From: Persicobacter psychrovividus
GTDB taxonomy: Bacteria > Bacteroidota > Bacteroidia > Cytophagales > Cyclobacteriaceae
Length of the DNA: 64,000 bases
Assembly (NCBI RefSeq): GCF_036492425.1
Contig: NZ_AP025294.1
Coordinates: forward strand, 124,001 to 188,000
Direction: 5' to 3'
The notes under the pieces are model-generated. The model made no database searches and was not told the DNA's origin. It was given only the letters and a program-made list of their open reading frames with translations. Numbering within the stretch: position 1 is the first letter of the stretch; each line of letters begins with the position of its first letter. The position numbers and the translations under genes are program-made. Below, one piece after another: positions 1 to 64,000 of the stretch.

Positions 1-1
1 T

Positions 2-1087
2 GTTCCATTCCGGGATGAAAATAATATGGATTTATTTGCTGTTCCTCAATTGGAAAGACAGGAAATTTTGGCTTATCTCCAGGCGGAGTTGGAAGAAATT
101 ATTGCAGAAAACGCTTTACCGAAAAGTTATAATGGTAAAGAAAATGAGGAACAAGGAAGGGTTACCATTTGGTTTGCAAAAGGGTTGTTGGCCAAATCAC
201 ACCTATTTTTTGGTGAACCACAGAAAGCACAGCCTTTGTTTAAGGATATTATTGACAATGGTGGCTTTCAGTTGATGCAAAATACCGAAGATATAATGAA
301 TGTAAATAACCGTTTTAGTCCAGAAAATCTCTTTGAAGTGCTTTATGATCATAAAGTGGGTGGTGCCTTGTTTTGGTTTGATGACGGGCTACATTCTTCT
401 GAAGGGACGCAGCGAAATGTATATTTGGAGTCCATGGTTCAGGATGGTAATGACCCAGACAAAATTGGAGGATATCAAAATCTTCGTCCAACCGAAGATT
501 TGATTGAGACTTTTGAACCCAATGATTTCCGACTAAAAGCATTTATCCGCCAAAAAGGCGATACCTTATATTATCGAAACCCGAGAATTATTGGAGGGGA
601 AGCGGGAGATTATGTGGTCTCTACAAGTGAAGACCCTGTAATCGCCAAAGGACTGACTTCCAAAGCAAATAACCCCAATGGTAATGACGAAAGCTTTCCT
701 ATCATGCGTTTGGCCGATATTTATCTGATGTATGCCGAATCCTTGATTGGCAGTAATGATGCTGAAGCAATGCAGTACATTGACATGGTCCGCGGCCGTG
801 CTTTTTACAGCCCAATTGATCAAGAGGTGAAGCCTCACCAAAGTACTCAGCAATTGGTGGACGGTGGCAAATCCTTGATGCAGGTGCTAAAAGATGAACG
901 ACGTAAGGAGTTGTGTTTCGAGGGACACCGCTATAATGATTTACGCCGGTGGGGAGATTTAAATACCATTGTTTCTAAAATTGACGGAGAACCGCGGTTT
1001 ATTGAAGGCAGGGCTTTTTATCCTGTTCCACAACAGGAAATAGATAAAAGTGGTGGGGTGTTGGTTCAATCCCCAAATTATAAGTAA
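2..1087 (+). CDS. SusD/RagB-family outer-membrane glycan-binding lipoprotein, 3' part
   Basis: The reading frame is open to the left edge, so the N-terminus, including the lipoprotein signal, lies outside the window; the first internal ATG at 26 is not the true start. The C-terminal part shows the usual SusD ending: a TPR-like stretch (FPIMRLADIYLMYAESLI), then DERRKELCFEGHRYNDLRRWGD, and a final YPVPQQEID segment just before the stop. SusD-like proteins sit on the outer face of the outer membrane and hand oligosaccharides to a SusC-type TonB-dependent transporter, which should be immediately upstream, off-window. A clear terminator follows 17 bases after the stop, so this gene ends a transcript. 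The family call is secure; the ligand is not readable. Confidence 0.95.
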   Translation, partial: VPFRDENNMDLFAVPQLERQEILAYLQAELEEIIAENALPKSYNGKENEEQGRVTIWFAKGLLAKSHLFFGEPQKAQPLFKDIIDNGGFQLMQNTEDIMNVNNRFSPENLFEVLYDHKVGGALFWFDDGLHSSEGTQRNVYLESMVQDGNDPDKIGGYQNLRPTEDLIETFEPNDFRLKAFIRQKGDTLYYRNPRIIGGEAGDYVVSTSEDPVIAKGLTSKANNPNGNDESFPIMRLADIYLMYAESLIGSNDAEAMQYIDMVRGRAFYSPIDQEVKPHQSTQQLVDGGKSLMQVLKDERRKELCFEGHRYNDLRRWGDLNTIVSKIDGEPRFIEGRAFYPVPQQEIDKSGGVLVQSPNYK

Positions 1088-1103
1088 ATTGATCACTTTA
1101 ATA

Positions 1104-1135
1104 AAAGCCCCATTTCTATGTTTGGGGCTTTTTTA
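1104..1135 (+). terminator. Rho-independent terminator after susD-like gene
   Basis: The sequence AAAAGCCCC is followed by a 12-base loop and GGGGCTTTT, ending in a T run. It lies between the susD-like stop and the lyase gene. An ATG inside its loop (1118) is therefore an unlikely start for the next gene. Confidence 0.85.
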
Positions 1136-1150
1136 TTCAAAAAAGACAAG

Positions 1151-2260
1151 ATGCAACCGATCATTAAAATCTTTATTTTTAGCCTTTTCTTTGGCTATTC
1201 CAGGCCTGTGTTTCCTGCCAAGCTGAATTTGAAAACCAGCATTCCCTTAACCGCCCATGATTGTAAACACCTTCAGCAGCTTCTGAAAAATGATGAAGAA
1301 GCCAAGCGGTTTTTTGATTCAATAATTTCGCAGGCCAATACTCGACTCCAGGAAGATGCTGTACCTCTGGTGATCATCAACTATGAGGGTTTGATCAGTA
1401 GCAATCCCGAGCGTATCCAGACGATTAAGCAGTTGAAACAAATGGAAAGCATACAGCAACTCACTTATGCATATGCGGCCACTGGCAAATCAAATTATGC
1501 GAAAAAAGCCCTTAGTTTATCGTTGGCTTGGGTTCAGGCGTATGTGCCAACAGGTAACCCTATCAATGAAAATAAATTGACGCCCATGCTGACGGCTTTA
1601 CCTCTTCTGGTGAATTTTGCTAACAAAAATCAGCAGGACATCATCAAAAAATGGCTGGTGAAGTTAACTGATACAAGTATCAAGGCAGGCTTTCAAGGGG
1701 AAAGAGGCAATTGGAGAAGTAAAAGGATAAAAATTGTGGCTTTAAGCAATCAACTCCTCGCGGATCAGCAATACCAGCAGTTTGTTGCCGATGGAGTAGA
1801 AGATTACATCAACCGTAATTTCTTTGGCGACAGTACCACTATTGATCTACGCCACCGAGACGCCCTGAGCTATCATTGTGGTGGTCTCAAACCGATTCTT
1901 TCAACGCTTTTGGCAATGGGGAAAAAAGGACAAGGCTATTATTCGTGGGAGAATCAAGAGGGTGGTACAATCCAAAAGTCAGTAGAATTGCTGATTCCGT
2001 ATATGAAAAAAGAGAAGGTGTACCCGCAATGGGTAAACTCTCAGGTGGCTTTTGACCGTGAACGTTGGGAGTCGGGAGATGATTTTTATCGGCCAGGGCG
2101 GCCGTGGAATCCTGAAGGTGGGGTGGAAGTGATGAAACTGGCGCAATTTTTTGACCATCAACTCAACCAATATGTGAAGATGTATGACTCTTCCGGCAAA
2201 AAATACAGCTGTATCGAATCAGTTTTACTGGCAGTAATGAAACCAACTCAAGGGTATTAA
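1151..2260 (+). CDS. Alginate-lyase-superfamily protein (PL5/PL38-like alpha-toroid lyase)
   Basis: This is a predicted secreted polysaccharide lyase of about 369 residues. I chose ATG 1151 (MQPIIKIFIF...) because it starts directly at a hydrophobic export signal; the upstream ATG at 1118 falls in the terminator loop. The body is helical, as in alginate lyase-type toroids, with conserved-looking stretches ENKLTPMLTALP, GNWRSKRIKIVALSNQ (residue ~190) and RHRDALSYHCGGLKPIL (~240). The Asn-Trp and His/Tyr in these are candidates for uronate neutralisation and base. Enzymes of this fold cleave uronic-acid-containing polymers by beta-elimination. It follows the susD-like gene across a terminator, so it may have its own promoter. 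Family assignment is from motif resemblance; the exact PL family and substrate (mannuronate, glucuronate) are uncertain. Confidence 0.7.
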   Translation: MQPIIKIFIFSLFFGYSRPVFPAKLNLKTSIPLTAHDCKHLQQLLKNDEEAKRFFDSIISQANTRLQEDAVPLVIINYEGLISSNPERIQTIKQLKQMESIQQLTYAYAATGKSNYAKKALSLSLAWVQAYVPTGNPINENKLTPMLTALPLLVNFANKNQQDIIKKWLVKLTDTSIKAGFQGERGNWRSKRIKIVALSNQLLADQQYQQFVADGVEDYINRNFFGDSTTIDLRHRDALSYHCGGLKPILSTLLAMGKKGQGYYSWENQEGGTIQKSVELLIPYMKKEKVYPQWVNSQVAFDRERWESGDDFYRPGRPWNPEGGVEVMKLAQFFDHQLNQYVKMYDSSGKKYSCIESVLLAVMKPTQGY

Positions 2261-2285
2261 GCAGCAAAATCTTCATGCGAAGATT

Positions 2286-2352
2286 GTCAATACACGATGC
2301 GATTAGTGTATTGATTGACCGACCACAAGCTTAGTAGGGTCTTGTGATCGGT
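2286..2352. terminator. Two tandem stem-loops between convergent genes
   Basis: TCAATACAC (2287-2295) pairs with GTGTATTGA (2306-2314), and ACCGACCACAAG (2318-2329) pairs with CTTGTGATCGGT (2341-2352) with one mismatch. They lie between the convergent lyase and kinase genes, so a bidirectional transcription-ending role is likely, although neither has a strong T run. Confidence 0.5.
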
Positions 2353-2499
2353 ATCATCAATTTTATTTTTGCGGGTGAAAAGAGTCGTCACCAGTTCTCT
2401 ATTTTATACATTAAGTTTATACATCAAGGCGCAGTAAAAATAGGAAGAATACATTTCGCGGCCATACGTATAATGGGTCCGAAAAATGATGACAGTAGG

Positions 2500-3504
2500 C
2501 TACCATTTAAGGTAATCATATTTCTCTCCTAAAGCCATAGCCTCCTGCGCCTTCACCACACTGTCTGAACAAGTTGGCTCACTCAGGGAGGAAGCGGCAG
2601 CCCCTACGCCCAATTGGAGACATTTTTCTATCGAAAAACCTTCATGCAAACCAAACAGCACTCCGGCAGCGAAAGCATCGCCTGCCCCTGAAGCACCTTT
2701 GATCAATTCTTTTGGATACTGAATCCGACCTTGTATAACCCGCTTTCCATCTTTGGTTAGCGCTATTGCACCATCTGAGGCATGTAGGAAGACGACCTCC
2801 TTCACTCCACTTTCGATCAATGCTTCAGCAGCAGTAAAAAGTGAATCCACCTGTGCTGGGTCGGCATCGATTCCGGTGATCTTGCTGGCCTCATATTCAT
2901 TGACAAACAGATAGTCAATAAAAGGAAGGGATGGTTTGACCACCTGCTGAAAGCGATCAGAATTTTCACTGACAATATCTACTGCCGTTTTTATTCCTTT
3001 TTGCTGAACAGCATCAAGGATTCTGGAAGCCCCCGTTTTTCCCTTCGAATCAATCTGATCTAATTTATCCAGCAACAACAAATAGCCCAAATGGAAAATT
3101 TTACAGTCCAATCGATCTACTGGAAAGTGTTCACGATCCAAAACGGCATTTGCCCCACGGTAATGAAAGAATGTCCTACGACCGGTTGCCTTCGAGGTCA
3201 TCACATCGGTGAAAGATGTACCAGTTTCAGTAACGGTTTTCAGGTATTGGCCATCAATAGCATGTCGCGCACAGTCCTCTAAAATAAACTGACCCGCATC
3301 ATCATTGCCAATAGTGCCAATAGCCTGTAATGGAAATTCAGCCCCCAAATGATAGAGGTCTTTTAGAATATTATAAGGCGACCCACCGTTCGCCGCAGTT
3401 TCATATAAAATATTGGCCAGGCCATCCTGCGGCGGAAAGTCGTCGATTACCTTGGTCTTATCAACGATCCAATTACCTGCGGCCGTGATTCCACTTTTTG
3501 CCAT
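2500..3504 (-). CDS. PfkB-family carbohydrate kinase
   Basis: A 334-residue cytoplasmic ribokinase-family sugar kinase. The N-terminal substrate signature is seen as NGGSPYNILKDLYHLG (residues 40-54), and the C-terminal ATP/anion-hole signature is GASGAGDAFAAG (270-281), with D276 as expected catalytic base. It is the last gene of a three-gene operon with aldolase and D-lyxose-type isomerase; only one base separates it from the isomerase stop. That context suggests it phosphorylates the ketose made by the isomerase before aldol cleavage, i.e. a ketohexokinase/ketopentokinase-like role. 2-keto-3-deoxygluconate or fructose kinases share the fold, so the substrate is inferred from the neighbours and not from its residues. 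ATG at 3504 is the natural start. Confidence 0.85.
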   Translation of the reverse strand: MAKSGITAAGNWIVDKTKVIDDFPPQDGLANILYETAANGGSPYNILKDLYHLGAEFPLQAIGTIGNDDAGQFILEDCARHAIDGQYLKTVTETGTSFTDVMTSKATGRRTFFHYRGANAVLDREHFPVDRLDCKIFHLGYLLLLDKLDQIDSKGKTGASRILDAVQQKGIKTAVDIVSENSDRFQQVVKPSLPFIDYLFVNEYEASKITGIDADPAQVDSLFTAAEALIESGVKEVVFLHASDGAIALTKDGKRVIQGRIQYPKELIKGASGAGDAFAAGVLFGLHEGFSIEKCLQLGVGAAASSLSEPTCSDSVVKAQEAMALGEKYDYLKW

Positions 3505-3505
3505 A

Positions 3506-4072
3506 TCAATGATCGCTTAGGAGTGAAACCAATGGTTGCTCATCTTCTTCGATTTCCGAATATCGACCGATATCTGGGTTGGTGAAAAAGTTGTCGTTCA
3601 CATCATCATTGGCTGTCGAAACCTCTCCAATGATACATTCGGCAGTCGTGGGCCAGAATTTATGGTATAAACCAGGGGTAAGGGTTACCCTTTCTCCCGC
3701 CTTTAATTCAACAATATCTCCTGACCTGATTTTTTGATATTCACCTGTGATTTTTACCTCAATTTCACTGGTGTTTTTACCTGGAACTCCTTTCCAAATC
3801 TCGATGGCCATTACACCTGTTCGAACGATGATGTCTTCTTTTTTTTGAGCATGGCAATGCATTGGCGTTACCTGATTTTGTTGCGCATACATCAGCTTTT
3901 CACAATATTCTTCTTCCTCCGCCAAATTCACCAACACCAAACCGCAATCCTGAAAATCTCCCAAACCAAAATCAGTAACATCCCATTGGGCATTATGCGG
4001 CAACACCCAACCATTGGATTCAAAAAATGTCGTAGCGCTTTTAATTGCGTTATTAATTGTCGAACGTTTCAT
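3506..4072 (-). CDS. D-lyxose ketol-isomerase family (cupin sugar isomerase)
   Basis: A 188-residue cupin of the D-lyxose/D-mannose isomerase family. The metal site is visible as MHCHAQKKEDI (H72, H74, E79) and LTPGLYHKFWP (H137). Members interconvert D-lyxose and D-xylulose, and often D-mannose and D-fructose, using a divalent metal. The length is close to that of EcSI_alt-type enzymes as known. It is the middle gene of the aldolase-isomerase-kinase operon, with a 5-base gap after the aldolase and a 1-base gap to the kinase, so the proteins should be made together. The sugar used here could be lyxose, mannose or another aldose that this fold accepts; the sequence alone does not decide. Confidence 0.85.
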   Translation of the reverse strand: MKRSTINNAIKSATTFFESNGWVLPHNAQWDVTDFGLGDFQDCGLVLVNLAEEEEYCEKLMYAQQNQVTPMHCHAQKKEDIIVRTGVMAIEIWKGVPGKNTSEIEVKITGEYQKIRSGDIVELKAGERVTLTPGLYHKFWPTTAECIIGEVSTANDDVNDNFFTNPDIGRYSEIEEDEQPLVSLLSDH

Positions 4073-4077
4073 AAAAA

Positions 4078-4938
4078 TTATGCTTTATTGGTTGACATAA
4101 AAATATCCATTTGTTCACCTACTACCTTCGTAATTCCCCCCTTAATTTCATTCAGCATCAATGGATAGTCATTGTATTTTGTTCCTGTCTTTTGGAGCGA
4201 AGAGGCGGTGGTTTCAAGTGCCACTTGAGACATTCCCGTAAAGAAATTAATCTTGCTGATACCCATACCGATCGCTCGCTGGAAATCTGGTGTACTGATG
4301 CCAGAGCCTCCATGAAGTACCAACGGTATCTTAACCAGCTCCCTGATTTGTCCTAATCGGGCAAAATCCAAATTAGGCGCTCCTTTGTATTTTCCGTGTA
4401 CGTTCCCAATACCTACCGCCAAAGCATCAATGCCTGTTTGTTCCACATATTGAGCTGCCAAATCCGGATTGGTAAACAAATCAGGGTTGGCCTCTCCGAT
4501 AAGCCCTCCTCCTTCTTCACCTCCAATAGCCCCAAGTTCTCCCTCTACGGATACACCAACGGCATGGCAGATTTCCACTACCTTCTGTGTTTGTCGGATG
4601 TTTTCTTCAAAACTTAAATGACTGCCATCAAACATCACGGAGGTAAATCCATTTCGAACAGCTCGCATAATGGCCTCAAAAGTTAATCCATGATCCAGGT
4701 TAAGGGCAAATGGGATCTTTGATTTTTCACATACCGCTTTTATCGCCGGTACAATATGTTCGACTGTTACAAAGGGAAAATGCACCTCTGCAATATTCAA
4801 GATCACAGGGGATTGCTTTTCTTCAGCGGCATTAACAATCGCTTCTAAAAAATCTAAATTTACCACATTAAATGCGCCCACTGCATATTGCCTTTGATAG
4901 GCATCTTGTACTATTTCACGCAAACTTACTAAAGCCAT
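4078..4938 (-). CDS. Class II ketose-bisphosphate-type aldolase (GatY/KbaY/FbaA family)
   Basis: A 286-residue zinc-dependent aldolase. Diagnostic pieces are FALNLDHG (D82, H83), VEGELGAIGG (E132/E134), GIGNVHGKYKG (H181) and LHGGSGI (H209), which give the zinc and DHAP phosphate-binding residues. Family members split ketose (bis)phosphates into dihydroxyacetone phosphate and an aldehyde. It is the first gene of the operon that continues into the isomerase and kinase genes and starts about 50 bases from a perfect palindrome shared with the divergent gntR gene. Together these suggest aldose -> ketose -> ketose phosphate -> DHAP plus a short aldehyde. Tagatose-1,6-bisphosphate or fructose-bisphosphate specificity cannot be excluded. 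Confidence 0.88.
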   Translation of the reverse strand: MALVSLREIVQDAYQRQYAVGAFNVVNLDFLEAIVNAAEEKQSPVILNIAEVHFPFVTVEHIVPAIKAVCEKSKIPFALNLDHGLTFEAIMRAVRNGFTSVMFDGSHLSFEENIRQTQKVVEICHAVGVSVEGELGAIGGEEGGGLIGEANPDLFTNPDLAAQYVEQTGIDALAVGIGNVHGKYKGAPNLDFARLGQIRELVKIPLVLHGGSGISTPDFQRAIGMGISKINFFTGMSQVALETTASSLQKTGTKYNDYPLMLNEIKGGITKVVGEQMDIFMSTNKA

Positions 4939-4969
4939 AGCTGATGTTATTTAAAAAATGATGATAGGA

Positions 4970-4977
4970 TAAATATA
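4970..4977 (-). promoter_or_regulatory. Candidate -7 element for the aldolase operon
   Basis: On the minus strand this reads TATATTTA, one base from the Bacteroidota consensus TAnnTTTG. A TTG inside the neighbouring palindrome lies 20 bases upstream, a suitable -33 element, so a repressor on the palindrome would block this promoter. Confidence 0.45.
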
Positions 4978-4985
4978 GGAATGAC

Positions 4986-5003
4986 AACTTGTGTACACAA
5001 GTT
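4986..5003. promoter_or_regulatory. Perfect 18-bp palindromic operator in the gntR/aldolase divergent region
   Basis: AACTTGTGTACACAAGTT is its own reverse complement. It lies between the aldolase-isomerase-kinase operon and the GntR/UTRA gene, the expected place for the binding site of a HutC-type GntR dimer. Its two half sites overlap the presumed -33 elements of both promoters. I infer auto-repression and operon repression relieved by a sugar phosphate. Confidence 0.75.
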
Positions 5004-5010
5004 AGTTTGG

Positions 5011-5018
5011 TATTTTTG
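5011..5018 (+). promoter_or_regulatory. Candidate -7 element for gntR
   Basis: TATTTTTG matches TAnnTTTG exactly. A TTG at 4989-4991, 19 bases upstream and inside the palindrome, would be the -33 element. Transcription from here would give a leader of about 60 bases before the ATG at 5085. Confidence 0.5.
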
Positions 5019-5084
5019 TATAAACTTTTAACCTTTGAGGTAAGCACCAATAACCATTGGGAAAGAATACCTGAGCAACATATT

Positions 5085-5789
5085 ATGAAGACACCCATTT
5101 ATAAAGACTTATATATAAAGCTAAAGCAACGAATTGAAACGGAAGATTATGCGGCAGGGGATTTGTTGCCATCTGAGAATCAGCTCTGCAGTGATTTCAG
5201 CACTACAAGAGCGACCGTTCGTAAAGCACTGACGAGCCTTGAACATGACGGCTTGATCAAGAAACAACACGGCAAAGGGAGTATTGTGCAGGCGGTGAAA
5301 AAAGGGATTGGGATTCTTTCTTTGGAGGGAACAAGCTCAAGTTTTGCTCCGGAGGAAATGTATACCAAACTTATAGAGCGCCCTGCATTGAAACAATGGC
5401 CTACCAATTTTTGGTTTCCATTAAGCGAACAAGAGGTTACTGCTGGTTGTATCCGGTTCGAGCGAATCAGGGAAATAAAAGGTAAACCCTTGTTGCTGGA
5501 AGTTACCTATCTGCCGAATATTTATTTGGAGGGATTCATGGATATCGATCTCGAAAATCAATCGCTTTTTAAGATTTTACTTGAACAATATACCATTAAA
5601 CCCATGAATGGAGATCAAAAAATATGGGCAATTACCGCAAGTGAATCTTTGGCCAATAAGTTGAAAATCAAGGAAGGCAGTGCAACCCTGCATTTAAAGC
5701 GTAAAATTGAGACCAACAAAATAGGCTTTAATATTTATTCCTCTATATACTGTCTAACAAATGATTATTTCTTGCAGGGAAGGTTTTAG
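5085..5789 (+). CDS. GntR family transcriptional regulator (HutC/UTRA type)
   Basis: A 234-residue regulator. Residues 1-70 form the winged helix (YKDLYIKLKQRIET... LLPSENQLCSDFSTTRATVRKALTSLEHDGLIKKQHGKGS), and about 95-230 form a UTRA ligand domain ending in ATLHLKRKIETNKIGFNIYSSIYC. I start it at ATG 5085 (MKTPIYKDL) because the family aligns from here; a longer frame from 4989 would run through the operator. HutC-type proteins are usually repressors released by phosphorylated sugars. The divergent aldolase-isomerase-kinase operon and the 18-bp palindrome make it the local regulator of that operon. The effector is probably a pathway sugar phosphate (inference). Confidence 0.92.
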   Translation: MKTPIYKDLYIKLKQRIETEDYAAGDLLPSENQLCSDFSTTRATVRKALTSLEHDGLIKKQHGKGSIVQAVKKGIGILSLEGTSSSFAPEEMYTKLIERPALKQWPTNFWFPLSEQEVTAGCIRFERIREIKGKPLLLEVTYLPNIYLEGFMDIDLENQSLFKILLEQYTIKPMNGDQKIWAITASESLANKLKIKEGSATLHLKRKIETNKIGFNIYSSIYCLTNDYFLQGRF

Positions 5790-6063
5790 TTACTTTGCGA
5801 TGAGGTTGCTGTTGAGATCATTGACAATTTCGTGAGATTTTGTTAGTTCCAAATGATTTATGGCCTTATCCTGATGATTTTTGATCCTTCGGGCAGCATT
5901 TATAGGTTTGTTTTGTAATATCATTAATCGTAAATGATTCATTTGAAGTAATGGTGGAAAATACATAGTCATTATTTGGACTATTTTGTATTCTACTTTA
6001 ATGCAGACTTTTGGGGGAAAGCTGCATATTTTGAATAAGTCAGGATATATACAGGCTTACTAT

Positions 6064-6098
6064 AAAACACAACTTTAATATAGGTTGTGTTTTTTTTA
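6064..6098 (+). terminator. Rho-independent terminator downstream of gntR
   Basis: AAAACACAAC (6064-6073) pairs with GTTGTGTTTT (6084-6093), followed by a T run. It is about 275 bases beyond the gntR stop and isolates the GH9 gene from read-through. Confidence 0.8.
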
Positions 6099-6159
6099 TT
6101 GCCATATATTTACCGATAGTAGATTTGACTATGGCTTTTGATAAATAAATTTAACAACC

Positions 6160-6345
6160 AGTAGCTCCTAAATGGGGCTCATCGCTCTGCGCCTCCTGCA
6201 TGAAGGTAGATGGAATTTTTTGTGACAATAAATTCAGGCATAGCACGACCCTGAGCATCATTCAGGATTACCTTAGGGACAATTATTCACTTTATCCTGT
6301 GAAAAATCCACATCTTTCCAACCCTTCTTATACACATTTGTAGGG
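6160..6345 (-). pseudogene. Possible short protein-coding relic, unidentified
   Basis: Read on the minus strand, two frames give protein-like text: FPTNVYKKGWKDVDFSQDKV, and then, after a frame change, KVILNDAQGRAMPEFIVTKN continuing to HAGGAER and a stop. There is no start, no complete domain and no recognised family. It may be a decayed gene end or chance; confidence is low. Confidence 0.2.
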
Positions 6346-6372
6346 AACATTTTTTAATTAATCAATATTGCG

Positions 6373-9300
6373 ATGAGAAATTGTAGGTTTACAGTTTTTG
6401 CCATTCTATTTTTTTTAATAGGGACTTTCAGTAAGTCCATGGCACAAAAAGTTATGTACGTTACTCCTGTTACCCAAAACATCTTAATGGTGCATTTAAG
6501 TGAGGGGGAGGTCCTTTATGATCGAGAAACCAAAAATAACTTTGATCTCGACAAAACGGCATTAAACATTGAGCTTGCCGACCTTGCCACCTCTTATACC
6601 ATTAGCAGCTCTGATGATGGTAATTTCAATAATTTACAACCCATTGAAGTTGGGCGAAAGGCCAAAGCAGACCACTTTACTTATACAGGAATGGAATGGG
6701 CCGGAGGAGCTTTTGACCCACGAACAGAACCCTGGATCACCGAGCACTGGGTATATTTGAAATTTGATCAGACATTTGAAGAAGGAAAAACTTATACCCT
6801 GAACCTTTCGGCACTCGAAAACATTGATGCTCCCGAGCAAACATTCACTTTCAACACCCATCAACTGCGTTCTGAATCGGTACACGTAAACACCCTTGGT
6901 TACCGACCTGATGAGCAAAAATTTGCCTATATCTACCACTGGGCAGGTACCCTGGGCGGAATCGATTTGACCGATTATGACGGTAAGAAATTTGAGGTAG
7001 TGAATACACAGGACGGTGCTGTTGCCTATGAAGGAACCCTGAGTTTCAGAAAGAGCAAGGACAATCCAGAAACCGCTCAGCAACAGGACACCCCAAACCA
7101 AAACTTTTTGGGGGCTGAGGTCTATGATGCCGACTTTTCGGGTCTGAGTTCTCCAGGTGAATATGTGGTATCAGTCGAAGGCATGGGTTGTTCATTCCCT
7201 TTCAAAATCGGTGATGACCCTGTGTTGGCCGCTTATCGAGCAACGATGCGTGCGCTGTACCACCAGCGTTCAGGTATCCGAATTGAAGAAGCATACGACA
7301 TTAACGGAGATGGTATCAAAACACCTTATGTCCGACCAGCTACCCAAAACCCAATGGTTCAAGGAGAAGGAGGAATCAGTTTCAAAGATAAAATTTTATA
7401 TTCCAAAGTTCCTTTTGCCAAATGGACAAGTCAGGATGGTGGTGATGCCCGTGATGAAGTTATCGCCAAAGCCAAGGGCAATGTGTTGAATGTCGCAGGT
7501 TGGTATCATGACGCAGGTGACTGGGACGGCTATTATTCGCATCAGCGCGTACCGATGTTGTTGATGGCGACTTATGAACATTTACCTCAGATGTTTGGTG
7601 ATGATGAAATGGATTTGCCTGAAAGCGGCAATGGTATTCCTGATATTGTTGATGAGGCCTCATGGTTGATTAAATTCAACTACCGCTTAAGAAAAGAAAC
7701 CACAGCACAGGGCTATTCTGATGGCGGTCTTGGTGGTGCGCGTGTAGCTCCCGATCCTTTTACCCACCGTGAAGGTGCAGGTAATCCTGAAGATGAAGGA
7801 AAGCCTTCATGGCAAGATGAGCGCTTTTATGCGGTTACGGAAGCAGATGCCTTCATGACCTATATATATGCAGGTGAAGCAGCACAGCTGGCGATGATTT
7901 TGAAAAAATTAGGTCGCGATCCTCAAAAATTCCCTATTGAGATGTTGGATAATGTGGACTTTGACCAAATGAGTCGCGATGATGTGGATTTGATCAAAGA
8001 GGCAGAAGAAAGCTGGGACTGGGCTCATGCTGCTAAAAATCAGCCCGAAGGAAAGAACCCAGAGCTGTCCGATTTATATACCTACCGCACTTATGCAGCG
8101 GTGAATTTGTTCCGCTTGACAGGCAAAGCCAAATATCACGCCGAGGCCATCGAAGGATTAAATCGTATGAAAGGCGCAACGATTTTGTCAGAAGACCAAC
8201 GATGGGCAGTATATTCCTATTTGTTGGCAGATAATTTTAATGTCGACGAGCAATTGAAAACTGCTCTGGAAGGAACAATGAGATCAACCGCCAACAACCT
8301 TGGGGCAGTATCTGCTGAGCGTCGCGCTTGTCGTTGGGGTGGATTATTCGATTTTCCTATGTTGGTTGGGCAAGGAACAACACCGTGGGTATTTGAAAAT
8401 ATCATTGCTTACGGATATACAGGAGATAAATCCTATTTGGATGTGGTCGATAACACTACCAGTTATTTCCTGGGTACGAATCCAAGCCACACTACCTGGA
8501 TGACTGGCGTGGGACCTCGTCCAATGACCAAAGCATTCAACCTGGACGGTCGTAGAATTACCGATAACTGGGGCGTTTACCCTGGTTGGATTCCTTACGG
8601 ACCATGGACTTATATGGATAAGGACAGAGCAGGAGTAGATGGTCAAAAGTGGACCATGAACGATGGAATCGAGCGTCAAGGCGGACAGGGCCCATGGTCT
8701 TCGCATTGGTTTAATTTTTCATTGACACCAATCGTTGATAACTGGCCTGGACACGAGCGAAAGGTGAACAATGTATTTACTCCTTTAAGTTCGGAGAATA
8801 CACTTCACCAAAATACAGTCTATGCCGCGATTGCTTATGGCGTAGCCAATGGTCGCCAATTTAGTAATGCAACCGCCGCTCAGAAAGTAGGAAACATTAC
8901 GCTAACGAATACCGATCACACTTTTGAGTATTTCAATGAGACCGCTGTTGTAGGCGTAGAAATTGACAATAAAAAGGCAACCATCGCAGCGCTGAAATGG
9001 GAAAGTTCAAACCCTGAAGTGATGGCCGTGGATCAATTTGGTCGCCTTGCAGCAGTCGGAAATGGTACCGCGACCATTACCTGTAAGACATTGGATGGCT
9101 CAGTTGCTTCTACTTTTGACGTAGAAAACATCGATCTGAAAGAGCGCCCAGTATCAAGTATCCGAATTGATTTCGATGAAGACCAACTGGAAGTTTTGGA
9201 AGGTGCCCGCCGCAAGTTTTATGTAGAGATTCTTCCTGAAGATGCAACGGATAAAACTTGGCACTGGGAGTCGGAAGATGAAACCATAGTAGGTGTTGAT

Positions 9301-10989
9301 GGCGAATTTATTGTCGCTTTGAAAGAAGGGACAACTACCGTGCATGCCGTTTCTAACAATAACGAAGAAGCCACAGCCGCATTATCGGTAAAGGTTAATG
9401 CCGCTGCCTACACGGTAGTGGCGGATTTTGACGAATACATTCCCGTTTATGATGAAGGCCCACAAAATGAAGCCGTAGAGATCTTCACCACCAATGCAGC
9501 CGTGGATGTAGCCGCAGAAAACCCCCTGAAAGAGGGTTTGAATACATCGGACAAAGTATTGAAGGTTACCAAGGCCGATGGTGAGTGGAAATTATTTGGA
9601 TTTTCATCACCTAACTACGAGCCATTTTCAATGTGTGAACACAATGAACTGACCTTCCTGTATTATGGAGAGGATTTAACAGATGTCCTTTATTCCATGG
9701 AAACCTTTTCAGGGAATAAAATTGAAGAAAGAATTACCGTCGAACCTGCTACCACATGGACGAGGGTTAGTCTCCCTGTCCCAGCGAATGGGTTGATGAA
9801 ATCCTTTGTGATCTTCACCAATCCCGAAGATGCAGCTGGAGGTTATGACATGTATTTTGATGATTTTAAATTCAGACAGGACCCCAATGCCGTATGTGAG
9901 GAGGAAAATGACACCCGCGTCGTACTTGATTTTGAAAACATCAAACTCGACTGGGTAAGTGGGTATGGTTCTTTTGGTTGGAATGATCCACAGGATACGC
10001 TTGATAATGGTAAACCGAATTTTAACTATAACATCATTGACAACGATTCTACTGAAGCCAACCCATCCAAAAAGGTTTTTGAGTTCAATCGCACAGGGAA
10101 TAACGCAGGCGCAGGTTTCGGTATTCAGGTGAAAAATGCATATGATTTAGGCCGAGCAGCAAAAGTAACCATGAAAGTCAAAACGACTGAATACATGGAG
10201 CGTTGCCTGTTAAAAATTGTGGAATATGGTACGGTAGAAGGACAAGAAGAGGAACAGGAATTACGAAGCCTCGAGGGTACGGTCGATACACCGAACGTCA
10301 GACCAAACGAATGGATCACCATCGAATTTCCCATTGCAGCCATGACCTTCGCAGGGGATGACAGCAAATCGTTGACAAAGGTGAAGCAATTCATCATCAT
10401 GCCCGATGTAGGCAATAATTCGAGAATGGACATCTTGGTGGATGATATCGCTTTTGCAGGAGTAAAGGCGGAATCGATTTCCATCGAAGGAGAGAAAGAG
10501 ATCGAATTGACGCTCGGTGACAGCACGGCAATTTTCGCAAGAGTGCTGCCCGTAGTGGTGGAAGACCCGACTGCCGTTTGGACAAGTTCAGACGAAGAAG
10601 TGGCTGTTATTGATGAAAATGGCATGCTTAAAGCCATTGGACTGGGAACAGCTCAAATCATTGCCGCTGCAAATATGGACAAGCAATTGACAGATACCCT
10701 GACGGTGACTGTGGTTGAACCTGAACCAGAAGTCCCAACGGATGTGGATGGAAAGTATTCGGTTTCAATTTACCCAAATCCAACCAATGGGAGCCTGACG
10801 ATCAAAACGCAGAAAGTCTTTACAGGCATTCGGGTGAACAGCATCAGTGGGCAGTTGGTCTTGAACCAAACGATGAATGGACATGTACAAAAGCAAATTG
10901 ACCTATCGGCGATGCCATCGGGAATATATTTATTGACGATCATTCATTCCGATGGATCCTCACAGGTTCATCGATTCGTGAAACAATAA
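6373..10989 (+). CDS. Multi-domain GH9 glycoside hydrolase with T9SS sorting domain
   Basis: A 1538-residue secreted enzyme. A signal peptide (residues 1-24) precedes an N-terminal Ig-like cellulase domain, then the GH9 (alpha/alpha)6 catalytic domain to about 830. YHDAGDWDGYY (377-388) carries the base aspartates D380/D383, and SENTLHQN carries the presumed acid E808. Next come Big_2-like Ig domains (about 840-925 and 927-1005), two beta-sandwich modules (about 1010-1150 and 1180-1360) that may bind carbohydrate, another Big_2-like repeat (1366-1455), and a C-terminal T9SS type A sorting domain from 1465 (SIYPNPTNG ... PSGIYLLTI). It should act on the cell surface or be released. GH9 enzymes are mostly endo-beta-1,4-glucanases, but the family also includes xanthan- and chitosan-oligomer-active members; HTTWMTGVGPRPMTKAFN differs from the plain cellulase wording, so substrate is open. 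A second GH9 lies at 52811. Confidence 0.92.
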   Translation: MRNCRFTVFAILFFLIGTFSKSMAQKVMYVTPVTQNILMVHLSEGEVLYDRETKNNFDLDKTALNIELADLATSYTISSSDDGNFNNLQPIEVGRKAKADHFTYTGMEWAGGAFDPRTEPWITEHWVYLKFDQTFEEGKTYTLNLSALENIDAPEQTFTFNTHQLRSESVHVNTLGYRPDEQKFAYIYHWAGTLGGIDLTDYDGKKFEVVNTQDGAVAYEGTLSFRKSKDNPETAQQQDTPNQNFLGAEVYDADFSGLSSPGEYVVSVEGMGCSFPFKIGDDPVLAAYRATMRALYHQRSGIRIEEAYDINGDGIKTPYVRPATQNPMVQGEGGISFKDKILYSKVPFAKWTSQDGGDARDEVIAKAKGNVLNVAGWYHDAGDWDGYYSHQRVPMLLMATYEHLPQMFGDDEMDLPESGNGIPDIVDEASWLIKFNYRLRKETTAQGYSDGGLGGARVAPDPFTHREGAGNPEDEGKPSWQDERFYAVTEADAFMTYIYAGEAAQLAMILKKLGRDPQKFPIEMLDNVDFDQMSRDDVDLIKEAEESWDWAHAAKNQPEGKNPELSDLYTYRTYAAVNLFRLTGKAKYHAEAIEGLNRMKGATILSEDQRWAVYSYLLADNFNVDEQLKTALEGTMRSTANNLGAVSAERRACRWGGLFDFPMLVGQGTTPWVFENIIAYGYTGDKSYLDVVDNTTSYFLGTNPSHTTWMTGVGPRPMTKAFNLDGRRITDNWGVYPGWIPYGPWTYMDKDRAGVDGQKWTMNDGIERQGGQGPWSSHWFNFSLTPIVDNWPGHERKVNNVFTPLSSENTLHQNTVYAAIAYGVANGRQFSNATAAQKVGNITLTNTDHTFEYFNETAVVGVEIDNKKATIAALKWESSNPEVMAVDQFGRLAAVGNGTATITCKTLDGSVASTFDVENIDLKERPVSSIRIDFDEDQLEVLEGARRKFYVEILPEDATDKTWHWESEDETIVGVDGEFIVALKEGTTTVHAVSNNNEEATAALSVKVNAAAYTVVADFDEYIPVYDEGPQNEAVEIFTTNAAVDVAAENPLKEGLNTSDKVLKVTKADGEWKLFGFSSPNYEPFSMCEHNELTFLYYGEDLTDVLYSMETFSGNKIEERITVEPATTWTRVSLPVPANGLMKSFVIFTNPEDAAGGYDMYFDDFKFRQDPNAVCEEENDTRVVLDFENIKLDWVSGYGSFGWNDPQDTLDNGKPNFNYNIIDNDSTEANPSKKVFEFNRTGNNAGAGFGIQVKNAYDLGRAAKVTMKVKTTEYMERCLLKIVEYGTVEGQEEEQELRSLEGTVDTPNVRPNEWITIEFPIAAMTFAGDDSKSLTKVKQFIIMPDVGNNSRMDILVDDIAFAGVKAESISIEGEKEIELTLGDSTAIFARVLPVVVEDPTAVWTSSDEEVAVIDENGMLKAIGLGTAQIIAAANMDKQLTDTLTVTVVEPEPEVPTDVDGKYSVSIYPNPTNGSLTIKTQKVFTGIRVNSISGQLVLNQTMNGHVQKQIDLSAMPSGIYLLTIIHSDGSSQVHRFVKQ

Positions 10990-11016
10990 TTAATACGATA
11001 AGCATAAAAAGTTCGG

Positions 11017-11045
11017 AGACCCAGCATTTTGTTGGGTCTTTTTTT
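11017..11045 (+). terminator. Rho-independent terminator after GH9 gene
   Basis: AGACCCA (11017-11023) pairs with TGGGTCT (11033-11039), followed by seven T residues, just downstream of the GH9 stop. Confidence 0.85.
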
Positions 11046-11150
11046 GTGAATGGATAATTATGTGAAAACCACTAAACTTGGATATTCCCTGCACTCAGAA
11101 GTATCATTTAACCGAGAATACTTAGTTGGTCCTCATGATCCCTCTAAATT

Positions 11151-11852
11151 TTATTTATTCGTGGTATGTGCTTTTTTTCCAAATTTATATCCAACAGCGA
11201 CCGTATATGCTTGAAAGCTCCCATTGGATTTAATGTCATAATTTGTTATTGAATTATCAGAATTAATATTATCGTATTGAATATAGATGTTCTGTTTTAA
11301 CCCAAAGAATGACCGTATATTAAATCCAAGCGAAAAGTTACTGAAAATTTCATATTCCATTCCCAAACCTATTTCAACCAACCCAAAAGTTCTTTTCGGC
11401 TTATTTCCAATGGATTTATATTCATTATCAGACAAAAACATAAAACTGCTTTGAGAATGACCAATCAAAATAGAGCTCCCTGTAAATAGCGAAAGATAGA
11501 ATCTTTCTGATAAAATATTTTTCTTGTAAACTAAACGGATTGGAATCTGAATTCTATCAACTCCTAAAATTAAGTTAGTGGTGTCTGGTGAATTTGAATA
11601 GAAATCTGCTCCGTAATATTTGCTATAAACACCTGTTTCCACGTGTATGTTATAAATCAATTCATATGATAGGTTGACCCCATATATAGCGTGATTATTA
11701 TTTAAAATTTGAACATTGTTTTGAGGGTTAATTAATTCATAATCTGTATGCGCTATTCCAACTTCATATTTTACTTGCATTTTTTTCTGAGCCAATGCTT
11801 CCGTAAATGTCTGAAATATAAGTAACAATGATATAATAATTATTCGATTCAT
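11151..11852 (-). CDS. Outer-membrane beta-barrel protein of unknown function
   Basis: A 233-residue exported protein. The chosen start (MNRIIIISLLLIF...) gives a clean signal peptide cut near EALAQ; an ATG seven codons earlier would only add a short tail before it. The mature part alternates hydrophobic and polar residues in short strands and ends in AYTVAVGYKFGKK, as small porin-like OmpA/opcA-type barrels of Bacteroidota do. It stands alone on the reverse strand between two glycan-degradation blocks. Its base composition looks more A/T-rich than the flanking enzyme genes. No family-specific motif was recognised and a link to the glycan system is not shown. Confidence 0.65.
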   Translation of the reverse strand: MNRIIIISLLLIFQTFTEALAQKKMQVKYEVGIAHTDYELINPQNNVQILNNNHAIYGVNLSYELIYNIHVETGVYSKYYGADFYSNSPDTTNLILGVDRIQIPIRLVYKKNILSERFYLSLFTGSSILIGHSQSSFMFLSDNEYKSIGNKPKRTFGLVEIGLGMEYEIFSNFSLGFNIRSFFGLKQNIYIQYDNINSDNSITNYDIKSNGSFQAYTVAVGYKFGKKAHTTNK

Positions 11853-12355
11853 AATTCTTAGCATTACTAACAATGTTTAGTATATGAATGTCGCACGTCA
11901 ATAGACGGTTATGCTTTCATTCACAACGTTTAAATTAACCTCCGCGGGTCAGTCCAACACTAAAACTACTATTCATCCTGATTTTTACAAATTTACACGC
12001 TTATATTTTGCATTTAACCATGAAAAAGATAGAAAAAATGATCGACTAATTCATTAAGTGGGAAACCTGTGTTGTCTGATTTTTGGCTTTTAATTTTTGT
12101 AAATTAGACTTAGAAGAAAGGAAATTTTCTCTAAACTTGCCACAAAATAAATTGTATCAACTCATAGATTCTTGCACTCTTGAGTGTTATTTCAATCATA
12201 ATATTCGATGGGGTTGCAGATCTATCACCTTCCTATTTAATAGAAAGTCTCTACATCAAAATGCCTCTTCCCCTTACAAATGTCCTCCTTTTAGGTAGGT
12301 TCATGCACAAAATACCATGGAAAATGTAAGACATTGTCTTAAACATTTTTTAGCC
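11853..12355. other. Intergenic region, no gene recognised
   Basis: About 500 A/T-rich bases between divergent genes, expected to hold the promoters of both the barrel gene and the lyase/GH2 operon. A 71-codon open frame at 12083-12298 has no recognisable protein features. No strong palindrome or repeat was seen. Confidence 0.6.
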
Positions 12356-14125
12356 ATGAAGTTGAAGTATTTTTTATTCGTCTTAATATTTGGCCTGACG
12401 ATCGGATCAGTCCGTGCTCAACAGTTATTTTTCACCAAAGACAGGATTGATAAAATCGAAAAACTCGTCGGGCAGGATGAACTTTATCAACAGTTTCATC
12501 AACATTTGATCCATACCGCAGATCAATTGTGTAACCTCCCTGTACCCGAAAAAAAGATGACTGGCCGACGGTTGCTCAATACCTGTAGTACCTTCGAAAA
12601 ATACATTTTTCACCTCAGCTATGCCTATCAATTTACCCATCAACAAAAGTATGCCGATAAGATCGTTGAGCTGTTGGATGAGGCATTGAGCTATGAAAGC
12701 TGGAATCCCAAGCACTACCTTGATGTGGCAGAAATGGCATTGGGGGTGAGTATCGGAATCAATACCTTAGAAGAACATCCAAAGCACAAAACTTGGGTGG
12801 ATCAGCTATATCGCTTGGCCATTGTTCCCTCGATGGAGGAGCGTCCCTATGTCAAAGGTACCAACAACTGGAATGCGGTATGCCATGCGGGCATTACCTC
12901 ATCCGCTTTGGTATGCCAAGAACAATACCCTAAAGAGGCTTCTTTTTTGATTCATCGTGCCGAAAAGGAAATTAAAAATGGCCTTCAGAGCTATGACATC
13001 AGTGGCAACTTCCCCGAAGGGCCAAGCTACTGGATTTATGGTACCTCCTTTAATCTTATCCTTTACGATTTACTCAAGGTCAATCATTTAGATTATTCCA
13101 CTTTTGAACAATACGCAGGATTTTGGAAAAGTGGGGATTACTACCGCTGGTCGATTGGCAGTGATAACACCTATTATAATTATTTTGACTGCAAAGGAAC
13201 AACACGACTTTCTCCCGCCATGGCGATGCTCTCTCAAATCAACGGGAGACCCGACTTCCTGACCGCTGAAAGAGCCATGATGAAATCATTCATGGAGAAC
13301 TACGGTGAGCAACAGGTCAAATCATCCAAGGATCGGCTTGCACCCCTGTTTTTGCTATGGTTGGTGGGCAACGGCTCCTCGGCAGAAGTAGGGAATGACC
13401 AAACTTATTTTGTGGGTGGGGGAGAAAACCCCGTGGTCTTTTGGCATCATCAGCAAGATGGTAAAGCTGTATTTTTGGGGATCAAAGGAGGGAAGGGAAA
13501 CCTCAGTCATGGGCACCTCGATGCGGGAAGTTTTATTTATGAGAAAGACGGCATTCGTTGGTTTGAGGACCTCGGACGGGAGAATTATACCCACATCGAG
13601 AGCTTTGGAAAGTATGTATGGACTTATGACAGTAAAGCTCCCCGATGGGAATTTTTCCGCCATCACAACCTTGGTCATAATACCATTTCTGTAGATCAAA
13701 AGGCCTTCAATCCCGATGGTTTTGTTGCCCTCGATGTCAATCAAATCAGCAACGAAACGGTTGAAGTAAGTGCTGATCTTTCCCCACTTTATACGCAGGA
13801 ACAGGCAATCAAAAGGAACTGGTTTTGTGATGGTGAAAAGCTGAAAATGACCGATCAGTTTTCATCATCTTTAGGCAAGGAACTGAATTGGAGATTCTTC
13901 ACAAAAGCCAAAGTAGTCGTTGCAAAAAATGGTAAAAAAGCCACCCTTCAACGCAATGGAAAATCCCTGACCATAAAATTAAAAGGCGTAAAAGACGCTC
14001 GATTTAATACGCTGGTGATGAACCCCCACTTCACCGAAATGGATAGCCCGAACAAGGAAATCAGTATGTTGAGTATAGACTTAAATGCCAAAGAAGCAGG
14101 CACATTAACTTTTATCATTGAATAA
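12356..14125 (+). CDS. Heparinase II/III-family polysaccharide lyase
   Basis: A 589-residue exported lyase. ATG 12356 (MKLKYFLFVLIFGLTIGSVRAQ) gives a proper signal peptide; the earlier in-frame codon at 12317 adds 13 polar residues and is unlikely. Residues 30-320 form the N-terminal alpha-toroid with GTNNWNAVCHAGIT (N170, N171, W172), and residues 360-589 form the beta-sandwich domain with NLSHGHLDAGSF (H385, H387, D389). These match the heparinase II/III fold (PL12/15/17/21 and relatives), which cleaves uronic-acid linkages by beta-elimination. It is the first gene of a block with GH2, whose start lies 13 bases after this stop. The PL family and substrate (heparin-like, alginate-like or glucuronan-like) are not settled by sequence. 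Confidence 0.85.
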   Translation: MKLKYFLFVLIFGLTIGSVRAQQLFFTKDRIDKIEKLVGQDELYQQFHQHLIHTADQLCNLPVPEKKMTGRRLLNTCSTFEKYIFHLSYAYQFTHQQKYADKIVELLDEALSYESWNPKHYLDVAEMALGVSIGINTLEEHPKHKTWVDQLYRLAIVPSMEERPYVKGTNNWNAVCHAGITSSALVCQEQYPKEASFLIHRAEKEIKNGLQSYDISGNFPEGPSYWIYGTSFNLILYDLLKVNHLDYSTFEQYAGFWKSGDYYRWSIGSDNTYYNYFDCKGTTRLSPAMAMLSQINGRPDFLTAERAMMKSFMENYGEQQVKSSKDRLAPLFLLWLVGNGSSAEVGNDQTYFVGGGENPVVFWHHQQDGKAVFLGIKGGKGNLSHGHLDAGSFIYEKDGIRWFEDLGRENYTHIESFGKYVWTYDSKAPRWEFFRHHNLGHNTISVDQKAFNPDGFVALDVNQISNETVEVSADLSPLYTQEQAIKRNWFCDGEKLKMTDQFSSSLGKELNWRFFTKAKVVVAKNGKKATLQRNGKSLTIKLKGVKDARFNTLVMNPHFTEMDSPNKEISMLSIDLNAKEAGTLTFIIE

Positions 14126-14138
14126 TTTTTGGAGATTG

Positions 14139-16802
14139 ATGAGAACTTTATTTTTAAATATTTTATTGACCCTTGCCTTGGCTGTATCGGCCTTTGCACA
14201 ACCAGAAAAAGTCAATTTCAATGCCGATTGGCTATTCCATAAGGGCAGTCTGAAAGATGCTCCTTTGAAGCATGACTTTGACGACAATCAATGGGAAAAA
14301 GTAGACCTACCTCATACTTACAATGATCAGGACATCATTGATGATCCGATAGGATATTATCGAGGCGAAGCATGGTATCGCAAAAAATTTGAGGTACCAA
14401 CGGATTGGCGACACAAAAAAGTAAGTCTGAACTTTGAAGGTGTAGCCATTAAATGTGAGATTTATGTTAATGATCGCTATGTTGGCGAACATTTGGGCGG
14501 TTATACTGCCTTCTACAAAGACATCGAAGGGCTATTGAATTTTGGGGAAGAAAACCAATTGGCCATCAAAACGGATAATTCTGAAAACCTGCAATTTACT
14601 ACCCCACCTGTGGCTGGTGACTTCAGCATGTTCGGTGGCATTCACCGAAACGTCTTTTTGGTTACTAAAAACAAACTCTATTTTGATCATAACTTTTATG
14701 GCGCATCGGGGGTGTTTTTTCAGAACACAGGACTGAAAAACAACAAAGCGCAATTCAACATCAGCACCCACTACCGTCAGGAATTACCCTTTGATCGTCA
14801 GGTGATTTTTCGTCATCAGATATTGAACAAAAATCAGAAAGTCATCTGGAAAACTGCGGTTACCAAACGCACTCATTCAGGTGATATTTCCCATTGGGAA
14901 ACCGACAGCAAGGTGAATAATATTCAACCTTGGTCAATTGACAACCCTTATTTATACACCTTGAAAAGTCAGATTATCGATGCTAAAGACAATAAGGTAA
15001 TCGATGAGATTGAACAGAAAATCGGCTTTAGAACTGTAAGCATCAGTCAGCAAAAAGGGGTACTTTTGAATAACAAGCCGATCAAACTGCAAGGGGTGGC
15101 AAGGCATCAGCAATACCATCATCAGGGCAGCGCCTTAACCGATGATCAACACCAAAAAGATATGGTATTGGCGAAAGATTTGGGCTCGAATTTCGTCCGT
15201 ATTTCCCACTATCCACATTCGCCCGAGATTTACAAAGCCTGTGATTCACTCGGCATGGTGAGTTGGAGCGAGATACCTTGTGTGAACTGGGTGCCTTTCG
15301 GTCAGCCCTTTTTGGACAACAGCCGAACGATGATGCGCGAGATGATTTATCAAAACTATAACCATCCTTCGGTCATCATCTGGGGTTATCATAACGAGAT
15401 CTGGCAGGCACACGAAGAGGCGGTTTTGCACGCCAAAGCCATGGAACAAATTTCAAAGCAGACTGATCCGTCGCGTTTAACGGCCATGGCTTTTCAGGGC
15501 ACTTTCCTAAAAAATTATGTAGGAGAATTGGGCGAAGAAATATTCAACGTTTCTGATATCAATGGCTTTAATGTCTATCAGGGATGGTATCAAGATACTT
15601 ATAAAACCATCGATCATTATGTGGACAGCCTGAAAACCTACTCCCCGAAAAAGTGCATCATGCTCTCAGAATTTGGAGCGGGTGCTGATCCCCGTATTTG
15701 GAGCGCAAAACCAAGCATTCATGATTTCAGTAATCGCTATCAGGTGGATTTCCTCAAGCCCTATCTTGCCACCCTCCACGACAGCCCGTGGATGGTCGGA
15801 TATAGCATCTGGATTTTGAATGATTTTGAACGTGACAGTCGTAAGGATGCCGTGCCGAATGTTAATAACAAAGGCTTAATCTCAACGGATCGTCAACCCA
15901 AAGATGCCTATTATTTTGTACAGGCAAATTGGTCGAAAAAGCCCATGGTTTATATCGAAGGCGCACCAATGGACACCGTGGTGGCCGTTACCGAGGGTAA
16001 TACTTTCACAGTAAAATTACATGTTTACGGTAATGGCAACAAAGTAAAATTACGCCACAATAAACAATTCTTTTATGAACTTGAACTGAAGCAAAGGGAG
16101 GTTGAATTTGATATTGATCTACAAAAGGGATGGAATAAAATTGAAGCTATTGATGAGCGAAACAACTGCCGATACGAAAGGAAGATCTTCCTGAAAAGGG
16201 TCAAAAGCAATTCGCAGGGAATCGAGATACCGAAAGAGGGATTGGCTATTAATATCGGACAAACAGACCGATACTTTAATGGCAACGAACGATGGTTACC
16301 TGCATCGGTATTTAATGAAAATCCCAACTTTAAAGTATTAGGCGGAAATATTTACCACCAAGCCTACAAAGACAAACCTGCATTACGCCTACGCGAAGGT
16401 ATTTCTGAAAACGTCTTCAACAGTACCGACGACCCGATGTATCAAACGTTCCGCTGGGGAATTGAAGCGCTCAATTTAAAGCTCAAATCAGGTAAATATA
16501 AATTGACCTTTTATTGGGCATATCCATTCAAAGCCCAAAAAAATCGACCACTTTCGCAGGCCGAAATCGCATGGGGCGAGCAGGACGGATCAGTTGCTAC
16601 TACCGAGGATATTTTTAATCTTCGCATTAATGGTAGTGTCGATTTATCGAAACTGAATGTCAGAAAAGAAGCCGGTAATTTGAAGGCACTGGAAAAAGAA
16701 GTGATTTGTCAGACGGATAAAAATGGCCAAATTGGCATTCAGTTGGAAGCACTCAGCGGACAAGCCTTTTTGAATGGGATTAAGATTACGCCCGTGGAAT
16801 AA
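14139..16802 (+). CDS. GH2 glycoside hydrolase (beta-galactosidase/beta-glucuronidase type)
   Basis: An 887-residue exported enzyme. I place the start at ATG 14139 because GGAG at 14131-14134 is well spaced before it and MRTLFLNILLTLALAVSAFAQ is an ideal signal peptide; the alternative ATG at 14118 overlaps the lyase stop. It has the GH2 sugar-binding domain (DLPHTYND, YRKKFEVP, GGYTAFYKDI), the jelly-roll/Ig domain and the TIM barrel (ARHQQYHHQGSALTDDQHQKDM). The acid/base is E420 in HPSVIIWGYHNEIW and the nucleophile E511 in MLSEFGAG. About 250 C-terminal residues beyond the barrel include a malectin-like/carbohydrate-binding-like fold (about 690-887). It is co-transcribed with the lyase, which suggests removal of a beta-linked sugar from lyase products. 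Specificity is undetermined. Confidence 0.93.
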   Translation: MRTLFLNILLTLALAVSAFAQPEKVNFNADWLFHKGSLKDAPLKHDFDDNQWEKVDLPHTYNDQDIIDDPIGYYRGEAWYRKKFEVPTDWRHKKVSLNFEGVAIKCEIYVNDRYVGEHLGGYTAFYKDIEGLLNFGEENQLAIKTDNSENLQFTTPPVAGDFSMFGGIHRNVFLVTKNKLYFDHNFYGASGVFFQNTGLKNNKAQFNISTHYRQELPFDRQVIFRHQILNKNQKVIWKTAVTKRTHSGDISHWETDSKVNNIQPWSIDNPYLYTLKSQIIDAKDNKVIDEIEQKIGFRTVSISQQKGVLLNNKPIKLQGVARHQQYHHQGSALTDDQHQKDMVLAKDLGSNFVRISHYPHSPEIYKACDSLGMVSWSEIPCVNWVPFGQPFLDNSRTMMREMIYQNYNHPSVIIWGYHNEIWQAHEEAVLHAKAMEQISKQTDPSRLTAMAFQGTFLKNYVGELGEEIFNVSDINGFNVYQGWYQDTYKTIDHYVDSLKTYSPKKCIMLSEFGAGADPRIWSAKPSIHDFSNRYQVDFLKPYLATLHDSPWMVGYSIWILNDFERDSRKDAVPNVNNKGLISTDRQPKDAYYFVQANWSKKPMVYIEGAPMDTVVAVTEGNTFTVKLHVYGNGNKVKLRHNKQFFYELELKQREVEFDIDLQKGWNKIEAIDERNNCRYERKIFLKRVKSNSQGIEIPKEGLAINIGQTDRYFNGNERWLPASVFNENPNFKVLGGNIYHQAYKDKPALRLREGISENVFNSTDDPMYQTFRWGIEALNLKLKSGKYKLTFYWAYPFKAQKNRPLSQAEIAWGEQDGSVATTEDIFNLRINGSVDLSKLNVRKEAGNLKALEKEVICQTDKNGQIGIQLEALSGQAFLNGIKITPVE

Positions 16803-16816
16803 TATGCAGGTAATGT

Positions 16817-16957
16817 AGAGGACTGCTGCGCAACTATGTCTTCTAAATTTATCTCAGAAGATTATTTCTTGAACTGTATTGATGCGCCTATGTGTGTATC
16901 CAAACCTCCAATTTTTTATTCGGACAGACACTTGGGGGCAGCCCACAATGACATTAA
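16817..16957. repeat. Intergenic palindromic repeat, copy A (degenerate)
   Basis: Shares long stretches with copies at 22351-22481 and 27657-27821, including GATGCGCCTATGTGTGTATC (differing by one or two bases) and a later CAGACAC...CAGCCC arm. The left arm resembles 27664 onward (GACTGCTGCGCAACT against GGCTGTCGTACAACT). It is older or more damaged than the other two copies. Confidence 0.65.
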
Positions 16958-16979
16958 GTGGAGAGCGTTATCCTGTAGA

Positions 16980-17170
16980 GACGTTATTTTTAACGTCTAA
17001 TTCAATGGTGATTTTATGGGTTCCCTTTTAGATTTATTCAAATTGTTACGTGAGTCGTTAAGAGTAATACCTCTACGAGCATTTCAAATTTAGACCTGAG
17101 CCACCCCGGAATCCTTAACTTAATGACATTGGGTCAGCCCATACAGGGACCTAATAATATTTCGTGGTAA
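16980..17170. repeat. Further repeat pieces: hairpin, 25-bp shared block and detached right arm
   Basis: GACGTTA TTTT TAACGTC at 16980-16997 is a perfect hairpin. Bases 17030-17054 are identical over 25 bp to 27890-27914. Bases 17131-17170 (GGTCAGCCCATACAG ... TTTCGTGG) match the right arm of the repeat at 22446-22483. The rest of 16803-17449 has no credible gene; a 66-codon frame at 17203 is not protein-like. Confidence 0.6.
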
Positions 17171-17449
17171 ACATCAGCTTATGGTTACGTGAGAGCGCCT
17201 GATTGATGATGAGAGAAATAAAAAATCATGGGCAAAAAAATATCGATATCATACTTTTAACATATCTGTGGGGGATATTTGGCAGTGAAAACATAAAACA
17301 CTTAACCTCAGTAATTTCTATCGCCTACAGAATTTTCATGGGTGATAAATTGAACATTCTTACCAATAGAAAAGGTTTTTATCCACCCTTTCTATTTCAA
17401 TAATAGCTTCTTTGCAGCGGCATTAATTGTAACTAATTTTTTTGAGAAG

Positions 17450-19072
17450 GTGAAGAAGCTATATTTTTTGCTGTTTTTGATAGGTACCTCGTGCACATCA
17501 AAACAGGCCACTAACCCACAGGTAAATGTCAATATTGACCTGAATACAACCATTGGTCAAAACCACCAATTCTGGAAAGCATTGGGGTATGATTTTTTGT
17601 TTAAAATTGTCAATGAACCCGAAGGGCAATACTTCCTGGACAGGGCACAACAAAAGCAATCGGTAAAGTATTACCGGGCACATTATACCTTCTCGAATAC
17701 GTCGATGGTCGATGAACGCGCCGGTGGAAAAGTGGGCGGACAGGTGGTTCGTACAGACAAAAACGGTAAACGATATTACGATTTTTCCATTGTTAATCAA
17801 ACCTTCAGAGAGTATGTCAAAAGAGGGATGAAACCTATCGTTGAATGCGATTTTTACCCGGACGGCTTTGCTTCTGAAGGACAGCGAAAGATGAACGATG
17901 AGGAATTCGAGGCGATGGTCGGAGCGCCAGCAGATTGGAATGCTTGGGAAGATTTACTGAATGCCTTCATGAAAAACTTGGTCGATGAATTCGGCAAAGA
18001 GGAAATAAAAAGTTGGTATTTTGAGGTGTGGAATGAGCCAGACGGTTGGAAAGGACAGGACCAAAAAGACTTTTTCAAAATGTATGATTTGTTCGCTTAT
18101 ACGGTCAAAAAATATGATAATGATTTCAAAGTCGGCGGACCTGCCTGTTACCATTTGGGATTCTTGGAGCAATTCGTCGAGCATGTGGTTCATGGCAAAA
18201 ACTATATCACCAAAAAAACCGGTTCTCCGGTAGATTTCTTATCCTACCACATCTATGCACTGTCGGGCTACTGGTTGAAGCCTTCTCCGGATATTTACCC
18301 ACAGGTATCCAAATTTTCTGCCGATATGCTTTGGCTGCAACGTTTGATGTATCAATATCCTTCGCTGAAAGGGGTAGAATTCCATTTGAATGAGTGGGGT
18401 TTGTCATCGCATGGTGATAGTAAATTTGTCGATGAATATCCTCAGTTGGAGTACAGAAACTCAGAAGTTTCAGCCTTATTCATGGTGAAGTTGGTGGACT
18501 GTCTATATGCGATTGAAGATAATCATGGCTTAAAAACGAGCCTGTTGGGATATTGGGGAAGTTGGTTCAATGCCAAAACAGGACCTATTTTCCGTGGTTC
18601 ACGAGACCTGATGACCCGTGGAAATGTACCAAAACCAATTTTGTCTGCTTACGAATTGCTGGCTAAACTTAAAGACAATCGAGTGAAGGTTAAAAACCTA
18701 AAAGCGGGTAACCGCTACGGCTGTATGGCCACTAAAGATGATAGCGGTGTGGCCTTGATGGCTTATAACTTCAATGAAACCGATGATGACTTTAGTAAAG
18801 TAGCTGATTTCGACTTTGCGCTTGAAAATGGAGCATCGACACTGAAAGGCAAAAAAGTTAAAGTGATTCGTTTGGATCGCAAGCATAATAACACTTACCG
18901 CAAATGGTTGGAATTAGGCGCTAAGCCTGTTTCTGATGAATTGGTAACTAAACTTAAAGAGGTCGGAGAATTGAAAGAGGTCGAGCAAGCAGATTTGACT
19001 TTTGATGGGCAAAATGCTCATGTAAAAGTAAGCATCCCTCGACATGGCATGGCTTTAATCTTGATCGAATAA
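17450..19072 (+). CDS. GH39-like glycoside hydrolase, lipoprotein, GTG start
   Basis: A 540-residue enzyme starting with GTG (no usable in-frame ATG before the signal). MKKLYFLLFLIGTSCTS is a lipobox signal, so the protein is anchored by lipid at Cys15. Residues 30-430 form a TIM barrel: acid/base E196 in WYFEVWNEPDGW and nucleophile E315 in FHLNEWG, the clan GH-A pattern of GH39 (beta-xylosidase, alpha-L-iduronidase and relatives). A beta-sandwich follows, ending RHGMALILIE. Four bases separate it from the next gene, so the two are co-transcribed. An iduronidase- or xylosidase-like role is possible in a uronate-containing glycan; sequence does not choose between them. Confidence 0.85.
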   Translation: MKKLYFLLFLIGTSCTSKQATNPQVNVNIDLNTTIGQNHQFWKALGYDFLFKIVNEPEGQYFLDRAQQKQSVKYYRAHYTFSNTSMVDERAGGKVGGQVVRTDKNGKRYYDFSIVNQTFREYVKRGMKPIVECDFYPDGFASEGQRKMNDEEFEAMVGAPADWNAWEDLLNAFMKNLVDEFGKEEIKSWYFEVWNEPDGWKGQDQKDFFKMYDLFAYTVKKYDNDFKVGGPACYHLGFLEQFVEHVVHGKNYITKKTGSPVDFLSYHIYALSGYWLKPSPDIYPQVSKFSADMLWLQRLMYQYPSLKGVEFHLNEWGLSSHGDSKFVDEYPQLEYRNSEVSALFMVKLVDCLYAIEDNHGLKTSLLGYWGSWFNAKTGPIFRGSRDLMTRGNVPKPILSAYELLAKLKDNRVKVKNLKAGNRYGCMATKDDSGVALMAYNFNETDDDFSKVADFDFALENGASTLKGKKVKVIRLDRKHNNTYRKWLELGAKPVSDELVTKLKEVGELKEVEQADLTFDGQNAHVKVSIPRHGMALILIE

Positions 19073-19076
19073 GCAT

Positions 19077-20384
19077 ATGAAAAAGGTTAGTTTAGTATTT
19101 ATTTTTTTGATGATCTTTTCAGCAGGTTTTGCACAAATAAAACCTGCTAAAGATCAACCTTATCTTGTAGATCATCAGGGCAAACCGTTCTTTTGGCTCG
19201 GCGACACTGCTTGGGAATTGATCCACCGACTGGATAAAAAAGAGATTGAAGCCTACTTTAAGAAACGTTCTGCTCAAGGATATAATGTCATTCAGACCGT
19301 CGCTTTGGCCGAGCTTAACGGCCTGACGGTCCCTAACCGAAATGGGGAGCTCCCACTGATTGATCAAGATCCGGCAAAACCCAATGAGGCCTACTTTAAG
19401 TGGGTCGATTGGGTCGTTCAGTGTGCGCAGCGTCACGACCTTCAAATTGCACTTTTGCCTACTTGGGGCGATAAAATTAAATTGGTTTGGGGGCCGGGGC
19501 CAGTCGTTTTCAATCCTGAAAATGCCTATGCTTATGGCAAATTCATTGGAGAGCGATACAAGGACCAGCCTAATATTATTTATGTATTGGGAGGTGATCG
19601 AAATATGGAAACACCCGAAGAGTTGGCTACCGTCAATGCGATGGCTAAAGGAATTCAGGAGCACGATAACGGCCAACACATGATGACCTATCACCCACGC
19701 GGGGGATATGCCGCTTCGATGATCGTCAAAGACGCCAAATGGCTGGATTTGGACATGCTCCAAACGGGCCACTGGCGAAAAAGATACCCGACCGATAGCC
19801 TGATTGCTGAGGTCAGACAACCCAATCGTCCACTATTGGACGGCGAACCTTGCTACGAGGATCACCCGATTCAGTGGAAACCAGAAATTGGCTTTTTCCA
19901 TGCTTTGGACATTCGTCAGTCGGCTTACCGTTCGGTATTTGCAGGCGCATGTGGACATACCTATGGGCACCATGGTATTTGGCAAATGTGGCAAAAAGGC
20001 CGTGAATCGATATCGTCTGTTGAAGTAGATTGGAAGCACGGGCTCAAAGCAAAAGGAGGAGGGCAGATGAAGTACCTCAAAAAGCTGATGGAACAAACAC
20101 ATTGGTATGAGCTCAAACCTGACCATTTAATGACTGCTTCCGGTGATAGTCTTCAAACCTTAGGATCTGATCAATACCTTTTAATTTATCAGGAACAAGC
20201 AAAGGATTTTTCTGCAAATATAGAGGCTAAACCTTCGAGCATCAGCATCTTTGATCCTGAAACGGGCAACAGCAAGCGACTTCAAAATCATTTACAGTCT
20301 AATCATATTAAAGTCAATTTCCCTAAGAAATACTTGAATAGAGATGCGGTGATTGTTATCAATTTGGATACTAACAGTTTATAG
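19077..20384 (+). CDS. GH140-like (DUF4038) glycosidase, putative apiosidase
   Basis: A 435-residue exported enzyme with signal MKKVSLVFIFLMIFSAGFAQ. It has the DUF4038 barrel hallmarks PFFWLGDTAWELIHRL, YFKKRSAQGYNVIQ, YVLGGDRNMETP (candidate acid D174) and LLDGEPCYEDHP (candidate nucleophile E257), then FAGACGHTYGHHGIWQMW and a small beta domain. Characterised GH140 enzymes remove apiose from rhamnogalacturonan-II side chains, but the wider DUF4038 group is diverse. It is translationally close to the GH39-like gene (4-base gap), implying joint action on one side chain. The putative apiose activity is family knowledge plus context, not proven here. Confidence 0.8.
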   Translation: MKKVSLVFIFLMIFSAGFAQIKPAKDQPYLVDHQGKPFFWLGDTAWELIHRLDKKEIEAYFKKRSAQGYNVIQTVALAELNGLTVPNRNGELPLIDQDPAKPNEAYFKWVDWVVQCAQRHDLQIALLPTWGDKIKLVWGPGPVVFNPENAYAYGKFIGERYKDQPNIIYVLGGDRNMETPEELATVNAMAKGIQEHDNGQHMMTYHPRGGYAASMIVKDAKWLDLDMLQTGHWRKRYPTDSLIAEVRQPNRPLLDGEPCYEDHPIQWKPEIGFFHALDIRQSAYRSVFAGACGHTYGHHGIWQMWQKGRESISSVEVDWKHGLKAKGGGQMKYLKKLMEQTHWYELKPDHLMTASGDSLQTLGSDQYLLIYQEQAKDFSANIEAKPSSISIFDPETGNSKRLQNHLQSNHIKVNFPKKYLNRDAVIVINLDTNSL

Positions 20385-20408
20385 TCAAAAATATGGCTTT
20401 TATCGTAG

Positions 20409-20442
20409 GGACGTTGCATGCAACGTCCGTACCGTCAGGTAC
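20409..20442. repeat. Perfect 20-bp palindrome plus small hairpin between GH140 and GH36 genes
   Basis: GGACGTTGCATGCAACGTCC (20409-20428) is self-complementary and is followed by GTACCGTCAGGTAC (20429-20442), another inverted repeat. The second part reappears in altered form at 22511-22527 (CGCACCGTCAGGCACAA). It looks like a dispersed intergenic repeat of the REP/MITE sort and not a simple terminator, as there is no T run. Confidence 0.65.
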
Positions 20443-20495
20443 AAGAATAGCCGAGCGCCAGCCTCCTTTATTTGAAAAACGCCTAACTTTTTAAT

Positions 20496-22313
20496 ATGAA
20501 AAAATTAAACCTTTTACTTCTATTATTACTCACTTACAGTTTAGGATATAGTCAGCCGATTTCCTTGATCAAAAACTGGTCGATGAAAGTGGAGAACCCA
20601 CATTTCAAATCGACCCTTAGATGGGAGAAAAAAGGTGATTTGGTCATTGCGCGTGTGCACCTGAAATCGGCTCAGCCAGAGCAGCTGCCGGCCGTAAAAA
20701 TCAGCTTCGAGACTCCTTCGGTGGATGTCTATTCGGTGTTCAATGACTCTCCTTTCAGCGGAGGATCAAATTATCACATCACCCAATACAACCGATTTGG
20801 TAGCACGATGCCTTTAATCAGTATGTTGAATAAGGCTCAACAAAACCGTCTGACTTATATGCTGTCTGAGCAATTGGAAACATCCGTAATCAAGGTCAAT
20901 CTTGATGAGGAAGGAGCGGTATTCAGACATCAACTGAAGATTAATACGGACAAGCCACCTATCCAAAAAGTAAAGGAGTTTACATTCAGTATATATTTCA
21001 ATGCAACCGAAAAAAGATATGAACAGGCAATTGCTGAAGCATTAGATGTTGTTAAGGTAGAAGGAAATACACCTTCAGCATACATTCCTAAAGGAGCTTG
21101 GGCACCCCTCTATTCAACATGGTACAGCTATCACCATTTCCTTGAAGAAAAAGAATTGCTGACTGAATGTAAAAAAGCCAGAAAAATGGGCATGAAAACG
21201 ATCATTATTGATGATGGTTGGATGACGATGAACGACAGTTTGAATTTTTCTGGTATCGGAGATTATCAGCCTTTGCGTCTGCCAAAAATGAAACATTTGG
21301 TCCATTCGATTCAGAAATTGGACATGAAAGTGATGCTCTGGATGTCCACTTCGATGTTGGGGCAGGATTCTGAAGTAGCCAAAAAATTCCACGGCAAATA
21401 TATCCGATTCAAAAAGGGATCAAACACCTTTATCATTGATCCTCGATATCCTGAAGTTAGAAATTACATCATCAATACTGCTACGCGTTTGATGAAAGAT
21501 TACGGCTTGGATGGTCTTAAACTTGACTTTTTGGCGCAGATGTATCCAGATGCGGATACGGAAATGACCAAAGCCAATGGGCGTGATTATGCATCGATCA
21601 ATGAAGCCACCGAGGTGATGATCGCTGAGATTTATGCCAAATTAAGAGCGATCAATCCAGAGGTGTTGATTGAGTTCCGTCAGCCTTACATCAACGTACT
21701 GACACAACAATACGCCAATATGTTCCGCGCGATTGACAATGCCAATATGGAGGTGGAAAACCGTGTGTATACGGCAAAAATCAAATTGCTTGCCCCAAAA
21801 TTACCTGTGCATGCGGACATGATATTGTGGCACCATGATGATACGGCCGAAAGCCTTGCCCTTCAGTTTATCAATACCGCTTTTGCTGTCCCTCAGGTAA
21901 GTGTAAAGGTAAAAGATATGAATAAAGAACAGAGGGAAGCAGTTAACTATTGGTTAAACTTTTATACTCAAAATGAGGATGTTCTGATGCGAGGAAATTT
22001 CTTTGCTGATGATCCTGCCGAACATTTCACCCAACTTACCGCCGTTAAAGATGGGCAGCAGGTTTCTGCTGTTTATACCAATAATTTGGTAGAATTGAAG
22101 GAGAATGATGTTAAAAAACTTACCTTAATTGATGGCAGTCATCAAGGAAATATAGCTGTGAAATTCAACCGTCCATCTACGATAAATTATAAAGTATTTG
22201 ATTGTAAAGGGAAGCTTATTGAACAGCAAAAAGAGGTGCAGGTGAATGGCTTCCACGGGTTTGAAATTCCATTCTCAGGAGTGATCGAGATCAATATTGA
22301 GCAAGGGGTTTAA
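20496..22313 (+). CDS. GH36-type alpha-galactosidase family protein
   Basis: A 605-residue exported enzyme (signal MKKLNLLLLLLLTYSLGYSQ). A beta-sandwich N-domain is followed by the barrel: WYSYHHFLEEKELL, TIIIDDGWMT, GLDGLKLDFLAQMYPD with nucleophile D344, and FRQPYINVLT...MFRAIDNANME with acid/base D414. These match clan GH-D, GH36/GH27. The C-terminal beta domain ends near residue 600. GH36 enzymes release alpha-galactose and, in some subgroups, alpha-GalNAc or other alpha-linked units. It follows the GH140 gene after 111 bases that contain a palindromic repeat, so co-transcription is possible but not certain. Slightly unusual wording around the active site leaves room for a non-galactose substrate. 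Confidence 0.85.
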   Translation: MKKLNLLLLLLLTYSLGYSQPISLIKNWSMKVENPHFKSTLRWEKKGDLVIARVHLKSAQPEQLPAVKISFETPSVDVYSVFNDSPFSGGSNYHITQYNRFGSTMPLISMLNKAQQNRLTYMLSEQLETSVIKVNLDEEGAVFRHQLKINTDKPPIQKVKEFTFSIYFNATEKRYEQAIAEALDVVKVEGNTPSAYIPKGAWAPLYSTWYSYHHFLEEKELLTECKKARKMGMKTIIIDDGWMTMNDSLNFSGIGDYQPLRLPKMKHLVHSIQKLDMKVMLWMSTSMLGQDSEVAKKFHGKYIRFKKGSNTFIIDPRYPEVRNYIINTATRLMKDYGLDGLKLDFLAQMYPDADTEMTKANGRDYASINEATEVMIAEIYAKLRAINPEVLIEFRQPYINVLTQQYANMFRAIDNANMEVENRVYTAKIKLLAPKLPVHADMILWHHDDTAESLALQFINTAFAVPQVSVKVKDMNKEQREAVNYWLNFYTQNEDVLMRGNFFADDPAEHFTQLTAVKDGQQVSAVYTNNLVELKENDVKKLTLIDGSHQGNIAVKFNRPSTINYKVFDCKGKLIEQQKEVQVNGFHGFEIPFSGVIEINIEQGV

Positions 22314-22350
22314 GCCTATTTTGTGGGGGATATTGTATAAATCGGATTTT

Positions 22351-22481
22351 TCAATTTAACGCAAAATATTACTTTGTTAGCTGTATGGATGCACCTATGT
22401 GTGTATCCAAACCATCTAAAAAATTAATTGATTCGGGCAGACACATAGGTCAGCCCGTACAGCGACTAAATTTAATTTCGT
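22351..22481. repeat. Intergenic palindromic repeat, copy B
   Basis: About 131 bp closely matching copy C. The left arm GCTGTATGGATGCACCTATG and right arm CAGACACATAGGTCAGCCCG with GTACAG are imperfect inverted repeats around a short A/T-rich centre, so transcripts would fold into a long stem. It lies between GH36 and GH42. Confidence 0.8.
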
Positions 22482-22510
22482 GGTAAAATATCAAAGTATG
22501 ATTATACCCC

Positions 22511-22527
22511 CGCACCGTCAGGCACAA
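22511..22527. repeat. Fragment related to the 20429 hairpin repeat
   Basis: CGCACCGTCAGGCACAA differs at few positions from CGTACCGTCAGGTACAA at 20428-20444. It suggests a second dispersed repeat family in these gaps. Confidence 0.45.
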
Positions 22528-22584
22528 ATAATTAATTTAATGATCAGGTTATAAATAAATTTTTAGTATATATATTTTTTGATA

Positions 22585-24657
22585 ATGAAAAGAGGAGTTG
22601 TGTTTTTATTGATGTTATTGTTTGTAAATCAAGCGATAGCACAAAACGACAAGCAAGATGAATTGCTCTTTGGAGTCGCATATTATGATGAATATATGCC
22701 CACTGAGCGTTTGGATAAAGACATCGAGATGATGAAAGCGGCGGGCATTAATTTTGTCCGTATTGCTGAATCTACCTGGAGTACCGTAGAGCCTGCGGAC
22801 AATGTTTACGATTTCTCGCATATTGACCGTGTCTTGGATGCGATGTATAAAGCCGGAATCAAGGTGATCATTGGAACGCCAACCTATGCGACCCCTCCAT
22901 GGTTGGTCAAAAAATATCCAGATATCATGGCCATCAGCAAAAATGGGCAATTTCAGTATGGAGCACGCCAGCAGATGGACATCACCAATGAGCATTACCG
23001 TTTCCATGCCGAGCGCGTGATCCGTAAAATCATGGAGCACATCAAAGATCATCCTGCGATCATTGGCTACCAATTGGATAATGAAACCAAGCATTACAAT
23101 ACCGCAGGGCCTAATGTTCAGAAGGCTTTTGTGGAGTACATGAAGAAAAAATGGCCTGATCTGAACAAAATGAACAAGGCTTTTGGTTTGGACTACTGGA
23201 GTAACCGCATCAATAGCTGGGAAGAATTTCCTTCGGTAAATGGAACGATCAACGCCAGTTTAAGAGCCGAATTTGAGAAGTTCAGACGTGGATTGGTGAC
23301 GGAATTTTTGGCTTGGCAGGCACAGATTGTTCGTGAATACTCCAAGCCTGATCAATTCATTACGCATAATTTTGACTTCGATTGGAGGGGATATTCTTAC
23401 GGCCTGCAGCCAAGTGTAAACCACTTTGAAGCATCAAAAGTAATGGATGTTGCTGGTGTCGATATTTATCACCCAACGCAGGATGATTTGACTGGAATGG
23501 AAATCGCTTTTGGTGGTGACATGACCCGTTCCATTAAAAATGGCAAGAACTATTTCGTTATTGAAACAGAAGCACAAGGTTTCCCTCAATGGTTACCTTA
23601 CCCTGGTCAATTGAGATTGCAAGCCTTCAGCCATTTGGCATCAGGCGCAAGCATGGTCGGTTATTGGCATTGGCACTCGATCCATAATTCTGCCGAAACG
23701 TATTGGAAAGGCTTGTTGAGCCACGATTTTGAGCCAAATCCTACTTATATGGAGGCGCAAACAATCGGTAAAGATTTGAAGCGTTTGAACAAAGATTTGA
23801 TTGGTTTGAAAAAAGACAATCAGGTGGCTTTCTTGGTGAGCAATGAAGCGCAAACAGGATACGATGAGTTCAGTTGGGTATTTAAAACCAAATACAATGA
23901 CATCCTTCGCCTGTATTATGATGCACTTTATAAGTTGAATGTTGAGGTGGATATGATCGACCCTTCCTATTTAGATTTTAATAAATACAAAATGATCGTT
24001 GTCCCTGCGTTCTATGCTTCATCCGATGCTGTTTTGGAAAGATTGAATGCTTATGTAAAGCAAGGTGGGCATGTGGTGTATACTTTCGGAAGTGGAGTTA
24101 GCGATGAAAATGTGAAGGTTCGCCATAGCTTGCAACCGGGCATCATCAATGAGGCTTGTGGTATTCAGTATAACCAATTCACCGTGCCGAAATCGGTTAA
24201 ATTGACTTCCGACAAAATCAAATTTGATCAAGCAACTACCGATGTAGATACTTGGATGGAGATGGTCAATGCGAAAGGGGCTAAGGTATTGGCAAATTAT
24301 AATCACCCAGTTTGGGGGAAATATGCGGCCGTAACGACCAACAAATATGGTAAAGGAGAAGCGATGTATGTGGCTTGTAAAACAACTCCTGAAGCGACGG
24401 AAGAAATCCTTGAGCAGGCGGTGAAATCTGCTGGTTTGTGGTCCGATGCGCAGTCCTTGACTTTCCCAATCACGGTGAAAAAAGGAGTGAACAGAGCAGG
24501 CAAAAACATCCATTATGTTTTCAACTACTCCGCCGAGCAGAAAACGATCCAATATCCATTTGCTGCGGGTAAAGAGTTGTTGAGCGGTAAAAAAGTGAAG
24601 AAAAATAGCGAACTGAAATTGGCCCCTTGGGGTGTAGCGATTGTTGAAAGCAAGTAA
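22585..24657 (+). CDS. GH42 beta-galactosidase
   Basis: A 690-residue exported enzyme; ATG 22585 (MKRGVVFLLMLLFVNQAIAQ) is preferred over a TTG two codons earlier. Domain A barrel: LLFGVAYYDEYMPTERLDKDI, RIAESTWSTVEP, YATPPWLVKKYPDIMA, and acid/base E167 in IIGYQLDNETKHYN. The nucleophile is E327 in VIETEAQGFPQW. Domain B (trimerisation-like, about 395-600; QVAFLVSNEA, VDMIDPSYLDFNKYKMIVVPAFY) and a small beta domain complete the normal GH42 plan. It has its own signal peptide, which intracellular GH42 enzymes lack, so it works in the periplasm or at the surface on beta-galactose (or alpha-L-arabinopyranose) ends. Confidence 0.93.
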   Translation: MKRGVVFLLMLLFVNQAIAQNDKQDELLFGVAYYDEYMPTERLDKDIEMMKAAGINFVRIAESTWSTVEPADNVYDFSHIDRVLDAMYKAGIKVIIGTPTYATPPWLVKKYPDIMAISKNGQFQYGARQQMDITNEHYRFHAERVIRKIMEHIKDHPAIIGYQLDNETKHYNTAGPNVQKAFVEYMKKKWPDLNKMNKAFGLDYWSNRINSWEEFPSVNGTINASLRAEFEKFRRGLVTEFLAWQAQIVREYSKPDQFITHNFDFDWRGYSYGLQPSVNHFEASKVMDVAGVDIYHPTQDDLTGMEIAFGGDMTRSIKNGKNYFVIETEAQGFPQWLPYPGQLRLQAFSHLASGASMVGYWHWHSIHNSAETYWKGLLSHDFEPNPTYMEAQTIGKDLKRLNKDLIGLKKDNQVAFLVSNEAQTGYDEFSWVFKTKYNDILRLYYDALYKLNVEVDMIDPSYLDFNKYKMIVVPAFYASSDAVLERLNAYVKQGGHVVYTFGSGVSDENVKVRHSLQPGIINEACGIQYNQFTVPKSVKLTSDKIKFDQATTDVDTWMEMVNAKGAKVLANYNHPVWGKYAAVTTNKYGKGEAMYVACKTTPEATEEILEQAVKSAGLWSDAQSLTFPITVKKGVNRAGKNIHYVFNYSAEQKTIQYPFAAGKELLSGKKVKKNSELKLAPWGVAIVESK

Positions 24658-24695
24658 GAATCAAAGTCGATCCGTTCAGTTTTTGTGATAATATG

Positions 24696-24721
24696 TGCCC
24701 TTCAATTTGAAGGGCATTTTT
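24696..24721 (+). terminator. Rho-independent terminator after GH42 gene
   Basis: TGCCCTTCAA (24696-24705), one loop base, TTGAAGGGCA (24707-24716), then a T run. The next gene starts 35 bases later, so it may be partly independent of GH42. Confidence 0.8.
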
Positions 24722-24755
24722 CATTTTAACCACTTGAACATATGACTTTTGTATC

Positions 24756-27569
24756 ATGATAAAAACAATATCCCTATTTTTTTCTGTGCTGCTTATGGGG
24801 GCTTGTACTCCCAAAACAGCAAGAATATATGACAACTTTGTCAAGCATAGCCAACAGCCTGAGAAAGCTATTTTGCCTGATTTTTCTTATGCGGGATATG
24901 CATTTGGAGAAAAAGCAATTACGGCACCATCTACTGATATTTTCGATGTTACCGACTTCGGTGCCATCGCCAATGATGACAAATCGGATGAGGCGGCGAT
25001 CAAAAAAGCCATTGCCAAGGCAGAGCAAAATGGTGGGGGCGTGGTGTATTTTCCTGCCGGAAAATATTTGGTCAATACCGATTTGCAAGAGCAAAATGAA
25101 TACATCCTGATTCAGCACTCCAATGTGGTATTGAAAGGTGAAGGGCCTGAAAAGACGACCATTGAAATCCAAAAACGTGCGGGTGCGAAGGCAATCACTT
25201 CGGGAATTTATAAGTTCCGATTCGAGAAAGTAAGCGATCATGATCCTGCCTTTTCACATGCTAACCTAAAGCTGAAAACAGATTTTATCACCAAAATCAG
25301 TGCTGATATTACGGGTGGATCATTCGATGTACAGGTGGCAAACACCAACCACTTGAAAGTGGGACAGTGGGTAACTTTACAGCTTCCTGCAACCGATGAC
25401 CGTCAGGTGAAATTGTTCTACACTCAGCCGTATGATATTCCAACCAAAGCGGACGAACAAAAAACGAATACCCATTGGTATCAAGCCAAAATGGAGTTGT
25501 CCGAGCGTCATTTGATCAAAGCGATTGATGGCAATACGGTTACTTTCGAGTCGCCAGTACATATTCCTGCGGTTGCCAAACACGGTTGGGAGCTTCGTAC
25601 TTTTCCTCATCTTGAAAATGTGGGTATCGAAGGTATTCACATCAAAGGGAATTGGGAGGGCTACTATCCTGGTAACCACCAATTGTTGATCAAGAAAAAA
25701 GGTTTCAGTCCTTTGATGATGTCTGCTTGTGTGAACAGTTATATCAAAAACTGTTACATCAGTAATTATAATATGGGCATGCGTTTGTACAATTTGGCCG
25801 CATGTTCAGTAGTAGATTTGAAGATGTTTGGTAACGGTCATAACCGAGGACGTCATAATATTTTCCTACAGAACAGTAACAATGTCTTTGTGGGTAAAGT
25901 ACAAGATTTCCAAGAGAATGAAGATGCCTTCACCGTTACGCATAGTGCGATCGGTAATGTATTTTGGTATTGCGAGAATGAAGCCAACACGGCTTTGGAT
26001 ATTCACGCCGCCTATCCATATGCCAACTTGTATGACAACGTAAAATCTTCTTTCAAAAGAAAAGCAGGCGCGGGAACGAACGGTCCAATGGGCGGTTATA
26101 ACCCTCAGCATTTGGGTAAATTGGTGCTTTGGAACCATCATTATACAGGAAGCGATGCTTCGGTTTACCCTTTCTGGGACAAAAATGATTTCTACAATGC
26201 CAGGCATCAGTTCTATGTGATGCCGATCGTAGCAGGGATGCACGGTAACCCAATCAGCTTCAAGGCGGAGCAATGTGAAGCACTTGAATCAACGGGTACA
26301 GTGGTTACTCCTGAGTCTTTATATGCAGCACAATTGGAGCGCCGACTTGGAAAAGTACCAGCATGGTTGGAAGAATTGAACCAAGAAAAATGGTTGGATG
26401 AAAGCCCTGTGAAGGCGGATACCAAGACGATTATTACAGCAGATTTCGATCATGGAAGTTTGGATTATATGTATGAAAAATCTCCTAATCATTTCGTGGG
26501 GCGTACCAAGCATTGGTTGAAAGAAGATAGCATCGGTAATCAATATTACTGGTTCTATTATCAGATGAAAAATGTCAAAGGCAAAACCATCACCACCGTT
26601 TTGGAGGAGATGAAGGGAATCTATCGTGGCATGCCGCACTTGATCTTTACCGACTATACGCAACCCGTTTTTAGTTATGACAATGAGCATTGGGACCGTA
26701 TCACAGACGTAAAATATAACGGCGAAACACACGAATTCAAATACACGCATACCTTTACGGAGGACAATGTTTGGATTGCCTATGCACATCCATACACTTA
26801 CAGCCGTAAGGAGGCATTGATTTTCTCTTTGTTCAACAATCCGTTGGTAAAGGTTGATTATATCGCCAAAACTAAACAAAAACGTCATTTGCAAGTGGTT
26901 ACCATCACCGATCCTAATGTGGATGATAAAGGTAAAAAGGTGATCATGGTCGATGCGATGCAGCATGCGGGTGAGGATTGTGGCGGATATTTGGCAGAAG
27001 GATTGATCAAATACTTGATCTCGAATGACGCTCGCGCGGCACAAATCCGTAAAAAGTTCATCTTCAAAGTGATCCCAATGATGAACCCTGACGGGGTATT
27101 CTTCGGAACGACTCGCTATAATATGAGCATGCGTGATATGAATGCTTCTTGGGGTGAAGATCACTCTCAGGAAGTGATGGACAATGAGTTGAAAGAGGTT
27201 CAGGCCTTGCAAAAATACAGTCAAGACATCTATGCGCATGGCCATATTGATATGTTGCTTGATGTGCATAGCCATTCTCAACAGGTACAGAAACATACGA
27301 TTCTCTGCCCGAATGAAAATACATTGAAAGAATTTGCCGTATGTTTGAGTAAATACTGGAAAATCAAACATGTTGGCGTCAAGAGTACTGGGCGTATGCG
27401 TGCGTATTACTATAAATATGGGACACCATCAGGAACAATTGAACTTTCACAATCTAAGTTGGCAGGTGAAAATCCTTATTTAACGGTTGAGGATTATCAG
27501 AAATATGGGGAAGGCGTTGCTAGAGCGGTTTGGGATTATTATGCTGAGGTAGAAAAAATGATGAAGTAA
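24756..27569 (+). CDS. Fusion: pectate-lyase-like beta-helix + M14 metallocarboxypeptidase-like domain, lipoprotein
   Basis: A 937-residue lipoprotein (lipobox LLMGAC, Cys17). Residues about 60-480 form a right-handed beta-helix of the pectate lyase 3/DUF4955 sort: VTDFGAIANDDKSDEAAIKKAI, GGGVVYFPAGKY, VVLKGEGPEKTTI and repeated helix turns through NVFVGKVQDFQENEDAFTVT. Residues about 550-690 resemble the beta domain that precedes M14 peptidases (ADFDHGSLDYM ... EDNVWIAYAHPYTYSRKEA). Residues 700-937 are M14-like: QHAGED (zinc H737, E740), MMNPDGVFFG, RDMNASW, DVHSHS (zinc H838) and GTIELSQSK (catalytic E896). All zinc and catalytic positions look intact. An uronoyl- or peptide-amide/ester cleavage joined to glycan binding or cleavage is a reasonable guess; no activity is known to me for this combination. 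The gene closes the forward block before a strong terminator. Confidence 0.8.
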   Translation: MIKTISLFFSVLLMGACTPKTARIYDNFVKHSQQPEKAILPDFSYAGYAFGEKAITAPSTDIFDVTDFGAIANDDKSDEAAIKKAIAKAEQNGGGVVYFPAGKYLVNTDLQEQNEYILIQHSNVVLKGEGPEKTTIEIQKRAGAKAITSGIYKFRFEKVSDHDPAFSHANLKLKTDFITKISADITGGSFDVQVANTNHLKVGQWVTLQLPATDDRQVKLFYTQPYDIPTKADEQKTNTHWYQAKMELSERHLIKAIDGNTVTFESPVHIPAVAKHGWELRTFPHLENVGIEGIHIKGNWEGYYPGNHQLLIKKKGFSPLMMSACVNSYIKNCYISNYNMGMRLYNLAACSVVDLKMFGNGHNRGRHNIFLQNSNNVFVGKVQDFQENEDAFTVTHSAIGNVFWYCENEANTALDIHAAYPYANLYDNVKSSFKRKAGAGTNGPMGGYNPQHLGKLVLWNHHYTGSDASVYPFWDKNDFYNARHQFYVMPIVAGMHGNPISFKAEQCEALESTGTVVTPESLYAAQLERRLGKVPAWLEELNQEKWLDESPVKADTKTIITADFDHGSLDYMYEKSPNHFVGRTKHWLKEDSIGNQYYWFYYQMKNVKGKTITTVLEEMKGIYRGMPHLIFTDYTQPVFSYDNEHWDRITDVKYNGETHEFKYTHTFTEDNVWIAYAHPYTYSRKEALIFSLFNNPLVKVDYIAKTKQKRHLQVVTITDPNVDDKGKKVIMVDAMQHAGEDCGGYLAEGLIKYLISNDARAAQIRKKFIFKVIPMMNPDGVFFGTTRYNMSMRDMNASWGEDHSQEVMDNELKEVQALQKYSQDIYAHGHIDMLLDVHSHSQQVQKHTILCPNENTLKEFAVCLSKYWKIKHVGVKSTGRMRAYYYKYGTPSGTIELSQSKLAGENPYLTVEDYQKYGEGVARAVWDYYAEVEKMMK

Positions 27570-27589
27570 ATCGGGAATGATCAATAGCA

Positions 27590-27622
27590 AAAAAGGCAGC
27601 CTTTTCGGGCTGCCTTTTTTTA
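27590..27622 (+). terminator. Strong Rho-independent terminator ending the forward enzyme block
   Basis: GGCAGCC (27595-27601) pairs with GGCTGCC (27608-27614), extended by flanking A and T runs (AAAAA/TTTTTTT). It follows the M14-fusion stop by about 20 bases. Confidence 0.9.
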
Positions 27623-27656
27623 TAATTTTCATTATGTGTAAAGTCTTAGCGTGCTA

Positions 27657-27821
27657 TCCTGTAGTGGGGGCTGTCGTACAACTCTATTCTCTTAATTTGA
27701 CGCAGAAGATTATTTTGTTAGCTGTACGGATGCACCTACGTGTGTATCCAAACCATCCAGTATTTTAGTTATTAGGGCAGACACATAGGTCAGCCCGTAC
27801 AGTGACCAAATAAAATTTTGT
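27657..27821. repeat. Intergenic palindromic repeat, copy C (best preserved)
   Basis: Outer arms CTGTACGG (27722-27729) and CCGTACAG (27795-27802), inner arms ACCTACGTGT and ACACATAGGT (27781-27790). The left shoulder (from ATCCTGTAG at 27657) also resembles copy A. It lies between convergent enzyme blocks. Confidence 0.8.
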
Positions 27822-27889
27822 GCGTCATCATCAAACCGAGTTTATGCAACAGCTCCTCTCACAATGCTGACCTTCCGTAATTTTCCCCA

Positions 27890-27914
27890 AGATTTATTCA
27901 AATTGTTACGTGAG
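27890..27914. repeat. 25-bp block shared with 17030-17054
   Basis: Identical over 25 bases, beginning AGATTTATTC and ending TTACGTGAG. It accompanies repeat copy C just as the other copy accompanies repeat A, so it is part of the same composite element. The rest of 27822-28074 holds no gene. Confidence 0.65.
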
Positions 27915-28074
27915 ACATAATGAATTATGCCTTTACAGAATTACGATCCGTCACAGATCTAATAATCATGTTAATCCTTCCAATCAAGTAAATCATGGTC
28001 AAAAAATTCCAATATTATCCACTTAAACTAAAGACATCATGAGAGAGGACTCCCGCGATAGCTAAAAGATTTCC

Positions 28075-30453
28075 TTAAACCCCAGCTTGTTTCACCTTAA
28101 GGTTCAATTCTCCTTTATGGTCAAAGCTGATCACGGTATTTCCTTGGGGATTAACATTGGTATGGAAACGGATCGCTGTGCCATTGGCATCCGTCAATTT
28201 ATCGATCGCTTCGGCAGTGGAATTCGATAAGACGATTTGCGCTTCAGCAATGGAGATGAAAGTAAAGCTCAATTCACCTTTGGCTTCTTGCAAATCCAGT
28301 AACTCGATTGTTGAGCTCAACAACTTAGGCGCAGCCGTTTTTTGGGTCGAACGGAAGCCAACCACTTCATTCTTGTCTTTATTCAACCACGCATCAGGAA
28401 TTTGATTGGAAGCCGTAACCTTTTTACCATTAACGGTAAAGTAGTCCAAGGTACCCTCGCCTTCAAATTTGAAATCCACCAATTTACCACGGTATTGGTA
28501 GTCATTGATTTCTTTCACCAATTTACCTGCCTGCAATGCCAAACCGTGAGGTAAACGCTTCACTGCAATATTGGTCATCGCTCCGAACCAAGCGCCCATA
28601 CTGAAAATCTGTGGACGGATTTGGTGGTTTGATCCCGCAGGGTAGAAGCCACTCATCTCCACCATCGCACCAGCCATCGGCATGTTTTTCCAAGGGATAT
28701 AACATTCTTTGGCCGCATAATCAATGGCTTTTCTCAAATCATCCTGATTGATGTCGTCCATTTCCAAGGTCGCCAAAATAGAGAAATATCCTGCCAAGAA
28801 ATACTCATCTTTCTTCACCAAAAGGTCATCGAAAAGTGTTTTTTGATAACGGTCAATATCAAATTCTTTCGGGAAGAACGGTGGACAGGTCAATGCCCAG
28901 ATATAATCCGTTTCGTCCAAACCATAGCCATCAGCCATCAAGACTGTGCCGTCCGTAGCGACTGCTTTCCCATAGTAAGGCATTTTTCCTTCAGGGAACA
29001 AAGGCTTCATTTTTTCTACCAAGGCTTCTGCTTTCTCGGCATAATTATTCTTGACACCTTGTACCTCACACACCTCATGCAACATACGATAGACGCTGTA
29101 ATTGAACAGGTTGATATAAATATCATAGCTGCGCTCAATCTTTTTGCCTTTGTATGGAGGAGCATCCCAACCCAAAACCGGTTTTCCTACCGCATTGTCC
29201 CAACCGAAATCACGGCTGTTATACAATGGCGTTTCGCAGAAATATTGACGGTAGAATAAGCCTTCTTTTTGATCATAACAATAATCCTCCAACCAATCGC
29301 AAGCCTCCATCATCAGTTTCAAATTGTCCTTACTGATGTATTTGGTATCGTTGGTTTGTGTCCAGTACGTAAAAGCAGACCATACCGCATAGAACAAGCC
29401 GTCCTCTTGCCATTTGGTGATTTTACCATTGGCCATTTGCCCAAAGAATCGGCCCGTGCGTCCATTCTCCTCAATATTGGTCGGGTTCGCCATCTGGAAA
29501 TCCGTCCATTTGTCCAATGGATTTGCCCATCCACTGTACGCCATCCATGAACAAGCCAAACCGCCATCACGTACCCAGATCAAATAATAGATCTTCTGTA
29601 AAGCCGCCTGCATCGCTCCAGATTTGTCTTGAGCCGAAAGGAAAATTCGCTTATTGAAATCAATCAAATTTTGGAGCGAATCATGATCATTCAAGACCAA
29701 TTTACCGAAAGCGGTTTCTTTAATAACTTCCTTATCATTGTCCGCCATTAGCTTTTGCTGACCCTTGGCGGCCAATTGTTGCAATTTGCGTTCAATATGT
29801 TCGCCTTTGAGCGCGCCTCCGATGAAAATCGGCTGGTTAGGTACCATTTCGGCACGGCAATAAGTGCTTCGCCCTTGGTCGATTTGGAGCTGATGCTGAA
29901 AATCTCCCCCCTTCAATACGGCAGCAAATTCAAAGTTCAACCCACGGTCAGGGTGTGCGCTGACGAAGCTTCTTTCAGCTCGCTTGATTGGCGTATCCTG
30001 TTTATCGGTTTTGAAATCAATCATGCCCGCCTTCGATGTCCAGATATAAAATACTGGGCTATCTTCCAAGGTGGCAATATGCACATCCTGATTTTTATAA
30101 TGCACTACCGTATGCCATGGGTCGTAGTCGGTCGAAACATAATCGGCAGCCGATAGGGCAGGGAAGCTGATTTTATCAAAAATCTTGGTATGATCATCCC
30201 GATTAGAGAAGTTTCGCATTTTATAGCTGTTGTCTTCGCCCGCCTTCGGGTTGATCCACAACTCGATCGTCGATTGGCTGATATTATATTCCGCACGAAC
30301 CCCCATTGGGCTGTGCATCAAAATCAACTGATCAACTTTCTTTTCTTGATGTACAGCCGCAACGTCCTTTGTTTGTTGCTGAGGGCTCATCGCGCAACCA
30401 CCCGCAGAGAGGAGCAGCAACGAAAGCCCAATATTTAAATAGGTCTTTCTCAT
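28075..30453 (-). CDS. Unclassified lipoprotein with (alpha/alpha)6 glycosidase-like domain
   Basis: A 792-residue lipoprotein (lipobox LSAGGC, Cys20). The N-terminal ~260 residues look like a beta-sandwich (RAEYNISQSTIELWINPKAG, SPVFYIWTSKAGMIDF). Residues about 265-680 are helical with the toroid pattern: YYLIWVRDGGLACSWMAYSGW (I292-D296 gives the W-V-R-D motif seen in clan GH-L/GH-G enzymes), KWQEDGLFYAVWSAFTYW, FYPAGSNHQIRPQIFSMGAWFGAM. A C-terminal beta part follows. No GH family wording fits it well. It starts 4 bases inside the GH3 gene (ATGA overlap), so it is translated together with GH3 and likely acts on the same oligosaccharide in the periplasm. I call it a candidate exo-glycosidase of unknown specificity. 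Confidence 0.7.
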   Translation of the reverse strand: MRKTYLNIGLSLLLLSAGGCAMSPQQQTKDVAAVHQEKKVDQLILMHSPMGVRAEYNISQSTIELWINPKAGEDNSYKMRNFSNRDDHTKIFDKISFPALSAADYVSTDYDPWHTVVHYKNQDVHIATLEDSPVFYIWTSKAGMIDFKTDKQDTPIKRAERSFVSAHPDRGLNFEFAAVLKGGDFQHQLQIDQGRSTYCRAEMVPNQPIFIGGALKGEHIERKLQQLAAKGQQKLMADNDKEVIKETAFGKLVLNDHDSLQNLIDFNKRIFLSAQDKSGAMQAALQKIYYLIWVRDGGLACSWMAYSGWANPLDKWTDFQMANPTNIEENGRTGRFFGQMANGKITKWQEDGLFYAVWSAFTYWTQTNDTKYISKDNLKLMMEACDWLEDYCYDQKEGLFYRQYFCETPLYNSRDFGWDNAVGKPVLGWDAPPYKGKKIERSYDIYINLFNYSVYRMLHEVCEVQGVKNNYAEKAEALVEKMKPLFPEGKMPYYGKAVATDGTVLMADGYGLDETDYIWALTCPPFFPKEFDIDRYQKTLFDDLLVKKDEYFLAGYFSILATLEMDDINQDDLRKAIDYAAKECYIPWKNMPMAGAMVEMSGFYPAGSNHQIRPQIFSMGAWFGAMTNIAVKRLPHGLALQAGKLVKEINDYQYRGKLVDFKFEGEGTLDYFTVNGKKVTASNQIPDAWLNKDKNEVVGFRSTQKTAAPKLLSSTIELLDLQEAKGELSFTFISIAEAQIVLSNSTAEAIDKLTDANGTAIRFHTNVNPQGNTVISFDHKGELNLKVKQAGV

Positions 30454-32684
30454 GAGAGTATAAAATTTTTCGTTATTACTTCATCGGAATTGGTACCCAC
30501 CTGTACCTGAAATTCGCCAGGTTCTGCCACAAATTCCATTTGCTCATTCCACATTTTTAGATCTTCTTCGGTAATGGTAAAGTGCACCGTTTTGCGCTCA
30601 CCTTTTTTGAGTTCGATCAATTCAAAATGCTTCAATTCTTTTAGTGGTCGGCTGGTGCTTCCGTACAAATCACTGATATATAGCTGAACCACTTCCTTGC
30701 CGTCGTACTGACCTGTATTTTCAAGATCAACACTCACTTGAAGGGATTGTCCTAATTTGAGACTATCGGTAGAAATCTTCAGATTACTGTATTTGAAGTG
30801 GGTGTAACTCAATCCAAAACCAAAAGGGTAGGCCGGATCATTGGAAGCGTCCAAATATCTCGTTCCATTTTCGGTCGGTCTTCCGGTCGCTTTTTTAAGA
30901 TAGGAAATCGGCACCTGTCCGGTGTGTGCAGGGAAGGTTACAGGTAATTTTCCCGAAGGATTATAATCGCCAAATAACACATCGGCCAAAGCATTTCCAG
31001 CTTCACATCCTGCCAGCCATGACTCTAAAATCGTCGGCATATTGTCCTTAATCCACGGCATGCAGATCGGGCGACCATCGGCCATCACCACTACGGTTGG
31101 TTTGTTCAGTGCCTTAATTTTTTTTGCTAATTCTACCTGTGGTTTTGGTAAGGAAATATCCACCAAAGAGGTATTTTCACCCGAGAACCACTGTCCTTCA
31201 CCCAGCGTAAGAATCACAAAATCCGAAGATTTGGCCAATCGGATTGCCCGAGCAAGTGCTTTCGAATCTGCGGTATGTTCATCGGCACAACCTGCCTCAA
31301 AAGTTACGGTCGCAGCCTTTCCCACTTTGTTTTTGATCCCTTCGGTAAAACGAACCACTTCTTCTTTCGGGCCTGCTGCCGACCATGTCCCCATGTGGGT
31401 TTCAGGCTTGGCATCGATTGGTCCAATGACGGCAATTTTCTTGTATTTGGTTTTGGATAAAGGCAAAAGTTGCTCGTCATTTTTAAGCAATACCATGCTC
31501 TCGCGGGCAATTTTACGGGCATGCTCCACATACTCAGGCCGTCTCCATTCTTTTTCTTGAAGGCCTTCAGTGAAATATTTGAAAGGATCATCAAAAAGCC
31601 CCAACTCAAATTTGAGCTTCAACACTCGGCGTACTGCATCATCAATCAAAGCCACATCCACTTTCCCTTCTTCCACCAAATCCTGCAAATGATCCATATA
31701 CACCAAGCCCATCATATCGATGTCCGAACCTGCTTCAATCGCTTTCAGGGCTGCTTCTTTTCGGTCTTTGGCATAACGCCAATCGACCATTTCTTCAAAA
31801 GAATTATAATCCGAAACCACGGCACCTTTAAATCCCCATTCTCCTTTCAAAATATCACGGATCAGGAATTTATTACCACTACAAGGCACGCCATCATAAT
31901 CATTAAAAGCATTCATGAACGTACGACAACCTGCTTTTTCAGCCGCATGAAATGGCGGCAAAACATATTCGCGCAGGAATCTTTCCGAAACCGTCGTCTG
32001 ATTGTAATCGCGACCCGCCTCAACTTGTCCATAAGCGGCAAAGTGCTTGGCACAGGCAAGCATAGTGTTGTTGGCGCTCAGGTCGTCGCCCTGAAAACCA
32101 TGTACTCGTGCCGCAGCAATTTGACTTCCCAAATAAGGATCTTCTCCAGCACCTTCCATCATTCGGCCCCAACGGGCATCAAAAGAAATATCGACCATCG
32201 GAGCGAAGGTCCACATATTGCCCGAAGAGGTTCCTTCGATCGCCATGATTCTTGCAGATCGCTCGATCAGGGGCAAGTTCCATGAGGCCGCCTCACCCAA
32301 AGGTACAGGGAAGGTCGTTCTGAAACCATGAATAATATCAAGGGCAAAAATCAAGGGAATACCAGTGTGTTCCATCGCCAATTTTTGGTAATGCCTTTTG
32401 TCTTTCATCCACCAGACATTCAGAAATGTACCGACATCACCATTGATCACGGCAGAGTCAATATTGACATCGGTTTCTTTATGGTTATTGGCAATGAGTT
32501 TGGCGTGTTTGAGTTGATTCAACTGCCCGACCTTTTGACGAAGGGTCATCCCGTTCAAGATCTCTTCGACTTTTTTGTCAATAGGATCTGTTTTAACCTG
32601 TGATTCACCACAAGCAGTCATACCAACCAAGAGTATAAAAATGGCATAAACACCAAAAAATAATGTAGTAACCTTTGTTCTCAT
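30450..32684 (-). CDS. GH3 beta-glycosidase, lipoprotein
   Basis: A 744-residue enzyme. The start is ATG 32684 (MRTKVTTLFFGVYAIFILLVGMTACGES), giving a lipobox with Cys25; an ATG 16 codons earlier would bury the signal. GH3 N-terminal barrel: TLRQKVGQLNQ, PLIFALDIIHGFRTTFPVPLGEAASWN, CAKHFAAYGQ, and nucleophile D292 in GAVVSDYNS. The alpha/beta sandwich (LTLGEGQWFSGENTS, with likely acid/base glutamate) and FnIII-like domain (YPFGFGLSYTHFKYSNL) complete the usual plan of beta-glucosidases/xylosidases such as BglX. It overlaps the downstream unclassified glycosidase by 4 bases. The 203-base gap to the upstream transporter gene may hold its promoter. Confidence 0.93.
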   Translation of the reverse strand: MRTKVTTLFFGVYAIFILLVGMTACGESQVKTDPIDKKVEEILNGMTLRQKVGQLNQLKHAKLIANNHKETDVNIDSAVINGDVGTFLNVWWMKDKRHYQKLAMEHTGIPLIFALDIIHGFRTTFPVPLGEAASWNLPLIERSARIMAIEGTSSGNMWTFAPMVDISFDARWGRMMEGAGEDPYLGSQIAAARVHGFQGDDLSANNTMLACAKHFAAYGQVEAGRDYNQTTVSERFLREYVLPPFHAAEKAGCRTFMNAFNDYDGVPCSGNKFLIRDILKGEWGFKGAVVSDYNSFEEMVDWRYAKDRKEAALKAIEAGSDIDMMGLVYMDHLQDLVEEGKVDVALIDDAVRRVLKLKFELGLFDDPFKYFTEGLQEKEWRRPEYVEHARKIARESMVLLKNDEQLLPLSKTKYKKIAVIGPIDAKPETHMGTWSAAGPKEEVVRFTEGIKNKVGKAATVTFEAGCADEHTADSKALARAIRLAKSSDFVILTLGEGQWFSGENTSLVDISLPKPQVELAKKIKALNKPTVVVMADGRPICMPWIKDNMPTILESWLAGCEAGNALADVLFGDYNPSGKLPVTFPAHTGQVPISYLKKATGRPTENGTRYLDASNDPAYPFGFGLSYTHFKYSNLKISTDSLKLGQSLQVSVDLENTGQYDGKEVVQLYISDLYGSTSRPLKELKHFELIELKKGERKTVHFTITEEDLKMWNEQMEFVAEPGEFQVQVGTNSDEVITKNFILS

Positions 32685-32887
32685 CGTTAAATATCTAAAA
32701 AATAAAAAAGGCTGTTGCTTTCCTCCCCACAATCCCTAAATAATTTCACCTTCAAGGCACACCATCTTTACCACAAAGGTAGATGAAATACGGTTGGTAG
32801 GGGTTATCCTTTTCTCAAAAGGGATTATTCAATTATTAGGAATATAGTTGGGATGGACAATTAAGCAACAGCCTCTATAAAATACTT

Positions 32888-34258
32888 CTATTCAGCACTC
32901 ACCAATGACTTCTCTTCCGATTTGTCATTGTCTTTGATCGATTGCAATTCTTGTTTGATTTGCTCTAATTTCTGATCACTCAAATTATAGAACATAAAAC
33001 AGCCAATTGAGGCAAAAGCAATGAGGGCAGGATAGATCGTCATGGCATTTTTTATGCCTATGAGTGCATCGGCTCCCTGTTCCACATTCGGCTGATAACC
33101 ATACCAGCTCAACAATGCCAAAGTACCAGAGGCACCAATAGCAACGCCCGTTTTTTGAGCGAAAGTTGCGGCAGAGTAAGCGAGTCCTGTTGCGCGACGG
33201 CCATTTTTCCACTCAGAATAATCCGATGAATCAGCCAGCATCGACCATAACAATGGCATGGTAGGTCCAGATGCCAAAGAGAAAACAATCTGTGCGGCGA
33301 AGATCAAAACGATTTGATCGGGGCCAAGGAAATAATTAAAGATCAAAGAAGCGGAAATCACTCCCAAGCAAATCATAAACAGCTTGGCCTTGCCGATCTT
33401 TTTCGCCATCCAATTGGTTGGCACCACACCCGCCAATACGGCGATAGTCCCGACCACCATAAAGAGCGGTGCAAGGTCCTTACGCCCAACGAAATATTGA
33501 AAATAATACATCACCGCCGAGCTTCGGATACCGATATAAATCAACAGGGTGATCGAACTAAAGAACAAGACCAACCATGGTCGGTTCGAACTCAAATCCT
33601 TGAAATCCTCCTTCACACTGTTCGCGCTTTGCTTCACAGGCTGAACGCGTTCTTTGGTTGTCAGGAAGGCAAAAAGCAATCCCGCCAAACACAAAACTCC
33701 CAATCCAGCGATCGCCAACGGATAACCTTTGGCCTGATCTCCTTCACCCAATTTTTCTACCAACGGGATCAAACCTCCCTGCACGAGCAAACTTGCACCA
33801 TAGGCAAAAACAAATTTAAAAGACGACAAAGCAGTGCGTTGCTCAGGATCAGGCGACATCACGCCGATCAAAGCATTGAAAGGCACCGTTACCATCGTAT
33901 AGAAGATCAAGAAGGAGAAGTAAGTCGCATAGGCATAAATCAGTTTTCCTTTCGGGCTCAAATCGGGCACGGTAAACATCATCACCGCCGTGAAAACCAA
34001 CGGCAGGGCTCCCAACAACAGGAAGGGTCTGAATTTTCCCCATCGGGTGTTGGTTCGATCCGATACCGTACCCATAATTGGGTCGTTCATCGCGTCAAAT
34101 ACCCTAACAATCAGGAATAAGGTGGCTGTCGCTGAGGCGGGTAACAAATATACATCAGTATAAAAAGCAGGAAGGAAAAACATAAGGGTTTGCCACAAAC
34201 CACTACTCGCCAACTCTCCGAGGCTATACCCGAATTTTTCTTTGAATGAAAGCTTCAT
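32888..34258 (-). CDS. GPH-family (MelB-like) sugar:cation symporter
   Basis: A 456-residue inner-membrane transporter with about 12 hydrophobic segments. GPH hallmarks are FKEKFGYSLGELASSGLW at the N-terminus, RVFDAMNDPIMGTVSDRTNTRWGKFRPFLL (cation-site aspartates and the R/D loop) and NGRRATGLAYSAATFAQKTGVAIG. Members carry glycosides, pentosides or hexuronides with Na+ or H+. It lies 26 bases after the GH28 gene on the same strand, so it probably imports the mono- or disaccharide set free by GH28 and its partners. The imported sugar cannot be read from sequence; uronates or apiose-like pentoses would suit the neighbourhood. Confidence 0.9.
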   Translation of the reverse strand: MKLSFKEKFGYSLGELASSGLWQTLMFFLPAFYTDVYLLPASATATLFLIVRVFDAMNDPIMGTVSDRTNTRWGKFRPFLLLGALPLVFTAVMMFTVPDLSPKGKLIYAYATYFSFLIFYTMVTVPFNALIGVMSPDPEQRTALSSFKFVFAYGASLLVQGGLIPLVEKLGEGDQAKGYPLAIAGLGVLCLAGLLFAFLTTKERVQPVKQSANSVKEDFKDLSSNRPWLVLFFSSITLLIYIGIRSSAVMYYFQYFVGRKDLAPLFMVVGTIAVLAGVVPTNWMAKKIGKAKLFMICLGVISASLIFNYFLGPDQIVLIFAAQIVFSLASGPTMPLLWSMLADSSDYSEWKNGRRATGLAYSAATFAQKTGVAIGASGTLALLSWYGYQPNVEQGADALIGIKNAMTIYPALIAFASIGCFMFYNLSDQKLEQIKQELQSIKDNDKSEEKSLVSAE

Positions 34259-34284
34259 TACAATAAACTTTATAGATGAAAAAA

Positions 34285-35739
34285 TTATATACCCGCTTTC
34301 AGCTTACCTGAATTCTTGATCACAAATTGCTTCTTTTTAATGTCTTGATAATCAACCAAAACATTCTCTCCTCGGTAATTAATTACATCGTCAAAGTGAA
34401 TCGCAGGGCGAGGATCACCCTCAGCAGGAGCGATTTGTACCTGATCAAAAATGATGTTCTTTACATGTCGGAAATAAATACCTGACGCAGGTAAATCGGT
34501 ACCATACATTTTAGGGTATGGATAATTTTTTGAATTCTCGGGCACCTCAATCGTCAAATCCTTTACTGTTCCCGCCGTGTTGTATTCAAATTTACAGTTG
34601 TGCATGCTAACCCCTTCTACATAGTTTTCAGGGTAGCCCGTGATGTTTACAGGAACGCTACCAATATTGGTGGCGGTGATGTTGGAGTAAGAGATATTTT
34701 TGATCGTTCCAGCCGTAATCGGGTGATCATTGTATTCGGTATGCGTTACTTTATGACGATCCGACAAACGAATAAAAATCGGTGTCATCATGCCATCCAT
34801 CACGATATTGTTGAAGCTGATATTTTCGATATCGCAACCATCAACAGACATCAAAGACAAGCCCGTAATACCATTGCGGTAGCCCAAACCGTGAACGATC
34901 TTAGTCGCGCGGGTAGGACGTAAAACACAGTTTGAAACCGTAATGCGCTTGAAAGTTCCGAATGAGCCTGTTCCCAATTTGATGTAAGAAGCAGTGGAAG
35001 AAACGATACAGTTGGTGATCACCACATCTTCTGTTCCTTTTGGTGCTTCGGTTTTCAGGCAGATACCATCATCAGCAGAGTCCACGGTACAATCAGAGAT
35101 GTGCACGCGATGACAATCCACAATGTCCATCCCATCATTGTTGGTGTTGGCATGGTTGAACAGCTCAATGTTATGGATGCGAACGTTATCACAAAGGTAA
35201 GTTCTCAGCATCCAGAAAGCGGAATTGGTCAGTGTCAAATCGCGAACGGTGATGTTCTGACAATTTCTGAAATAAATACCATAAGGGCGCTTGCTTCCAT
35301 TTTTTTCATGCATCGGAAAGGCTTCATGGTGATCGCCAGAAGGGTAGATGGTACCGTCGCCAGTCAGAGTAACATTCTCCAAATTGTCACCAAAAATAAA
35401 CGCACGACGTGACATGGTGTAACCACCTGATTGGCTCAAATCCGCATTCGAAGGGATTTCAGGGAACAATTTTAGATCAGGAACTGCTTGCCACACACTA
35501 CCTGATTGCAGTTCTATGGTTACATTGCTTTTCAGGTGAATCATGCCCGTCATGAATGTTCCTGTCGGGAAAACAAGGGTGGTGTTTTTTCGGCTCGCTT
35601 CATCGATCGCCTTTTGAACGGCTTCGGTGTTGTCGGTTTTACCATCGCCTACGGCACCAAAGTCAGTAACATTCAATGCCTGCGCCATCACATTCAATGG
35701 CAGGAAAATTCCCATCAACAGATAAAAAAGATATTTCAT
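34285..35739 (-). CDS. GH28 polygalacturonase-family enzyme
   Basis: A 484-residue exported beta-helix enzyme (signal MKYLFYLLMGIFLPLNVMAQ). It opens with NVTDFGAVGDGKTDNTEAVQKAI and has the GH28 catalytic aspartates: D202 in HANTNNDGMDIVDC and D223/D224 in DSADDGICLKTE. TKIVHGLGYRNG provides the usual His/Gly region. GH28 hydrolyses galacturonan or rhamnogalacturonan backbones or takes uronates off chain ends. It heads a block with the GPH transporter, suggesting uptake of its product. A terminator-like hairpin at 36126-36167 and 450 empty bases separate it from the HTCS, so its promoter lies in that gap. Confidence 0.92.
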   Translation of the reverse strand: MKYLFYLLMGIFLPLNVMAQALNVTDFGAVGDGKTDNTEAVQKAIDEASRKNTTLVFPTGTFMTGMIHLKSNVTIELQSGSVWQAVPDLKLFPEIPSNADLSQSGGYTMSRRAFIFGDNLENVTLTGDGTIYPSGDHHEAFPMHEKNGSKRPYGIYFRNCQNITVRDLTLTNSAFWMLRTYLCDNVRIHNIELFNHANTNNDGMDIVDCHRVHISDCTVDSADDGICLKTEAPKGTEDVVITNCIVSSTASYIKLGTGSFGTFKRITVSNCVLRPTRATKIVHGLGYRNGITGLSLMSVDGCDIENISFNNIVMDGMMTPIFIRLSDRHKVTHTEYNDHPITAGTIKNISYSNITATNIGSVPVNITGYPENYVEGVSMHNCKFEYNTAGTVKDLTIEVPENSKNYPYPKMYGTDLPASGIYFRHVKNIIFDQVQIAPAEGDPRPAIHFDDVINYRGENVLVDYQDIKKKQFVIKNSGKLKAGI

Positions 35740-36190
35740 AATTAAAGTTTTTGCTAAAAAATATTGAGCTCAAGATCCCATATTTTGCCCATAATCATGG
35801 GGATGATCTTTCTTAATTGTTCTAAAAATACGCGACAACCCTTTTAAACTTCATTGAATATTTTTGAACTTTAAGGGATGATTATTCCGCCTAAAGTGAC
35901 CGTAACCTTTCTCGAGTCTTCCGCCTGTAACTAACAGATGGCCATAAATATCGACGGCCAAGGGGATGCTCACCATGGATAACAAATATTGAAGGAGCCT
36001 TATATCTTTTGCTGTCGGACTTTTTAAATTTACGCTCAGCGAACTAAATGACTATTCAATTTTCCAATGGAGGAATTTACTATCTTATCCATAAGTACGG
36101 CTCAGTGAATAAATGATGATATACAAATAGCCCGAAGCCAAGTGTGTTTACTTGAATAGCGGGCTATAAATTGCAGAAATATATTTAGTA
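35740..36190. other. Intergenic region between HTCS end and GH28 start
   Basis: About 450 bases expected to hold the GH28 promoter, a likely HTCS target. Apart from the hairpin listed separately I see no gene, repeat or clear operator. Bases 35880-36010 give broken protein-like text on the minus strand but nothing identifiable. Confidence 0.5.
36126..36167 (-). terminator. Stem-loop downstream of HTCS
   Basis: ATAGCCCG (36127-36134) pairs with CGGGCTAT (36160-36167), with an inner AAGT/ACTT pair; on the minus strand it is followed by ATTTGTAT. It lies 24 bases past the HTCS stop and probably ends its transcript. Confidence 0.6.
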
Positions 36191-39100
36191 TCAGACTTTT
36201 ACTTCCTGTTGGTTAGCATAGGCTTTAGGACCAATCCCAAATTCTTTTTTAAAGCAGCGCGTGAAATATTTAGGGTCATTGAAACCGACCGCATAAGCTG
36301 CCTGAGAAACAGATATTTTCTCTGTTACCAATAGCTTAGCGCCATGTTTTAGTCTACAACTTCGAATGAATTCATTCATAGACATATCAAGTAAAGCTTT
36401 CATTTTATTGTAAAGCCATGTGCGACTCACCCCAAGGTTGGAGCAGAAAAATCCAATATCCAGGTATGGGTTTTCAATTTCCTCTTCAATGATACTTTTA
36501 ATCTGTTCCAAAAACTCCTGATCCTGAGGGCTAATTGTATCACCAACCTCCTGTATTCCAGTCCATATATCGGATTTAAACTGTTCGATTAAATCAAGCC
36601 GCTGGCGTAAAATATTTTCCACCTTCCAATGCAGTTCTTCAAACTTGAATGGTTTGGTGATGTAATCTGAAGCCCCAGCTTTCAGCCCTTCAAGACGATC
36701 GTGCTCCGCATCTTTGGCCGTAATTAATATTATGGGGATGTGGCTGGTGCTGATATTCTGCTTCAGTTTTTCACACATCATTATTCCATTCATCACTGGC
36801 ATCATAATATCTGAAAGAATAATATGCGGCTGTTCCTGTAAAGCAATTTCCAGTGCCTGTTGGCCATTTTCAGCACTTAATACTTGGTAATGATGCTTGA
36901 GCCTACTGACAATAAAAGTTCGTAGGTCCTCATTATCTTCCACAACCAAAATCTTTGTTTTAAGTAATTTTTCAAGTTTTTCGGTTTTTTCAATCGACTT
37001 GGTTACTACCTGATCGGTTGCGGCCAGTGCTTCTTGCTTTTCCTGTTCCTCCTCTTGAATATTGATCAATGGTATACTAATATTGAAAGTTGTTCCATGA
37101 TGGTCGGGATTATCTACCTTGGTAACACTGTCCACACTGATCTGGCCATTTGCCAAATCAACAAGCTGCTTTACCAACGATAAGCCTATTCCTGTACCAA
37201 CAGCCATTTCCTCATGCGTATCCATTCGGTAAAACCTATCAAAAATATACGGGAGCTGTTCGGCAGAAATACCTTCCCCATTATCGGAGATTGTTATTTT
37301 AAGTTGCTGGTCCTCAACCCCCATGTCGAATGCCACCGTCCCGCCTTGTGGCGTATATTTTATGGCATTATTGAGCAGATTATAGGTGATCTTGTTAATG
37401 AGGTCATAGTCATAGTCAGCCATCACCATCCCAATATTTTCAGAACTATGCAAGGTAATGGATTTCTGAATTGCCAAATGCTCAAAAGAGGTGCGGATGC
37501 TTTTATAATGTGTAAACAGGGCGTGCCGCTGAATCTTCAGTCGAATAGCCCCACCATCAATTCTGGAGAGCTCCATGATTTGTTCCACCAAATCCAGTAA
37601 AAGCTGCGCATTTCGGGAAACGATATTAAGCAACTCTTTTTCATCTCCATTTTTTTTATTAATCTGTTTAAGTTCACTGATCGGTCCCTGAATAAGGGTC
37701 AATGGTGTTCTGAATTCATGGGATACATTGGTATAAAAGTCACTTTTTATTTGATCAACCTGCATTAATTGTTCCGTCTGCAAACGGATTTTCTCATAGG
37801 CATTTGCATTATCCATGGCGATGGAAATGTATGAAGCAAGAGAACTCAAAATGGCTTGATGTGTTTCATCATAGGCATTTTTACGGTAGCTAATGGCCAC
37901 CAAAACCCCTTTTACCTTTGTGCTGTTGGTTTCATATAATGGTATGTAAATGCCCGCCTGAGGTCCAGTATTCGTATATTTTGCGTTGGGTGATTTTAGT
38001 AACTGATGTGCACTTTTTGGCAAATCATTACTCAGAATAATCTTACCCGTTTTGATCACATAAGCAGATAATCGGTCCTGTTTATCAAGCTGTAACTGAT
38101 CACGGGAAATTTGATCGCTGTTAGAACAAACCCCCCAGAGGTTGAGATGATTTTCGTAGGTTTGCCCAATCATCAATTCATCGACAATCATCAATTGCTT
38201 GACCGAATCAAATATTTGATTGAAAACCGAGGACAACTCCACGTTAGAAGTGATTTTCTGCCCCATCTGGCCCAGTGCCTCAATATTTTTTTGGTGCTTC
38301 TTTAACAGACTTTGCTGTTGCTGCAATTCCGTATTTTGATCAAGAATCATTGCCTTTTGGCTTTGCAGGTTTTGATTTACGATAATCAGTTCCCTTGTTT
38401 TTTCCTCAACCGTCTGGATCAATTCTTTTTTACGTTTTTTCAAGTCATTAATATACCAAAGCAGCATTGTCAGGAATACAATACCCATAGCCATAATTAT
38501 CAATGACTTAAACCAAGCGGTCTCCCACCATGGAGGCATAATGGAAATTTCTAATTTCTTGATATTGGATGACCATCTCCCGTCAGGATTTGTAGCTTGG
38601 ATTTCAAGTTCATAAACTCCTGGTGAAACCATGGAATAATTGATAGAAGTTTCATTGAAATTGGTGAAATTCCACTGCGCATCGTACCCTTTTAGGCGGT
38701 AACGATATTTAATTTTTTTGGGCACCCGAAAGTCCAGCGTCGAAAATGAAATATCGAAATTATTAAAGGAGTGGGGGAGTTGCAATTGCTTGATCTCATT
38801 GATGTCATAATCCTGTAATGCATACTCATTCTGCCCATCGGAATTGGCACTTTTAGATGGGGTAATCTTTAATTTTGACAGGTATACATTGGGCTGAGAA
38901 TTATCAATCTGAATATTAGCGGGGTCAAATTTGGTAAACCCATTTGGCCCACCGAAATAGATCACACCCTTTTCGTCTTTGAAGAATGCACATTCATTGT
39001 ATTCATTGGAGAGCAAACCGTCCTCTTCTGTAAAACTTGTGAATGTTGCCGCTTCCGGATTTAAACGACTGATGCCATTATTTGTACTCATCCAAATATT

Positions 39101-41089
39101 ACCTCTGTCATCTTCAAGGATACCATGAATGATATTTGATGGCAAGCCGTTTTTGGTAAAAAAATGGTCGATTTTTTCCTGCTCAGGATAGTAAGCATTA
39201 AGGCCATAACGGGTGCCTATCCAAATAGTGCCGTCTTTTGCCTCGGTGATCGTACGTACTTCATTATGGCTCAGTCCATTGCTTTCTTTTTTCAAGCGAT
39301 TCAGTTTACCCGTAGCAGGGTCAAGAATAAATACTCCCTGGCTTGTTGTACCAATCCATATTTTTCCAGTTTCATCCTGCATCAAGGAAAGCACAGCGCC
39401 AATTTTTTCATGCTCACCAATGATCTTTTGGGAAATATTCTCGAAAATATCACTGTTAGGTAGCTGATAATGTAGTCCACCACTCATGGGGCCAAAATAG
39501 ACCGTACCATCATCTGCCACCAAAATTGCCCGCAGCGACCAGCCCGGGAAAAGATGAGGATCTGAAGGGTCGTGTTTGGCATAATGTATAAAACGATGGG
39601 TGGCTAAATTGTATTTTGAAATCTTCCCTTCAAAATAGCCAATCCATATATATTTTCCGTCTTTGGAAGGAGTCAAAGAGCCCACCACATTTGAGGAAAT
39701 CGTCGAAGGACTATTGTTGTTTTGCTTAGGGAATTTTCGGATTAGCTGATCTTTTTCATTGAATTCAAAAAGGGAGGTTTTAGTCCCTATAAAAGTACTG
39801 CCCTGATGATTAAGGATAGAGTACACCTCCTCATCAGACTTCCGCTTGGCGTTGAAACTTGCCCCATTAAAAGAGGAAAAAGGTTTAGACTGGGTATTGT
39901 GCTTGATAACCCCGCCTTTGCCTGTACCTACCCACAAGACCCCCGTTTTATCGACAAATAAATCATATATGATGTTATTTGAATAGCCATTGGTTTTGAT
40001 GTCTTTTTGAGAAAATTCCCTGAACTCGCTATTTGAATAATTGTATTTTATCAAACCATTATTCGTAGAGGCGCCACCTGCCCAAATGTCACCATTTTTG
40101 TCTTCGGCGAGGCAGGAAATAGAGGGATTTTTTTGGTCATTTAAATAAATATCAATGATTTGCCCTGTTTGACTCAAACGGAACAAACCTTGTGTCATGG
40201 CCAACCAGATTTCACCCGTTTTGGCTACTTTGATATCGTAAACATTTTGTGCTCTGATGTTTTCTGGAAGGTCAATACGATTGAGGATACTCATGCTACT
40301 GACTAATTTTCCATCGCTGTTAAACTGACACCTCAACAGTCCGTTCGAGCGGGTTCCAAACCAAAAGGTATTGAACTCGTCTTTCTCGATCACGCGGACA
40401 TAGCGATTTTTCATCCCTTCATTCTGGTATTGATGAGTCCTCAAATTTTTTGTGTTCAATGCCGTAACTCCGTTATTGGTGCCTACCCACAACAGGTTGG
40501 TGGATGAATCAAAATAAAGCGTGGTAACATAGCTGGAGTTCAGGCCATGTTCCTGCTCATTACCCTCAAAAAAATGCTTTGTTTCAAAAGTTTCTGGATT
40601 AATTCTATTCAAACCATTGACCGTTGCCACCCAAATATAACCGTCGGAATCTTCAGCGATACTATTTTTGAAACCAGAAATATCCAAATTAGGACTCAAA
40701 TCATTACTTATACTTGAGGGGTCGTTTTCGTTATGGATGAGCGTATGAAAATTCTCCGTAATCGGGTCGTACACACTTATTCCCCCACTTTCAAACCTTA
40801 CCCAAACACGGTTCTTGGAATCCACGAAGGTGGATGTCAGCCATGAATCATAAATAGAATGTGGATCTTTTGGGTCAGGGCGAAAAACCTTCATTTTGTA
40901 TCCGTCATAACGAATGAGTCCATCCTGAGTACCAAACCACATGAATCCTGTGTTGTCCTGGATGATACTATTGATCACAGAGTGGGAGAGCCCGTCTTTA
41001 CGGCTTAGGGTGGTAAACTGATTGCTGTTGGCCAACACTAACAGTGTATGAAAGAGCGCTAAAAGAATCAATAGGTATCGCTTCGTCAT
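36191..41089 (-). CDS. Hybrid two-component system regulator (HTCS) with GAF-like domain
   Basis: A 1632-residue inner-membrane sensor-regulator. After a signal segment come two seven-bladed propellers of two-component-regulator repeats (FTTLSRKDGLSHSVI, many W(I/V)GT..GL blades) and a Y_Y_Y domain (about 790-850). A membrane span follows (about 855-880), then a coiled coil and a GAF-like domain (about 935-1085, ASYISIAMDNANAYEKI). Next are HisKA with phospho-acceptor H1124 in NVSHEFRTPL, HATPase (NLLNNAIKYTP, DNGEGIS, GTGIGLSLVKQLV), a receiver with D1427 in LSDIMMPVMNG, and an AraC-type HTH (about 1530-1632). HTCSs bind oligosaccharides in the periplasm and switch on their own polysaccharide locus. 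Position amid the enzyme blocks makes these its targets. The GAF domain is an addition to the usual HTCS plan. Confidence 0.95.
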   Translation of the reverse strand: MTKRYLLILLALFHTLLVLANSNQFTTLSRKDGLSHSVINSIIQDNTGFMWFGTQDGLIRYDGYKMKVFRPDPKDPHSIYDSWLTSTFVDSKNRVWVRFESGGISVYDPITENFHTLIHNENDPSSISNDLSPNLDISGFKNSIAEDSDGYIWVATVNGLNRINPETFETKHFFEGNEQEHGLNSSYVTTLYFDSSTNLLWVGTNNGVTALNTKNLRTHQYQNEGMKNRYVRVIEKDEFNTFWFGTRSNGLLRCQFNSDGKLVSSMSILNRIDLPENIRAQNVYDIKVAKTGEIWLAMTQGLFRLSQTGQIIDIYLNDQKNPSISCLAEDKNGDIWAGGASTNNGLIKYNYSNSEFREFSQKDIKTNGYSNNIIYDLFVDKTGVLWVGTGKGGVIKHNTQSKPFSSFNGASFNAKRKSDEEVYSILNHQGSTFIGTKTSLFEFNEKDQLIRKFPKQNNNSPSTISSNVVGSLTPSKDGKYIWIGYFEGKISKYNLATHRFIHYAKHDPSDPHLFPGWSLRAILVADDGTVYFGPMSGGLHYQLPNSDIFENISQKIIGEHEKIGAVLSLMQDETGKIWIGTTSQGVFILDPATGKLNRLKKESNGLSHNEVRTITEAKDGTIWIGTRYGLNAYYPEQEKIDHFFTKNGLPSNIIHGILEDDRGNIWMSTNNGISRLNPEAATFTSFTEEDGLLSNEYNECAFFKDEKGVIYFGGPNGFTKFDPANIQIDNSQPNVYLSKLKITPSKSANSDGQNEYALQDYDINEIKQLQLPHSFNNFDISFSTLDFRVPKKIKYRYRLKGYDAQWNFTNFNETSINYSMVSPGVYELEIQATNPDGRWSSNIKKLEISIMPPWWETAWFKSLIIMAMGIVFLTMLLWYINDLKKRKKELIQTVEEKTRELIIVNQNLQSQKAMILDQNTELQQQQSLLKKHQKNIEALGQMGQKITSNVELSSVFNQIFDSVKQLMIVDELMIGQTYENHLNLWGVCSNSDQISRDQLQLDKQDRLSAYVIKTGKIILSNDLPKSAHQLLKSPNAKYTNTGPQAGIYIPLYETNSTKVKGVLVAISYRKNAYDETHQAILSSLASYISIAMDNANAYEKIRLQTEQLMQVDQIKSDFYTNVSHEFRTPLTLIQGPISELKQINKKNGDEKELLNIVSRNAQLLLDLVEQIMELSRIDGGAIRLKIQRHALFTHYKSIRTSFEHLAIQKSITLHSSENIGMVMADYDYDLINKITYNLLNNAIKYTPQGGTVAFDMGVEDQQLKITISDNGEGISAEQLPYIFDRFYRMDTHEEMAVGTGIGLSLVKQLVDLANGQISVDSVTKVDNPDHHGTTFNISIPLINIQEEEQEKQEALAATDQVVTKSIEKTEKLEKLLKTKILVVEDNEDLRTFIVSRLKHHYQVLSAENGQQALEIALQEQPHIILSDIMMPVMNGIMMCEKLKQNISTSHIPIILITAKDAEHDRLEGLKAGASDYITKPFKFEELHWKVENILRQRLDLIEQFKSDIWTGIQEVGDTISPQDQEFLEQIKSIIEEEIENPYLDIGFFCSNLGVSRTWLYNKMKALLDMSMNEFIRSCRLKHGAKLLVTEKISVSQAAYAVGFNDPKYFTRCFKKEFGIGPKAYANQQEVKV

Positions 41090-41350
41090 ATCAAAAAATT
41101 AGGAGAAAGTAAGAAGATCGAAATTTTAAAAAGTAGTATAATTTACAAAACTCTAATAAGAATATCAATTATTAATTAAATAGGAAAAATCATTTTATAG
41201 ACCACGAAGTAACTTTCTGTCCGTTCAAAAAATTGAATGGCCCTTGATTTTGCTTCAGAGGGGTTCTTGATTGGAAAAGTACAATTGGAAAAGATAAGAA
41301 GTTGTTTCCATGTCTATAATCCTTTTGTTCTCATTTTGAGAAGCAAAGAT

Positions 41351-42661
41351 TTAAGGTAATAATGCATTGATTTTAGGTATATAGTCCGTCGATTTAACAT
41401 TTAAATCAGACATATTTTTTACTTTTAGGCCTTTGTATTGAAGATGGTTAAACCAGAAAGCTTTCGCATTTTCAGCGGTTCCAAATATAAAATCCGAATA
41501 AGCAGGAACCAGCCCTGAATAGTTTAATTGTTCAAAATGGACATTTTTCACCTTGCTTAGCGAATCCAGCTTTACATTATACAGCATAAATCGGCAATCG
41601 AAGGTTTGAAAATCAACATAAGAAAGATCCTCAATAATATTATTTTTACCAGTAATATTAATTATTGAACCGGCATCAATATGGGCAATTGTTATATGTT
41701 TGAAGGTGCAATTTTTCAAAAACATATTTTCAGCCTTATATCCAATTTCTATGACATTTCCATAATCCCCTTTCCAAAAGGTCGCATTTTTTACCGTGAT
41801 ATCTTCATTGGCCTGACCACTATTATTCATTAAAGCCACTGAATTATTACGGGTATTGGCCATCACATTATTGATCGTAATGTGCTGTGCATTGAAAATA
41901 TTGAACGCATCATCGCCCATGCGTTGTTCACGGTTACCGAGAATTTTCAGGTTATTCAAATACACCTTCTCTGCACTATTAATGACAACTGCGCACGCTG
42001 GAGCATCGATTATACTGATCCCTGTGATTTCTATATTCTGACAATGGTTCAGAAAGATTCCTGCCGGGTGGCTACCTTCTTTATAGCTTTTTCCTGTCAA
42101 TATGCCCTCACCGCAGATCTTTACATTTTCAACTCCATCAACCAAAATCGTTCCATTGACATAAGCTCCTTTTTTAAGGAATAAGGTTTGATTGTCTTTT
42201 AGTGTAATGACACCTGCATCATGAATACCTGCTTCAAAGGTGATCATATTTGTGGTCGGCTGGACCTTTTCAGGCTTGGAGACCGAGACCATTAAAGGAT
42301 AGACATAGTTACCGTTAATTCTAATGAAGAAATTTACAGGTCTGTCCACTTGAAAGCTTGCCTGTTGTCCATCGATATCGATTTGACTCACAGACCCTTC
42401 AGGAATGGTTTCAAAGGAATGAATTTCAGCTTGGTAATCAATGATAAATTCGGTGTTTTGATCTTCTATTTGGCCAAGAATTAATCCTCCTGGCCGGCCA
42501 TAGAATACCGGTAGCTGCATACCATTACTACTAACCTGGTAATAGTCTGTCAGAATTTCTGGGTGATCACTGTATAAAGATAGGTTAGGCTTAATTTTGC
42601 AACCCAGGCATAGGAAAAGTAGCAGTGTTGCTACCCCAAGTTTTTTATTTAAATGTAACAT
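41351..42661 (-). CDS. GH28/GH49-like beta-helix lipoprotein lacking the catalytic aspartates
   Basis: A 436-residue lipoprotein; ATG 42661 (MLHLNKKLGVATLLLFLCLGC) is chosen because it gives a lipobox, and it overlaps the upstream gene's end by 17 bases. A short N-terminal beta-sandwich (to about 140) precedes a right-handed beta-helix (GAYVNGTILVDGVENVKICGEGIL, QNIEITGISIIDAPACAVVI). Its upstream paralogue has DD pairs at two catalytic strands; here the first is GDDAFNIFN (D250, D251) but the second is TRNNSVALM (N272, N273), replacing the expected DDC/DDG. It may be an inactive binding relative or use another mechanism. It is co-translated with the paralogue, so the two probably act on, or hold, the same chain. 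Confidence 0.8.
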   Translation of the reverse strand: MLHLNKKLGVATLLLFLCLGCKIKPNLSLYSDHPEILTDYYQVSSNGMQLPVFYGRPGGLILGQIEDQNTEFIIDYQAEIHSFETIPEGSVSQIDIDGQQASFQVDRPVNFFIRINGNYVYPLMVSVSKPEKVQPTTNMITFEAGIHDAGVITLKDNQTLFLKKGAYVNGTILVDGVENVKICGEGILTGKSYKEGSHPAGIFLNHCQNIEITGISIIDAPACAVVINSAEKVYLNNLKILGNREQRMGDDAFNIFNAQHITINNVMANTRNNSVALMNNSGQANEDITVKNATFWKGDYGNVIEIGYKAENMFLKNCTFKHITIAHIDAGSIINITGKNNIIEDLSYVDFQTFDCRFMLYNVKLDSLSKVKNVHFEQLNYSGLVPAYSDFIFGTAENAKAFWFNHLQYKGLKVKNMSDLNVKSTDYIPKINALLP

Positions 42662-44018
42662 TGTCTGCAAATTCAGTATAAATCCCACCATCTTTTAAGT
42701 TCATCACCTTTCTGCCATTGATCTGCAGGTTATCAAAATGCACGCCATCATAAGTGTGGTTTTTATTCAGGCCCGTAATCAATGAATTCAAAGGTAATGT
42801 TTGTTTCACCTGAATATTTTCTAAGTAAATCCCTTTACCGCTACCACGCACAGCGTCTTTTGAATAATGCGAATGCAGAATCTGAAAATGGCATAAATAG
42901 CCGTATGCCTCTTCGATGTGAATATTTTTGTAAACGACATTCTGAACCACCGCGCGGTCGCCATTATGAATACTGAAAACACCGCCATTGCCCTCTACGC
43001 GAATGATATTGGCATTCTTAATCGTAATGTCCTCCATGACATCTGCACGGGTTTCAAATCCGATTTCAATCGCATTGCCCCAGTCGGCATTCCAGAACAC
43101 GCCGCCGTCAATCACAATGTTTTTGGTGCGTTTACAGCCAATGTCCGTCGGGGTGGTAAAATTAATATTTTCTGGCGCAGGCTTTTTGTACCAGAAGGTC
43201 GAGGACTTGATGGCGATACAATCATCTTTGGTGCGTACAAAAGCATTCTTGATGGTGATGTCCTCCGAACCAACAATATCAATACCATCGTCGGATCTTC
43301 TCCAACCGATAATTCGCACATCGTTGGCGGTGATGTTTTTGCAACCAAAATAGGAGGTACTCCATCGTGGGTTCCCGATCAGGGTAATGTTTTCAAAGAT
43401 TGAATTTTTAGCGCCAAACCAACCAAAGCCGTAATAGCCTTGCTGACGGTCTAAATTTCGGTTATCGACTACTCCGTGTCCAAAGAGGTGAACATTCTCG
43501 ACCCCTTCCATGATGAAACTCCCTTCAACAACCGCTCCACCCTGAATCCAAATTTTCTGGTTAGACTTCACGCGTTTCATCCCAATTTTATAATGAACGC
43601 CCGCTTTATAGATAATATCTGCAGACTGATTTTTTTTTGCAGGTCTCTGAGAGAAAATGAATAGCGGATCATAAATTCTATCGTCAAATTCCAAACTTAT
43701 CTTTTTATCAACAGGCATGATAAAAGAGATGCTGTTACCACTTCGTTTTGTTTTGATATTCAGATTTGACGGCCTTATTTTCACGGCTTTGAATTCAAAA
43801 TCAGGAACTACGGTTACCAATTCTCCCTGCGTGGTAGCAAAAGAAACGATTCCGGCTACAGGCGTCTGATAGACAAAACATGCCTGATGGTCCACCTTGA
43901 CCTGATAGCCTTTATGCTCAGGCGTATTCTTGGGATAATGATATAACTGCAAATCATTAGCGAGGGAGGTTGAAACCATTCCCACCAATACCAGCATGAT
44001 AATGAATGTATATTTCAT
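42645..44018 (-). CDS. GH28/GH49-like beta-helix glycoside hydrolase
   Basis: A 457-residue exported enzyme (signal MKYTFIIMLVLVGMVSTSLA). An N-terminal beta domain (about 20-140) is followed by the beta-helix with WIQGGAVVEGSFIMEGVENVHLFGHGVVD. Catalytic-type strands are WRRSDDGIDIVG (D243, D244) and TKDDCIAIKSS (D265, D266), and GNAIEIGFETRADV follows. The N-terminal beta-sandwich plus helix is the dextranase GH49 layout, while the aspartate pattern is shared with GH28, so I leave the family as clan GH-N. It lies 6 bases after GH116 and overlaps the inactive-looking paralogue downstream, giving a three-gene operon. Its substrate is probably a galacturonide or a glucan-like chain. Confidence 0.82.
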   Translation of the reverse strand: MKYTFIIMLVLVGMVSTSLANDLQLYHYPKNTPEHKGYQVKVDHQACFVYQTPVAGIVSFATTQGELVTVVPDFEFKAVKIRPSNLNIKTKRSGNSISFIMPVDKKISLEFDDRIYDPLFIFSQRPAKKNQSADIIYKAGVHYKIGMKRVKSNQKIWIQGGAVVEGSFIMEGVENVHLFGHGVVDNRNLDRQQGYYGFGWFGAKNSIFENITLIGNPRWSTSYFGCKNITANDVRIIGWRRSDDGIDIVGSEDITIKNAFVRTKDDCIAIKSSTFWYKKPAPENINFTTPTDIGCKRTKNIVIDGGVFWNADWGNAIEIGFETRADVMEDITIKNANIIRVEGNGGVFSIHNGDRAVVQNVVYKNIHIEEAYGYLCHFQILHSHYSKDAVRGSGKGIYLENIQVKQTLPLNSLITGLNKNHTYDGVHFDNLQINGRKVMNLKDGGIYTEFADNVTFK

Positions 44019-44024
44019 AAGTTT

Positions 44025-46718
44025 TTATTTTAGCGTCATGGCCACAGGGTTTATCATGAGGCTTTCTCCTTTATTCAGCACGACGGCTTGTTCGAAGATC
44101 GCCGTTTTCATGCCGTCTTTCTGTTCCCATTGTTTCACCTTCACCGCTCCATCATTTATGCTGATCAGATTGGATTTTTTGTCCCAATATTCTTGTGGAA
44201 GGCAAAGTGCAGCTACCCGCAAATGTCCGGTATTTGCGACGATATTTACGGTTTGATGATCTCGGAGAAATGTACCTGTTCCATGATTTGCACTGAAGAA
44301 AAGTTGAAAGCTATTTGACTCATTTTTAGGAGCAAAGGAATACTGATCCTTCACCAGGTTATATCCTGCCAGCGCGTTTAACACTGACCATGCTGACATG
44401 GGACGATAATAGTGACCTCCGAATTCCTGATGATCCCAATATAATCCTGCTTTTCGATATCGATCATCAATAGACTTTACAATCTGTTTGCCTTCTGCCA
44501 CCATTCCTTCACGAATCAGGAAAGAGGCAAATGCGAGCTCAACACCCGTCCAAGGGGTATTTGCCTGATCCACCCACAGGTCTGTTTCAGCCATTGGAAA
44601 GAAATCTTTGTGCTCAGGCCAAGTGCAATTTCTCAGGTAGGTATTGTCGATATACGAATAAGCTAAAACACTTTCCAAGGCAGCATGTATCTTTTCTTTC
44701 TCAAACAGGCGTCCCATACCGGCCTCATGCGCCACCCATTGCCCAAAAAGTTGATCAGTCAGACAGCCTTCATCTTTACCATGTTTACCCTGGTAATCAT
44801 TTGCCAATCGATAATATTTTCCATTCCACAGGTGCTTGTCCATTAACTGAACTCCTTTGTCTGCAATCTTTTTGTATTTCTTGGCATTCTTCTTTTCTCC
44901 CATGTCCTGAGCCACTACCGAGGCCATTTCCATTGCGGTAATCCATTGTGTAGTAATGTAGGAGGCCAACCCGTACATTGGGAAGTTATCATAACTACAC
45001 ATAATACCTTCCATGTCGGGCATCTGATCACCATCAAGGTCTTTTTCATTCAAGACATAATCAATCGCTTTTTTGACCGCCGGCCACATCTCCTCGATAT
45101 AGGCTTTATCATTGGTAAACAAATAATCGCGAAGCACCAACTGAATAAAATTAGGCGCAAGGTCTACTCGCTCATATACTCCGAAAGTACCATTCTGATT
45201 CAACCCTAAATCGGCCCCTAAACCATGGTTAATCTCCCCTTCGGTGGTTTGCGCATGGGCATGGCAGCGCATCATGTTCTTTTGCAACTCAGGGAAAAGG
45301 GCGATAATGGAAGCTGATCCATATAAGGATACATCGCTTGTGGCAAAAGGCCCCCACGCCTGATTACTGGTCAATCCTTCACGAATGGCGAAACGTCCTT
45401 GTTTATCAAGCTGAGATGAAGTGATAAAGGTATTGAGTTGTGAGTTCACCTGATCGAGCAGGTACTGCTCTACATCGGACCTGTACATGTTATCAACAAA
45501 GGCTTTGGAACGTGCTTTCAGATGTTCCACATTATTCACAAAATAGTCAGCCACCTCATCATAATTGGCAAAATAGTTCTCATAGTAGTGCCCCACACGC
45601 GATGTTTTTCTGATAGGAAGCTGATATCCCTTGGGGTCGGTGATCAAACCATCCCGATTTTTTTCTTTTTTCCCTGATACCCAGCCCATCGCATTTGGGA
45701 AATACCAGTTCATAAAAAAGTGAGCTTTCATCTGTTGAGTACCCTCCAATCGTTGGGATATCGCAATACTGCTTTTAAACATTTGGTTATTATCGAGCCC
45801 TCCGGTCCATGCGATTTTCTCGCCATCGGTATTGGTTTTATTTCGGTTTTTGCTGTCATCGATATTCCCTAAATCTTTGTGTGTCAGCAAGCGCTCCATG
45901 AACGGGTGGCGATGTGCCCAGCCCAGATAATAACTTACCTCTTCTCCGCCAATAGCCCCTAGCCCCATTTGCCCGTAGGTGTCATGTTGCTTAGAAACAT
46001 TACCCACACTTTGTTTGAAATACTTGACACCTTCCTTTTCTACAATAGAGGCGGTGAAATATTTGTGTACTTCATCATAGGCCACCAGATTCCTTTGCGT
46101 TGCAATAATACTGACATCTACCGGCTGATCGATTTTTGAGGTGATCTTAAAATTAAAATCAATCGCTGGTAAGGATGAATTCTTGACATCGTGGGGAATA
46201 AATGGGGAGAAGCTTTCAAGAATGACTTCAAAAGGCATGTCCTCATCCGAAAAAGTTAGGTCTGCAAAAGGAAAACGGGCACTGTAAGTAATGTTATCCA
46301 CTGAACTCATCCATGGAAAGTAATAGATAGGTGCTTCATTTAACAAACCTCCATAAGCAATATCGTTGTTGAGCTGCAGGACTTTGATTTTTGGCTGTTG
46401 CCCCTCAATTTGATACCTGACCATGAAGAACATATAGGCATTTTCTTCCCCGGAATTTGGCCGACTGGGAAACTGCAGGATAGGAGCCGATCCATTTGGA
46501 TAATTATTAAGGATGGACCAATTGTAAAACTGACCATCTTTTCGGATTTCCACACCACCAGCACCGATTCCCCCAAGGGTTAGGCCACTTTTTACCTGGT
46601 TCTGTACGGAATGTTTTTCCACAATAGGCGATTTTTGAGCTACGGAATCTTGCGAGTAACCTATCAGCGCACACAAGCCTATGGCGATATATTTGTTAAA
46701 AAAATGCATACTTTTCAT
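44025..46718 (-). CDS. GH116 glycosidase (GBA2-like)
   Basis: An 897-residue exported enzyme; ATG 46718 (MKSMHFFNKYIAIGLCALIGYSQ) replaces a TTG frame start three codons earlier. The N-terminal beta-sandwich shows SGLTLGGIGAGGVEI and NWSILNNYPNGS, the GH116 opening. The (alpha/alpha)6 domain has SNQAWGPFATSDVSLYG, HGLGADLGLNQNGTFGVYERVDLAPNF, MEGIMCSYDNFPMYGLASYITTQWITAMEM, DEGCLTDQLFGQWVAHEAG (aspartate candidate for acid/base) and TPWTGVELAFASFLIREG. GH116 members are beta-glucosidases, beta-xylosidases or N-acetylglucosaminidases. It heads the operon with the two beta-helix proteins, 6 bases apart, so it probably trims a beta-linked unit that blocks them. Confidence 0.9.
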   Translation of the reverse strand: MKSMHFFNKYIAIGLCALIGYSQDSVAQKSPIVEKHSVQNQVKSGLTLGGIGAGGVEIRKDGQFYNWSILNNYPNGSAPILQFPSRPNSGEENAYMFFMVRYQIEGQQPKIKVLQLNNDIAYGGLLNEAPIYYFPWMSSVDNITYSARFPFADLTFSDEDMPFEVILESFSPFIPHDVKNSSLPAIDFNFKITSKIDQPVDVSIIATQRNLVAYDEVHKYFTASIVEKEGVKYFKQSVGNVSKQHDTYGQMGLGAIGGEEVSYYLGWAHRHPFMERLLTHKDLGNIDDSKNRNKTNTDGEKIAWTGGLDNNQMFKSSIAISQRLEGTQQMKAHFFMNWYFPNAMGWVSGKKEKNRDGLITDPKGYQLPIRKTSRVGHYYENYFANYDEVADYFVNNVEHLKARSKAFVDNMYRSDVEQYLLDQVNSQLNTFITSSQLDKQGRFAIREGLTSNQAWGPFATSDVSLYGSASIIALFPELQKNMMRCHAHAQTTEGEINHGLGADLGLNQNGTFGVYERVDLAPNFIQLVLRDYLFTNDKAYIEEMWPAVKKAIDYVLNEKDLDGDQMPDMEGIMCSYDNFPMYGLASYITTQWITAMEMASVVAQDMGEKKNAKKYKKIADKGVQLMDKHLWNGKYYRLANDYQGKHGKDEGCLTDQLFGQWVAHEAGMGRLFEKEKIHAALESVLAYSYIDNTYLRNCTWPEHKDFFPMAETDLWVDQANTPWTGVELAFASFLIREGMVAEGKQIVKSIDDRYRKAGLYWDHQEFGGHYYRPMSAWSVLNALAGYNLVKDQYSFAPKNESNSFQLFFSANHGTGTFLRDHQTVNIVANTGHLRVAALCLPQEYWDKKSNLISINDGAVKVKQWEQKDGMKTAIFEQAVVLNKGESLMINPVAMTLK

Positions 46719-47352
46719 ACTTGACAATTTTTTGGATCGAGTACTTAAAAAATCGATGATTCAAATTTAGATCACTCATTTAGGCTATTTGTTCAATAAT
46801 GACTGTAAGAAGTGGAGTTTTATCACGCGACCATCCCTGCCGGATAATTTGTCCTCTTTATTGATCATTTATCCTCTTATTACAGGGGGATTCTCCGTGA
46901 GTTGTACACCTATTACCCGATAAATAGGCAGGCCTTGGTCGACTATCGACGATCTGAGGAAGTGGTGAATGGCATGCCGAAGTATTTTGGTAGTAGGTTG
47001 TCAATCGTCGCCAGTGCAATGTGCCATAATTCGGTGGAACAGGAACAGGTGTTGCCGAAAGCCAACAGAGACAACAGCAAAAAGGGAATTGGTAGGGCCT
47101 TTGAGATATATTACCATTACATAGCGAGTTTTTCTAAAAGAGGCATTTTCGATAGGGCATTGATTTGTTAGGGCATCTGCATGAGTTTGGGAATCCGTCT
47201 GATACCATTTATGCTCAGTAGTTAATCGGATGATTTGTCTGGTAATTAATTGTGGAAAACAATTGGATGCACCTTTTGCTTCTTAAGGTCTTGTCAATGT
47301 GTTGTAAAATGAATTTATAGCCGTTGAACAAATCATTAAAGAGGAGATAAGT
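46719..47352. other. Intergenic region with an unassigned small open frame
   Basis: About 630 bases between divergent genes. A plus-strand frame open at roughly 46889-47171 reads like protein (QALVDYRRSEEVVNG, GIGRAFEIYYHYIASF) but begins without ATG or ribosome site, and I cannot assign it; it may be a relic. The GH116 operon promoter should lie near 46730-46850, and the right end carries the promoter of the next gene. Confidence 0.4.
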
Positions 47353-47928
47353 ATGAAAAAGACCGTTTTTTTTGTTGGATTAGTTTTGATCCTATTTTGC
47401 ATTGTGCTGACAACCAAAGCGCAAAAGGTGGCCGTGTTGCCTTCTGTATTCTACATTGATGGGCAGTTAGCGCCTAAAATGAAAGCCGAACAAGTTCAAA
47501 AAGAGATTGTGGCTTTATACAAGAAGAAATCCACAGTCTTTCAGTACAGCTCCACAATGGAGATCAAAAAAAAGCTGAAAGAAAATGATATAGATTACAG
47601 GACTGTAGCTGAGGTGGAACCTGAGCGATTGGCAGAAATTTTAGGGGTTGATTATGTGGTATATGCCAATATAATGATGGATCAGGAAGGCGCACAGACC
47701 AATAATACCTCCAATACTTCAACATCCAAGGGCATTATCTCTGGGGATGATATTAAGACAAAAACTCAAAGTTCTGAAACAAGGATAAAATACGCTACGG
47801 TGGTAGAATACAATATTTATAAGTCGAATGGTGAGATGGTTTATAGTGAAAGCAGAAAATCAAACTTGACCTATCCGACAGCTTATAAAGGAACGCTGAA
47901 GTGGCATGTAAAACACAGTCCTTTATAA
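47353..47928 (+). CDS. Exported protein of unknown function, LpoB/CsgG-like fold suspected
   Basis: A 191-residue protein with signal MKKTVFFVGLVLILFCIVLTTKAQ and a strong ribosome site (GAGGAG at 47341-47346, 6 bases before ATG). The mature part starts QKVAVLPSVFYIDGQLAP, later LAEILGVDYVVYANIMM, then a Ser/Thr/Asn-rich stretch (TNNTSNTSTSKG) and a beta-rich end. The order 'KVAVLP ... G.DYVV.A.I' resembles periplasmic proteins of the LpoB/CsgG/GNA1162 type, which assemble or assist envelope machines. I cannot name the family. It has its own terminator and no evident link to the glycan genes. Confidence 0.6.
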   Translation: MKKTVFFVGLVLILFCIVLTTKAQKVAVLPSVFYIDGQLAPKMKAEQVQKEIVALYKKKSTVFQYSSTMEIKKKLKENDIDYRTVAEVEPERLAEILGVDYVVYANIMMDQEGAQTNNTSNTSTSKGIISGDDIKTKTQSSETRIKYATVVEYNIYKSNGEMVYSESRKSNLTYPTAYKGTLKWHVKHSPL

Positions 47929-47954
47929 AATCGCTATTTAACATTTATAATTTT

Positions 47955-47983
47955 AAGCACTACCCTTTGGGTGGTGCTTTTTC
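47955..47983 (+). terminator. Rho-independent terminator
   Basis: AAGCACTACCC (47955-47965), TTT loop, GGGTGGTGCTT (47969-47979), then T residues. It ends the unknown exported-protein gene. Confidence 0.88.
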
Positions 47984-48134
47984 TGCGCCAAAAGGAAACT
48001 CATTTATTCTTAATAGTGTTTTTATTTGAATTTTTATCATTTCCGCATAAGTTTATATACATCATTTTTTCATGGTATAGATATTGAAAAGCCACCCACA
48101 AATTAAATATTCAATAATTTATACTTATCACACC

Positions 48135-48740
48135 ATGAAAAAAACATTAATCACCATTTGCTTATTCGTAAGCTGTTTAGGAGGTGTAGCGAATGCGCAA
48201 CTCATTAAAAATCATAATTTTAATTTAGGAATTGCGGTCAATAAAAGCCTGATGCCTGTTTATCTTGGAGACGACTATTTTTTGAATGATTGGCTATCCA
48301 TAACGCTCGAAACAGAATATAACACCTATAAAACGCACGACCTCCTTAATAAAGATGTTGAGCTTGGCACCCAAATTCTCAAATTACTCAATGGACAAAA
48401 GGTCGGCAAAGTATCTGACAGCAAATGGGTACGCCACCACGAGCTGGCGACCAATATTGGTTTGAATATTCACTTTTCAAAATTTTTAAATTTACCCAAA
48501 AGCATTGACTTATATGCAGGGGGTGGTGCAGGTTATTTAATGCAATTTAGTATGGACGCCTCCAAAGGTTTTTGGAAAGTGTTCAGCGCAAAATACGATG
48601 GAGGGTCTTGGTATGGTGATGTGGATTTGGGAGCACGTTGGTTTATTACGCCCAAATTCGGAATCAATACACAATTGAATTTCAGAAACCTTAAAGAGGT
48701 GGCTTGTTGTGCAGGGCTTACCTTTAGAATCACAAAATAA
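48135..48740 (+). CDS. Outer-membrane beta-barrel protein
   Basis: A 201-residue exported protein. ATG 48135 (MKKTLITICLFVSCLGGVANAQ) begins a clean signal peptide; an earlier in-frame ATG at 48084 adds 17 residues and is unlikely. The mature part has alternating amphipathic strands (NHNFNLGIAVNKSLMPVYLG, HELATNIGLNIHFSKFLNL, YAGGGAGYLMQFSM, DLGARWFITPKFGINTQLNFRNL) and ends in GLTFRITK, as in small OmpW/OmpA-type barrels. It is a stand-alone gene. A short hairpin at 48751-48765 (GCGAC/GTCGC) follows the stop without a T run. Function unknown. Confidence 0.7.
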   Translation: MKKTLITICLFVSCLGGVANAQLIKNHNFNLGIAVNKSLMPVYLGDDYFLNDWLSITLETEYNTYKTHDLLNKDVELGTQILKLLNGQKVGKVSDSKWVRHHELATNIGLNIHFSKFLNLPKSIDLYAGGGAGYLMQFSMDASKGFWKVFSAKYDGGSWYGDVDLGARWFITPKFGINTQLNFRNLKEVACCAGLTFRITK

Positions 48741-49139
48741 GGCCAAAATAGCGACTTATTGTCGCCTAACGTTCATAGGTCTTTTTGAAATAAATTCTTG
48801 TAGGCCATAACGACATCAAACAACATGGCAAATTACCATTAAAAGTATTATTATCGGGCATTCAAGAGTGGATCAATTGCCACCATTTGCAGAGATGATT
48901 ACCTTCACTCGATGACCTTCTTTTGAGTAAGGCTATTTATTTAAGCCCAAAATTCCCCATGATTTATTTCGGGTGAAATGTGGGGTTCTGATCAATGCAA
49001 GGTTAAATCTACCCATCAATTCATTAGGGCGAATGCAGGGAAAAAGGTCTTTCGTTGATAGAGAACAAGACGATAATTAAGGGTTTCCATATTAGATCTG
49101 CTTGCCGTTATACTACCGCTCTGAAAACTGAAATACGAA
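48741..49139. other. Intergenic region, no gene recognised
   Basis: About 400 bases between convergent genes. Besides the short GCGAC/GTCGC hairpin at its left end I see no coding or repeat signal. Confidence 0.5.
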
Positions 49140-49214
49140 ACCACCTTGCAAAAATTGTGTCTGCAAGGTGGTGTGGAAGGTGAACTGGTGAAAGGGAAAA
49201 ATTTCTTTCACCAG
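49140..49214 (-). terminator. Two perfect stem-loops downstream of the FN3 gene
   Basis: ACCACCTTGCA (49140-49150) pairs with TGCAAGGTGGT (49162-49172), and CTGGTGAAAG (49185-49194) pairs with CTTTCACCAG (49205-49214). They sit 40-110 bases beyond the FN3 gene stop on its strand. The pair probably ends or protects the 3' end of that long mRNA; T runs are short. Confidence 0.65.
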
Positions 49215-49252
49215 CCATCTATCCTATAAGGTTGAAATGGAATGCGGGTCGA

Positions 49253-52200
49253 TTATTGGAAGATAATTACTCGTGCGTGCTTTTTCGCTTTTGTATTTAT
49301 ATGAAGTACATACATTCCGGCAGGCAAACGGAGTTTCAGGTTACCATTCCGAATGATTCCATCAGAAATTTTCTGTCCCGCCATATTATGAATCACAAAA
49401 TTCACCTGTTCAGCAATATTCAATTGAATGTTCATCTCGCCTAAAGCAGGGTTAGGAAATACTTTAATTTTGTCTTCACTTCCTTCATTGGATAATGGGC
49501 GAGTGGTTTCAAAAGTAGTCGCCACCGGCTCAGAAACATTACCCGAATCATCTACCGCTTTTACCGAAACGCTATATGATGTTTCCTGACTAAGGCCATC
49601 CAAAGCATAGGTTAATGTTGCCGTTTCTCCTGCCTTTTCATCATTAACATACACTTCGTAGTGAGCAACAGCAACATTGTCTGTCGAAGCTTCCCAAGCC
49701 AATTGAGCAGAGAACGGAGTAACATCACTGACCACTAAAGCTGTCGGACTCGAAGGAGGGGTAATATCAATCGTGCTTACGGAAACCTGCTCACTGTAAG
49801 CCGACCAATTCCCTGAGGCATCACCCGCGGCAACGCTTACCGAATACTCAGTCAAAGGCATACGCCCATCAATCATGGCGGTATTGGTTGCTACCTCAAT
49901 TGGTTCTTCTTCATCAATTTTTACACGATAAGCGGTTACTGCCACATTATCATCAGCGGCGTCCCAGTCCAGTTTGAAGCCAGTTTCAGTGATCTCTGAA
50001 GCTACAAGCGCTGTTGGCACTGTAGGAGCTTCATCATCCAAGGTGGTTGCTTGGGTAGTTGCAACTTCCGACACATTTCCTGCACGATCCACTGCCCAAA
50101 CACTGAAATCATAAGTCGTCATGCCCTGAAGGTTATCCAATACCAAAAGCAATTCAGTAGTGGTTTCTTCAAGGACGATTTCATCTGCCTGCATCAATTT
50201 GTATTCATAATGTGCCACCTGATCATTATCAGTCGCAGCCGTCCATGAAACTGTAAACTGCGCGCCGCTAACATCAGCAACAGCTAAATCAGTTACTGGT
50301 GAAGGATTCGTTTCGTCGGTGGTCATCACCTCCAAAGCATCAGAAAAGTCCGTTTTGTTGCCCGCAGCATCTTTGGCCAAAATACGAACCGAATAGTTAG
50401 TGTATGGATTGAGTTCTGTGAAAGTGTAATCGGTAACATCAGCAGCCACTTCCATTGGTGTTTCTTCGCCCAATTGTACTTCATATCCTGCAACGCCTGA
50501 ACCCGCATCCGTAGCAGCATCCCAGCTTACTTTGAATGTTTCTTCACCGATTTCACTGCTTGCAAGGTTCGGCATAAATTCAGGAGCGGTTACATCCAAG
50601 GTCATGCCTTCAACCTCGCTATCAGCAGAAGTATTTCCAGCCGCATCCATGGCATAAACTTTCACGGTGTATTGCGTGTACTCCTCAAGGTTTTCAAAGG
50701 TATAAGTCAATGCATTTTCATCCAACGCTACCGCCGCTTCATCGCCAATCACTACACCATAGGCTGTAACGGCTACATTGTCTGTGGATGCTTCCCAGGT
50801 TACCGTAACTGTAGTGCCTGTGGTTTCCGTTACAGATAAATTTCCAGGAGCTGTTGGAGCCGTCACATCAGTGGTCATCACTTCCAAAGCATCAGAAAAG
50901 TCCGTTTTGTTACCTGCTTCATCTTTGGCCAAAATACGAACCGAATAGTTAGTGTAAGGGTTCAAGTTAATGAAAGTGTAATCGGTAACATCAGCAGCCA
51001 CTTCCATTGGTGTTTCTTCGCCCAATTGTACTTCATATCCTGCAAGGCCTGAACCTGCATCCGTAGCAGCATCCCAGCTTACTTTGAATGTTTCTTCACC
51101 GATTTCACTGCTTGCAAGGTTCGGCATAAATTCAGGAGCGGTTACATCCAAGGTCATGCCTTCAACCTCGCTTTCAGCAGAAGTATTTCCAGCCGCATCC
51201 ATGGCATAAACTTTCACGGTGTATTGCGTGTACTCCTCAAGGTTTTCAAAGGTATAAGTCAATGCATTTTCATCCAACGCTACCGCCGCTTCATCGCCAA
51301 TCATTACACCATAACCTGTAACGGCTACATTATCTGTGGATGCTTCCCAAGTTACTGTTATGGCACTTTCAGTTGTTGCGGTCACCAATAAATTAGCTGG
51401 TGATGTTGGTGCCTCTCCATCCAATGCGATTACAGTTGCTGAGTTTTCAGATTGGTTATCCTGTAAATCGGTTGTGAAAATATAGGCCTCATAATTTTGA
51501 TCTTCAACAACCTCGGTAAATTCAAATGAGGTGATTTCCGTTGCGGCATGCGCCTCCTCACCATTGACCACCACGTGGTAGGTAATGTCCTCAGGTTCAT
51601 CGATCTGATCGATGATCTCAGCCAAATCCCACGAAAGCTCAAAACCATTCTCCGTTTTAGTACTTGTTAAATTCTTTGGTGCTTTGGTGGGAATAAAGTC
51701 CTCATTGAAGCCCCAGTTTTTATCCCTGAAAGCGAACATGCTGATTTGTAATCCATCCTCACGTGCGAAGATAGTCAATCGGTGAGCTTCATTGGCTTCG
51801 GTAGTGGTAATCGAAGCAGTTCTCATTCTCCACGTCCACTCCGTTTTCCCTTGTCCAAGATTCCAGTTATAGGTAGGAGTGGTTTCTCCATCCCAGTCCC
51901 AAACCGGAAAACAACTGTCATCTGAGCCATTGCCCTCTGAGCAGTTAAAGAGCATATGATAGTAGTAAGTGCCTGGTGCTTCAAAAACAAGATCATAAGA
52001 TACATATGGAGACAAGCTGTTGTCCAAATCGGCAATCTCTCCGTGGGAAGGAATCTCAATGAAACTTACCCCATTTTCTGACCTTACTACCCATTCGCGG
52101 TCATTCATTGGTGGTGGCCATCCGCCACTTCCTTTCATTTTTCCTGGTAGCATTTCAGCGAAGTCCAAAGCAGATATATTGGTATCTGACCCAACGATTA

Positions 52201-52288
52201 TCTGAGCCTTGGCCATTTTAACTTGTGTTAATCCTAAAATCAACAAGGTGACTACCGTCGATATTCGATAAAAAGTATTATTCTTCAT
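49253..52288 (-). CDS. T9SS-secreted multi-FN3 protein with N-terminal carbohydrate-binding-like module
   Basis: A 1011-residue protein. The signal peptide (residues 1-28, ending MAKAQ) is followed by a beta-sandwich module (about 29-205) holding FEAPGTYYYHMLFNC, TEWTWRMRTASI and LTIFAREDGLQISMF. Eight FN3 domains follow (about 205-925), several starting APEFMPNLASSEIGEETF or PTAPGNLSVT. A T9SS sorting domain begins near 935 (KVFPNPALGEMNIQ ... PAGMYVLHI). There is no catalytic domain, so it is probably a surface glycan-binding or spacer protein. The N-terminal module resembles the two modules in the divergent GH9 (W-x-W before an aromatic-poor strand, then F-x-REDG). It should be controlled with GH9 from the shared 520-base promoter region. 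Confidence 0.85.
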   Translation of the reverse strand: MKNNTFYRISTVVTLLILGLTQVKMAKAQIIVGSDTNISALDFAEMLPGKMKGSGGWPPPMNDREWVVRSENGVSFIEIPSHGEIADLDNSLSPYVSYDLVFEAPGTYYYHMLFNCSEGNGSDDSCFPVWDWDGETTPTYNWNLGQGKTEWTWRMRTASITTTEANEAHRLTIFAREDGLQISMFAFRDKNWGFNEDFIPTKAPKNLTSTKTENGFELSWDLAEIIDQIDEPEDITYHVVVNGEEAHAATEITSFEFTEVVEDQNYEAYIFTTDLQDNQSENSATVIALDGEAPTSPANLLVTATTESAITVTWEASTDNVAVTGYGVMIGDEAAVALDENALTYTFENLEEYTQYTVKVYAMDAAGNTSAESEVEGMTLDVTAPEFMPNLASSEIGEETFKVSWDAATDAGSGLAGYEVQLGEETPMEVAADVTDYTFINLNPYTNYSVRILAKDEAGNKTDFSDALEVMTTDVTAPTAPGNLSVTETTGTTVTVTWEASTDNVAVTAYGVVIGDEAAVALDENALTYTFENLEEYTQYTVKVYAMDAAGNTSADSEVEGMTLDVTAPEFMPNLASSEIGEETFKVSWDAATDAGSGVAGYEVQLGEETPMEVAADVTDYTFTELNPYTNYSVRILAKDAAGNKTDFSDALEVMTTDETNPSPVTDLAVADVSGAQFTVSWTAATDNDQVAHYEYKLMQADEIVLEETTTELLLVLDNLQGMTTYDFSVWAVDRAGNVSEVATTQATTLDDEAPTVPTALVASEITETGFKLDWDAADDNVAVTAYRVKIDEEEPIEVATNTAMIDGRMPLTEYSVSVAAGDASGNWSAYSEQVSVSTIDITPPSSPTALVVSDVTPFSAQLAWEASTDNVAVAHYEVYVNDEKAGETATLTYALDGLSQETSYSVSVKAVDDSGNVSEPVATTFETTRPLSNEGSEDKIKVFPNPALGEMNIQLNIAEQVNFVIHNMAGQKISDGIIRNGNLKLRLPAGMYVLHINTKAKKHARVIIFQ
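50319..51422. repeat. 552-bp tandem duplication inside the FN3 gene
   Basis: Bases from 50319 and from 50871 run nearly identical for about 480 bp (both start GTGGTCATCAC and share the long stretch around CTTTGAATGTTTCTTCACCG). The unit is 552 bp, exactly 184 codons, i.e. two FN3 domains. Near identity at third positions points to a recent event, later than the divergence of the other FN3 units. Confidence 0.9.
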
Positions 52289-52810
52289 GTTTAAAAAATA
52301 TTATGGTACAATTCGAATATCTGCCTTCTGTAAATGAATATTGCGGACTTTTTACCCTGCAAAGGGGAAATTCATCAGCTAATCGATGCTTGAAAACAAT
52401 TCAATGGTCGAGGTAAGTACTTTCGTTTTGAAATGTAACAAACCAAGTATTATTGATAAATTACTTGAAAAATTCATATTTAGTATTCATCTTATTTACT
52501 TCGTTTTTACAAATTCACATGTTAGGTTGATGTACTAAAAATCAGTTTGTTATATAATATCAATAATTGTATCCTGACCGTTTCTGGAATTTTTTTAGTG
52601 GACGACCAAAGAAACAAATAATCATATATTCGAAAATAGTCAGTTTTAGGCATTTAAAGCAGGATTGAGGATTTGTCCTCTTTTTTCTGTTAAAATATCC
52701 GTGCAAAATTTCTGTTGAATTCTCCTCATAATCCGCTCATTCGCCTATTAGCTTGTGTATGCATTCAGGGCCCAAAATGCATTTTTTTACTATTACCAAA
52801 GTTAATTACT
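52289..52810. other. Divergent promoter region of FN3 protein and second GH9
   Basis: About 520 A/T-rich bases without a gene. It must hold the start sites of both divergent secreted-protein genes and is a likely target of the HTCS or of the neighbouring membrane regulator. I find no perfect palindrome of useful length. Confidence 0.6.
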
Positions 52811-55800
52811 ATGACTGATTTTTATTACTGGCTTTATAAACACGTAAAGTCGATGCAACGGCCATTCGTTGGTCTGTTAATGTTTGCATTACTATCCCCC
52901 TCATTAGTCAAAGCATCTGAGTTGATCAGCATTTCACCCGCAAGTGATCGGATGCTATTGGTCTATATCGAAGATGGCTTTATTGATACCTATGGTGCCT
53001 ACCAGGGCGTATCAAGTCACAAGACTTACCATGACCCTTCGGATATCAAGCAACTGATGACTTTATCCAATTACTCGATCAGCAGTAGCGATGACAGTAA
53101 TTTCTCATCAGGCAAAAGTCCGATCAATGTTGGGCGAAAGTCCAAGGCGGTTCATTATAATGATGAATGGTCGAGTGTCCCTTTCGTTTTTGGTCATTGG
53201 GTTTATATTGAACTACCTCATGCATTGCAGGAAGGTAAAACTTATGAGATCGAAGTGGACAATATTGTGGATGGAAATACCACCGTCAAATTCGAGTTCG
53301 ATTCCAAAAAAGTACGTTCCGAAACCGTGCACGTAAACATGGTCGGTTTTGCTCCTGAATCTCCAAAATATGGCTACCTGTCGCAATGGATGGGAGATTT
53401 CAACACCTCAACGCACCCCAATGGTGGCTTGAACCTGGATCAATATGCAGGTCGTAATTTCTATGTGGTTAATTACAACACAGGTGCGGTTGCCTATACA
53501 GGGACAGTAGCTTTGCGTATGCGAAAAGATGTGGTGGAATCAGGAAGTTCTGATTTTGCTCCAAGTTACAATTACAGCAATGCCGACGTTTATGAATGTG
53601 ATTTCAGCAGCTTCAGCAGTCAGGGTGAGTATGTCTTGGCAGTGGAAGGCCTGGGCTGTTCGTATCCTTTCGAGATCGGAGGAAGTGCTACCAAGGCACC
53701 GTTTTACTATGCGATGAAAGGGCTCTTCTGGTCACGCCAAGGAGTGGCAAAAGAGATGACCGATGGCAGTATCATGCCTCGAGATCACCACTATGATGAC
53801 ATCACCTGGCTATGGGACAAAAACCACCTGCCTGGCGACAATCATTCCAATGAAGGATTTGATGATGCCAATGCCGTTCAGGTCAGTGGAATTTATGGCT
53901 ATTACCATGATGCTGGTGACTGGGATGGATATATCCACCATGCCAAAGTACCGATGGCGCTTTTGATGCTTTATGATGCAGCTCCTGATAAATTTTATGA
54001 TGGGGAAATCGGCAACAAATACCGCTTGTCAGACAGTTCGCCTTGGATCGACGAAGGCAATAATGGTTTGCCTGATTTGTTGGATGAAGCCGTTTGGTTG
54101 ATTGATTATTACAAGCGCTCGAAAAACATTTTGAAAAATCAGTACGGTGGAACAGGTGGTGTACCAGGCTATGTGGGGCGCGATGGTGTACCTGGTAACA
54201 ACTTCACCGCTTGGCAGGACACCCGCGACTGGTATTTGTCAGGAGAATCTGCATGGCAGACTTATCATTATGCAGGACTTGCTGCCTATTATGCTACTTG
54301 TTTGAATAAATTTCATAAGCTCACCAATAGCGGTAACCATCCCGACTACAACAGCTGGAGACAGGAGGCGATTGATGCTTATGCTTGGGCAGAAGCACAC
54401 CCTCAAGACACGGATTTGAGTAAGAACAGTAATCAGGAATACAGGGTGAAAGGTTTTGCAGCTGCAGCCCTTTACCGCCTGACAGGAACGGCAAAATACC
54501 AGACGGACCTGAAAACCTATTTCGACTGGGAACCTTGGGCTGAAGGCGGTGAATGGTCCAACCAAAACATCATAGATGTTTGTCATATTATTGTTTCGAT
54601 GATTCCCGACGGCCATCCAAATTTGGATGCAAGCTTGAAGTCAAATTCTCGTTCAGAGGTAATTCGAAAAGCTGATACTTATAAAGTAAAACATAATCAG
54701 GACAATGCTTTCCGTACAGGGGTTGAGTATTCTCAGTTCATGCAGTTGGGTGGTCTGAACACACCTCGTCTGACGATGGTTCCTTTTGCTTATTTACATA
54801 CGGGAGATAAAAAATACCTTGACGTGGTGAATAACTCCATGAACTATGTATTGGGTGGTAACCAATTGAATCAGACGTATATTTCTGGCTTGGGAGAATT
54901 CTCAGATCAGTGGATTTTCAACCCGAATGGCTGGATCGGCAACGACCAAAACAGCATGGTTTACCCAAGCCGTCCGAACATCGGTTACACAAGTTATTTC
55001 TCTGCAACAAGCTATTGGTTTACCCAGTCAATTGCTTCAGAATTTTGGTCAAGAAAAGGGACGTATCCGAACCTGATCAACAATCCTGGAAGCTGGCCTG
55101 GAGCGGAACAGACCTTCCGAAATATGTTCAGTATTCAGGGTGGGGAGTTCACCGTTCACCAACAGAATAATTACATGATTTATGCTTCTGGTTTCCAGAA
55201 AGCCATGGATGCCTCAGCCGTAGGTACTTACCGCATTGCCTCTGCGCCGACAGTTTCCCTCAATTTCAGCAATGATGATCAGGTAAATATGTCGGAGGTG
55301 GAGCTGTCGGTGAATGCTTCATCGAAAACACGTACGGTTCGTTATTTCTACGACTGGCATTTTATCGGCGAAAGCAATGACAAGGCAAACAACTTCAAAC
55401 TTACATGGGATCCACCAGTGGCCAACGGCACCGAAGTATTATTGACTGCCGTAGCGATTGATGAAGAAGGGCAGTGGTCGAAACCATCCTCGGCAGGGGA
55501 AAAAAGACTGACAATCGTAGCAGGTCCTGGGGACGATACTACGCCTCCGTCTGTACCAACTAATCTCAGCGCTTCAGACCTTCGTCCTTTTGATTTCAAT
55601 CTGTCATGGAATGCTTCTTCCGATGCTTCGGGTGTCAAAAACTATGAAGTATATAAAGATGGCAAGCTGTTGAAAAAGACCGTCGAGCTGGAATTCTTTA
55701 TCGAGAAACTCGATCCAAGCACCAACTACGAAATGCAGGTATTGGCAAGGGATAAGGAAGGAAATGTTTCGGCGAAAAGTCCTGTCTTTACCGTACGAAC

Positions 55801-57886
55801 CTTGGATGTTCCATTGGGAGATGGAAAGATCCACCAACAGAGCAATGATGCCGACGGGCTGATGGAAGCCGAAGCCGAAGACTTTTCCTACCGCGCAGAT
55901 GGATCAAGCGGATTTGAGAAAAAATTCTGGTATGAACACGAAGATCCACAAGCAAGTGATGGGGTGTTCATGATGGTGCAGGACAATGGTAACAGCAATT
56001 CTGCAGGAACCCTCAATGGACCTCGCATGGACTTTATTGTCAATTTCACTAAAACAGGCACGCATTATGTTTGGCTTCGCGTCAAGCCTGATCATGGTGC
56101 TGATAATTCGGTCGTTTTGGCTTTTGAGGATGAAAACCGTGGGGACTGGAGCCTTGGCGATAACCCTGATTGGATTTGGGTGAAAGCTGATTCGACCATT
56201 CAAGTACCCACAACAGGGCAACAAACTTTCAGTGTCTTTATGAGAGAAGATGGAACGAAAGTGGATAAAGTTTTATTGACCTCTAATCCCGACTACGATC
56301 CATCGGGATCTACTCCGACGCCTCCGCCAGCAGAAAACACTACCACATTTGTTGTGGACAGCTCTTCGGATGATGCAGAGGAGAAAGCAGGGGTAATGAA
56401 CCTGACCAGCAATGACCTTGACCTCAGAGCAGGAGAAGTATCGGCTGTTCGTTTCAGAGTCAGCATCCCTGAAGGATCTGTCATTACCAAAGCCGAACTT
56501 ATCCTTGAATCCAAAGGCAACTATTCAGGCAGTAATGAGGTGGCGATCAGTGTACAACAGTCCGCCGATCCTGCGATCTTTACAACCGGCGCTCAGGATA
56601 TCAGCAACCGAACACTTTCTACCGAAACCGTCAGCTGGGCACTTGGCGACTGGGCACAGGATCAGCAATATACCTCACCCGATTTGGTATCGTTGATCAA
56701 CCTTGCTGTGGATGCAGGATGGACTTCGGATCAGCATATTGTATTCCAACTCGAGGCCAATACGGCATCTACCAAGTCGGCAAAGACCTATGATTTCAAC
56801 AACTCGACCAATGGTGCGCCACAGCTAAGGATAACCTATCAGGAGGCTTCGGTACCACCAACGGTGAGCATCACGAGCCCTTCGGAAGGCAGTAATTTTG
56901 CTGAAGGCGAGAACATCACCATTCAGACTCAGACAGGAGGGGACGTTCAACTCGTATCTTTCTTCCGCGTTACGGACGGTGTTTGGAATTTCCTTGGTAA
57001 TGATCAGACAGCACCATTCAGTTGGTCAGCGAATGATTTCCCTGCGGGAGATCATCAGATCACAGTATCGGCAACGGGTAATGATGGAAACAGCTCTCCC
57101 TATGTGTCGGTCAATATTTCTGTAGGCGACACAGGTGGATCGGATGTTTATACCCAACAGTCGGATGGACTGGCAGTATTCGAGGCGGAAGGTTTCCATC
57201 GCAGTGAGTTTGGTGTCGGTCAGTTTGCTTCCATGCAGTGGGAATCGCAGGCAGATGCTCAGGCTTCAGGAGGCAACTTCATGATCGTGCCTGACAATGC
57301 CAATAGCATCAGCACAGGAGCACTTGAAGGCCCTGTGATGCATTACGATGTTGATTTTGTAAAAACAGGAACCCATTATTTCTGGGTAAGACAAAAATCA
57401 CCAAACGGGTCTGACAACTCGATTACCCCTGCCTTTGAAGGAACCAAAATCAATGAGTGGAACATGCCTGATGCGCTTACGGAATGGACTTGGAGCCGAC
57501 TTGGAACGACCTTCAATGTGGCACAAACAGGCGTTCAGACCTTCAGCATTTATATGCGCGAGGATGGAACGCCAATTGATAAGATCATTCTGACAGACAA
57601 TGTAAACTATGCACCAACAGGAACGGGTCCTGACAATGCGAGGGTCATCTGGGAAGCTGAAGGAACGGAAGCAGGAATTTATCCTAACCCCGCCCGAGGA
57701 ACAGTTCATATTGATCCTAAAGACGAAAGCTATCAGAAAATGGTGGTTACCGACCTAACGGGACGTGTAGTGCTGACCCAAACCAATATCAAAGCCAAAA
57801 CGAGCATTGAGCTACCTGCAGGGGTTTACATCATCAATCTGATTGGGGAAACCAAAGCAATCAGTGAACAGGTTATTGTGCATTAA
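52811..57886 (+). CDS. Second multi-modular GH9 glycoside hydrolase with T9SS sorting domain
   Basis: About 1691 residues from ATG 52811 (a later ATG at 52853, MQRPFVGLLMFALL, could also begin the signal; the TTG at 52715 is unlikely). An N-terminal Ig-like domain leads to the GH9 catalytic domain (to about 800): YYHDAGDWDGY (D367, D370) and the presumed acid E779 in GGEFTVHQQN. Then come an Ig-like domain (815-910), FN3 (915-1000), a carbohydrate-binding-like module (1006-1160), a DNRLRE-like beta domain (about 1177-1343), Ig-like (1347-1438), a second copy of the binding-like module (1443-1600) and a T9SS domain from 1620 (IYPNPARGTVHI ... PAGVYIINL). Both modules share EAE.F ... NG(N/P)R.D..V.F.KTGTH and F..(Y/F)MREDGT. 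Same GH9 core as the 6373 gene but different add-ons, so they may cut different parts of one glycan. Confidence 0.92.
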   Translation: MTDFYYWLYKHVKSMQRPFVGLLMFALLSPSLVKASELISISPASDRMLLVYIEDGFIDTYGAYQGVSSHKTYHDPSDIKQLMTLSNYSISSSDDSNFSSGKSPINVGRKSKAVHYNDEWSSVPFVFGHWVYIELPHALQEGKTYEIEVDNIVDGNTTVKFEFDSKKVRSETVHVNMVGFAPESPKYGYLSQWMGDFNTSTHPNGGLNLDQYAGRNFYVVNYNTGAVAYTGTVALRMRKDVVESGSSDFAPSYNYSNADVYECDFSSFSSQGEYVLAVEGLGCSYPFEIGGSATKAPFYYAMKGLFWSRQGVAKEMTDGSIMPRDHHYDDITWLWDKNHLPGDNHSNEGFDDANAVQVSGIYGYYHDAGDWDGYIHHAKVPMALLMLYDAAPDKFYDGEIGNKYRLSDSSPWIDEGNNGLPDLLDEAVWLIDYYKRSKNILKNQYGGTGGVPGYVGRDGVPGNNFTAWQDTRDWYLSGESAWQTYHYAGLAAYYATCLNKFHKLTNSGNHPDYNSWRQEAIDAYAWAEAHPQDTDLSKNSNQEYRVKGFAAAALYRLTGTAKYQTDLKTYFDWEPWAEGGEWSNQNIIDVCHIIVSMIPDGHPNLDASLKSNSRSEVIRKADTYKVKHNQDNAFRTGVEYSQFMQLGGLNTPRLTMVPFAYLHTGDKKYLDVVNNSMNYVLGGNQLNQTYISGLGEFSDQWIFNPNGWIGNDQNSMVYPSRPNIGYTSYFSATSYWFTQSIASEFWSRKGTYPNLINNPGSWPGAEQTFRNMFSIQGGEFTVHQQNNYMIYASGFQKAMDASAVGTYRIASAPTVSLNFSNDDQVNMSEVELSVNASSKTRTVRYFYDWHFIGESNDKANNFKLTWDPPVANGTEVLLTAVAIDEEGQWSKPSSAGEKRLTIVAGPGDDTTPPSVPTNLSASDLRPFDFNLSWNASSDASGVKNYEVYKDGKLLKKTVELEFFIEKLDPSTNYEMQVLARDKEGNVSAKSPVFTVRTLDVPLGDGKIHQQSNDADGLMEAEAEDFSYRADGSSGFEKKFWYEHEDPQASDGVFMMVQDNGNSNSAGTLNGPRMDFIVNFTKTGTHYVWLRVKPDHGADNSVVLAFEDENRGDWSLGDNPDWIWVKADSTIQVPTTGQQTFSVFMREDGTKVDKVLLTSNPDYDPSGSTPTPPPAENTTTFVVDSSSDDAEEKAGVMNLTSNDLDLRAGEVSAVRFRVSIPEGSVITKAELILESKGNYSGSNEVAISVQQSADPAIFTTGAQDISNRTLSTETVSWALGDWAQDQQYTSPDLVSLINLAVDAGWTSDQHIVFQLEANTASTKSAKTYDFNNSTNGAPQLRITYQEASVPPTVSITSPSEGSNFAEGENITIQTQTGGDVQLVSFFRVTDGVWNFLGNDQTAPFSWSANDFPAGDHQITVSATGNDGNSSPYVSVNISVGDTGGSDVYTQQSDGLAVFEAEGFHRSEFGVGQFASMQWESQADAQASGGNFMIVPDNANSISTGALEGPVMHYDVDFVKTGTHYFWVRQKSPNGSDNSITPAFEGTKINEWNMPDALTEWTWSRLGTTFNVAQTGVQTFSIYMREDGTPIDKIILTDNVNYAPTGTGPDNARVIWEAEGTEAGIYPNPARGTVHIDPKDESYQKMVVTDLTGRVVLTQTNIKAKTSIELPAGVYIINLIGETKAISEQVIVH

Positions 57887-57925
57887 ACATCATAGCAAAT
57901 AAGTATAACTAATTTCTCTAATGTT

Positions 57926-57960
57926 AGAGGTCAGGTGAAATCATCTGACCTCTTTTTTTG
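57926..57960. terminator. Bidirectional terminator between GH9 and membrane regulator genes
   Basis: AGAGGTCAG (57926-57934) pairs with CTGACCTCT (57945-57953), then a T run on the plus strand. It overlaps the last codons of the reverse gene, so the two genes share it. Confidence 0.82.
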
Positions 57961-59209
57961 CCTCAACTTCACCTAAGACAATCAAGTTTTTTTCTATTGA
58001 CTGACCATTTAATTTCAACCCCTTAAACTTCCCACTGCGATTTGCCCGACAGTTTACTGCCATCAATTGACCTAATGGAAGGGTATATTTTTGTTGAAGA
58101 ATTTGTTGACCATCAACATCAACCTGTACCAACCCATTCTTGCTTCGAATATTTACCTGATGCCACTTCATTTTGTCATTGATCATGAATGCCTGATTGT
58201 CATGATGGTAGCCATCCCGTTGATGCTCACTGATAACCACCTTCGCCCAACGATCACAGCCTTCGGGCACAAAGGTCAACCATATTTTTCGCCCAAACTC
58301 ACCTGTCAATTGCAAATCTATCCACTTGCAGAAATCCTCATCCTGATGCGTATCCATTTGCAGGTAGCCTTCAAAACTGAAGTCATCCAAATCAACAGGC
58401 ATCGGTTTGGAATACATCATAGAGGTGAAATATAAACTACTTGAATCCATCCCAACTTTTGCTATCTGCGAGGGACTAATCATTAATTCTCCATCATGAT
58501 CTACTTGCAACACCCGCTTGGCATCAGATTTTGTTCCTGAATGATAGGTTTCTCCCATCCAATCGGGGTACTGAATGTGCGCCTGAAGGGTATCGACCAC
58601 CTGATAATTTTCTACATCCCCCTGTTTTTTATAAATAAGAATATTATAAAAGCCTGGAAACTCATAAATGTGCGATATTCTTTGATAATCGTCTGATAGC
58701 GGTTCAAGGCTGTGGTATTGCTCAAATTTTACATAGTACTGATCTTGCCCTTTTATTTGATAATCGAAAGATACCGTGAAAGGGAAGGAACCACTTAGCT
58801 TTCGTTCCCCAATTTCCAATGTACTTTGATCTGAGTTTGGTAAAAATAAATACAGTCCCACAATTAGGATTGAGGAAAACAAAGCAGAAACAGACCACTT
58901 GTTGAACAGGGGCAATTTGACATCAAGCTTAACAGGTCGATGCACCTTTTGAAATTCCTCCAAACTATTATAGCCAACAAAACAACAAAGGGTATTAAGG
59001 GTACTGTTGGAGGTTTTGTAATTTTCGCTCACACTGACTTTGCCAAAAAACCGCTTTAGCGTCGTTACACTGAGCATGATTTGAGTACGCTCAAAAATCA
59101 ATTGGCTCAAGCGTTCAAAATCACTATTGGAAAGCAATTCAACCTGCTCTACTTCAATCTTTTGTAGTAACTTTTCTTTTAATTTATCCTCTATCAATTC
59201 CCTTTTCAT
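57941..59209 (-). CDS. Single-span membrane DNA-binding protein with PKD- and lectin-like periplasmic domains
   Basis: A 422-residue protein of unrecognised family. Residues 1-95 are soluble and helical (LLSNSDFERLSQLIFERTQI, SVTTLKRFFGKV, STLNTLCCFVGYNSLEEFQK), a layout like the N-terminal DNA-binding region of some Bacteroidota regulators. One membrane span follows (about 105-125, WSVSALFSSILIVGLYLFL). Outside the membrane, residues 130-220 look PKD/Ig-like (GSFPFTVSFDYQIKG ... YEFPGFYNILIYKK), and about 240-410 look like a LamG/concanavalin-type lectin or DUF1080 domain (FSFEGYLQMDT, MKWHQVNIRSKNGLVQVDVDGQQ, LPLGQLMAV). I infer a one-component regulator that senses glycan outside and binds DNA inside. 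It is divergent from GH89 with only 139 bases between, and convergent with GH9. The DNA-binding part is the least certain. Confidence 0.65.
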   Translation of the reverse strand: MKRELIEDKLKEKLLQKIEVEQVELLSNSDFERLSQLIFERTQIMLSVTTLKRFFGKVSVSENYKTSNSTLNTLCCFVGYNSLEEFQKVHRPVKLDVKLPLFNKWSVSALFSSILIVGLYLFLPNSDQSTLEIGERKLSGSFPFTVSFDYQIKGQDQYYVKFEQYHSLEPLSDDYQRISHIYEFPGFYNILIYKKQGDVENYQVVDTLQAHIQYPDWMGETYHSGTKSDAKRVLQVDHDGELMISPSQIAKVGMDSSSLYFTSMMYSKPMPVDLDDFSFEGYLQMDTHQDEDFCKWIDLQLTGEFGRKIWLTFVPEGCDRWAKVVISEHQRDGYHHDNQAFMINDKMKWHQVNIRSKNGLVQVDVDGQQILQQKYTLPLGQLMAVNCRANRSGKFKGLKLNGQSIEKNLIVLGEVEAKKEVR

Positions 59210-59348
59210 TTGACTACATTATTCTGTGTTCATTTGGTGTTCAAGTATCTGTACAAGGATGAATAACTGAAATAATCTCTACAAATCCTACCTTTCATCC
59301 ATGATCCGAGAAGATCGATTCTATGAGTAAAAACCTAAATTTTTTGTA

Positions 59349-61547
59349 ATGAAAAGAAATCATATTTTCCTTTTATTCGCGTTCATTTGTACACTTTTTT
59401 TGAACGCCTGTACCTCCAACCATAAGACAGGACAACTGTCTGAAATGGAAATGTTCGCCCATCGCGTTATGGGTAAGCAAGCCGATCAACTGATATTAAA
59501 AGTAGTTCCTGATGATTTATCAGAAGGAGAATATTTTTTGATAAAATCCTCAGCTGATCAGAAAGTAATTATTGAGGCCAACAGTAAATCTGCCCTTTCT
59601 TACGGCTTGGGACAGTACCTCAGAAAATATTGCCATGTGGAATTATCCCGTCCGTACAATGACATTCAATTGCCCGAGCAATTGCCTTTGCCAAAGCAGG
59701 AATTCAAGAAAAAATGCGATCTCAAATACCGCCATTATTTGAACTATTGTACCTTCAATTATTCCATGGCTTTTTGGGGTTGGGAAGAGTGGCAAAAAGA
59801 ACTTGACCTCATGGCGCTTCAGGGAATCAATATGGCTTACGCCTTGACAGGAGTGGAGAAAGTTTGGCAAGAAGTGCTTCAGAAAAATGGATATTCACAG
59901 AAAGAAATTCTTGATTTTATTCCTGGCCCGTCTTATCAGGCGTGGTGGCTGATGGGAAATCTGGAGGGATTCGGCGGGCATGTCTCTCAGGCATGGATTG
60001 ATAACCGTGCGGACCTTCAACAAAAAATCGTGGGAAGAATGCACCAACTCGGTATCACGCCCGTTTTCCATGGTTTCTACGGGATGGTGCCTCGCACTTT
60101 ATCCAAAAAATTCCCCGAGGCCAATATCATCGTTGGGGGGAATTGGTGTGGGTTTTATCGCCCTGACTTCCTTGACCCGAATGATCCTTTATTCACCAAA
60201 ATGGCCAAGGAATATTATGAATCCATGACCAATCTTTATGGTAAACTGGAATTAGTCGGCGGAGATCCTTTTCATGAAGGTGGAAACACCAAAGGCATTG
60301 ATATCGAAACCGCAGGAAAAGCCATTCAGACGGCCATGCACAAGGCAAATCCAAAGGCTACCTGGGTGATTCAGGGATGGATGGACAATCCAAAGAAAGC
60401 TATGCTTAAACAATTGGACAAAGAGCACACTTTGATTTTGGATCTTTTTTCGGATAATATCCCTTCATGGAAATACCGCGAGGCTTTTGGTGGATTTAAC
60501 TTCATATGGAATGCGATCGGCAACTTCGGCAACCGTGAGGATCTTTATGGTCGCTTGCCCGTTATCGCATCCGCGCCGATCGAAGCTCAGCAATCGAAAG
60601 TAGGTCAATACATGCAGGGTATCGGAACCGTACCCGAAGGGCATATTCCCAATCAGGTTGTTACCTCTTTGATCTATGATGTAGCGTGGGAACAAAGCCC
60701 ACTGAAGGTGGATCAGTGGCTAAAATTCTATACCACCGCCCGATACGGTACTGAAAACGAATCGGTAAATCAGGCCTGGAAACTGTTGTATGAGTCCGTT
60801 TACAGTTGTCCCGTGGCACCAAAAGGTGAATGGGGGCGGGATGAAAGTCAACCCATCATTTGTGCCACACCATCCTTTGAAATCAAATCGAGTGCGCCTT
60901 GGGGAAATGTGAAGACCTATTATGACACGGAGAAATTAACTCAAGCCTGCGATTTATTGTTTACAGCTTCGAGTCAAATACCGACAAACGAGACTTTTGA
61001 ATATGATCTTACGGTCGTTTTGAGAGATGTTTTATCCAACCAAGCATTGGTTTTATATCAAGAAATTAAACAGGCATATCAGCAAAAAAATAAGGCAGTT
61101 TTCAGAAGTAAAAGCGATGCTTTCCTTGAACTGATGGACGATGTGGATCGATTGTTAGGAACCCAACAGGCATTTGTTTTGGGACAGTGGATTGATGATG
61201 CGCGCAAATTAGGTAGTACACCTGAAGAAAAAGACCTTTTCGAATTCAATGCCCGTGCATTGGTGAGTTATTGGGGCAATGAAACGGACCGCAACAATGT
61301 GTTAAAAGATTATGCCTACAAACAATGGAGTGGCTTGATCAGCCATTATTATAAAAAGCGCTGGCTCATGTTCTTTGAACACACCTTAGCCAATTTCGAT
61401 AAAAAAGAAATTGAACCATTGGATTTTGTCGCCTTCAGTGGACAATGGGCAAAGAAGAAAGATCATTTTCCCACAAAAGCCCAAGGTAACAGTATTAAGG
61501 TTGCCAAGGAGTTAATTCATAAATACAAAATCAGCCAAGCATTATAA
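59349..61547 (+). CDS. GH89 alpha-N-acetylglucosaminidase family lipoprotein
   Basis: A 732-residue lipoprotein (lipobox LFLNAC, Cys20). The NAGLU N-domain gives SALSYGLGQYLRKYCHVELSRP. The barrel contains LKYRHYLNYCTFNYSMAFWGWEEWQKELDLMALQGINMAYALTG, GPSYQAWWLMGNLEGFGG, LELVGGDPFHEGGN (candidate catalytic E310) and MQGIGTVPEGHIPNQ (candidate E430), followed by the helical C-domain. These are the standard GH89 landmarks. Known members release alpha-linked GlcNAc from heparan sulphate or mucin-like glycans. It is expressed away from the divergent membrane regulator, which probably controls it. Alpha-GlcNAc is unexpected next to pectin-type enzymes, so either the glycan is compound or this GH89 has another substrate. 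Confidence 0.93.
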   Translation: MKRNHIFLLFAFICTLFLNACTSNHKTGQLSEMEMFAHRVMGKQADQLILKVVPDDLSEGEYFLIKSSADQKVIIEANSKSALSYGLGQYLRKYCHVELSRPYNDIQLPEQLPLPKQEFKKKCDLKYRHYLNYCTFNYSMAFWGWEEWQKELDLMALQGINMAYALTGVEKVWQEVLQKNGYSQKEILDFIPGPSYQAWWLMGNLEGFGGHVSQAWIDNRADLQQKIVGRMHQLGITPVFHGFYGMVPRTLSKKFPEANIIVGGNWCGFYRPDFLDPNDPLFTKMAKEYYESMTNLYGKLELVGGDPFHEGGNTKGIDIETAGKAIQTAMHKANPKATWVIQGWMDNPKKAMLKQLDKEHTLILDLFSDNIPSWKYREAFGGFNFIWNAIGNFGNREDLYGRLPVIASAPIEAQQSKVGQYMQGIGTVPEGHIPNQVVTSLIYDVAWEQSPLKVDQWLKFYTTARYGTENESVNQAWKLLYESVYSCPVAPKGEWGRDESQPIICATPSFEIKSSAPWGNVKTYYDTEKLTQACDLLFTASSQIPTNETFEYDLTVVLRDVLSNQALVLYQEIKQAYQQKNKAVFRSKSDAFLELMDDVDRLLGTQQAFVLGQWIDDARKLGSTPEEKDLFEFNARALVSYWGNETDRNNVLKDYAYKQWSGLISHYYKKRWLMFFEHTLANFDKKEIEPLDFVAFSGQWAKKKDHFPTKAQGNSIKVAKELIHKYKISQAL

Positions 61548-61698
61548 GGTCATGAATATTTTAAAAATAGCCATCAGAAAAGTTGACGGCCATTTTTTGG
61601 AAATTCGTTTCGTTGATTTCATAATGAACTAAAATTTAACAAGTTATACAACTGTGTAGACATATTTTAGCTCATTTCAATATTTTTTATAATAAACG

Positions 61699-62066
61699 TT
61701 ATGTTAAATAAATATGATGGTAAACCCCCACTGGCCACTCTAAGTTAACCATCAAGGTCCAGACGAAGTAGTCGTCAACATTTACACCATCTTCTTTGGC
61801 CTTGCAAACCTGATCAATCTATTTTTGAGGTAATCCAATCGGTAAAGATCATTTACTTTCTCGCCAACCAAGACGTCAGGAAATGCTGCACCATTCTCGC
61901 TTACAATCACCTCAATAATTTTTTCATAACGGTAATTAACTGCAATATTCCGTTTTCGGCCATTGATTTATTTGTGACCATCAATTTTTGCTTCAACCGT
62001 AATGCCTGGGACAATTTTTGCAGACTGACCATCAAAAGCCACTAAAGAAGGAGACGGTAAAGTTAT
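61699..62066 (-). pseudogene. Decayed GH1 beta-glucosidase C-terminal fragment
   Basis: Minus-strand translation gives VIVSENGAAFPDVLVGEKVND, which contains the GH1 nucleophile motif (ENG), and on to LDYLKN. After a frameshift it gives QVCKAKEDGVNVDDYFVWTL and NLEWPVGVYHH, the GH1 ending (compare the usual GVNV.GYFVWSL.DNFEW..GY). A stop lies upstream of the motif, and only about 120 codons remain. The GH1-like end is convincing; the 5' part (about 61920-62066) is protein-like but unassigned and may be another fragment. No intact GH1 is in the window. Confidence 0.75.
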
Positions 62067-62088
62067 AGTTAATTACGCCTCATGTCAT

Positions 62089-62238
62089 TCAGGTGGCTAA
62101 AAGGCCTTGATTAATCATCAATCGCCTTGATTCCTTAAAACAAATCTGTGGACAAAAAATACCATTAACTATTAAGGGTTGTAGCATTAGTTTTCCATAA
62201 CGATAATCCACTGCATGCCCACCGTAAGGATGGATCAT
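62089..62238 (-). pseudogene. Partial duplicate of the C39-like domain gene end
   Basis: The frame reads IHPYGGHAVDYRYGKL, against VDDPYGRHAEDYRYGKL in the gene at 63523-64000. At DNA level 19 bases (GTTTTCCATAACGATAATC) are identical at 62190-62208 and 63771-63789, with close similarity on both sides. The frame ends at a stop about 30 codons later without matching the rest of the gene, so it is a truncated copy. Confidence 0.7.
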
Positions 62239-62258
62239 TAAACATATATTATATCTTG

Positions 62259-63536
62259 CTATTTTTCAATCGGGAGCACAAACTTCTCCCCATCCCATTG
62301 AACCTCAACAAAAACATCCGGATTATCCTCAACATAGGCGATTATGGTTGTGCCGTGCTGGGGGAGTTTTAAGCGATATTCAACATAATTATCTTCGATT
62401 TTTTGACAAAGTGCTCCAAAAACTTTCTTATATGGAAAAACTGGTTCAAGTTGCCATGCCTGCCGCTCCTTATTGAAAGAGAAAAAGCCATTTAGAAAAG
62501 GGAATTCAAGATATCCAGAGATAGAGGGAATTTGCTCTATGGCGATAATGTCCTGTTTTCTTTTTCTATCTTTAAACAGAACACACTGGCCTTGCTTTCC
62601 AAATTCAAGGTAGCCATTTTTAGCATCCAATGTATTAATCAATTTATCGCGATCCATTTTGCTTTCCAAAACAGGAAAGTCCTTGTAAACCTGCTCTTGT
62701 GTTAATAAAGAAAAATAATCTTTAACAGTCAGATTTTCTCTTTTTGCAATTTGCTTCTGCCAGTCAAAAGTTGGTGCTAACTGTCGATGATGTAATACGC
62801 CTAATGGTTTAAAACCATCTTTCGTTAGTTCATACTCCCTCCAGAAATATTCTCGGCCATATACATGCGTCGAATCAAGTAGTAAAAAAAGAGCGGCATC
62901 ACTCTCGGAATAAGAGTCTCCTAGATAGTCCCACTCCATATCCTGTTTTGAAAAATATAGTGTATTCTTAATTGGTGAGAAGGTCAAAATACCAAACTTA
63001 TCACTTTTACCAAAATAATCACTAAACCAAGAGGGATAGTTATTTTTGAAGTTAAGTTCAGTAAAAATATCGTTAGTTATGTCTAAAAATTCATTATTTC
63101 TATAATCATAAAACAACGACAAGTTTTGCCGCACTCCCGTAAATGTAGAAACATTTGAACTAACCCCAACAATTGTCCGATTGTACAATCGAAATATTTT
63201 TATTTGAGTCCCATCACGGCCCAAAACCAATAGATCATTTTCAGGAAAATATCCAAAAGGGAAATTAATAGACCTATTACCAGCTGGCCCAATATTTCCT
63301 GAACAATTTACAAAAGGGCTCACTGGACTAAAATAGCTTCGCTCTTTCCTAAAATCACCCTCTAATTCATTATTATCTAATAGTTCCCAAAACTCTAAAA
63401 TAGTTTCACGTAATCTTCCTTTATATACTGTATCAGGCAAACTAAGCGTCACTTCCCTTAGACTAATTTCCTGTTGCTGGGCAAATAAATTAATATTTAC
63501 ACATAATAAGGTAAAAAGTAAACTAATTTTTTTCAT
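62259..63536 (-). CDS. Exported protein of unknown function
   Basis: A 425-residue protein. ATG 63536 (MKKISLLFTLLCVNINLFAQQQ) begins a signal peptide; a longer frame from 63587 adds 17 polar residues and overlaps more of the upstream gene. It overlaps that gene's stop by 14 bases, so the two are translated together. The mature part is beta-rich and Tyr/Phe-rich, without a known motif: FPFGYFPENDLLVLGRDGTQ, YFSKQDMEWDYLGDSYSES, and a repeated theme EFGKQGQCVLFKDRK / LEFPFLNGFFSFNKERQ like short WG-type repeats. No family is recognised. Tight coupling to the C39-like protein suggests partner or protective function. Confidence 0.6.
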   Translation of the reverse strand: MKKISLLFTLLCVNINLFAQQQEISLREVTLSLPDTVYKGRLRETILEFWELLDNNELEGDFRKERSYFSPVSPFVNCSGNIGPAGNRSINFPFGYFPENDLLVLGRDGTQIKIFRLYNRTIVGVSSNVSTFTGVRQNLSLFYDYRNNEFLDITNDIFTELNFKNNYPSWFSDYFGKSDKFGILTFSPIKNTLYFSKQDMEWDYLGDSYSESDAALFLLLDSTHVYGREYFWREYELTKDGFKPLGVLHHRQLAPTFDWQKQIAKRENLTVKDYFSLLTQEQVYKDFPVLESKMDRDKLINTLDAKNGYLEFGKQGQCVLFKDRKRKQDIIAIEQIPSISGYLEFPFLNGFFSFNKERQAWQLEPVFPYKKVFGALCQKIEDNYVEYRLKLPQHGTTIIAYVEDNPDVFVEVQWDGEKFVLPIEK

Positions 63537-64000
63537 ATAATACAATGTATTTGGCAAAAAACACTTTTTCGTGTTTTTTGCTATCATTAAACATTTCCCA
63601 TTTCATTAATTGATTCTTCCCTCTCGACTCATCTTCCTCTAAGTTTTGTGCTGCGACAGCGGTGAAATCACGTTGGGATAAATCTTGACTTGACAAATTA
63701 TTCACTTGATTCATATACTTTTTCCTGCTTACATTCTTGTCCTTCCCTTTTCCTTTATATAAATCACCAAGTTTTCCATAACGATAATCTTCTGCATGCC
63801 TTCCATAAGGGTCATCCACAATCAGGCCCTCTGAGGTTATGGATTGCACTGAAACGATATGACTTGATGTCTCTAAACCCTTATGCCTAATACTTAAAAC
63901 AACTGCCCCTCCATTATCCAAGGTATCTTTTATCTTACCCTTCTCTTTTGCGGAAAATGGTCCCTTTTTTTCATCAAAATCAATTCTTTCTGCGCTAAAA
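63523..64000 (-). CDS. C39-like peptidase domain protein, C-terminal part (runs off right edge)
   Basis: The minus-strand frame is open to the right edge (FSAERIDFDEKKGPFSAKEK ... DNGGAVVLSIRHKGLETSSHIVSVQSI), so the TTG at 63921 is not a start. 'G.AVVLSI ... SHIVSVQSI...GLIVDDPYG' is the His/Asp half of a C39-type papain-like peptidase (catalytic His in SSHIV, Asp/Asn in DDP). The Cys-bearing half would be off-window. A basic linker (GKGKDKNVSRKK) and a charged tail follow. It is the upstream partner of the unknown exported protein, with 14 bases of overlap. A partial copy lies at 62089. It could be a processing peptidase or the tail of a larger multi-domain or toxin-like protein. Confidence 0.6.
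   Translation of the reverse strand, partial: FSAERIDFDEKKGPFSAKEKGKIKDTLDNGGAVVLSIRHKGLETSSHIVSVQSITSEGLIVDDPYGRHAEDYRYGKLGDLYKGKGKDKNVSRKKYMNQVNNLSSQDLSQRDFTAVAAQNLEEDESRGKNQLMKWEMFNDSKKHEKVFFAKYIVLYEKN

Follow-up and report, generated by a model that had tools for sequence, protein, structure and literature searches.

What role can be filled by a protein in which the beta-helix of a polysaccharide lyase family continues into a zinc carboxypeptidase domain, when its gene lies in a glycan locus? The question is raised by one gene in a window of 64,000 nucleotides, the whole stretch of DNA that was analysed, from Persicobacter psychrovividus, a marine bacterium. The answer favoured here, tentatively and with slightly less than even confidence, is that the product is an envelope lipoprotein in which a PL29-type helix, probably non-cutting, holds an acidic glycan for an M14D zinc hydrolase of probably non-classical specificity.

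The fusion gene and its locus

The gene (24756..27569, + strand) runs from ATG to stop without interruption and encodes 937 amino acids comprising a lipoprotein-like signal, a PL29-like helix and an M14D unit. The N-terminus, MIKTISLFFSVLLMGAC (24756..24806, +), reads by eye as a lipoprotein signal with Cys17 as the candidate lipobox cysteine. Pfam matches above the curated cut-offs were obtained for Pect-lyase_RHGA_epim (residues 63–188), DUF4955 (391–541; 120 bits against a cut-off of 25), Pepdidase_M14_N (560–676) and Peptidase_M14 (697–894). A match to AstE_AspA_cat (730–904; 28.3 bits, cut-off 25) overlaps that to Peptidase_M14. The single frame and its domains confirm an earlier note on this DNA, in which a beta-helix of a lyase family and an M14 half were assigned to one gene.

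The same note placed the gene in a glycan locus, and the neighbouring genes agree. A separate gene upstream encodes a PL35-like GAG lyase (12317..14125, +; PDB 8khv 294 bits, 8khw 249 and 9o3q 171), and is followed by one for a beta-glucuronidase-like GH2 (14118..16802, +; NF050095 422 bits against a cut-off of 950, 6ed1 587 bits). The opposite strand encodes a GPH (glycoside-pentoside-hexuronide) transporter (32888..34258, −; TIGR00792 395 bits, cut-off 231) and a rhamnogalacturonidase/polygalacturonase-like GH28 (34285..35739, −; family profile matches). A hybrid two-component regulator is encoded at 36191..41089. A Pfam scan of 20 other genes of the window gave no peptidase. Terminator-like hairpins lie between the GH42 gene and the fusion gene (24695..24717, +) and 3' of the fusion gene (27589..27620, +; 14 pairs and a T run, the longest stem of four), and they carry little weight because the region has four terminator-like sites against 4.7 expected by chance.

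The uncultured Persicobacter isolate 477 carries the same 937-amino-acid gene, with 97% identity in protein and 95% in DNA, mostly synonymous changes, the same junction, and flanking genes that match in length and order. A genome of the same species (G806) has the same 943-codon frame; this genome and isolate 477 are possibly a single assembly. A comparison of the window with isolate 477 gave a dN/dS of 0.078 in the helix and of 0.04 in the M14 part, so that neither half looks like a relic and both are under purifying selection. The earlier note had raised the joining of two genes by misassembly or frameshift. Such an artefact would agree with the fact that every match found outside the species carries one half only; the same gene in the same flanking order in isolate 477 argues that no misassembly occurred, and makes this explanation hardly credible.

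A search for the fusion elsewhere gave matches to the whole protein in 15 of 390 genomes of the order, 20 of 395 of the phylum and 5 of 39 relatives, with its own genome counted in each. The order and phylum searches used E 1e-20 and scored up to two candidates per genome. The M14 half alone was matched in 18 of 390 family genomes (E 1e-15, up to four candidates per genome scored), and 16 of 72,556 plasmid records gave a match. The order, phylum, relative and family sets overlap. Among the candidates scored in these sets and in a scan of contigs, both halves stood in one frame in the genome itself, G806 and isolate 477 only; outside this species, the matches had one half each. The contig scan that found isolate 477 used six exact peptide patterns from one protein, and therefore recovers near relatives only. 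Four stand-alone PL29-like genes had no M14D gene in the surrounding 20 kb, and six stand-alone M14 genes had no gene of PL29 type in the surrounding 8.6–20 kb. The PL29 profile scored a second DUF4955 gene in one neighbourhood (L044, 292 bits), the GH28 genes of the window (29 bits) and isolate 477 (27 bits), and a further gene in another neighbourhood (L045, 31 bits). No mention of DUF4955 was found in the literature searched. Judged from titles and abstract openings, no lyase-M14 fusion was apparent among the papers listed, nor among those returned for M14 proteins in polysaccharide loci.

The helix half

Residues 41–541 (24876..26378, +; PF12708, PF16315) form a predicted right-handed beta-helix with DUF4955, of the BT3328 type. 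NF058554 (NCBIfam) matched residues 15–541 with 298 bits (E 1e-88; curated cut-off 1100), and a profile of 13 relatives gave 435 bits. By these matches the helix is PL29-like, of the chondroitin/hyaluronan lyase kind. An identity as pectate lyase or GH28 was ruled out: the longest family match is that to BT3328/PL29 with DUF4955, and pectinase-type, rhamnogalacturonidase and epimerase matches are confined to part of the first 205 residues. BT3328 of Bacteroides thetaiotaomicron is a surface endo-lyase of family PL29 acting on chondroitin and hyaluronan (PMC6994673). The fusion protein shares with it the layout of helix and DUF4955 over residues 15–541 and a locus of the uronate type, but lacks an N-terminal spacer of about 300 amino acids (the profile matched from position 301). 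It also differs from PL29 in its C-terminal M14 unit and in sequence, a relative from B. finegoldii sharing 27% identity with it.

A further difference lies in residues that the family conserves. The 13 relatives comprise 11 from other genomes and two PL29 proteins from one B. finegoldii locus, which contains SusD and an annotated chondroitinase. Seven columns with His, Asp, Glu, Lys, Arg or Tyr are invariant among them, and the fusion protein is changed at four, all His or Asp in the relatives. These are codons 307 (Asn for His; 25674..25676, +), 314 (Lys for Asp; 25695..25697, +), 366 (Arg for His; 25851..25853, +) and 390 (Asp for His; 25923..25925, +). The loss at 366 is unsure because inserted residues adjoin it and the neighbouring H367 could substitute; N307, K314 and D390 are independent of this doubtful insertion. 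When each of the 13 was compared with the other 12, the fusion protein being left out, zero or one of seven to eight such columns was changed. Over all residue types the fusion protein is no outlier: it departs from 5 of 23 invariant columns, and another member (L009) from 6 of 29. L005 and L037, two members of a closer set of nine, each changed 2 of 9 H/D/E/K/R/Y columns; here the fusion protein was kept in the comparison set, which hides the four columns from the other members. With a divergent member (L063) added, the fusion protein lost two of the four columns that remained.

The loss of four of seven conserved columns makes a working lyase doubtful, and the helix probably no longer cuts. 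This loss is judged from conservation, not from known PL29 catalytic residues, and a remodelled active site is therefore possible. In that case the protein could be bifunctional, with an active helix lyase or hydrolase and an M14 half that strips the same uronan of an amide or ester substituent. Such an arrangement is unlikely. Purifying selection on both halves, the uronate-type locus and the retention of H308, H417, D427 and N460 in the helix are in its favour; every other member tested has zero or one column changed, three of the four changes stand apart from the insertion, and the locus already has its own PL35-like lyase. 

The M14 half and its relatives

By its matches the C-terminal half is an M14D "cytosolic carboxypeptidase-like" unit, in which a CCP N-terminal domain (residues 560–676; 26433..26783, +; PF18027, 46 bits) precedes the M14 domain (697–894; 26844..27437, +; PF00246, 71 bits). 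The best PDB match is 4b6z (E 4e-23), and 3l2n, 3k2k and 4a37 also matched. Alignment to M14 relatives and the residues given in PMC3940198 place the first two zinc ligands at H737-A-G-E740 (26964..26975, +), the third at H838 (27267..27269, +), the general base (CPA Glu270) at E896 (27441..27443, +) and the equivalent of CPA Arg127 and BcCCP Arg226 at R787 (27114..27116, +). In a MAFFT alignment H737, E740, H838 and E896 are kept in all 15 rows. The equivalent of the CPA carboxylate grip, Asn144-Arg145, is N796-A797 (27141..27146, +), with Asn kept and Ala in place of Arg. The earlier note had stated that all expected residues were present; this was correct for the four residues that it named, and fails at Ala797.

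Other proteins than those of the clade of the fusion have lost Arg145 too. Of 37 rows in which the site could be read, two of which (L007 and L070) represent a single gene, 26 have the Arg145 equivalent. A further row, L041, is gapped at the site, where MAFFT reads Arg. Of the 11 rows without the Arg, five belong to the clade, one is L075, and the remaining five, with Glu-Ser at the site, are exported proteins of Bacteroidota. Many of the pairwise alignments behind this count end before residue 896, where the row of L082 gives Asn.

Three of the clade (L038, L068 and L069) are stand-alone, lipoprotein-like M14 genes of the same bacterial family, with 43–47% identity, and form one clade of five with the fused members (support 100/99). 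They have no helix and share the zinc ligands, general base and Arg127 equivalent of the fusion, with Asn at the Arg145 position. Since they also lack Arg145, its loss is probably older than the fusion. No glycosidase or lyase gene was found among the neighbours scanned of the stand-alone relatives. A CBM9 gene lies near one of them (L042).

Structure prediction gave pLDDT 30.7 for the whole protein (three alignment rows), and pLDDT 46.5 with pTM 0.50 for the M14 half (four rows), both too poor for zinc geometry. In a Foldseek search the M14 model was closest to 4b6z, 3k2k, 3l2n and 4a37 (TM 0.27–0.37, rmsd 14–16), and suggests a CCP-like order of elements and no more.

BcCCP (PDB 4b6z), a bacterial M14D cytosolic carboxypeptidase, resembles this half in its CCP N-domain followed by M14, its zinc ligands and its Arg127 and Glu270 equivalents, and differs in having Arg236 (CPA Arg145) where the fusion has Ala (PMC3940198). 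The fusion protein is also probably an exported lipoprotein, not cytosolic, and has a beta-helix attached. According to the same paper, bacterial CCPs showed little or no activity in assays.

A second possibility is a peptidase anchored by its helix to a proteoglycan or glycopeptide, with the M14 half trimming peptide as a source of nitrogen and other gene products using the glycan. M14 is a peptidase family, and among stand-alone relatives one gene directly follows an M20 peptidase gene on the same strand (L083) and another lies three genes from an M19 dipeptidase gene on the other strand (L042). A third (L084) has no peptidase among its four neighbours scanned, and the window scan likewise gave none. 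All five members of the clade lack the Arg145 equivalent, which speaks against ordinary C-terminal residues as substrates, and this peptidase is rather unlikely.

Both halves could instead be catalytically silent, so that two retired enzymes together make up a protein that binds glycan. The helix and Arg145 losses would fit, and CPXM1 offers a precedent: PMC11266112 lists it as a pseudopeptidase with zinc ligands, Arg127 and Glu270 kept and His for Arg145. CPXM1 resembles the M14 half in this pattern but is a vertebrate protein of another M14 group with discoidin as its partner domain. In the other four M14 pseudopeptidases tabulated there (AEBP1, CPXM2, CPD-III and Ecm14), either a ligand or the base is gone (PMC11266112). 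The zinc ligands, general base and Arg127 equivalent are kept in the fusion and its three stand-alone relatives, and with the low dN/dS of the M14 part they make complete silence improbable. 

Proposed function and significance

In the proposed mechanism the helix, a PL29-type scaffold retired or altered, would grip an acidic, uronate-containing glycan in its groove and so present the glycan, or its attachments, to the zinc site. Retention of the zinc ligands, the general base and the oxyanion Arg makes it probable that the M14 half is a hydrolase of amide or ester bonds. Its leaving group is probably other than the classical C-terminal amino acid, because the carboxylate-gripping Arg is absent; another part of the pocket might make up for this. 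The M14 half could take an amide- or ester-linked substituent off a uronate, although, with Arg145 lost, the group released is less likely to be an amino acid whose carboxylate is free. Chain cutting would fall to other enzymes of the locus, including the PL35-like lyase, GH2 and GH28. The sequences show the architecture, the residues lost and kept, the presence of the gene in a second genome and the content of the locus; that the lyase is inactive, that the helix binds glycan, that the M14 half hydrolyses and on what substrate are inferences. The earlier proposal of a two-step deprotection-plus-depolymerisation enzyme is not borne out, the helix being changed at four of the seven His/Asp columns that its relatives keep and the M14 half lacking its grip residue.

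To our knowledge, hardly any enzymes are known to release amino-acid or amine groups from an amide linkage to the uronic acids of bacterial polysaccharides. With its lyase scaffold joined to an M14 zinc site, this protein of a glycan locus is a concrete and expressible candidate for such an enzyme. It also offers an example, read from sequence, of a polysaccharide lyase apparently converted into a non-cutting scaffold. Overall, the clade defines a group of exported, lipoprotein-like M14D proteins without Arg145, in which stand-alone and fused members can be compared.

Fusion gene and its distribution

The gene at 24756-27569 (+) is a single unbroken frame of 937 codons, and its product contains four Pfam domains above their curated cut-offs, namely Pect-lyase_RHGA_epim (residues 63-188), DUF4955 (residues 391-541), the CCP N-terminal domain Pepdidase_M14_N (residues 560-676), and Peptidase_M14 (residues 697-894). 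The uncultured Persicobacter isolate 477 (L003) encodes an equivalent 937-aa protein with 97% identity, flanked by genes that match those of the window in length and order. The two fusion genes are 95% identical in DNA, and dN/dS between them is 0.078 for the helix, 0.039 for the CCP N-domain, and 0.040 for the M14 domain; four neighbouring genes gave 0.03-0.17. Because of this counterpart, the gene order, the DNA identity and the low dN/dS, the fusion is genuine and both halves are maintained. An earlier note had described a beta-helix joined to an M14 domain in one gene; the single frame, the four domains and the counterpart in isolate 477 bear this out, and the residues it named (H737, E740, H838, and E896) are where it placed them.

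At order level 15 of 390 genomes matched the whole protein, at phylum level 20 of 395, and among the relatives 5 of 39 (own genome counted each time); among the matches listed outside the own genome, none covers both halves. PF16315 occurs in 14 of the 395 phylum genomes, own genome included. The family search with the M14 half matched 18 of 390 genomes, and a 943-codon frame was present among these 390 only in the own genome and in G806, of the same species. None of the 16 matches among 72,556 plasmid records reached 80% protein coverage, and G770, another genome of the genus (91% complete), has no match to the whole protein. The fusion is therefore narrowly distributed within the sampled sets, having been found elsewhere in isolate 477 and G806.

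Residue changes in the helix half

The longest helix family match spans residues 15-541 and is to the PL29 model NF058554 of NCBIfam (hyaluronic acid endo-lyases, BT3328 family); its 298 bits are far under the curated cut-off of 1100 bits. Eleven relatives without an M14 part, drawn from ten further genomes across the order and phylum, were aligned over the helix. To these were added two DUF4955 proteins from a Bacteroides finegoldii plasmid, whose genes follow those for SusD and a "PL29 family lyase N-terminal domain" protein and precede a gene annotated as a chondroitinase. Among the resulting 13 relatives seven H/D/E/K/R/Y columns are invariant, every one His or Asp. The window protein has changed four of the seven, with N307, R366, and D390 in place of His and K314 in place of Asp; in a leave-one-out comparison that excluded it, each relative had changed 0 or 1 of 7-8 columns. 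An HMM of the 13 relatives scored 435 bits against the window protein and showed the same four changes. With the divergent IMG/VR protein L063 included, His is kept in all 14 other proteins at columns 307, 366, 390, and 417 and in 13 at column 308, and Asp is kept in 13 at column 314. However, when every residue type is counted the window protein is no outlier, having changed 5 of 23 invariant columns against 6 of 29 for the helix protein L009. In a closer set of nine helix proteins, L005 and L037 each changed two of nine H/D/E/K/R/Y columns, and with L063 in the set four such invariant columns remain, two of them changed in the window protein. Column 366 adjoins inserted residues, and H367 may for this reason replace the His lost there. 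Conservation, rather than known PL29 catalytic residues, suggests that the helix half is no longer a normal PL29 lyase.

Two loci with stand-alone PL29-like genes were examined by family scan and annotation. Both, L043 and L044, contain a sulfatase and a GH88 gene, and L043 has a hybrid regulator as well. In L044, on Flammeovirga kamogawensis plasmid p1 (L092), the gene at 3329-8836 (-), two genes away from the PL29-like gene, encodes an 1835-aa protein that carries CBM96, a secretion tail and another match of the DUF4955 type. Three IMG/VR contigs (L063, L064, and L065) share an identical 7.3-kb stretch, each with a PL29-like gene (24% identity); this DNA may be viral or host-derived.

Active site and relatives of the M14 half

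The PDB entries nearest to the M14 half are the bacterial M14D carboxypeptidases 4b6z, 3l2n, 3k2k, and 4a37. The description of BcCCP (4b6z) in PMC3940198 gives the zinc ligands as His171, Glu174, and His268, the base as Glu344, Arg226 as the equivalent of CPA Arg127, and Asn235 and Arg236 (CPA Asn144 and Arg145) as the residues that hold the substrate carboxylate. The window protein has H737, E740, and H838 as ligands, E896 as base, R787 for Arg226, N796 for Asn235 and A797 for Arg236, the last being the sole departure. A model of the whole protein (3 alignment rows) had a pLDDT of 30.7, and one of the M14 half (4 rows) a pLDDT of 46.5 and pTM of 0.50; Foldseek ranked 4b6z first for the latter low-confidence model, but with TM 0.37 and rmsd 16 A.

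In a tree of 37 M14D rows the two fusion proteins group (support 100/99) with L038, L068, and L069, which occur unfused in the same bacterial family, are 43-47% identical to the M14 half and start with lipoprotein-like signals, as judged by eye. All three carry Asn at the Arg145 equivalent, and its loss therefore probably preceded the fusion. In the table of PMC11266112, the pseudopeptidase CPXM1 has lost Arg145 and retained ligands and base, and each of the other four M14 pseudopeptidases listed lacks a ligand or the base. Given this precedent and the Arg145 loss, the M14 half may be an enzyme of other specificity or a binding protein.

A second M14D group with a changed carboxylate site comprises twelve proteins from other families of Bacteroidota (L021-L023, L025-L029, L031-L033, and L036; frames of 613-656 aa): all have Glu at CPA Asn144, and five also have Ser at Arg145. 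The C-termini of L021 and L027, the two examined full-length, resemble a type IX secretion tail by eye. Stand-alone genes of the M14 clade follow an M20 peptidase gene (L083), adjoin an FtsX/MacB gene (L084), or lie near M19 peptidase and CBM9 genes (L042). In L042, the products of two genes at 4297-7038 and 7129-8946 (+), 913 and 605 aa long, gave no Pfam hit at E 0.001; these genes adjoin the CBM9_2 gene and the M14 relative.

Surrounding locus and possible role

The surrounding locus is an acidic-glycan locus. Upstream on the same strand are a PL35-like lyase (12317-14125; 294 bits to PDB 8khv), a beta-glucuronidase-like GH2, GH39, apiosidase-like and melibiase-like genes, and GH42. Compared stretch by stretch, the lyase keeps YGTSFN and SHxHxD; Tyr246 and His401 have been proposed as catalytic in GAGase II (PMC12269599). 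Downstream on the opposite strand are GH3, a GPH transporter, GH28, a hybrid two-component regulator, GH116, and two tandem GH28-like genes (41351-42691 and 42645-44018, -), with a 47-base overlap between their frames and, in both, only weak similarity to known GH28 families. Also downstream, the gene at 28075-30453 (-) encodes a 792-aa protein that neither Pfam nor NCBIfam matched at the thresholds applied; isolate 477 has a gene of equal length, and the product weakly matches BT3781 in the PDB (2p0v, E 9e-4) and alpha-1,6-mannosidases more weakly still. Terminator-like hairpins stand on both sides of the fusion gene, and such sites are not enriched in the region (4 observed vs 4.7 expected from shuffles).

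The interpretation in the earlier note is supported in part: the fusion and its place in a glycan locus hold, but a two-step enzyme for deprotection and depolymerisation is not supported. The combination is a new one, in which two domains of known kinds are fused, each with an altered active site. The domains, residues and conservation are established; the most economical account, in which we infer glycan binding, hydrolysis and substrate, is that in this lipoprotein the groove of a former lyase would hold a glycan and the zinc site would hydrolyse an amide or ester close to it. With the carboxylate grip absent, an amino acid with a free carboxylate appears the less likely leaving group. A marine exopolysaccharide described in PMC4663550 carries alanine and serine amide-linked to galacturonate, so a substrate of this kind may still apply if another residue assumes the grip.
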